Shown here: positions 1 to 26,707 of the stretch, piece after piece
Numbering within the stretch: the first letter of the stretch is position 1
How the letters are laid out: each line of letters starts with the position of its first letter
Origin: a virus
Virus record (IMG/VR): IMGVR_UViG_3300024433_000043
Span: 1 to 26,707 of that record
Direction: 5' to 3' (one strand)
Length of the DNA: 26,707 bases
Notes under the pieces: model-generated
Told to the model about the DNA's origin: nothing
Database searches by the model: none
The model's input: only the letters and a program-made list of their open reading frames with translations
Translations under genes and position numbers: made by a program

Positions 1-1362
1 ACAAGCGCGGAAGCTTTTGGACAACCTACTCTTGCTCCTGGTAATGTAGATATAGTTCCTAATGGTATTGTATCGCAAGAAGCATTTGGCAGTCCTACTT
101 TAGATTTGATAATTTACATTTCTAGTATTGATAGCTCTGAAGCATTTGGATCGCCTAGTGTTTTTCTTGCTCAGGATATAACTCCCAATAGTATTGTAAG
201 TGGGGAAGCCTTTGGCAGTCCTACTTTAGATTTGATAATTTACATTTCTAGTATTGATAGCTCTGAAGCATTTGGGAGTTTAACTTTAAAATACGATCAG
301 ACTACTGCTCCTGATAGCATCCCAAGTTCTGAGGCTTTTGGTCTGCTTGAGATTGGGATGGAGATAACAGGAGCTGGAAATATATCTTCTGAAGAAGCAT
401 GGGGAAATCCTATTGTTAGTAGAGGTCCTGTTTATGTGACTCCTAATAGTATTTTATCTGGAGAAGCATTTGGACAGCTTACGATTTCGGCTGGCAATAT
501 TTATATCCAGGCCACTTCCATTCCCAGTGGGGAGGCTTTTGGAAATGTAATTCTTAATATGGAAATAAAGCCGGATGGTATATCTTCGGCGGAAGCATTT
601 GGGGCTCCTACTATCTTACCGGGAAATGTAGGAATAACTTCTACTGGTATTGTTTCCGCCGAAGCATTCGGTGTTCCTACAATTGATTCTGGTGTCGTAG
701 TTATTGAGACTATTGGTATTGTGTCTGAGGAGGCCTTTGGGAGCCTTACGGTGGTTCGGGGTGGTGTTGCTGTTAGTGCTGGCAGTATAGCCACTGGCGA
801 GCAGTGGGGGAGCCCTACGATAGGAGCAGGGTCGGCCTATATACAAGCTGATAGCATACTATCTTCAGAGGCTTTTGGTTCAATCTCAATAAGTACCGGG
901 AACGTAAATATTGTTCCTAATGGTATTGAATCAGATGAATCTTTTGGTGTTCCTTATATCACAGTTGCAGGAGTTCAGATCTCACCTTATTCAATTGCAT
1001 CATCTGAGATTTTTGGTTCTTTGTCTATTGTTGTTAGTGGTGTGGAAATTCGTCCAATAAGTATAAATTCTGAAGAGCAGTTTGGGGAGCCAGAAGTTCT
1101 TGCTGGTAATGTAAATATTTCTCCAAATGGAATAGCATCTGCTGAGAGTTTTGGTTCTGTTAATATTGTACAATCTATACAAGTTGATTCTATTATTTCT
1201 TCAGAGGCTTTTGGTGCGGTCACTATTTCTACTGGTAATGTTGATATATCCCCAATAGGGATTGTATCTCAAGAAGCTTTTGGTTTGCATACTGTCCGGC
1301 ATGTTTTGATTCTTGATCTTACTGGTTCGGGTATTCCGAGTTCTGAGGGATTTGGAACTCCT
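1..1362 (+). repeat. Tandem EAFG protein-coding repeats, at least 21 copies
   Basis: Units of about 60-69 bases encode the core E-[A/S/Q/I/G]-[FW]-G preceded by I-x-S-x. Twenty-one cores can be counted, including variants EAWG, EQWG, ESFG, EIFG, EQFG and EGFG. Conservation is at the protein level: codons differ freely between most units, so the array is old and under coding constraint, apart from one recent duplication (85-275). The array is cut by the window edge, so the total copy number is unknown. Confidence 0.95.
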
Positions 1363-1716
1363 ATAGTGTTGGCAGTTGTTCTTAATTCATTTATGACACA
1401 GATGGAAACTGATCTTGAAGAGGGCTTCTTCAACGATGAAGAGTTTGCAGATGAGTATACTTATATCCATCAGAATGGTTACAGTTTCCCTCTTACTGGT
1501 ATCTTTGATGAAGATACTGTTCTAGTTGATCCTGATACGATGGCTTCTGTTACTTCAAGAAATCCTTTGTTCACTTGTCAAACTAGCGATTTCAAATTCT
1601 CCCCAACAAAAGGGGATAAGATGATTATAAATGGAACAAATTATCAAGTCGTACATGCAGAGCCAGACGGAACCGGAGTTTCAGAAATAGAGCTCCATTA
1701 TGAAAGGACAGTCTAG
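1..1716 (+). CDS. Head-tail joining protein with long N-terminal EAFG-repeat array (5' partial)
   Basis: The reading frame is already open at base 1, so the true start lies upstream; a TTG at 106 is in frame but inside the repeat array and is not a credible start. Bases 1-1362 encode at least 21 tandem copies of a 20-23 residue repeat with core S-x-E-A-F-G, usually followed by x-P-x-[IVL] and a beta-type stretch ending in P-x-x-I. Bases 1381-1713 encode a compact C-terminal domain of about 110 residues (landmarks FADEYTY, KGDKMIINGTNYQVV, DGTGVSEIELHYE) resembling lambda FII/Gifsy-2 type head-tail joining proteins, which act at the head-tail junction. Family members are normally only about 100-120 residues, so the repeats are an added module. 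The stop overlaps the next start by one base. The joining call is from motif resemblance and position before the tail terminator; the repeat function is unknown. Confidence 0.72.
   Translation, partial: TSAEAFGQPTLAPGNVDIVPNGIVSQEAFGSPTLDLIIYISSIDSSEAFGSPSVFLAQDITPNSIVSGEAFGSPTLDLIIYISSIDSSEAFGSLTLKYDQTTAPDSIPSSEAFGLLEIGMEITGAGNISSEEAWGNPIVSRGPVYVTPNSILSGEAFGQLTISAGNIYIQATSIPSGEAFGNVILNMEIKPDGISSAEAFGAPTILPGNVGITSTGIVSAEAFGVPTIDSGVVVIETIGIVSEEAFGSLTVVRGGVAVSAGSIATGEQWGSPTIGAGSAYIQADSILSSEAFGSISISTGNVNIVPNGIESDESFGVPYITVAGVQISPYSIASSEIFGSLSIVVSGVEIRPISINSEEQFGEPEVLAGNVNISPNGIASAESFGSVNIVQSIQVDSIISSEAFGAVTISTGNVDISPIGIVSQEAFGLHTVRHVLILDLTGSGIPSSEGFGTPIVLAVVLNSFMTQMETDLEEGFFNDEEFADEYTYIHQNGYSFPLTGIFDEDTVLVDPDTMASVTSRNPLFTCQTSDFKFSPTKGDKMIINGTNYQVVHAEPDGTGVSEIELHYERTV
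85..275 (+). repeat. Perfect 65-bp direct repeat inside the EAFG array
   Basis: Bases 85-149 and 211-275 are identical over 65 bp with an offset of 126 bp (42 codons, two protein repeats). Similarity continues imperfectly to the left of both copies. The surrounding units are far more diverged, so this is a recent in-frame duplication of two repeats. Confidence 0.93.
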
Positions 1717-2282
1717 TGGCTATTGTCGAAAAAAATAAGATACAACCTAGTCCTAGAATAGTTATAAGGAATAAGGCGAAGGAACTTTTGAAGGAGAATG
1801 TAGATGTAGCTGAGAGGGTGTTCTGCTCTCGGCCGAAACCTTTGTTCCTTACTGAACTACCAGCATGTCTAATCTATTTTACTAATGAAGAAGCGGATGA
1901 TGGAGATACGCGTCCTCGTGAGTATGAAAAGAAATTGATGCTCGTCACAGAAGTGGTGCATAGGTTGGAGTCTGTGCGGGATAATGCTCTTGATGATTTT
2001 CTTGACTCGCGGGCATGGGAAATAGAGCAGACGTTTTTTGCTGACAGGTTTATGGGATTAAAGGGATTAGTTAACGATATAACATTGAAGAGCACAGAAG
2101 CTCTTAATATCCAAATTGAGGGGGATGCAGATATTGCATCAGAGCGTCTTGTGTGGGAGATACAATACTATCAAGAAGCCTTTAATAATGGCGAGCTGGA
2201 TGAGTTCTTGAAATTTATTACTGAATATAAACCAACAAACAATGCAGATGCAGAAGACAATGTAACTATCCGGGAGGAATAA
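1716..2282 (+). CDS. Tail terminator / Mu gp37-like protein (DUF1834-type)
   Basis: 188 residues starting at GTG 1716, which overlaps the TAG of the preceding gene by one base. The position between the head-tail joining gene and a DUF2635-type gene matches Mu gp37. The C-terminal stretch around GDADIASERLVWEIQYY has the pattern seen in lambda U-like tail-terminator and minor tail proteins, which cap the tail tube and dock it to the head. The protein is soluble with no signal or membrane segment. Its TAA overlaps the next ATG, implying translational coupling. The family call rests on gene order plus this C-terminal pattern; the alternative is another small neck protein. Confidence 0.6.
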   Translation: MAIVEKNKIQPSPRIVIRNKAKELLKENVDVAERVFCSRPKPLFLTELPACLIYFTNEEADDGDTRPREYEKKLMLVTEVVHRLESVRDNALDDFLDSRAWEIEQTFFADRFMGLKGLVNDITLKSTEALNIQIEGDADIASERLVWEIQYYQEAFNNGELDEFLKFITEYKPTNNADAEDNVTIREE

Positions 2283-2506
2283 TGGAAAGAGTTATTATCA
2301 AGAAAGTCGAAGGACGTCTTGCGCGATTAGAAGATGGTCGTGAAGTTCCTGAGAGTGGTGTTGAGGTTACACGGAATTCTTACGTCAACAGACAGGTACT
2401 TGCTGGTGATGTTGAGGTCGTAACCAATGAAGAGAACAAAGACACAAAGAAATCACAGAAGAAAAATTCTAACAAAACTGAGGAGGTAGGCGATGACAAT
2501 TCCTAG
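2282..2506 (+). CDS. DUF2635-like small tail protein (Mu gp38 position)
   Basis: 74 residues. The first 45 follow the DUF2635 layout: a short beta start, a conserved arg/pro-rich turn (GREVPESGVEVT), an aromatic near NSYVNRQVLAGDVEVV, then a polar lysine/glutamate tail (about residues 50-74) not needed by the family. In Mu-like phages this small gene always precedes the sheath gene, as here. It starts on the stop of the upstream gene and overlaps the sheath start by 14 bases. The role is unknown; it probably works in tail assembly. Confidence 0.6.
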   Translation: MERVIIKKVEGRLARLEDGREVPESGVEVTRNSYVNRQVLAGDVEVVTNEENKDTKKSQKKNSNKTEEVGDDNS

Positions 2507-3959
2507 TACTCTTAGAGTCCCATTTGTATATGTGGAGTTCGATTCTAGTCGAGCATTCCAGGGACCTAGTCTTTTGAAGTATAAGGTTCTTTTGGTTGGA
2601 CAGAGATTGTCCACAGGCACGAAGCCAGAGTTAAACATTGACAAGATAACAAGCTACGATCAAGCGATGCAACTTTATGGAGTTGGTTCTCAGCTTTCTC
2701 GGCAGTTTAAAGCATTCTTCGCCAATGATAAAATCTCTGATGTTTATGGATGCAGTCTTGATGATGCAGGTTCTGGTATCGCTGCGACAGGGACATTTGT
2801 TATTGGTGGTTCTGCAACTGCGACAGGTTCTTTTATTGCATACGTTATGGGAGTTCGTTTTGCAGTGGCTGTCGCTTCCGGTGTTGCCGCGACTGCTATT
2901 GGTGACGCACTTGCGACTGCGATCAATGCAGATACTACGATGCCAGTAACTGCGAACAATGTAACTGGGACAGTTACTTTGACAGCACGAAACAAGGGCG
3001 AGGCTGGAAATGATCTTGATCTCAGGATCAATTATAATTCTGGTGAAGAGCTCCCTATTGGTGTTACTTGTACGGTAAATACAATGGGAAGTGTCGTTGC
3101 TGGAGCAAACAATCCGCTTCTTTCATCTGTTATCGCAATCCTTGGTGACGAGTGGTATAATGTTATTTCTGCTCCTTATTATGATGCTACAAATCTTGAC
3201 GCTATTGAGACAGAACTTGCTGACAGGTTCGGTCCTCTGCGGATGATTGACGGACAGTATATTACAAGCCGTCGTGGAACAGTTGGCACTCTGTCAAGTT
3301 GGGGCAATGCTCGGAATTCTAAGTTTGTTGAGGTTATGCACTCTCAGAAAATTCCAGGATACTCTCCTGAATTTGCATCCGCTCTTGCTGGTCAATTGGC
3401 ACAAGAGGCATCGGCTGATCCTGCTCGCCCATTCCAAACTCTTGAACTCGTGGGCATACTTCCCCCAGCGATTACAGAAAGATTTACGCTGGCAGAAAAT
3501 AATTCATTGCTCTATGACGGTATCTCCACGTTCTATGTTGACAATGGAGGCAAGGTTCGTATCCAGCGTGCGATTACTATGTATCAGACCAATGCTCTCG
3601 GAGCTGAGGATATTGCATATCTTGATGCGAATACATTGTTTACACTTATGTATCTGCGTTATGATTTCCGCACGCAAATTCTCACAAAGTATTCGCGCGC
3701 AAAACTGGCAGATGATGATGTTCAGATAGGAGCAGGACAGGTTGTAATGACTCCTAAGCTGGGGAAATCTGAAGCGATAAATATCTTCAGAGGTTGGCAG
3801 AATCTTGGTCTTACTGAAGATATAGATCAATTCAAAAATGATCTTGTCTGTGTTCGTTCGGAAACTGATCCTAACCGTCTTGAATGGATCCTTCCGCCTG
3901 ATCTTGTCAATCAGTTCCGTGTTGGAGCAGCGACGCTCCAGTTCTTGTTACAGGGTTAA
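2493..3959 (+). CDS. Contractile tail sheath protein (Mu gpL-like)
   Basis: 488 residues, the expected size of a Mu-type sheath subunit. AGGAGG at 2481-2486 sets the ATG at 2493 with 6-base spacing. The N-terminus (VPFVYVEFDSSRAFQG) and the C-terminal region rich in FNIFRGWQNLGL/DLVCVRSETDPNRL-type patterns followed by DLVNQFRVGAATLQF match the Mu sheath family. Residues about 95-200 form a gly/ala/thr-rich domain that would sit on the outside of the sheath. It polymerises around the tube and contracts to drive the tube into the cell. The following gene is the tube, as expected. Confidence 0.9.
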   Translation: MTIPSTLRVPFVYVEFDSSRAFQGPSLLKYKVLLVGQRLSTGTKPELNIDKITSYDQAMQLYGVGSQLSRQFKAFFANDKISDVYGCSLDDAGSGIAATGTFVIGGSATATGSFIAYVMGVRFAVAVASGVAATAIGDALATAINADTTMPVTANNVTGTVTLTARNKGEAGNDLDLRINYNSGEELPIGVTCTVNTMGSVVAGANNPLLSSVIAILGDEWYNVISAPYYDATNLDAIETELADRFGPLRMIDGQYITSRRGTVGTLSSWGNARNSKFVEVMHSQKIPGYSPEFASALAGQLAQEASADPARPFQTLELVGILPPAITERFTLAENNSLLYDGISTFYVDNGGKVRIQRAITMYQTNALGAEDIAYLDANTLFTLMYLRYDFRTQILTKYSRAKLADDDVQIGAGQVVMTPKLGKSEAINIFRGWQNLGLTEDIDQFKNDLVCVRSETDPNRLEWILPPDLVNQFRVGAATLQFLLQG

Positions 3960-4000
3960 TCTGTAAACTGTTCTTTATATAATTCAATTAGGAGGTAATG

Positions 4001-4366
4001 ATGGGCGATAACAGGGTTTCTGGTATCATCGAATTGAAAACAAACGGTGAGATCCAGAATGCGAAAGGAAGTTTCACTTATAATCTTGGACGTCTCAAGA
4101 AGGAGATGATCGTAGGTCAGGATCGTGTCCATGGATATAAGGCACTCCCGCAGGTCCCTTTCATAGAGGGGGAAATAACGGATCGCGGTAGTTTGAATCT
4201 TGAAACATTTATGGATGCTGACGATGTTACAGTGACTCTTTCACTTGCGAACGGGAAGGTAATAGTTCTCAAGGAAGGTGTCTATGCCGCAGATGGTGAT
4301 GGTTCAACTGAAGAGGCAAATATTCAAGCAAGATGGGAAGGTATGTCTTGTGAGGAAGTAAGATAG
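4001..4366 (+). CDS. Tail tube protein (Mu gpM-like)
   Basis: 121 residues counted from ATG 4001. An overlapping ATG at 3998 gives one extra Met but lies only 2 bases from GGAGG (3991-3995), while 4001 has the normal 5-base spacing, so 4001 is preferred. The length, all-beta character and landmarks (VSGIIELKTNGEI, AKGSFTYNLG, TVTLSLANGKVIVL, ANIQARWEGMSCEEV) fit the Mu-type tail tube family; the last motif is typical of the C-terminal tube strand. It stacks as rings inside the sheath and forms the DNA conduit. It lies directly between sheath and chaperone genes, the canonical place. Confidence 0.87.
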   Translation: MGDNRVSGIIELKTNGEIQNAKGSFTYNLGRLKKEMIVGQDRVHGYKALPQVPFIEGEITDRGSLNLETFMDADDVTVTLSLANGKVIVLKEGVYAADGDGSTEEANIQARWEGMSCEEVR

Positions 4367-4401
4367 TCTAGTTCTTTAACACAATTCTCAAGGAGTTTAA
4401 A

Positions 4402-4725
4402 ATGGCCAACGTAATTACGGCTAAGGATTTTGAGCAGATAGAAGGTGAAGTAGAACTCCCATTTACTCTCACATTGCGGGAACCTATTGAGTGGGGATCT
4501 GAGACGCGGGAAACAATTGTTATAACGAAGCGTCTTAAAGCAAAACATTTTAAAGGTATGCGAGGGTCTGATATGTCATTCACAGATCAGATATCCTTGA
4601 TATCTCAGGCGACTGTGGAACCTTTTGCTCTTATTGAGGAGATTGATGCTGGGGATTTCATGGTTCTTTCTAATGTCATAAATTCTTTTTTGCCTCCTGG
4701 CCTGACGACTGGCGACAATCGTTAG
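4402..4725 (+). CDS. Tail assembly chaperone, short form (Mu gp41-like)
   Basis: 107 residues. AAGGAG about 6-8 bases before ATG 4402 supports the start. The pattern LPFTLTLREPIEWG...ITKRLKAKHFKGM...DQISLISQATVEP...EEIDAGDFMVLSNVINSFL is that of the Mu gp41 / P2 E type chaperone family (E/41/14), which binds the tape measure before tube polymerisation. The position between tube and tape measure is diagnostic. A slippery heptamer near the 3' end feeds a minority of ribosomes into the longer product ending at 4847. Confidence 0.83.
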   Translation: MANVITAKDFEQIEGEVELPFTLTLREPIEWGSETRETIVITKRLKAKHFKGMRGSDMSFTDQISLISQATVEPFALIEEIDAGDFMVLSNVINSFLPPGLTTGDNR

Positions 4726-4847
4726 GTCTTTTCGCGTATCTGTTTAAATTTCAACCGAGTGAGATGTGGGAATTTGACGCTGGAGATATTGCGTTTTGGA
4801 AAGAAAGATCAGATGAAATAATCAAAAGTCTTAACAAGAAACGATAG
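4402..4847 (+). CDS. Tail assembly chaperone, -1 frameshift product
   Basis: Slippage by -1 at T TTT TTG (4686-4692) joins the first 97 codons of the chaperone to a 51-codon open frame ending in TAG at 4845-4847, giving about 148 residues. The extension (start ASWPDDWRQSLG, then LFAYLFKFQPSEMWEF and DAGDIAFWKERSDE) has the W-rich, LA-x-x-F, P-x-E-x-x-x-M, W pattern of the second part of chaperone pairs in Mu and P2. The extension has no plausible independent Shine-Dalgarno start. Conserved frameshifting between these two cistrons is established in tailed phages; the exact site here is read from the sequence. Confidence 0.8.
4686..4692 (+). promoter_or_regulatory. Programmed -1 ribosomal frameshift site TTTTTTG
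   Basis: The zero frame reads T TTT TTG, an exact X-XXY-YYZ heptamer. After a -1 slip both tRNAs re-pair with TTT. The site is 31 bases before the zero-frame stop, and the -1 frame is open to 4847. This is the expected position for the tail chaperone frameshift. Confidence 0.8.
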
Positions 4848-4856
4848 AGGGTTCTC

Positions 4857-6671
4857 ATGGGGATTCAGCCAATTAGGATAGTCATCCAAGGTGTTGACAA
4901 GTTTTCCAGTACGATAGCCAAGTCTCAAAAGAGAATTGACAAGTTTGGGAAATCAATGTCGCGCGCTGGACGTTCTATGACGATGGCATTGACTGTCCCA
5001 CTAGTTACGATGGGAGTCGCCGCTCTCAAGACTACTGCAGATTTTGAGCAGTCTATGTTGAGAGTTGGGAATTTGACAGGAGCAACGGGGAAGCAATTCG
5101 CGGCTCTCGAGTCTCAAGCAAGAGACTTGGGAGCTACGACTTTGCACACGGCATCCCAAGCCGCAGAGGGTATGGGTTTCTTGGGGATGGCCGGTTTTAA
5201 AACTAATGAGATTATGTCTGCGATGCCAGCGACTCTTGATCTTGCAACTGTCGCACAGATAGAACTTGGTAGGAGTGCAGATATAGTATCTAATGTATTG
5301 ACCGCATACAATAAAGATGCATCTGAGACGGTTGCGGTTGTAGACCTTATGACAGACACGATGAACTCTGCCAACACAAATATGGAACAACTTGCAGAGG
5401 CGATGAAATTTGTAGGTCCTATCGCTGCAGGAATGAAGATACCAATTGACCAGACAGTGACTGCGATAGGACAATTATCTAATGCAGGTATCCAAGGTGC
5501 AATGGCTGGAACACAATTGCGCGGAGTTCTTGCAATGCTTGCAGACCCTTCAAATAAGGCAAGATCTGCTCTTGCACGTTTGGAGATTCCTAAATCGGCT
5601 ATAGTTGATACAAGTGGAAATATAAAAGATCTCGGAGAAGTTATTCGTGCCTTTGGGGAATCAGGAGCAACGACCGCGGATATGCTACAAATATTTGGGA
5701 GGAGAATTGGTCCAGGAATGGTTGCTCTTGTAGGTCAAGGACACAAAGCATTTGCAGAATTAAATACTGATCTAAAAGATAGTGCTGGAGAAGCACGTAA
5801 GTCTGCAGAAGCTTTTGAGAAGTCATTTACTGGAGAACTTAAAACTCTTGTGAGTGCTCTGCAAGAGTTTGGAATTTCTATGATAAAAGATACAGGCATC
5901 TTGGCGTCGTTCACTAGCAAGATTAAGAAGGTTACAATATTTGTCCGTAACCTTGCGAAAGCTAATCCTCAACTACTTAAGATGGGAGCAATTTTTGCGG
6001 CGATAGTTGCCGTCGCTGGTCCACTCCTAGTTATCTTTGGAACACTCATCTCCAGTGTCGCAACTATTGGAGGGGCTATAGCTGGAGCGGGAGGCATGAT
6101 GGCGATACTTCTGAATCCAGTTACACTTATGATCGCAGGTATTGGCGTCCTTATTGGGATGTTTGTTGCAATGCGTGAGAAGTTTGGGATGAGTATTAAA
6201 GATATGGCAGTTGGTTTTCTTGCATTCACTGGTCCTGTAGGGTTGTTCGCTAGTGTCTTTATAAATAACTGGGGAAAGATATTGCCATTTATCAAGCTCT
6301 TCGGGATAACGATGTTAGGGTTAGGAAAGATATTGTTGTATGTTATGTGGCCATTCTTTAAGATCCTAGAGTTAATAGGCAAAGCTCTTTCCTTTGTTGT
6401 GGGTAAGATACTTGATTTACTTAGTGCGATCACTAGGATTGCGTTGCCTAAATGGTTAGAGAAAAAGATAGGTCTGACGCCAGGAGTTGAGCAAGCTCCT
6501 TCTACTCCTGATCTTAGTGCAGATGCTCTTATGGCTGGCGTTAGTAATGTAAATACGAATAAGAATGAAACGACTTTAAAAATTGAAGATAGAGCAGGAG
6601 TTAAAATTACTTCAGAAACAACGAGTGGGACTATAGACACCGAGGTTACTCGCGGTCTTGCGTTTCCATAG
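4857..6671 (+). CDS. Tail tape measure protein (TP901-type)
   Basis: 604 residues. The ATG at 4857 follows AGAGGG by a normal spacing and comes 9 bases after the frameshift product ends. Residues about 15-340 are alanine-rich helices with the TP901/PhageMin_Tail core (MTMALTVPLVTMG, TADFEQSMLRVGNLTGAT, QAAEGMGFLGMAGF, AGIQGAMAGTQLRG). Residues about 370-520 hold several strongly hydrophobic segments, usual for tape measures that enter the host membrane at ejection. The C-terminal 80 residues are polar. The protein sets tail length and is packed inside the tube; by the usual rule of about 0.15 nm per residue the tail would be near 90 nm, an inference only. Confidence 0.92.
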   Translation: MGIQPIRIVIQGVDKFSSTIAKSQKRIDKFGKSMSRAGRSMTMALTVPLVTMGVAALKTTADFEQSMLRVGNLTGATGKQFAALESQARDLGATTLHTASQAAEGMGFLGMAGFKTNEIMSAMPATLDLATVAQIELGRSADIVSNVLTAYNKDASETVAVVDLMTDTMNSANTNMEQLAEAMKFVGPIAAGMKIPIDQTVTAIGQLSNAGIQGAMAGTQLRGVLAMLADPSNKARSALARLEIPKSAIVDTSGNIKDLGEVIRAFGESGATTADMLQIFGRRIGPGMVALVGQGHKAFAELNTDLKDSAGEARKSAEAFEKSFTGELKTLVSALQEFGISMIKDTGILASFTSKIKKVTIFVRNLAKANPQLLKMGAIFAAIVAVAGPLLVIFGTLISSVATIGGAIAGAGGMMAILLNPVTLMIAGIGVLIGMFVAMREKFGMSIKDMAVGFLAFTGPVGLFASVFINNWGKILPFIKLFGITMLGLGKILLYVMWPFFKILELIGKALSFVVGKILDLLSAITRIALPKWLEKKIGLTPGVEQAPSTPDLSADALMAGVSNVNTNKNETTLKIEDRAGVKITSETTSGTIDTEVTRGLAFP

Positions 6672-6679
6672 GGGATAAT

Positions 6680-7858
6680 ATGCCTTGGATAGATTCTTTC
6701 AGACAGGCCAAATTTCGGAACGCATCTTTTTTTGTTCCATCCGCTGAGAACTCAGGTGGTCGTAGACTTGCCGTCAATGAGTTCCCTAAAGAAGAGAAGC
6801 CTGATGTTGAAGATATGGGTAGGAAAGCCCGCAGATATAATATAGATGCCTATATCTTAGGCGATGAATACTTCGGTCCTCGAGATACGCTTGTAGATGC
6901 CCTTGAGAAAGAAGGCCCTGGAATATTAGTACATCCATATCTTGGTAATATTACAGTCTCGGTTTCTACATACTTATTCAGAGAAACCGTTCAAGAAGGC
7001 AGGATGGTTCGGTTCACTATTAGTTTCGTAGAGACTGGTGAACGAGAATTTCCAACTACGATTATTGATACAGTAACAGACGTCGCGTTGAAAAAACAAA
7101 CAGCGTTAGACGCTTGTAGAACAGCCTTGTCGCGTGTGTATTCAATTGCACAAGTCCCGTACTCTGTATCACAAAATGCTATCAGTACAATAGATGACGG
7201 TCTTTCTCTGATAGGTGATTCTAAAAGGATCGTGTCCGCTGTATCTGATTTCTCACGCGACCTTGAGAATGCACAAGGAAGAGTGATACAGCTCGCGTAC
7301 GATGTTGTTGATTTAGGACAGGAGACTGTTGATCTTATATCTTTCGGCACGCTGACAAGTGACGATTTTCCAGCTACTCCTGAGAACTCACGGGATCAAT
7401 TTTTTGAGATGAAAGATATGTGGGATTATGTCCCTGAAGAGCAGATAATTATAGATAGTCCTGCTAGTCAATACGCAGATTTCTTCCAGAACGTATCTAT
7501 TGTGAATGGTCTTAGTATGTTGTCAATACTTGAGTATACAAGTCTTGAAGAATCTGAAGAGCTTAGAGATATCGCCTTTAAAAAACTTGAAGAAATACTT
7601 CTTAGTGTTACGGATGACGACCTGTATATTTCTCTATATGATTTACGGACGGCAGTGTCAAGAGACACAGATAGACGTGGTCGTAAGCTCCCAAGGCTGG
7701 CAGAGTTTGTTCCTAATGTCTCCCTCCCAGCGATTGTGCATTCGTATTCTTTGTATGGTACAATTGATGAGGAGCAGGATATTATTGACAGAAACGCAAT
7801 ACGTCATCCAGGAATGGTTCCGGGTGGTGTGCCTTTAGAAGTTAAGATTTCTGTTTAG
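6680..7858 (+). CDS. DNA circularisation / tail protein N (Mu gpN-like)
   Basis: 392 residues, start ATG 6680 eight bases after the tape measure stop. The first 115 residues carry the DNA_circ_N signature: W-x-D-S-F-R-x-A-x-F-R at the start, then RRLAVNEFP and the FGPRDTLVDALEKEGPGILVHP stretch typical of the N-terminal module. The rest is helical and polar with a glu/asp-rich C-terminal region. In Mu, gpN is a structural tail/baseplate component placed after the tape measure, matching this location; the circularisation name comes from related phages and need not describe the role here. Confidence 0.82.
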   Translation: MPWIDSFRQAKFRNASFFVPSAENSGGRRLAVNEFPKEEKPDVEDMGRKARRYNIDAYILGDEYFGPRDTLVDALEKEGPGILVHPYLGNITVSVSTYLFRETVQEGRMVRFTISFVETGEREFPTTIIDTVTDVALKKQTALDACRTALSRVYSIAQVPYSVSQNAISTIDDGLSLIGDSKRIVSAVSDFSRDLENAQGRVIQLAYDVVDLGQETVDLISFGTLTSDDFPATPENSRDQFFEMKDMWDYVPEEQIIIDSPASQYADFFQNVSIVNGLSMLSILEYTSLEESEELRDIAFKKLEEILLSVTDDDLYISLYDLRTAVSRDTDRRGRKLPRLAEFVPNVSLPAIVHSYSLYGTIDEEQDIIDRNAIRHPGMVPGGVPLEVKISV

Positions 7859-7866
7859 GAGTTACT

Positions 7867-8019
7867 ATGAAGAAGACAATTGAAAAAATAAAGTTCTATA
7901 TGGAAATTATAACTTTCTGCGGGACTCTTATAGGAGGGTTCTGGTTTGGTGTTGTTAAACCTGCTCTTCAGGATATAATACATGAGGAAATAGTCTATAC
8001 TAATTTTTTTAGTATTTGA
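7867..8019 (+). CDS. Small single-span membrane protein, probably frameshifted
   Basis: The ATG at 7867 is 6 bases after GGAG and encodes 50 residues: a basic/amphipathic start (KKTIEKIKF), one hydrophobic segment (about residues 12-34, with GTLIGGFWFGVV) and a short tail ending at TGA 8017-8019. Just before the stop is a run of seven T (8004-8010). The +1 frame after this run is open to TAA 8111-8113 and adds a charged helix (DEQLERADKKFKAYKKF) that looks like a natural continuation. That frame contains no ATG, GTG or TTG, so it could be made only by slippage or if the extra T is an error. It would then overlap the next gene start (8100). I do not recognise the family. Confidence 0.6.
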   Translation: MKKTIEKIKFYMEIITFCGTLIGGFWFGVVKPALQDIIHEEIVYTNFFSI

Positions 8020-8113
8020 GATTATTTCGGATGAGCAATTAGAAAGAGCAGATAAGAAGTTTAAGGCTTATAAAAAATTCAAAGATTATGGGATAGAAGA
8101 TGCCGAAAGATAA
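8004..8113 (+). other. Out-of-frame continuation of the 7867 gene after a T7 run
   Basis: Removing one T from 8004-8010 fuses the 7867 frame to about 35 more codons ending at 8113, giving a protein near 82 residues with one membrane span and a charged cytoplasmic or periplasmic helix. The extension lacks any start codon of its own. Confidence 0.5.
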
Positions 8114-9206
8114 GATATCGTTATCCGTTGACAATAAGATACTAACAGGTTGGAAGTCTGTGAGTATCACACGGTCTCTAGATGCATTGGCAGATACTTA
8201 TCAATTTAATATGTTGGATGTATGGAGTCCTGAGGATACACCGCTGACTCCTGATAAGGAAATACAAATTTACGTAGATAGGGATGTTTCTGTTTCACAG
8301 TTGCAGACACTTGTTCTTACTGGTTATATTGATAATCCTAATATTAAGGTTGGGAATAATAGTAATAATGTTGCGATAAAAGGACGATCTAAAACTGGAG
8401 ATCTTGTTGATTGTTCTGCAGAATTTTTACCATCTAATTCTTGGAACAAAGTCCAGTTCTCAACTATTGTTAGAGACCTGTTATTAAACTATGATATAGG
8501 ATTGGATTTTATTTCTGGGACGGCTGTCGGGAAAGATGCCTCTTTAGATTTATCAATCAATAGTGGCGAATCTATCTTTGAAATAATAGATAGGATAAGT
8601 AAAAAACTAGGGATACTGCCAGTTACAAATCCTAATGGTAATCTTGAATTGATAACGACAGGAGATAGACGTGCTCAAGATAAATTGATTTTTGGACGAG
8701 GATTGAAAAACGTATCTGGGGATTTTGATTATTCAGATAGGTTCTCACATTATACAGTTAGAGGGCAAAGGAGTGGGGATGGCGGTGGATGGAAAAAATC
8801 CACTAATGAAATTTCTTCAAATGCTACAGATGAAGTCTTTGGTTCTCGTTATCGTCGAAAGATTGTATCCCTTAGTAGTAAAGGGACACTTAAGGATGCA
8901 CAGAACCAAGTAAGATGGGAAGCACAGATAAGGGCTGGAAAGTCTGGCTCTGTTGAGGTCGCACTTCCAAGTTGGTTTCAAAGTAATAATGAGATATGGG
9001 AAGTTGGGACTTTGGTATACACTGAAATTCCACCTCTTGATATAGCTGAAGAACTTCTTATTAAGGATGTTACTTTGGATCAGAATTCTGGTGGATCTTC
9101 GGCTGGTCTTACACTTGTTAATAAAGATACATATACTAAAGATCCATCTGCGAATGTTAAGATAACAAAGAAATCTAAAAAGAAGGGTTTTGGCTTCGGC
9201 TGGTAA
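8100..9206 (+). CDS. Baseplate hub protein (Mu gpP / gp44-like)
   Basis: 368 residues, near the usual length for Mu gpP. Landmarks are the N-terminal beta domain with SVSITRSLDALADTYQF, the DKEIQIYVD and LVLTGYIDN strands, the central IKGRSKTGDLVDC, and GESIFEIIDRISKKLGIL, the late-control/hub motif shared by Mu gpP, P2 gpD and T4 gp27. The C-terminus is lysine/glycine-rich (KKSKKKGFGFGW). It forms the central hub on which the spike sits. It lies directly before the gp45 spike gene, with only 2 bases between. Confidence 0.85.
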   Translation: MPKDKISLSVDNKILTGWKSVSITRSLDALADTYQFNMLDVWSPEDTPLTPDKEIQIYVDRDVSVSQLQTLVLTGYIDNPNIKVGNNSNNVAIKGRSKTGDLVDCSAEFLPSNSWNKVQFSTIVRDLLLNYDIGLDFISGTAVGKDASLDLSINSGESIFEIIDRISKKLGILPVTNPNGNLELITTGDRRAQDKLIFGRGLKNVSGDFDYSDRFSHYTVRGQRSGDGGGWKKSTNEISSNATDEVFGSRYRRKIVSLSSKGTLKDAQNQVRWEAQIRAGKSGSVEVALPSWFQSNNEIWEVGTLVYTEIPPLDIAEELLIKDVTLDQNSGGSSAGLTLVNKDTYTKDPSANVKITKKSKKKGFGFGW

Positions 9207-9208
9207 CT

Positions 9209-9820
9209 ATGGATTTCTCGGCACAATTAAATCGTATACTAGAGCCTATTAGGAACAGGATAACGATGCTCATTAGTCAAGCTGTCGTGTCCCTTGTGGA
9301 TGATTCTACTGCGATGCAGTTGTTACAGATAAAGATTGGCAAAGATGAAGTCAAGAACAATGTTGAAAGGATACAGACCTACGGTTTGTCAAGTCATCCA
9401 CTGCAAGATGCAGAGGTCTTGGCTTGTGCTGTCAATGGTAATAAGGACCATATTATCGCTGTCGCTGTGGATGATAGTAGATATAGGATAAAGGGTCTAC
9501 CAGAAGGCGGTGTCGCCCTATATGACTACGATGGGAATGTTATTAAGTTGACGAAAGATGATGGGATTCTAGTAGATGCTCCTAACGCAGATGTCAATAT
9601 AAAAGCTTCTGGTGATATAAATATTGGGAACTCATCTTTGAAAAAATTAGTAAATGATTCTTTTAAGACTCTGTTTAATTCGCATACACATAGTTGTGTA
9701 GGAGTCACCGGGACTATTGCAATCCCTGCTCTTACATGTGCAATTACAGCCGGGAGTTCTTTGTTACCAAATGAGCAAATGGATGATGGACATCTAACCA
9801 GCAAAGTAGAGGCAGAATAA
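9209..9820 (+). CDS. Baseplate puncturing spike (Mu gp45-like)
   Basis: 203 residues. The N-terminal half has the OB-type fold region of Mu gp45 (SLVDDSTAMQLLQIK, VERIQTYGLSSHPLQDAEVL, GLPEGGVALYDYDGN). The middle forms short beta-helix repeats (VNIKASGDINIGN). Near the end is H159-T-H161, the His-x-His pair that in Mu- and P2-type spikes binds iron at the trimer tip. In those phages the trimer pierces the outer membrane. No lysozyme domain is fused. The gene sits between hub and gp46 as in Mu. Confidence 0.88.
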   Translation: MDFSAQLNRILEPIRNRITMLISQAVVSLVDDSTAMQLLQIKIGKDEVKNNVERIQTYGLSSHPLQDAEVLACAVNGNKDHIIAVAVDDSRYRIKGLPEGGVALYDYDGNVIKLTKDDGILVDAPNADVNIKASGDINIGNSSLKKLVNDSFKTLFNSHTHSCVGVTGTIAIPALTCAITAGSSLLPNEQMDDGHLTSKVEAE

Positions 9821-9821
9821 T

Positions 9822-11174
9822 ATGTCAGATATATACAATCCTTCTTTTGACCATCCTACGTTCAATGCGTCAGACTATGCGTCTGTAGGTGGCTCTGTCA
9901 GTATACATCCCACTAATGGATTGACATACGGACCTCTGCTCCCGCATTACTATATTTGTAGAGTAGATAGTTTTCCTATGCGTATTTTTAATTCTCGAGT
10001 GAGAGTGAAAGCTAATTGGAATGATTCTACTGTCGTTTCTTTTGGTGGAAGTTCTCCCATATCATTGAGATTTTGGAATGGTGTATCTGGTCCTGGGTCA
10101 GATTATATAAATGTAACAATAAACACTAGACCATCATCTTTTGGGAATGCTAGTTGGGATGTTCAAGTATTTACACAACAAACAGGAACGATATATAATA
10201 GTGGAAGTATGCCGATGACAGCCGGTCTACTTGGCGATACAGATATACAGATTAGTGTGGGACATGATAAGGGTTCCGGCAATTGCGATATCGCTATAAA
10301 TGTTACGAATACTAGACACTTGTTCGCATGGGCTGGAGGCCTGTCAAATTATAGCCCTCTATCTCCGATATACGATTGGGAAGCATCTTTCAATGCGAGC
10401 CATATTGAGCAAGGACAATATAGTTGTTCTGAGTTGGAAGTCGATGCGTCGCAATTAACCGCTCCCCAGAGTATTGGAACTTCAGAAGCATTCGGTCTTT
10501 TAACTATACCGCCATTGCCAGGAACAGAAATTACACCATATAGTATATTATCTGAAGAAGCTTTTGGTGCTCCTATTACTTCTGTAGGTCTTGTGTATAT
10601 CTTACCGGATAGTATCCCTTCTGTGGAAGCTTGGGGATTGCCTACGTTGACAAAAACAACATATCCGTTCTCGATACTTCCTGAACCAACAGAGCCTCTT
10701 AGTGGGGATATGCGTTTATATTTTGACGTAGATAAGCAATATGGGGAAATAGGATTAGCTGACAGAGATGTGGAGCGTGATCCTGGTCTTGAGACGGCTG
10801 TAATTATTACACTATTGACTGATCGTAGAGCAGATGAAGATGATGATTTACCAGATGATAATGGATACAAGGGTGGTTCGTGGCAGGATGGTGTTCCTGT
10901 TGTAGAGGGGTATCTTACAGGAACAAAGCTCTGGCTCTTGCGTCGTTCTAAAACAGTTGATGAGATACCAACACTTGCGAAGCAATTCCTTACAGAAGGG
11001 TTTCAATGGATGATAGATGATGGAGTTGTGGAATCGGTACTGGTTGCAGTTGAAAGACGTAGAGATATCGAGAACACATTAGGAATGTCTTTGTCATTTG
11101 TTAGACCAAACGAACCTACAATTTTTTATAAATTCTTTTATAATTGGGAAGAGCAATTACTAAGGAGACAGTAA
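9822..11174 (+). CDS. Baseplate gp46-like protein with N-terminal lectin-like region and three EAFG repeats
   Basis: 450 residues, about three times the normal gp46 length. Residues about 1-212 are beta-rich, aromatic and glycine-rich, resembling a concanavalin/LamG-type sandwich; this fold call is a guess from composition. Residues 217-278 hold three EAFG repeats (E222, E246, E269; the last is EAWG). Residues about 290-450 are the conserved gp46/GPW-gp25-like domain: GDMRLYFDVDKQYGEI, LETAVIITLLTDRRADEDDD, KGGSWQD and the VLVAVERRRDIENTLGM strand. gp46 is the wedge protein that contacts the hub and sheath in Mu. One base separates it from both neighbours, so the extension is inside a normal baseplate operon. 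Confidence 0.82.
   Translation: MSDIYNPSFDHPTFNASDYASVGGSVSIHPTNGLTYGPLLPHYYICRVDSFPMRIFNSRVRVKANWNDSTVVSFGGSSPISLRFWNGVSGPGSDYINVTINTRPSSFGNASWDVQVFTQQTGTIYNSGSMPMTAGLLGDTDIQISVGHDKGSGNCDIAINVTNTRHLFAWAGGLSNYSPLSPIYDWEASFNASHIEQGQYSCSELEVDASQLTAPQSIGTSEAFGLLTIPPLPGTEITPYSILSEEAFGAPITSVGLVYILPDSIPSVEAWGLPTLTKTTYPFSILPEPTEPLSGDMRLYFDVDKQYGEIGLADRDVERDPGLETAVIITLLTDRRADEDDDLPDDNGYKGGSWQDGVPVVEGYLTGTKLWLLRRSKTVDEIPTLAKQFLTEGFQWMIDDGVVESVLVAVERRRDIENTLGMSLSFVRPNEPTIFYKFFYNWEEQLLRRQ
10464..10652 (+). repeat. Three EAFG protein-coding repeats in gp46
   Basis: The three cores are TSEAFG, SEEAFG and SVEAWG, separated by about 23 residues, with the same I-x-P-x-x-I-x-S lead-in as the array at 1-1362. 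They link the lectin-like N-terminal region to the conserved gp46 domain. Confidence 0.92.
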
Positions 11175-11175
11175 G

Positions 11176-12291
11176 ATGGCATACGAAAGACCAACAATAT
11201 CTGAGATTAAAGATCGAATAGAAAAAGGAATAGAGTCTAGGCTCTTTGGTAAGACTGCTCTATTACGAGTTGCTTTATTAAGAATTCTTGCGAGAGTTTT
11301 TGCTGGTAGTCTACACGCTCTCTATGGTTATCTTGCTTGGATAACAGATCAATTATTTGTTACAACCGCGTCTGAGTTTTTTCTAGAGAACATGCACGGA
11401 AATATGTGGAGAGTTCCTCGTAAGGGAGGTTCTTTTGCTTCTGGCACTGCTATATTTTCAGGTACGAACGGAACACTAATTGATACAGACACGCGATTAC
11501 AGAACGATCAAGGCATTGAGTATGGAACCACATTACCAGTTACGATTTCCGGCGGAGTTGCATCTGTCAGTATACAAGCAATTGAGTCTGGTGAGGATGG
11601 CAATCTACTAAGAACTAATCCACCAGACCCAGTATATCTACAGATGGTTTCAACACTTGCAGGAGTTGACGATGAAGTAGAAATAGATGGAGATATAACC
11701 GGAGGAATTGACAAAGAGGATCTCGAAGACTATAGGTCAAGGATTCTTCAAAGAATTCAAAATCCTCCGGCTGGTGGTTCTTCAGCAGACTATGTAAGAT
11801 GGGCAACAGAAGTAGATGGTGTTGTACGTGCATGGTGTTATCCACTTGCAAATGGTCCTGGAACAGTCACGACCGTGATTACAGCATTCGGTTCTGATCC
11901 CGTCCCTAGTTCTTTGCTTGTATCTGATACACAGAATCATATTGAAGTCGTGCGTCCTGTTACTGCAGATCAGACCGTTGCATCAATAACTGACTCTTTA
12001 GGAGTTGACGGAAAGGCATTATTCGATTTTAATATATTACTTCCATCTGGTGAGAATGTATCTGATGTGCAGAGTAATATTATTGATAATATAGAAGCGT
12101 TATTTCTACCGCATCGTCCGGGAACGACTGTACCTATATCTCAGATAAGATCTGCAATATCTACATCCGGTGTTTCTGATTATACAATACAAGCAATAGA
12201 TGTAGATAGTGTTTCTGTATTTATTGAAAATATTGTATTGACGGGATACGCTTATCCTTGGCTTGATTCTATAACCTTTGGAGATCTATAA
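11176..12291 (+). CDS. Baseplate J-like wedge protein (Mu gp47-like)
   Basis: 371 residues, the standard length. It follows the gp47/baseplate J layout: a helical N-terminus ending in TASEFFLENMHGNMWRVPR (the family has LDxhAxxxGixR), beta domains with GTAIFSGTNGTLIDTDTRL, GVASVSIQAIESGEDGNL, a central EDLEDYRSRILQRIQNPPAGGS-type motif followed by DYVRWATEVDGVVRAWC, and a C-terminal region with ALFLPHRPGTTVPISQIRSA. It forms the baseplate wedge dimers. It begins one base after gp46 and ends one base before gp48. Confident from several motifs and from position. Confidence 0.92.
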   Translation: MAYERPTISEIKDRIEKGIESRLFGKTALLRVALLRILARVFAGSLHALYGYLAWITDQLFVTTASEFFLENMHGNMWRVPRKGGSFASGTAIFSGTNGTLIDTDTRLQNDQGIEYGTTLPVTISGGVASVSIQAIESGEDGNLLRTNPPDPVYLQMVSTLAGVDDEVEIDGDITGGIDKEDLEDYRSRILQRIQNPPAGGSSADYVRWATEVDGVVRAWCYPLANGPGTVTTVITAFGSDPVPSSLLVSDTQNHIEVVRPVTADQTVASITDSLGVDGKALFDFNILLPSGENVSDVQSNIIDNIEALFLPHRPGTTVPISQIRSAISTSGVSDYTIQAIDVDSVSVFIENIVLTGYAYPWLDSITFGDL

Positions 12292-12292
12292 A

Positions 12293-13282
12293 ATGGCATA
12301 CCTGCAAGAACTTATTCCACAAAGGTTTTTTGATCGTTGGGATTATCTGCGCTCTTTGCGTGCTCTCCTCCCCAGAGGCATAGCATGGCAAATACCGCTC
12401 CCAAATGAAATTGATATACAACCAGTAGGCATCGTATCTGGCGAGGCTTTCGGACGCCATACGGTATCGTCAGGCGAGGTATATATCACTCCTAATGGTA
12501 TTGTATCTAGCGAGGCTTTTGGGCTTGCCTATGTTTTACCAGCACAAGATGTGGAGCTTATTGGTATTGTAAGCGCAGAAGCTTTTGGTGTTCCTTCTGT
12601 ACTCTTTGGACAGGTTATTTCAGAACCTTCTGGTATTGAATCACAGGAAAATTTTGGAAGTCCAATTATTGTTAATTCTCAGTTTATTACTCCTATTGGG
12701 ATAGTATCTGGAGAGGTTGTATCTGATGCCGGTGTTTGGAATAATTTGCTTATATATGACGATTTTGATGGCGGCGTTCTGAATCCGGCATGGGATGCGC
12801 AATTCAAAAGTGGATGGGGAATTGAGACAGAAGCTGGTGAGAATTATGCTGAATCTCCAACAAATAATGACGATTGGCTATATCCTACGCATCCGTCAAG
12901 TGTGAAGGCTGGAGAATTTGAAATCCATTTTGGATACTGGCGGAGTGCTGGCGGAAATAACTCTGTACATTTTAAATTCTATAACACTGCTTCTGCATTC
13001 AGATTTGATTCTTATTTTTGGAATGGTGTTATCTATGGTTTAAATGGTGGACAGTTTACAATGGCTTCTGGTCCAGCAGAACAAAGAATGAAAATAGTCC
13101 GGGATGGTGGTGGTATTATCTGGGCTTATTATTGGAATGGGTCTGCTTGGATACGAGAAGATGCTTGGTCTACTCCTGGTTCATCTTTTAATAATAATGA
13201 GAATTTATGGCTGGCAGTTAATGGTGGAGCTGGAGAAAATGGATTCTCGCATATCTATATAATGGGGACTTTCCAACCATGA
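12293..13282 (+). CDS. N-terminal part of gp48/DUF2313 fused to EAFG repeats and a lectin-like domain
   Basis: 329 residues from ATG 12293, which has GGAG at 12280-12283; an in-frame TTG at 12278 lies inside the upstream gene and is rejected. Residues 1-36 contain LRSLRALLPRGIAW, the hallmark start of DUF2313 (Mu gp48). The conserved domain then stops. Residues 42-146 are four EAFG repeats plus a decayed fifth (SGEVVSDAG), and 150-329 form a beta-rich, tryptophan- and glycine-rich region resembling a concanavalin-like glucanase/LamG fold. The protein ends in TGA overlapping the ATG of the next frame (ATGA at 13279-13282), which carries the rest of DUF2313. The cassette has thus divided gp48; the two halves probably reassociate. 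Confidence 0.75.
   Translation: MAYLQELIPQRFFDRWDYLRSLRALLPRGIAWQIPLPNEIDIQPVGIVSGEAFGRHTVSSGEVYITPNGIVSSEAFGLAYVLPAQDVELIGIVSAEAFGVPSVLFGQVISEPSGIESQENFGSPIIVNSQFITPIGIVSGEVVSDAGVWNNLLIYDDFDGGVLNPAWDAQFKSGWGIETEAGENYAESPTNNDDWLYPTHPSSVKAGEFEIHFGYWRSAGGNNSVHFKFYNTASAFRFDSYFWNGVIYGLNGGQFTMASGPAEQRMKIVRDGGGIIWAYYWNGSAWIREDAWSTPGSSFNNNENLWLAVNGGAGENGFSHIYIMGTFQP
12410..12730 (+). repeat. EAFG protein-coding repeats in gp48 (four plus one decayed)
   Basis: Cores SGEAFG, SSEAFG, SAEAFG and SQENFG occur at 20-23 residue spacing, then SGEVVS lacking F-G. The 17-base string CCTAATGGTATTGTATC is shared exactly with the first array (58-74 and 12491-12507), suggesting DNA-level exchange between loci. 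Confidence 0.92.
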
Positions 13283-13785
13283 TATTTACAAAATATTTAG
13301 GGAAACTCTTAATGGCTTTTGCTGTAGAGCTTGAGAAATTTGAAGATGCAGTAACAGACTTGAGACGGGAAGCTGTTCCCGGACTATCTCGGTCTTTACT
13401 TGACAGGTGGGAAACTGATCTTGGCTTGCCAGATGATGTTCCTCTTCCTTATCAGTCCGTAGAGGAAAGAGCACAGATTGCACATGCAAAGTATACAGCC
13501 AATTACTCAGGACAGAGTAAAGAATTCTTTATAGAATATGCCGCGAAACTCGGTGCTGTTATTACGATACAGGAATATGCTGGATATACTAGTATCTTCA
13601 GGGTAGATAAGAATCGTGTTGACAGGATGCCAGTTGAGGGGATTGATGGATCAAGATTGTGGTCTCTTCACTCAAAGTATAAATGGACAATAGAAGTCAT
13701 ATCGTTAGACACGGTAAGTTTGGAATATTTACAGTATCGTATTGGGGAGATAGCTCCTGCACATACGATTATAATATGGATATAG
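13279..13785 (+). CDS. C-terminal part of gp48/DUF2313 baseplate protein
   Basis: 168 residues. The start codon overlaps the stop of the upstream half as ATGA, so reinitiation is likely; there is no strong Shine-Dalgarno. The sequence picks up the DUF2313 domain where the upstream half leaves it: a helical segment (FAVELEKFEDAVTDLRREA), then SLLDRWETDLGLPDDVP, the diagnostic WE-x-x-LGLPD motif, EERAQIAHAKYTANYSGQS and EYAAKLGAVITIQEY. The domain continues to the end (ISLEYL...GEIAPAHTII). In Mu both parts are one protein of about 190 residues at the baseplate periphery next to the fibre. Confidence 0.85.
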   Translation: MIFTKYLGKLLMAFAVELEKFEDAVTDLRREAVPGLSRSLLDRWETDLGLPDDVPLPYQSVEERAQIAHAKYTANYSGQSKEFFIEYAAKLGAVITIQEYAGYTSIFRVDKNRVDRMPVEGIDGSRLWSLHSKYKWTIEVISLDTVSLEYLQYRIGEIAPAHTIIIWI

Positions 13786-13794
13786 GAGGCAGGT

Positions 13795-14829
13795 ATGCAC
13801 AGAACACTTGGAGATGGTTATTTATTGCAAGGTGGAAAAACATATTACCAGGATGAGAACCCTCCTGTTAATGATGCAACACAAGCGCGACATGAGGAAA
13901 TGAATTCCATCCAGGAAGAGATTTGTCAAGTAATTGAGAATGAAGGTATTTCCTTAAATGCCGACACAGAAACTTTTGCTCAGATGAATCAATTGGATCA
14001 AGCTCTTTGGAAGAAAAATGCAAAGATGTCTCCAAGGATGACGAATGGTCTCTTTGCCTATGGTAGATATGATTCTGGTCTTGATGGGTTTCGTGTCTAT
14101 GATGGAAGTTGCATTGATAAGTTTGGCGGATATTTTATGGGGAGCCAAGGTGGTCCTAGTATTTTAAAAGCTGGTCTTACACCTTGGACCGCTGGGGATG
14201 GTGGTAATGGTATCCCGAGCGCGGTCTCGATCTCAGCGAATACTTGGTACTATGTATTCTGTATTATGAAAGTGTCTACAGGGGAGGTAGATTTTGGTCT
14301 TGATAGTTCTAAGATTGCAAATAACCTTCTGGCAGAATCGGGATACAATGTTTACAGGATGGTTGGGATTGTAGAGGCACAAGCTGGCGGATCTCCGTTT
14401 AAATTCACGACCACAAATAAGGCACCTCTTGGAGATTGGATATACCCAACTAGACAGGGTGTTATTATAACAGCGTATCCATTGACGTCTCAAAATAATA
14501 TCATTCTTATTCAAGCTCCCCCGACAGTTTGCGAAGCTAAACTTTATGTAGAAATATATAACAGTGTTGCAGGAGCGTTTCTTGCTAGGATAAGCGCAAA
14601 CAATATAGATACTGATATGTCAGATGGTAGAGCGGTTATTAAAGTATCTGGTGGAGATGGTGAAACTGCACGATTTCAATTGAATGTGAAAACAGATGCA
14701 GATGGAAAGATAAATATGGGATACAGAATTGGGGATGCTGGAGCCGGAACGGTGAAGGTAAATATCACAAGGATAGCTTTTAAAGTAGATCCATTTGATG
14801 TCCAAGATAATCCTTTGTATATACCTTAG
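13795..14829 (+). CDS. Tail fibre protein
   Basis: 344 residues, ATG 13795 with AGGAGG at 13784-13789. The N-terminus (NPPVNDATQARHEEMNSIQEEI, then VIENEGISLN) matches the short baseplate-attachment module found at the start of many Mu/P2-type fibres, in which a T/N-A-x-x-x-N-x-I/V-Q-E-E-I helix is followed by I-E-x-x-G-I. The remaining 270 residues are beta-rich and gly/asn-rich with no recognisable receptor domain; the C-terminus (about 250-344) looks like a beta sandwich. No tail-fibre chaperone follows, so folding may be autonomous. Position directly after gp48 supports the call; receptor unknown. Confidence 0.75.
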   Translation: MHRTLGDGYLLQGGKTYYQDENPPVNDATQARHEEMNSIQEEICQVIENEGISLNADTETFAQMNQLDQALWKKNAKMSPRMTNGLFAYGRYDSGLDGFRVYDGSCIDKFGGYFMGSQGGPSILKAGLTPWTAGDGGNGIPSAVSISANTWYYVFCIMKVSTGEVDFGLDSSKIANNLLAESGYNVYRMVGIVEAQAGGSPFKFTTTNKAPLGDWIYPTRQGVIITAYPLTSQNNIILIQAPPTVCEAKLYVEIYNSVAGAFLARISANNIDTDMSDGRAVIKVSGGDGETARFQLNVKTDADGKINMGYRIGDAGAGTVKVNITRIAFKVDPFDVQDNPLYIP

Positions 14830-14843
14830 ATGATGGAGAGAGA

Positions 14844-15062
14844 ATGGGCGACAGGGATTTTTGTATGGAGCATAGTGGACATGCTGTAAGATTGAATAGC
14901 CTTGAGAAAAGCGATGAAGAATCTTGGCGAGCTATTGACAGAGCACACGAAAGGATTGATGGAATGAAGAATTGGGTAATTGCAGGGATGGCAAGTTTGG
15001 TCTTGCAGTTGGTCGTAATTATTGGTGCTCTTGTTTTGGTTTATATGAAGTTGGGAGGGTAA
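14844..15062 (+). CDS. XhlA-like small membrane protein (lysis accessory)
   Basis: 72 residues; GGAGAG just before ATG 14844. The N-terminal 40 residues are a charged amphipathic helix (VRLNSLEKSDEESWRAIDRAHERI) and residues about 43-68 form one strongly hydrophobic segment ending in YMKLGG. A soluble coiled-coil-like part plus a C-terminal anchor is the layout of XhlA-type proteins, which assist holins in some phages. It sits between the fibre and a peptidase-like gene, so a lysis role is plausible. A separate two-span holin was not found nearby. Confidence 0.55.
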   Translation: MGDRDFCMEHSGHAVRLNSLEKSDEESWRAIDRAHERIDGMKNWVIAGMASLVLQLVVIIGALVLVYMKLGG

Positions 15063-15063
15063 T

Positions 15064-15654
15064 ATGATTATGAGATTATCAGAACATTTTCTATACTCAG
15101 AATTATGCGATAGAGACCACCACATTCTGACTCCTGTGCAGATACACATGATGCAATCTTTATGCGAATTTATTTTTGAACCAATTCGCAGGTTCTTATC
15201 TAAGAAGTTGGGCAAGCCTGTTCCTATGAAAATTTCATCCGGCGTTCTCTTCCCCAGTGATCTGAATCGTCTTAGAAAGTTGGGATACAATCCGTCAGAA
15301 ACCAGCGATCATTTGTTTGGGAATATAGTCAAGTTGAGAAGCTCTGCAAAGATACGCAAGTATGGAAAGTATTATCAGTATTCTGTAGGAGCCGGAGATG
15401 TTGTTCCATCTTGTGGTGCTGTAGAAGCTTTTGAATTATTGAAACCCTATTTCGTTAAAGAAAAAAGTATAATCGCGTTGCCAGATGGAGATGTGCATAT
15501 CGGTCAAGTCATTCTCGAGAAACGGAATACACATTGGCTACATATAAGCAATTCTCCAAATGTGATTTACCAAGAAGATATCTCAAATATGTTTTTGAGG
15601 AGAGAGCCATTTTTAAAATCTAATGATAATGGAAAGTCCTACCAAACAATTTAA
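15064..15654 (+). CDS. M15-family peptidase-like endolysin or peptidoglycan enzyme
   Basis: 196 residues; ATG 15064 (a second in-frame ATG at 15070 is possible). The N-terminus LSEHFLYSELCDRDHHI and VQIHMMQSLCEFIFEPIRRFL match the M15A/M15_3 D-Ala-D-Ala carboxypeptidase lead-in, and ISSGV fits the I-x-SGY position. The metal motif starts as S-D-H83-L-F-G but the usual Asp seven residues on is Lys90. A G-A-G-D112-V-V-P stretch further on looks like the displaced end of that motif, so about 22 residues seem inserted in the loop. H160 in HWLHIS is the third ligand and E152 the likely base. It would cut peptide cross-links in the murein at lysis; activity depends on D112 being the ligand. Confidence 0.65.
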   Translation: MIMRLSEHFLYSELCDRDHHILTPVQIHMMQSLCEFIFEPIRRFLSKKLGKPVPMKISSGVLFPSDLNRLRKLGYNPSETSDHLFGNIVKLRSSAKIRKYGKYYQYSVGAGDVVPSCGAVEAFELLKPYFVKEKSIIALPDGDVHIGQVILEKRNTHWLHISNSPNVIYQEDISNMFLRREPFLKSNDNGKSYQTI

Positions 15655-15668
15655 TTAGGAGGTCTGTT

Positions 15669-15890
15669 ATGTCAAGAAGTGCGCGTAGACGTTTTCGAGT
15701 TATTGGAAAGTTATTGCCTATGATAATTTCTGCAGGCAATAAAGATACTGTCAAGAAAGCCTGCGATGCTTTCCTTGATGTTATCGAAGACCGTATTGAA
15801 GAAACAGAAACAAAAGTGGATGACGCTGTCTTATTGCCACTCTGTCAAGTAGCAAGGAAACTTCTGGGTATCCCGGATGACGATGACTGA
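15669..15890 (+). CDS. Small hypothetical protein at the end of the late operon
   Basis: 73 residues. AGGAGG about 6 bases before ATG 15669 makes this a convincing gene. The first 13 residues are arginine-rich (MSRSARRRFRV), followed by helical segments (LLPMIISAGNKDTVKKACDAFLDVIEDRIEE as two helices) and an acidic end (GIPDDDD). There is no clear membrane span. It follows the peptidase and precedes the terminator at 15920, so it may belong to lysis or to virion morphogenesis. Family not recognised. Confidence 0.7.
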   Translation: MSRSARRRFRVIGKLLPMIISAGNKDTVKKACDAFLDVIEDRIEETETKVDDAVLLPLCQVARKLLGIPDDDD

Positions 15891-15919
15891 GTAAGATATA
15901 TACTTGTGTATATAATGTA

Positions 15920-15954
15920 TAGGGGAACTGGTATTGCCGGCTCCCTATTTTTTT
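15920..15954 (+). terminator. Intrinsic terminator of the tail/lysis operon
   Basis: TAGGGG-A-A-C-TGG pairs with CCGG-C-TCCCTA (one bulged G, one mismatch, one wobble) around a TATTG loop and is followed by seven T (15948-15954). It lies 30 bases after the last late gene, and different, promoter-led genes follow. Confidence 0.75.
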
Positions 15955-15995
15955 GCCCTTCTGTCAAGCTATGGCCACAATACAAGGCAATCCTT

Positions 15996-16016
15996 AAAAA
16001 AAAGGAAGTTTTTTTT
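15996..16016 (+). other. A8-GGAAG-T8 perfect inverted repeat in the 15891-16147 spacer
   Basis: Eight A (15996-16003) and eight T (16009-16016) flank GGAAG. In RNA this is a weak A-U hairpin; in DNA it is a short bent or flexible tract. The spacer (257 bases) also contains the terminator, a palindrome (16070-16080) and a promoter, but no credible gene. Confidence 0.6.
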
Positions 16017-16069
16017 GCTCCGTAACTTATTGATTCTGTTATCGTTATATCTGTTCCGATTTTTATATG

Positions 16070-16080
16070 AGGACAGTCCT
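16070..16080 (+). promoter_or_regulatory. Possible operator palindrome upstream of the 16089 promoter
   Basis: AGGAC-A-GTCCT is an odd-centred perfect palindrome ending 8 bases before the -35 box. It is short enough to arise by chance; position is the only support for a regulatory role. Confidence 0.3.
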
Positions 16081-16088
16081 AAAATAAT

Positions 16089-16118
16089 TTGCATTTTGAA
16101 GTGCCGCGATAGTATATT
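16089..16118 (+). promoter_or_regulatory. Sigma70-like promoter for the small-gene region
   Basis: TTGCAT (16089-16094) and TATATT (16113-16118) with 18-bp spacing, 30 bases before ATG 16148. It is the first promoter after the late terminator. Confidence 0.6.
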
Positions 16119-16147
16119 TAGTATGTACTTAAACAAGGGGCACAACA

Positions 16148-16381
16148 ATGGCAACCAACTATAATGACATGGCACCACAAAAGTTCCAGGTTAGAGATGA
16201 AAGCGGATCAATCATATATCAGTCTAATTTCCTAATGCAGGTTGCAAGGTATATACATAGTAATATAGCAAACATGCGGGACAGCTTCGAAGTATTCAAT
16301 TATGTCTGCCAAAAACCCGTCAAAACAGGTCGCGTTGCCTGTTTGTTAGATATAGTGGAAATATCTATTGACTTTAGATAA
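16148..16381 (+). CDS. Small protein of unknown function
   Basis: 77 residues; AAGGGG with 7-base spacing precedes ATG 16148. Soluble, no signal or membrane segment. The sequence suggests a beta hairpin (KFQVRDESGSIIYQS) followed by a helix (FLMQVARYIHSNIANM) and a C-terminal beta part. It opens a run of small genes with individual strong ribosome sites, typical of phage early host-takeover genes. Its 3' end contains the -35 box of the next promoter. Not recognised. Confidence 0.65.
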   Translation: MATNYNDMAPQKFQVRDESGSIIYQSNFLMQVARYIHSNIANMRDSFEVFNYVCQKPVKTGRVACLLDIVEISIDFR

Positions 16382-16396
16382 GGCATAGAGTATAAT
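16368..16396 (+). promoter_or_regulatory. Strong sigma70-like promoter
   Basis: TTGACT (16368-16373), 17 bases, then a perfect TATAAT (16391-16396). Predicted transcription start near 16403, giving a leader of about 60 nt that contains the 16432-16449 hairpin before ATG 16465. One of the best consensus matches in the window. Confidence 0.8.
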
Positions 16397-16431
16397 TAAG
16401 TCGTAAGCAAATGACAATAAAGTTTTTTAAC

Positions 16432-16449
16432 GCGGTTCCCAATAACCGC
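16432..16449 (+). promoter_or_regulatory. Leader hairpin with CCCAAT loop (copy 1)
   Basis: GCGGTT pairs perfectly with AACCGC around a CCCAAT loop, preceded by TTTTAAC and followed 7 bases later by the GGAGG of the 16465 gene. A second leader at 16769-16784 has the same loop and flanks but a different stem. Confidence 0.65.
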
Positions 16450-16464
16450 AAACCGGAGGTCCAA

Positions 16465-16758
16465 ATGACAAGCACAACAAAAACACTAATCGCAAGCATC
16501 GTTGATAAAACAAAGCGTTCACCGATTGAAAAAATTCTTATATCAGATAACTCCCACCTTAAAGAAGATAAAGCAAAAATCATCTCAGTCCTTGAGAATT
16601 GTGATTCAGGAAAAGAAGGTCTTGATAGTCATAAAACAATTTTGGAAGCACTCAATCAACTTACGTTTGGAATGTTCGATCATTTCTCAGCTTACGAGCT
16701 TCAACTAATAGTTGAGTATGCTATCGCAGTTTCTTTGAAAAATGCAATACATAACTAA
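16465..16758 (+). CDS. Small helical protein of unknown function
   Basis: 97 residues from ATG 16465, chosen because GGAGG (16455-16459) sits 5 bases upstream; an in-frame ATG at 16411 has no ribosome site and would place the leader hairpin in the coding region. The protein is thr/lys-rich at the start, then mainly helical with KTLIASIVDKTK, EALNQLTFGMFDHFSAYEL and a hydrophobic C-terminal helix (VEYAIAVSLKNAI). It is driven by the consensus promoter at 16368. Not recognised; probably an early host-interaction gene. Confidence 0.68.
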   Translation: MTSTTKTLIASIVDKTKRSPIEKILISDNSHLKEDKAKIISVLENCDSGKEGLDSHKTILEALNQLTFGMFDHFSAYELQLIVEYAIAVSLKNAIHN

Positions 16759-16768
16759 TATTTTAACG

Positions 16769-16784
16769 GCTCCCCAATGAGCCA
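16769..16784 (+). promoter_or_regulatory. Leader hairpin with CCCAAT loop (copy 2)
   Basis: GGCTC pairs with GAGCC around CCCAAT, preceded by TTTTAAC and followed by AGGAGG (16791-16796). Same loop and upstream flank as 16432-16449 with a compensated stem. Confidence 0.65.
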
Positions 16785-16801
16785 ATTTCTAGGAGGTACA
16801 A

Positions 16802-17086
16802 ATGACAATCTCAAGAATCAATTCAACACCAGCAAAGCCAGGACAGGTCCTTTATCGTGTCGCAACTCCAGGTCGTGTGTATACTTACAAGAAAACATAC
16901 TCGAAACGCATCTATCAGCTTGGTCGCAGACGGTTCGTTATCTGGCACGGAATGGTGTCTTTTGTCTGCAATGCTTACAAGGGTAAACTCGTTGTCTGGT
17001 CACAGGTTCCAATGTCTTATCTTGGCGATATACTTAATGGTGACAAAAACTTCTTTGAGTATTGCGTAGAACAGGGTGTTGCATAA
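16802..17086 (+). CDS. Small basic protein of unknown function
   Basis: 94 residues; AGGAGG with 5-base spacing fixes ATG 16802. The protein is rich in Arg, Lys and Tyr (VLYRVATPGRVYTYKKTYSK, RIYQLGRRRFVIWHG) and looks beta-rich in the middle with a helical C-terminus; it may bind nucleic acid, an inference from charge only. It shares the CCCAAT hairpin leader type with the 16465 gene, suggesting joint control. An overlapping +1-frame reading (16777-16986) has no ribosome site and is a shadow. Confidence 0.68.
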   Translation: MTISRINSTPAKPGQVLYRVATPGRVYTYKKTYSKRIYQLGRRRFVIWHGMVSFVCNAYKGKLVVWSQVPMSYLGDILNGDKNFFEYCVEQGVA

Positions 17087-17094
17087 GTGTCTGT

Positions 17095-17110
17095 GGAGGC
17101 TTCGGCCTCC
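17095..17110 (+). promoter_or_regulatory. CUUCGG tetraloop hairpin without U-tract
   Basis: GGAGGC-TTCG-GCCTCC, six perfect pairs closed by C-G around UUCG, the very stable tetraloop used in some phage intergenic hairpins such as those of T4. No T-run follows, so mRNA stabilisation or processing is more likely than termination. Confidence 0.7.
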
Positions 17111-17118
17111 GGGGAGAA

Positions 17119-17159
17119 TTGGCAGTATTAAGACAGGAAGCTCCCGTAAAAACTGCCAA
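17119..17159 (+). promoter_or_regulatory. Leader stem-loop type A: 8-bp stem, 25-nt loop
   Basis: TTGGCAGT (17119-17126) pairs perfectly with ACTGCCAA (17152-17159); the 25-nt loop ends in TCCCGTAAAA. AGGAGG of the next gene follows at 17184. The element at 17910-17950 has the same stem length, loop length and loop residues. Confidence 0.62.
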
Positions 17160-17195
17160 CAAATAAGGACCCAACATTCTAAAAGGAGGCCGAAA

Positions 17196-17861
17196 ATCGC
17201 AGTCGTGAGAACTAAGGTTGGCGAATACTTCGGACTAGTTGATCCGACTGAGCATGTACAAAATCATTGGGACATTCTACCTGATGAACGACCAGTATTG
17301 GTATGGAAATATATTCCTCTACTTGGGTCTGGTCGTGCTGTATTGGAAGTCGTAACAAAGAGATTCCGTAGGGACAGTCTAGTATTGAGCAACACCAAAA
17401 CAGCTACTCGCAAAGAAGTAGCATATCTATTTTCCAAATCAAATGAGGAGGACTCCATGTCCAACGCAACACAGATTATCGAACTCGCAAAAACTGGTGA
17501 CAAGGCCGCGACAGAAGAAGCTTTGAAATCTTCACTTGGACAGGCAGTTAAAAGAGCTTTGTTTATGGCAGAGCGCAAGAATGAGTTTCTTGCTATTCCT
17601 GTTCTGCAGGAACTGTCTATCAAGTATGGTGTTACAAAGGCAAAGAAAACGGAGCTCACCGAGAAAGAAGGTAAGGTCGTGACTTTGACAAAGGACGGCA
17701 AAGTTGATTCGCGTGTCTTTGATGCCATCCTGAAGAAAGCCAATAAGGTTGGAGCAGTCACAGCAACTTCTGGCAAGGGTGCAAACCTGATAATCCGCAA
17801 CCAGGAAGCGGATGCTTTTATTAAGGCCTGTAAGATGGTTGTAGGCATTACGGTTTCGTAG
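17196..17861 (+). CDS. Unknown protein, probable ATC start, contains an in-frame internal gene start
   Basis: An open frame of about 222 codons. AGGAGG (17184-17189) points, with ideal 6-base spacing, to ATC 17196 (protein M/I-AVVRTKVGEYFGLVD); the nearest standard start, GTG 17205, is 15 bases away, and TTG 17076 lies inside the previous gene. The first 87 residues form a compact polar domain (HVQNHWDILPDERPVLVWKY, LEVVTKRFRRDSLVLS). The frame then runs without a stop into a second complete start signal at 17457. The product may be a fusion, or two forms of different length may be made from one frame. Neither part matches a family I know. A structured leader (17095-17159) lies directly upstream. 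Confidence 0.5.
   Translation: MAVVRTKVGEYFGLVDPTEHVQNHWDILPDERPVLVWKYIPLLGSGRAVLEVVTKRFRRDSLVLSNTKTATRKEVAYLFSKSNEEDSMSNATQIIELAKTGDKAATEEALKSSLGQAVKRALFMAERKNEFLAIPVLQELSIKYGVTKAKKTELTEKEGKVVTLTKDGKVDSRVFDAILKKANKVGAVTATSGKGANLIIRNQEADAFIKACKMVVGITVS
17457..17861 (+). CDS. Internal in-frame gene: short form of the 17196 protein
   Basis: ATG 17457 is preceded by AGGAGG (17446-17451) with 5-base spacing, as strong as any ribosome site in the window, so a 134-residue product starting MSNATQIIELAKTGD is expected. It is helical at the N-terminus (EALKSSLGQAVKRALFMAERK) and ends in a lys/gly-rich basic region (KKANKVGAVTATSGKGANL) with IIRNQEADAFIKACKMVVGI. This is likely the main product of the locus. 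Soluble, unrecognised. Confidence 0.65.
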   Translation: MSNATQIIELAKTGDKAATEEALKSSLGQAVKRALFMAERKNEFLAIPVLQELSIKYGVTKAKKTELTEKEGKVVTLTKDGKVDSRVFDAILKKANKVGAVTATSGKGANLIIRNQEADAFIKACKMVVGITVS

Positions 17862-17875
17862 TATATGCTTGTGAT

Positions 17876-17906
17876 GGGAGGGGAGAAATCCCCTTCCTTC
17901 GGGGAT
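17876..17906 (+). promoter_or_regulatory. GAAA-tetraloop hairpin with a mutually exclusive alternative
   Basis: GGGAGGGGA (17876-17884) pairs with TCCCCTTCC (17889-17897), nine pairs with one G-U, closing a GAAA tetraloop. The 3' strand can instead form ATCCCC (17888-17893) with GGGGAT (17901-17906). No U-tract follows either form. Two exclusive hairpins could act as an RNA switch or processing site. Confidence 0.6.
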
Positions 17907-17909
17907 CCT

Positions 17910-17950
17910 TGTAAAGTAATAAAGCAATTATATCCCAAAAAAACTTTACA
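17910..17950 (+). promoter_or_regulatory. Leader stem-loop type A, second copy: 8-bp stem, 25-nt loop
   Basis: TGTAAAGT (17910-17917) pairs perfectly with ACTTTACA (17943-17950). The loop is 25 nt and agrees at 15 of 25 positions with the 17127-17151 loop, including TCCC at the same place and a terminal A-run, although four stem pairs differ. GGAGG follows at 17962. Confidence 0.62.
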
Positions 17951-17972
17951 TCGTATATTGTGGAGGTACAAT

Positions 17973-18314
17973 ATGACAACTGTATTAAAGAAAGAGCACC
18001 AGAAACCATCCATTTTCACAGCAAAAAGTATGTCGCTTATTCCTTGCTCATATAGCAAGGCACAAACATCCGAATCCATTGCTTTGCATATTAAGGCTTT
18101 CCCAGCGCAGACATGCAATTGTGAAGAAGCTTATAACCATACAATCGAATTCCAAAGAAATGGGCATGGTCCTGTAGGAAGCCTGTCTGAGTTTCAGCAG
18201 TTCGTTGGAAATATTGATATTAAACAGTATGTTATCTATCCTAGAGTTGGCGACAGTTTCGTTGTATGCCAGTATGAGGATGGGGTATTTAAAGTATTGG
18301 AATGGTCTGAGTAA
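17973..18314 (+). CDS. Small unknown protein with Cys/His residues
   Basis: 113 residues from ATG 17973; GGAGG (17962-17966) with 6-base spacing decides this start over an in-frame ATG at 17865, which would put the leader hairpins in the coding region. The N-terminal half carries C25, a C-x-C pair (TCNCEEAYNHT) and nearby histidines that could bind a metal, but spacing fits no zinc-finger class I know. The C-terminal half is beta-like (QYVIYPRVGDSFVVCQYED, FKVLEW). Soluble. Last of the small-gene block. Confidence 0.65.
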   Translation: MTTVLKKEHQKPSIFTAKSMSLIPCSYSKAQTSESIALHIKAFPAQTCNCEEAYNHTIEFQRNGHGPVGSLSEFQQFVGNIDIKQYVIYPRVGDSFVVCQYEDGVFKVLEWSE

Positions 18315-18336
18315 TTAAGCTCCTTATAAGAGCGGT

Positions 18337-18445
18337 GAGAGCTCGTTAGCCTGTGCCCTGATAAGGTGCGGGCTTTCGTATTGGTTGGTCGCCAGTCCTT
18401 CTCACTAGCTCCTCAGGAGGGATTAACGACCAGTAACGAACTCGC
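18337..18445 (+). ncRNA. Candidate structured RNA: three-way junction in the leader of the ligase gene
   Basis: The 202-base spacer folds by eye into a closed Y. P1: GAGCTCGTTA (18339-18348) with TAACGAACTC (18434-18443), nine pairs and one C-A mismatch. P2: GCCTGTGCC (18349-18357) with GGTGCGGGC (18365-18373), nine pairs, loop CTGATAA. P3: TTGGTCG (18385-18391) with CGACCAG (18427-18433), seven pairs, continued after a CC/AA internal loop by AGTCCTTCT (18394-18402) with GGAGGGATT (18416-18424). P1 abuts both P2 and P3, with only one 11-nt junction strand. It matches no riboswitch or ribozyme I recall. It may be a cis regulator of the ligase operon or a free phage RNA. Confidence 0.5.
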
Positions 18446-18459
18446 TATACACTGTATAG
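18445..18459 (+). promoter_or_regulatory. 15-bp odd-centred palindrome, possible operator
   Basis: CTATACA-C-TGTATAG is a perfect palindrome immediately after the three-way RNA and about 57 bases before the ligase start. It could bind a dimeric repressor or form a small hairpin. I see no convincing -35/-10 pair next to it (TATACT at 18463 lacks a -35). Confidence 0.4.
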
Positions 18460-18516
18460 GGTTATACTGTTTAATAGGCTTATATCCTTTTATATTGATT
18501 AACAAGGGAGAACAAC

Positions 18517-19530
18517 ATGGGACATCCGTGGCCGATGAATATTCTCACAAAAGAAGCAGGTCAAAGTAGAAAGCTGATTGTCAAGCCGGTAGATATCTGT
18601 CCTCGTTCTAATTTCAGACCAAATGCAGATGGTCATCTACGGGTGGTAGATGTTGACAAGATAAAACTGCATAACACCACTGTCGCAATAGAGGTGAAAG
18701 AGCAGGGGCATTTCCATTATTATTGCAGAACACTGTTAGGCGAATATCGTATGTTTGGTAGACGTACAAATGTAGACGGAGAATATACAGACATCATGTT
18801 TAAACTCTGCAAAATGAAAAGACCAGGATTACCAAAAGGGACTGTCGTTGCCATAGAAGTCATCTGGCCAGGACATCCTGATTCAGAAGTTCCTACCGCG
18901 ATCAAAGAGTGCCCACAGGAATTAAAAATGGTCGCTCTTGGCGTTCCTATCCAAGCTGGTATAAAATATTTTGACTGCGACGAGGATTATAAATCAGCGC
19001 AAAGACGCATGAATGGAATACTTCCCCCAGAGTTCCATCCAAAAAGATTGGGTTTTAAAAAATTAGGTGACAAATTTGAGACGGCCGAGATACTTGAATA
19101 TTATTTGAAGTTCGCCAAGAATGCAGGTATTGAAGGAGTGGTCTTTAAAGAATTTGGTTATGATGGATGGTGGAAACTTAAAGGAGTAAAAGAAGCAGAT
19201 GTTTTTATTACAGGATTTAAGATATCTGATTCAGAAACACAATATGGGATGGTAACCGCTGTGAATATAGGTGTTGTTGAGTCTATTGTATACGATGAGA
19301 TTACAATTAGAAATATGGGTTCTATAACTGGTTTTGATTTAGAAGAGAAAGATAAAATGACAGGTGCATATAATATTTATGGTAAGTCTGAAGAAAATCC
19401 ATACTGGATGAAACCTCTTAGAGTTCTCTATCAGGAGATCGCTGGGAAGGGAAAGTTGAAACATGGATTTTTCGATTGTTGGCGCGATGATAAAATATGG
19501 GATCAATGTACAATGGAGCAATTTAAATGA
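18517..19530 (+). CDS. ATP-dependent DNA ligase (nucleotidyltransferase fold)
   Basis: 337 residues; AAGGGAG before ATG 18517. Ligase motifs in order: motif I K61-E-Q-G (consensus K-x-D-G; here Gln replaces Asp), the SR-like GRRT at 81-84 (motif Ia/III region), AIEVIWPG with E114 (motif IIIa-like), E206-G-V-V-F-K211 (motif IV) and W-W-K-L-K222 (motif V). Residues about 225-337 look like the OB domain (ADVFITGF, then CWRDDKIWDQC near the end, where family members have RxDK). K61 would carry AMP and seal nicks for replication and repair. RNA ligase is the less likely alternative. The next gene starts within its stop region (overlap of 4 bases). Confidence 0.82.
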   Translation: MGHPWPMNILTKEAGQSRKLIVKPVDICPRSNFRPNADGHLRVVDVDKIKLHNTTVAIEVKEQGHFHYYCRTLLGEYRMFGRRTNVDGEYTDIMFKLCKMKRPGLPKGTVVAIEVIWPGHPDSEVPTAIKECPQELKMVALGVPIQAGIKYFDCDEDYKSAQRRMNGILPPEFHPKRLGFKKLGDKFETAEILEYYLKFAKNAGIEGVVFKEFGYDGWWKLKGVKEADVFITGFKISDSETQYGMVTAVNIGVVESIVYDEITIRNMGSITGFDLEEKDKMTGAYNIYGKSEENPYWMKPLRVLYQEIAGKGKLKHGFFDCWRDDKIWDQCTMEQFK

Positions 19531-20438
19531 AGATAAGGCTCAAACAGATAAAGCATATTAGAGAGCTTGCTCCTTGGGAGAAATTCCCTCCTGGTAGTTG
19601 TCACGGTAAGATATATCTTGCATCGTTTGACAAGGCGAAGTATAATGCTAGACGCGATGCACATGCTTTTATATGGATGGTGTTTTGGGGATGTACTGAC
19701 GAACCGAAATTCCCTCTTGAGAAAACTATAACTGAATGGTGGAGCACGACATTTAAAAAACGATTCCCAATGGAAGGAGGTACTCTTGAAGATCTAGTTG
19801 ATAGAATATATTGTCAACTTATCGACAAAGGATACGAGGCACAGAAAATAGAGCCTGACGAATCCGAATATTGTCCACCAATTCTTCGAGATAATTGTGC
19901 AAATTGGACAAGGAACAAATCTAAAACTATTCACTATTTAAGGGAGGCCGATGTGGGCTTAAGGTTAAAGAAAAAGAATTTGAAGAAGGCTTCTGGTACG
20001 ACTGCCGGAAGCAAGTCAGAAACAAAAACCCCGCGACAGACTGGCGATGTAAATATACCAGCATGGGCGACGTCTGGCAAAGAAGGCACAAAGGCATACG
20101 ATTCAAAGGTCCTTTGTTGTAAACTGTTGATGGAACGGAAGCATCATTTATCTGATATCGCGTTGATGCTCGAATCTGAGTTGGATTATACGATATCCGA
20201 AGAGCGTGTTAATTTCTATCGCAAATGTTTGAACAAAGGTTTCTTTGTTTCTCTTGGTTACGATGCATCAAAAAAGCCGGTGGAGTTGCTCGAAGGTGAG
20301 GATGAAGAATCATTAGCAGGTAAGAAACCAGCTAAGGACAAACCTGCCGCGAAAAAGAAAGTCGTTGCCAAAAAGAAGGTCGCAATCAAAAAGACTGTTA
20401 AGAAAACAGTCAAGAAAACGGTCAAAAAAGACTGTTAA
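19527..20438 (+). CDS. Unknown protein with lysine-rich, histone H1-like tail (likely frameshifted at its end)
   Basis: 303 residues; the start overlaps the ligase stop. Residues 1-150 are a mixed fold rich in Trp and Cys (APWEKFPPGSCHGKIY, FIWMVFWGC, ITEWWSTTFKKRFP); residues about 195-250 look helical (LLMERKHHLSDIALMLESEL), possibly a small winged-helix; residues about 265-303 repeat AKKKVVAKKK and KKTVKKTVKK, as in nucleoid-type H1 tails that bind DNA non-specifically. The frame ends abruptly (KKDC) after six A (20424-20429); removing one A restores the lysine repeat to TAG 20473-20475, adding about 12 residues (SAKKSTKKKK). DNA-binding in replication is my inference from the tail and the neighbours. 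Confidence 0.7.
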   Translation: MKIRLKQIKHIRELAPWEKFPPGSCHGKIYLASFDKAKYNARRDAHAFIWMVFWGCTDEPKFPLEKTITEWWSTTFKKRFPMEGGTLEDLVDRIYCQLIDKGYEAQKIEPDESEYCPPILRDNCANWTRNKSKTIHYLREADVGLRLKKKNLKKASGTTAGSKSETKTPRQTGDVNIPAWATSGKEGTKAYDSKVLCCKLLMERKHHLSDIALMLESELDYTISEERVNFYRKCLNKGFFVSLGYDASKKPVELLEGEDEESLAGKKPAKDKPAAKKKVVAKKKVAIKKTVKKTVKKTVKKDC

Positions 20439-20475
20439 GAAATCGGCCAAGAAATCGACTAAGAAAAAGAAGTAG
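20424..20475 (+). other. Out-of-frame end of the lysine tail after an A6 run
   Basis: In the +1 frame the sequence after 20429 continues the KK-T-V-KK period as TVKKSAKKSTKKKK and stops at 20473-20475. The continuation of the same repeat across the shift shows that the original gene ran through here. Confidence 0.75.
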
Positions 20476-20503
20476 ACCGGTTCCGGTACCTCCGTCTGGT
20501 CTA
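20473..20503 (+). promoter_or_regulatory. Hairpin between lysine-tail gene and terminator
   Basis: TAGACCGG (20473-20480) pairs with CTGGTCTA (20496-20503), eight pairs with one G-U, loop of 15 nt. It covers the stop codon of the restored reading frame. No T-run follows. Confidence 0.5.
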
Positions 20504-20506
20504 TTA

Positions 20507-20554
20507 GGGGATGGGAAAGATTGGGGTCCTACCCATCCCCGCTTATTTTTTTTT
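20507..20554 (+). terminator. Strong intrinsic terminator
   Basis: GGGGATGGG (20507-20515) pairs perfectly with CCCATCCCC (20532-20540), loop of 16 nt, followed by GCTTA and nine T (20546-20554). It separates the ligase/lysine-tail transcript from the helicase set; some readthrough or a promoter I cannot see must supply the genes downstream. Confidence 0.9.
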
Positions 20555-20570
20555 CTACAAGGAGTGTGTT

Positions 20571-20816
20571 ATGCCTGATAATTTTCAGATTAAGAAACCG
20601 TCGTTATCATCTTTGAAGAAAATGAATTCTGAAGAGTTGACTGCATTGTCTGCTAAGATGACTTCTATCAAAGATCAATATCTTTTTGTGTATAAGGAAA
20701 CACAGAAAGCTATCCATGCTGAATTGGAAACAACTCAGAAGCAAGAGCAGGATAAGAGACGCAAAGATGATCCTGATTATGACAAGAAGCATCAAGGAGT
20801 AGGGATCCATAAATAA
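20571..20816 (+). CDS. Small charged helical protein of unknown function
   Basis: 81 residues from ATG 20571, chosen because AAGGAG lies just upstream and because the in-frame start at 20511 is inside the terminator stem. After a short N-terminus the protein is one long charged helix (EELTALSAKMTSIKDQYLF, KAIHAELETTQKQEQDKRRK) able to form a coiled coil, with a basic end. Its TAA overlaps the helicase ATG (TAATG), so the two are probably translated together and it might be a partner of the helicase. Confidence 0.68.
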   Translation: MPDNFQIKKPSLSSLKKMNSEELTALSAKMTSIKDQYLFVYKETQKAIHAELETTQKQEQDKRRKDDPDYDKKHQGVGIHK

Positions 20817-22183
20817 TGCGGAGACCTTTGAGAAAATATCAGAAGCCAATGCTTAAGTATTGTCTTTCAACTGATAATCCAGCACTGTTCGTACAGATGC
20901 GGTTGGGAAAAACACTAGTGACAATTCGCTCTTGTAAAATTAGAGGAAATAAAAAAATACTAGTCGTAGCCCCATATTCTGCTCTGTACGGATGGCTCCT
21001 GGAATTGATAGCTGAAAGATATTCTGAAGATAGTATTATTGAGGTGTTCGGTTCTGGTAAAGACCGCAGAGCTTTACTAGATGCAACTTTTGAGACCGCT
21101 CAATGGTTTCTCTTTAATAAAGAAGGCCATCGAATATTCCCAGAAATTGCAGACTACCCTTTTGACTGTGTTATCGTTGATGAATCTACTTTTATAAAAT
21201 CTCCTGCTAAGAATTCTAAAGGGACTAAAAAACCGAATGCTACGAAATTCTATTGTGAGAATTTTAGAGAAGCAAATAATAGATACATACTAACAGGCAC
21301 TCCCGCTCCTGAGTCTGAGTTAGAATACTATAGTCAATTACAGTTTCTTGATCGTAAAATATGGAGAGAAAAAAACTTTTGGGAATTTCGACACAAGAAT
21401 TTTGCGATGATAAACTACACTCCATATCTATCACCATCTGGTTCTAAATATTTGGCGAATACGCTGGCAAAGAATTGTATGTTTTTAACGCGATACGAAT
21501 GCAAAGTTGGAGGCAAAAAAATATATCAGAAACGTAAGATAATTCTAGCTGATAAATTCAAAAAGATATACAATAAAATAGAGAAAGAATTTGTGCTTGA
21601 GTATATGAAACAAGAACAGGAAACTATTTATGCGACCACTAAATATGTCTGGCTTAGAAGGCTCTGCGGTGGTTTTATAGATCAAGAATTTGTATCATAT
21701 GCTAAAATTAAAGAAGTAGAAAGTCTGTTGAAGACTGAGTTAAAAAACGAACAAGTAATAATAATCGCAAAGCATATAAACGAAGTTAAAAAATTGACGA
21801 AATATCTTTCAAAAGATTTTGCAGTGGGGATGGTATATGGTGCTGTCACAAAGAAAAAAAGACCTGCCATTTATCAAGCCTTCCAAGATGGCAATTTAGA
21901 TTTGATAATTGCACAAGCTGGATGCATAAGTCACGGAACAAATTTATCAGCTTCTGACACTGTGATATTCTACACCACTCCTGACGGTGGAGAAACACGC
22001 GAGCAGGTTGAAGACAGGGTCGTTAATACAGCGACCAACGATTCATCGTTGATTATTGATCTAATATTCTCTGGGACTGTTGAAGAAGATGTCATAGGCA
22101 ATCTACGTAGGAAAGAAGGCAGACAGGCTCTTATGAGACGTATCGTAAAACGCTTGACAAAAAAGTATAGGATCGCAGCATGA
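20816..22183 (+). CDS. SNF2/DEAD-like superfamily 2 helicase
   Basis: 455 residues. Motifs in order: Q-like start (RPLRKYQKPMLKYCL), motif I M28-R-L-G-K-T33 (Arg where most have Gly), Ia LVVAPYSALYGW, motif II D122-E-S-T, motif III L159-T-G-T-P-A-P165, motif V AGCISHGTNLSAS (about 368-380) and motif VI Q397-V-E-D-R401. The spacing and the LTGTPAPES and R-x-x-Q-x-x-D-R patterns fit compact phage SNF2-type helicases. It uses ATP to move on or remodel DNA during replication or recombination. Its stop overlaps the resolvase start by four bases (ATGA). Confidence 0.88.
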   Translation: MRRPLRKYQKPMLKYCLSTDNPALFVQMRLGKTLVTIRSCKIRGNKKILVVAPYSALYGWLLELIAERYSEDSIIEVFGSGKDRRALLDATFETAQWFLFNKEGHRIFPEIADYPFDCVIVDESTFIKSPAKNSKGTKKPNATKFYCENFREANNRYILTGTPAPESELEYYSQLQFLDRKIWREKNFWEFRHKNFAMINYTPYLSPSGSKYLANTLAKNCMFLTRYECKVGGKKIYQKRKIILADKFKKIYNKIEKEFVLEYMKQEQETIYATTKYVWLRRLCGGFIDQEFVSYAKIKEVESLLKTELKNEQVIIIAKHINEVKKLTKYLSKDFAVGMVYGAVTKKKRPAIYQAFQDGNLDLIIAQAGCISHGTNLSASDTVIFYTTPDGGETREQVEDRVVNTATNDSSLIIDLIFSGTVEEDVIGNLRRKEGRQALMRRIVKRLTKKYRIAA

Positions 22184-22728
22184 CGACACAATTTTTAAAT
22201 CGCGTAATGACAATAGATCCAGGCGATCATACTGGTTTCGCATATTGGAAGGGCGATTTGTATCCTATTGTAGGGCAGATAGAACTTCCGTATGGCAAAG
22301 CTAAATTGGATACGATGGAAACACAACTGGCATTTCTATGGAGCCGGTTCTCTACCTTATTAGTAAAGCATAAACCGACTATCGTATATATAGAAGGTGT
22401 GGAATTTTGGATGGGTAGTTTGAAGAGTGTTACTGCCGCGAAACGCAATAACCTTTCTAAACTTTCCTACGTCGTTGGTGGTTATGCTAACGAAGCGATG
22501 CGTCGTGGCATTGAGGTTCGTATATTACCTGCTTCCCAGTGGAAGGGGCAAATGTCTAAAGAAATAGTTATGCGTAAAATAAATAGAATCAATGGACAAG
22601 TGTATAAGACTGACCATATTTCAGATGCTGTTGGAATTGGTATGAGTAGGATGGGGTATTTTTTAAGGACAAAAAATCAGCCTAAGAAAGTCGTTCGTAT
22701 AAAAAAGAAAGGGTACAAATGGGACTGA
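22180..22728 (+). CDS. RuvC-like Holliday junction resolvase
   Basis: 182 residues. RNase H-fold acidic residues are visible at D13 in MTIDPGDHTGFAYW, at E72 in IVYIEGVEFW, and at D145/D149 in TDHISDAVGIG, the order and spacing of RuvC-type nucleases. The C-terminus is strongly basic (KKVVRIKKKGYK), suited to DNA contact. ATG 22180 overlaps the helicase stop; ATG 22207 would remove the first nine residues but leave the catalytic D. It would resolve branched replication or recombination DNA before packaging, working with the upstream helicase and downstream nuclease. Confidence 0.83.
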   Translation: MTTQFLNRVMTIDPGDHTGFAYWKGDLYPIVGQIELPYGKAKLDTMETQLAFLWSRFSTLLVKHKPTIVYIEGVEFWMGSLKSVTAAKRNNLSKLSYVVGGYANEAMRRGIEVRILPASQWKGQMSKEIVMRKINRINGQVYKTDHISDAVGIGMSRMGYFLRTKNQPKKVVRIKKKGYKWD

Positions 22729-23003
22729 ATATAGAACAATTTATTAAAGACACAATTAAGATGCCAGCTTTTAGACCTGTCTTTCAAGGTGAAGAAGAGC
22801 GGTCGTATATATTGGTTCCTGGTTGTATGGTTGGTATCTGGGGAATTGCTAATTTCTCATTCGCAATGAAGCGGATTAACGCGATACTATTACACGCTGG
22901 ATTTCAGTGTTGGATAGATGCTCCTAAGGTTTCTGATACTTCTTACAAGATGCATCTTGTCAATAGTAATTGGGGAAATAATGAAATTGAAAATGAGAAA
23001 TAA
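22719..23003 (+). CDS. Small unknown protein
   Basis: 94 residues; ATG 22719 overlaps the resolvase stop by ten bases. It has a helical start (IEQFIKDTIKM), a central segment of mixed hydrophobic residues (SYILVPGCMVGIWGIANFSF) and a helix with a Cys (RINAILLHAGFQCWIDAP). The length and overlap on both sides suggest a real coupled gene in the operon. The last 23 bases overlap the glycosylase start. Not recognised. Confidence 0.6.
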   Translation: MGLNIEQFIKDTIKMPAFRPVFQGEEERSYILVPGCMVGIWGIANFSFAMKRINAILLHAGFQCWIDAPKVSDTSYKMHLVNSNWGNNEIENEK

Positions 23004-23538
23004 ATTCCACAGAATACAAGGTTGTAAGGGTTGTGGACTTAAGGAACATAGTCACGGCCAGATTATCGGTATAGGCAAAGTCCCAGCACAAATTCTATTT
23101 CTCGGAGAAGGTCCTAACAAGGCAGATGATTCTCTTGGCGAACCCTTTACTGGTAGAGAAAGAAAAATATTGATTGAAATAATAGCGAGGGCTTCTGAAA
23201 TGGGTAATGTCTATGTCCCAAGTTTTTACTTATCTAATATTGTTATGTGTCGTACGTGGAATAATGATCCTGCGGATAAGGAGTATGATAGATTTATACC
23301 GCCACAAAAACAAGAAGTCCTTGCTTGTATGCCAAATGTAATGGAGCTTGTTAGCATTGTAAAACCGCAATTCGTTGTCTTTGTTGGTAAGACAGCTGAA
23401 TCTTATTATAAAAAGGAGTTTCCTGGATCGGTTAGGATAACGCACCCGGCAATACATATAATTTACGGAGGTAAATCAAGTCCTACTTTTTTACTTGACA
23501 GCCGAAAACTTTCAGAAATGTTTAGGATGATAAAATGA
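22981..23538 (+). CDS. Uracil-DNA glycosylase superfamily, Fe-S type (family 4-like)
   Basis: 185 residues from ATG 22981, with GGGG five to nine bases upstream; the longer frame from 22918 would lie within the previous gene and lacks a ribosome site. Four cysteines C15-x2-C18, C90 and C116 are placed as in 4Fe-4S family 4 enzymes. The active-site motif GEGPNKADD (42-50) followed by GEPFTGRE, and H155-P-A in the second motif, fit the family (usual GEAPG-x-x-E-D and HPA). It would remove uracil from phage or recombination-intermediate DNA. Its presence argues that the phage genome itself does not carry uracil. Confidence 0.8.
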   Translation: MKLKMRNKFHRIQGCKGCGLKEHSHGQIIGIGKVPAQILFLGEGPNKADDSLGEPFTGRERKILIEIIARASEMGNVYVPSFYLSNIVMCRTWNNDPADKEYDRFIPPQKQEVLACMPNVMELVSIVKPQFVVFVGKTAESYYKKEFPGSVRITHPAIHIIYGGKSSPTFLLDSRKLSEMFRMIK

Positions 23539-24656
23539 AAAGATTGAACACAGTACGAATCAAAGATGTAACGATGCCGGATTTTAGCATAACGGCAGAC
23601 GGACAAGGTTTGACACAGGGTCTTATAATGTGTTATCTAAAATGCCGAAGAGAATTTATGTTGAGATTGAACGAATGGGGAAAAGAATCAAAGAAAATAA
23701 CTTTTGCAAATGGGTCTATAACTCACGACAGTTTGGACATGATTTATACGCATTATAAGAGCACTGGCAAGCCTCCAAGCCTTTTAAGTATAAAGGCATT
23801 TATAAATGGTTACGATACGGCAAATCCTTCCTGGTTAGGTGCGGGGCACAAGGAAGAGATACCTAAGATAAAGGCTGTCGCATATGTGGTAGTCACTGAA
23901 TATATGCGATATTACCGTAAAGATTTTGAGACAATGGAAATCATAGGTGCAGAAAATGTTTTTGATGTTATTTGGAAAGGTTACAGACTAAGAGGTAAAA
24001 AGGATTTAAGATTTCGAATCGCTGGGAAGAAATGGTTAATAGAAACCAAAACGATGGCGCGAATTGACGAGAGCGAAATTGAGGATAAAATATCCTTTGA
24101 TTTCCAAAGCCAATTCTATACGCACGCTGAAGAAGTTGAGTATAAAGAAACGGTTTGCGGTGTCATTTATAATGTCGTTAGAAATCCGGGACACAAAGTT
24201 GGCAAGGATGAAACTCTAAAGGCATTCACTGGTAGATTGAGAAAGGCAGTAAGAAAAGATCCTGCGCATTTTTTCAAGCGTTGGTCTATACCGTATACCG
24301 ATGCGGACAAGAAGGAATTTAAAAAGGAATTACTTTACAAACTTGATGAGATAAAGATGCTCTTGCAAGGTAAGATACACGTCTACAGAAATGAGAAAAA
24401 TTGTGTTACTAGATTTCAATGTAGTTTCCTTAGAGCTTGTGCAAGTGGGAAACTAGTTGGTTACACTAAGACAAATAAATTGTTCTGTGAATTAGAACCA
24501 GTATGTTTAGACGATAAAATTAAGACATTAAAGCATCCGGTAAAGATTACATGGAAAACAGATAATCCCTTATTTAAATTAACAGGAGGTAAACATGGCA
24601 AAAGTTGTGAAATTAAGTACAGGATCGCAGGGCGGAAGCCAAAAGAAAAAAGTTAA
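23535..24656 (+). CDS. Cas4/RecB-like Fe-S nuclease (PD-(D/E)XK)
   Basis: 373 residues; start overlaps the glycosylase stop (ATGA). N-terminal C33-x3-C37 (MCYLKCRREF) and C-terminal C290, C296 and C302 are arranged like the split cysteine set of Cas4/AddB-type 4Fe-4S nucleases. The catalytic core is visible: H64 (THDSLD), D157 in RGKKDLRF, E170-T-K172 in WLIETKT, and the QSQFY motif (Q191, Y195). Such enzymes resect or cut DNA ends. With a Sak4-like ATPase and an SSB-like gene just behind, a recombination role is likely. No cas1, cas2 or CRISPR array is near, so this is not a CRISPR gene. Confidence 0.8.
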   Translation: MKRLNTVRIKDVTMPDFSITADGQGLTQGLIMCYLKCRREFMLRLNEWGKESKKITFANGSITHDSLDMIYTHYKSTGKPPSLLSIKAFINGYDTANPSWLGAGHKEEIPKIKAVAYVVVTEYMRYYRKDFETMEIIGAENVFDVIWKGYRLRGKKDLRFRIAGKKWLIETKTMARIDESEIEDKISFDFQSQFYTHAEEVEYKETVCGVIYNVVRNPGHKVGKDETLKAFTGRLRKAVRKDPAHFFKRWSIPYTDADKKEFKKELLYKLDEIKMLLQGKIHVYRNEKNCVTRFQCSFLRACASGKLVGYTKTNKLFCELEPVCLDDKIKTLKHPVKITWKTDNPLFKLTGGKHGKSCEIKYRIAGRKPKEKS

Positions 24657-25464
24657 TCGGTTACAAAAGGGATATTCCCTTCCCAGCGAAACGTCAGTCC
24701 CAGCTGAGAATCTTATTGATTATTCTTTTTTGATTTATGGAAAGAAAAAAATCGGTAAGACGTCACTGGTTACAAGGTTTGAGAAGTCTTTGTTTTTTAT
24801 GTTTGAACCAGGAACAAAAGCGCAGAGTGTTTATCAGGTTCCGAAGACTGGTTGCTTTACAGATTGGGCAGATGTCAAAGGTTTTGTTTCTGAGTTGAAG
24901 AAATCGAAACATGATTTTAGAACGGTTTGTTTTGATCCAGGAAATAAAGCATATGATTTATGTCTTGATTATGTTTGCAAACGTGATCGCATATCTCATC
25001 CTGGTAAGATGGAAGATTACGGTGCGAGTTGGAAAGCAGTCTCAAAAGAGTTTGAAAAAATCCATATAGAATTGGCAAGTGCTGGTCTTGCCTTTGTGGT
25101 TATCGCACATGAAAAATGGAATGAAAAATTAGGATGTACCTTCCCGAAATTCTCACCGTCTACTGAGGATTTTTACGAAGGAGTTATTGATAATATATTC
25201 CATTATCATTATGAAGGTGCAGAACGTTTTCTTCAGATACGTGGGACGGATGATATCGTTGCAGGTACAAGATGCGAAGGACATTTTATGACTGTAGACG
25301 GTCGTCAGATTTTTAAGATTCCTATGGGAAATAGTGTAGATGAAGCATATGCAAATTTGGAGGTCGCTTGGGCGAATCAGCAAGAAAAAAGTTTCGGTCC
25401 TGATGAAGAGGAGGAGGTGAAGCCAAAGAAGCAATCGTTAAAAATTAAACTCTCTAAAAATTAG
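24595..25464 (+). CDS. Sak4-like RecA-fold ATPase (AAA_24, recombination mediator)
   Basis: 289 residues; AGGAGG before ATG 24595, overlapping the nuclease gene by 62 bases. A basic N-terminal tail (KKKVNRLQKGY) precedes the Walker A loop G49-K-K-K-I-G-K-T-S57; the Walker B region is around RTVCFDPGNKA with hydrophobic strands; AGLAFVVIAHEKW resembles the RecA-core strand after the B motif. The acidic end (EEEEEVK) is followed by a basic tail. Pairing with a DUF669-like SSB candidate downstream matches the usual Sak4 neighbourhood in phages, where Sak4 anneals single strands. Confidence 0.75.
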   Translation: MAKVVKLSTGSQGGSQKKKVNRLQKGYSLPSETSVPAENLIDYSFLIYGKKKIGKTSLVTRFEKSLFFMFEPGTKAQSVYQVPKTGCFTDWADVKGFVSELKKSKHDFRTVCFDPGNKAYDLCLDYVCKRDRISHPGKMEDYGASWKAVSKEFEKIHIELASAGLAFVVIAHEKWNEKLGCTFPKFSPSTEDFYEGVIDNIFHYHYEGAERFLQIRGTDDIVAGTRCEGHFMTVDGRQIFKIPMGNSVDEAYANLEVAWANQQEKSFGPDEEEEVKPKKQSLKIKLSKN

Positions 25465-25468
25465 AGAG
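25450..25468 (+). promoter_or_regulatory. Hairpin over the stop codon of the 24595 gene
   Basis: CTCTCTAA (25450-25457) pairs with TTAGAGAG (25461-25468) across AAA; the UAG stop lies in the 3' strand. A small AU-rich hairpin of low to moderate stability, without a T-run. Confidence 0.45.
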
Positions 25469-25502
25469 ACACTCTTAACAATTTCAAAGAAAGGTTGTCC
25501 AA

Positions 25503-26561
25503 ATGGCAACGAAGTCAAAGTGGGGATCCAAGTTAAAAAAGATCAAGAGTGGATGGGCAGATTCCGAACAGTCGTACAAGGAAATGTTTGGAGCCGCAGA
25601 CTTGCCTGAAGACGTGTATGTTATAAAGTTGCAGACATGCGAGTTGACAGAATCAAGTGGTGGAAATCTGCGCATCAAGCGTTCGCATGTAATCATCGAA
25701 GGGGAATTCAAGGGTGTTATGATTTCTGATGGTTTGAATCTCGAAGGTGAGACAAAGAACGGCACACATGCATCTGTTTTCGTACGTCGTTGGTTGGAGA
25801 TGCTGGATGTTGACGTGCCAGATGATCCTTCAGAACTTGAAGGAATTCTTGATGAGATACAGGAATTAAATCCTATTGTTAAGGCAAGAATTTCTCATTC
25901 TGGTTCCTTTACAAACGTGAATCTCGTTTCTGTTATTGATGATTCAGATGATGCTGGCGAGGGTGGTGAAGGTGGTGACGATGGAGAACTCACATTGGAA
26001 ATCCTTGAAGGTATGGACAAGGATGAGATGCGGACACTTGTCAAAGAGAATGATCTTGACATTGCAAAGTATCGTACACTTGATGAAGATTCTCTTCGTT
26101 CTGCTATCGCAGAGCTGGCTGGCATTGAGATGGATGCTGGAGATGGAGAAACAACAGAGGGTGGCGATGAAGGCGGTGGAGAAGGTGGTGAAGAAGTCGA
26201 TCTTGATGCACTCGACAAGAAAGGCCTCTTAGCCCTTATTGATGAAAATGAGATTAGCGCGAAAGATCTCGGATTCGCCAATAAGTTGAAGATGAAGAAC
26301 TCTTCTGAGAAAGTCATTCGCAAGGCAATTGAAGACGCTCTTGGTGGCGGTGGTGAAGAAGGTGGTGAGACTGTTGACGACGATGCTATCCTGGAACAGG
26401 CAAAAGTATTCTGTTCCGCTTGGGATATTGAAATCGCTGAGGATGCTGATATTGACGACATCAAGAAAGCAGTTGGAGAATGCACGTTCCCGGCTTCCGA
26501 TGTTGATGAAGATGAGACAGCACTCCTTACAGCTCTTGATCTTACTGGTTGTATTGAGTAG
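25503..26561 (+). CDS. DUF669-like single-strand-binding candidate with acidic SAP/LEM-type tail
   Basis: 352 residues; AAAGG shortly before ATG 25503. Residues 1-150 are the DUF669-type beta domain (SKWGSKLKKIKSGWADSE, YVIKLQTCELTESSGGNLRIK, HVIIEGEFKGVMISDGLNLEG), the family normally paired with Sak4. The rest alternates acidic, glycine-rich linkers (151-161, 211-231, 281-290) with three helical modules of about 40 residues (162-206, 232-281, 291-330) in which L-x-x-M/L-x-x-x-x-L-x-x-x-E/N-x-[LI] repeats resemble SAP/LEM motifs. Typical DUF669 proteins are about 150-200 residues, so the tail is an extension. It may tether partners or bind DNA ends. Function of the tail is inference. Confidence 0.72.
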   Translation: MATKSKWGSKLKKIKSGWADSEQSYKEMFGAADLPEDVYVIKLQTCELTESSGGNLRIKRSHVIIEGEFKGVMISDGLNLEGETKNGTHASVFVRRWLEMLDVDVPDDPSELEGILDEIQELNPIVKARISHSGSFTNVNLVSVIDDSDDAGEGGEGGDDGELTLEILEGMDKDEMRTLVKENDLDIAKYRTLDEDSLRSAIAELAGIEMDAGDGETTEGGDEGGGEGGEEVDLDALDKKGLLALIDENEISAKDLGFANKLKMKNSSEKVIRKAIEDALGGGGEEGGETVDDDAILEQAKVFCSAWDIEIAEDADIDDIKKAVGECTFPASDVDEDETALLTALDLTGCIE

Positions 26562-26590
26562 ATATTTTTTCACCTTTACAGATGAAAGTG

Positions 26591-26610
26591 GGAGGGTAGA
26601 AATACCCTCC
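26591..26610 (+). promoter_or_regulatory. GAAA-tetraloop hairpin before the last partial gene
   Basis: GGAGGGTA (26591-26598) pairs perfectly with TACCCTCC (26603-26610) around GAAA. It holds the only GGAGG near the 26618 ATG inside its 5' strand, so it could block or set translation. Same stable-tetraloop type as 17876-17897. Confidence 0.65.
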
Positions 26611-26617
26611 TATTATA

Positions 26618-26707
26618 ATGAAGATAAAACTCAAGCAAAAAGTCCATCCGACAAATCCTTATATATCAATTTATTTTGATATGTTATTGCGACGTTATAT
26701 GGAACGC
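26618..26707 (+). CDS. Start of an unknown gene (3' partial)
   Basis: ATG 26618 opens a frame of 30 codons to the window edge (MKIKLKQKVHPTN, then YFDMLLRRYMER). There is no clear Shine-Dalgarno directly before it; the nearby GGAGG is inside the hairpin at 26591-26610. The first seven residues resemble the start of the 19527 protein (MKIRLKQ), perhaps by chance. No function can be given. Confidence 0.4.
   Translation, partial: MKIKLKQKVHPTNPYISIYFDMLLRRYMER

Follow-up and report, generated by a model that had tools for sequence, protein, structure and literature searches.

That phage necks carry carbohydrate-binding modules and that neck-protein domains are shuffled is already known: such modules sit on the neck passage structure of lactococcal 936 phages (PMC6669499), and neck-protein domains are exchanged between lactococcal phages (PMC10684548). 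Here we analyse an entire viral record of 26,707 bases (the window), which holds a Mu/P2-like contractile-tail cluster and in which a short repeat, here called the EAFG repeat, occurs in a head-closure protein at the neck and in gp46 and gp48 at the baseplate. It resembles the lactococcal 936 structure in having variable neck domains of a carbohydrate-binding type that appear to be exchanged between phages, but there a separate collar protein bears six helical fibres, whereas here arm and Hc1 form a single polypeptide, the stalk being built from a beta-type repeat of 23 residues.

Four further systems offer partial parallels. The C-terminal domain of the neck protein (ORF1) is like lambda gpFII and Hc1 (PF05354; 8k37, 8gtf) in sequence and predicted fold, although known members of that family have about 100–120 residues and lack the roughly 820-residue tip and stalk extension of ORF1. 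Mycobacteriophage ‘minor tail proteins’ (Kumao gp32, McProf gp72 and Konstantine gp36) contain the same repeat joined to beta-type domains, but they belong to the tail rather than the neck, have no Hc1, gp46 or gp48 anchor and, in the two proteins read, carry few units, at the N terminus. Like Ig-like decoration domains, the repeat would be a mobile surface module on several virion proteins, but those domains have about 90 residues, against units of 23 residues here with no Ig match. Fibrous viral-fibre stalks such as triple beta-spirals likewise place short beta repeats between an anchor and a receptor-binding tip, but differ from the EAFG array in consensus and period. A literature search that reached a minority of subscription journals returned no description of a long repeat stalk with an exchangeable tip on a head-closure protein, nor of the repeat family. 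We consider it probable that the EAFG repeat is the stalk module of tailed-phage adhesins, with one tip-and-stalk plan set on three anchors (Hc1, gp46 and gp48).

A 23-residue repeat in three virion proteins

The repeat has the consensus VxIxPxGIxSxEAFGxPxIxxG and 23 residues per unit, with a unit spacing of 20–24 residues that is 23 in most cases. By direct count, ORF1 holds 21 units, gp46 three, and the ORF at 12278–13282 (ORF 12278) four clear units and one decayed. The features are as follows.

1..1716, + strand: ORF1, repeat array and head-closure protein, 5′ end cut by the window start
1..1377, + strand: 21-unit EAFG array, acidic (47 D/E, 6 K/R), by direct count
49..275, + strand: recent two-unit (126-bp) tandem duplication in the ORF1 array, copies 49–149 and 175–275
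1420..1713, + strand: Phage_attach / head-closure Hc1 (gpFII-like) domain, the neck anchor (PF05354, E 5.8e-15)
9822..11174, + strand: gp46 with N-terminal extension (ORF and Pfam)
9822..10454, + strand: putative N-terminal tip of gp46, about 211 residues, no detectable relatives
about 10455..10664, + strand: three EAFG units in gp46, by direct count
10788..11111, + strand: GP46 baseplate wedge domain, the anchor (PF07409, E 4.2e-25)
12278..13282, + strand: gp48 N-terminal segment (LLPRGIAW), 4–5 EAFG units and C-terminal tip-like domain (ORF)
about 12413..12733, + strand: four clear units and one decayed in ORF 12278, by direct count
12734..13279, + strand: 182-residue beta-rich, lectin-like-looking domain, no detectable relatives
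13279..13785, + strand: remainder of gp48 (anchor), with an ATGA overlap with ORF 12278 (PF10076, E 9.1e-16)

A strict form of the motif matches 19 times in ORF1, three times in gp46 and four times in ORF 12278, three orders of magnitude above shuffled versions of the same proteins (means of 0.006, 0.004 and 0.001, that is, about 0.01 or fewer), and is absent from every other reading frame of the window. Together with the Pfam anchors, these counts and shuffles bear out the first-pass annotation, made from the sequence alone, which had described one repeat common to three virion proteins, mutually non-homologous and located at the neck and the baseplate.

Across 98 units with a spacing of 23, the isoleucine is conserved in 97%, and S/T, E, F/W and G in 100%, figures that for E, F/W and G arise partly by construction as the units were collected with a motif that fixes these positions; the second G reaches 86% and P 50–56% at two sites. 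The Glu and Gly present without exception in every unit, an aromatic F/W in 100% of the 23-spaced units and the excess of acidic over basic residues in the window array (47 to 6) could also mean that the repeats themselves bind, as a multivalent acidic array that is perhaps Ca2+ dependent, with the terminal domains secondary. Some arrays form the end of their protein with no downstream anchor, which fits such binding, but arrays in unrelated hosts agree in their conserved positions, as would be expected of a structural core, and close relatives vary mainly in the tip (L024 and L039, below). We regard binding by the repeats as distinctly unlikely, and the array as probably a stalk rather than a binder.

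The array links a tip to the head-closure protein

The Hc1 domain of ORF1 scores 56.1 bits against PF05354, above the curated cut-off of 26. The window begins inside this ORF, so that the first-pass annotation saw no tip-plus-stalk module. A contig that is 99.94% identical and extends further upstream (L009) contains the complete frame (13–2829), which encodes 939 residues and in which an N-terminal part of about 355 residues, with a DUF2341 match (E 6e-6) and a LamG-like region, precedes the array. The counterpart in L015 matches both DUF2341 and Laminin_G_3. As these N-terminal parts precede the array, the array of ORF1 lies between tip and anchor.

The two baseplate proteins have shorter versions of this arrangement. 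In gp46, three units separate an N-terminal domain from the wedge domain. The real start of ORF 12278 is likely the ATG at 12293, and the insert and the end of this ORF part the gp48 N terminus from its PF10076 domain; in L039, gp48 is a single ORF. Conserved flanking domains, earlier taken to be intact throughout, are so at the C termini of ORF1 (PF05354) and gp46 (PF07409), but the PF10076 domain of gp48 is split off into the next ORF. In L025, L026 and L039, gp48 carries an unrelated insert of about 330 residues at the same site, after LLPxGxxW; since unrelated inserts share the insertion site of the window, the gp48 N terminus is an insertion hot spot. The end domains of gp46 and gp48 are putative tips, so called by position and composition: searches for their relatives found the same phage alone, and profile comparison to LamG groups gave no match.

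Anchors occur bare and with arrays in relatives

Among the sheath relatives of this phage, Hc1 is bare in L027, L029, L032 and L033, carries one unit in L023 (MISPTSVASSNSFGSFRVSRP), and has 3–22 units and a tip in 14 loci (L009, L010, L012–L018, L021, L024–L026 and L039) that represent 13 distinct proteins, as L016 repeats L015. Likewise, gp46, extended in the window, is bare in L023, L025–L028, L030, L034, L038 and L039 and in L020 bears an extension that is also large but of another kind, in which a single degenerate unit occurs; gp48 is bare in L023, L027, L030 and L034. The arrays are thus insertions relative to these bare forms. The length of an array goes with the place of its anchor: complete Hc1 arrays mostly have 17–22 units, with L018 (about 5) as an exception, and those on gp46 and gp48 have 1–5.

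The flanks are very diverse among 106 distinct repeat proteins. Of 69 N-terminal flanks tested, 17 matched Laminin_G_3, four beta-helix, four DUF2341 and three He_PIG models, and at least 41 had no Pfam match. Tip types joined by the repeat to a virion anchor include LamG/ConA-like, DUF2341, beta-helix, LRR-like and Gly-rich domains, and the Hc1 family alone carries unrelated tips of the LamG type, of an LRR_5-like type in L012 (E 3e-4, a match below the cut-off) and of a Gly-rich type in L017. In mycobacteriophage and Rctr197k proteins, the repeat is N-terminal to large beta-type domains. The earlier reading as a modular surface decoration holds in that the repeat is an add-on to Hc1, gp46 and gp48 proteins that are bare in relatives, but in nearly all cases the repeat makes up, as the stalk, half of a module whose other half is a tip.

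Tips are exchanged independently of anchors

Synonymous divergence between the window and L010 differs strongly along the locus, with a dS of 0.016 in the tip, 0.56 in the array, 0.25 in Hc1, 0.55 in the terminator and 0.82 in the sheath; since the tip value is far below that of the other parts, the tip was shared recently and the rest is old. The opposite pattern is seen between L024 and L039, which are 100% identical either side of about 630 bp of the LamG tip that are only 65–85% identical, and whose arrays differ by one unit. In L014 and L017, the Hc1 domains are 80% identical and the tips unrelated. Judged from these alignments, tips are exchanged independently of anchors, in both directions, and such sharply localised exchange is what one would expect to see in domains that recognise a host. 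Being nearly identical but for the tip and one array unit, L024 and L039 amount to a natural experiment on the role of the tip.

A tip need not recognise a host receptor. Binding of non-receptor matter has been proposed for Ig-like domains, and the tips and arrays could similarly be a general virion decoration that binds such matter, for instance particles or extracellular polymer, and keeps the phage near hosts without host choice. The presence of several anchors in one virion, the LamG/ConA type of tips, which is common in non-specific glycan binding, and the known case of lactococcal neck, tail and Dit proteins that bear carbohydrate-binding modules (PMC6669499) all fit a decoration of this kind, but a generic binder need not diversify by localised exchange between identical flanks, and we hold it to be unlikely. 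In our favoured reading, the tips would bind glycans on the host surface.

Array duplication in the window, with hopping between its genes not demonstrable

In the ORF1 array, the two copies of the recent duplication (49–149 and 175–275) are 89% identical with an exact match of 65 bases. Between genes of the window, the longest shared strings have 18, 14 and 14 bases, with P of 0.06, 0.32 and 0.06 under synonymous-codon resampling. The first-pass annotation had taken a shared string of 17 bases as a sign that units move between genes; it has 18 bases, is common to ORF1 and ORF 12278 and, given protein conservation (P 0.06), is no more than chance would give. Within ORF1, codon agreement stands at 0.43, and between ORF1 and the others at 0.41–0.44, compared to 0.37 expected. 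In a nearest-neighbour test of the gp46 and gp48 units their own ORF1 ranked 2 of 71 by best match and 46 of 71 by mean, an ambiguous result. As the shared strings lie within codon resampling and codon agreement is equal within and between genes, the hopping of units among the three window genes is not supported.

In L042, L045 and L046, where two adjacent, different genes have arrays, 41–80 bases are shared (P ≤ 0.01, 100 resamplings), and units have by this measure been exchanged between genes, to which metagenome mis-assembly of repeats could contribute. A further candidate for such exchange, L091, was dismissed, as its two apparent repeat proteins are the halves of a split ORF1. Units common to adjacent genes in these three loci, and the 126-bp duplication in the window, are also what repeat DNA would leave if it spread by recombination with little benefit and were tolerated in surface-exposed termini. 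We judge this to be highly improbable, because cross-gene similarity in the window stays within codon resampling (P 0.06, 0.32), the repeat accompanies tips and virion proteins across phyla, and the array is under purifying selection, which is relaxed compared to that on the anchor (dN/dS of 0.40 in the array and 0.11 in Hc1).

Predicted structure of anchor and array

The AlphaFold model of the Hc1 domain has a pLDDT mostly of 70–90 and matches the stopper of R4C (8gtf, E 3.4e-5) and the lambda neck (8k37, E 4.2e-5). Two runs on the array gave a pLDDT of about 50–58, one of them with 53 in-register rows; at this confidence the array model is beta-rich, with strands that recur about every unit. 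The low array pLDDT may reflect flexibility, an oligomer whose chains intertwine, or an absence of signal. Hc1, gp46 and gp48 are present in six copies per virion, which does not obviously fit a trimeric fibre. With E ≤ 1 as the threshold, no Pfam Ig or Big model matched the arrays, and He_PIG is limited to a flanking part in L045-type proteins, so that the comparison with Ig-like domains made at first pass stands for role only: there is no Ig match and a unit of 23 residues is far too short. Searched against BFVD, the second array model gave weak matches to two models (TM 0.69 and 0.61, E about 1), one of them a minor tail protein of Mycobacterium phage Hawkeye. We take neither match as evidence of fold.

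An arm that could reach the cell from the neck

In the stalk model that we favour, each unit would be a short beta-rich element, and the tandem stack would hold a variable tip off its virion anchor. At the neck, a DUF2341 and LamG tip would stand on 21 units fused to the head-closure (stopper, gpFII/Hc1) protein; on the baseplate wedge proteins gp46 and gp48, close to the surface, 3–5 units would suffice. Tips would be swapped between phages by recombination, the anchor would be inherited vertically and array length would be altered by tandem duplication.

Tail length follows from the tape measure protein at 0.15 nm per residue, which for the 604 residues here gives a tail of about 90 nm. When fully extended, the 458 array residues could cover no more than about 155 nm. 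Since this maximum exceeds the tail length, the 21-unit neck arm could in principle reach the cell surface along the tail. That the longest stalk is on the head–tail plug protein suggests that arms which touch the host extend even from the neck, and an essential neck plug may carry exchangeable ones. More tentatively, and with slightly less than even confidence, a phage group of wide distribution might use its head-closure protein also as a platform for exchangeable receptor-binding arms, with host range partly set at the neck and arm length tuned to the distance between anchor and surface, and the EAFG unit might be a new and general element from which phages of many bacterial phyla build their virion arms.

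The repeat is widespread in phages

A strict-motif scan found the repeat in 301 or more viral contigs (80 of them retained), in 19 prokaryote genome loci (actinobacteria, Chloroflexota, proteobacteria, Desulfobaccales and Gemmatimonadota) and in 51 of 50,697 phage records, counts that are all lower bounds as the scan required the exact motif. Similar repeats in other phage proteins, which the first-pass annotation could only guess at, are thus common, and the repeat is not universal to one family: many different phage proteins carry it. The array has no model in Pfam or NCBIfam and no match among PDB sequences, and a literature search for the string EAFGTPTV returned no paper naming it. It does lie inside the PHROGs phrog_13352 and phrog_8501 (‘minor tail proteins’), whose repeat-region profile matches ORF1 (E 6.9e-63), ORF 12278 (2.1e-15) and gp46 (0.0017). 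One name and one profile could now serve a repeat annotated as ‘minor tail protein’ or ‘hypothetical’, and the repeat would point to host-recognition parts in phages with no recognised tail fibre.

Phage genes (terminase, portal, tape measure and tail) adjoin all four of the prokaryote loci whose neighbours were tested. Mycobacteriophages account for 49 of the 51 phage records, and as the repeat occurs in mycobacteriophage isolates, solving its structure is feasible. One plasmid record also contains it.

Insertions in gp48 and variation among repeat arrays

In the window, gp48 is divided by its insert into two ORFs, 12278-13282 and 13279-13785, which are joined by an ATGA overlap. The gp48 of the related record L039 (18903-20522) carries, at the same position after LLPSGPLW, a propeller-looking insert of about 330 residues that is unrelated to that of the window, as do those of L025 and L026. 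Because unrelated inserts occupy the same place, gp48 has a hot spot for insertions here.

Near-identical repeat arrays are common to neighbouring LamG and beta-helix/LamG/Ig proteins in three records (L045:3660-9912, L042 and L046) and have apparently been homogenised between these adjacent proteins. A single unit stands at the N-terminus of an otherwise nearly bare head-closure protein (L023:5799-6191), either as a remnant or as the seed from which arrays grew. The variant unit ASGIQDGDTFGSSVAQRGSVTV of Microcystis phage Mwe-JY26 (L140:3038-5542) suggests a superfamily broader than EAFG. Phage contigs L024 and L039 are identical except for about 630 bp of the LamG tip (L024:3800-4430).

The window also holds genes for replication and repair, clustered at 20816-25464; adjacent ORFs have no assignment. 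Pfam identifies in the cluster:
a helicase of SNF2 type, a uracil-DNA glycosylase and an AAA_24 ATPase
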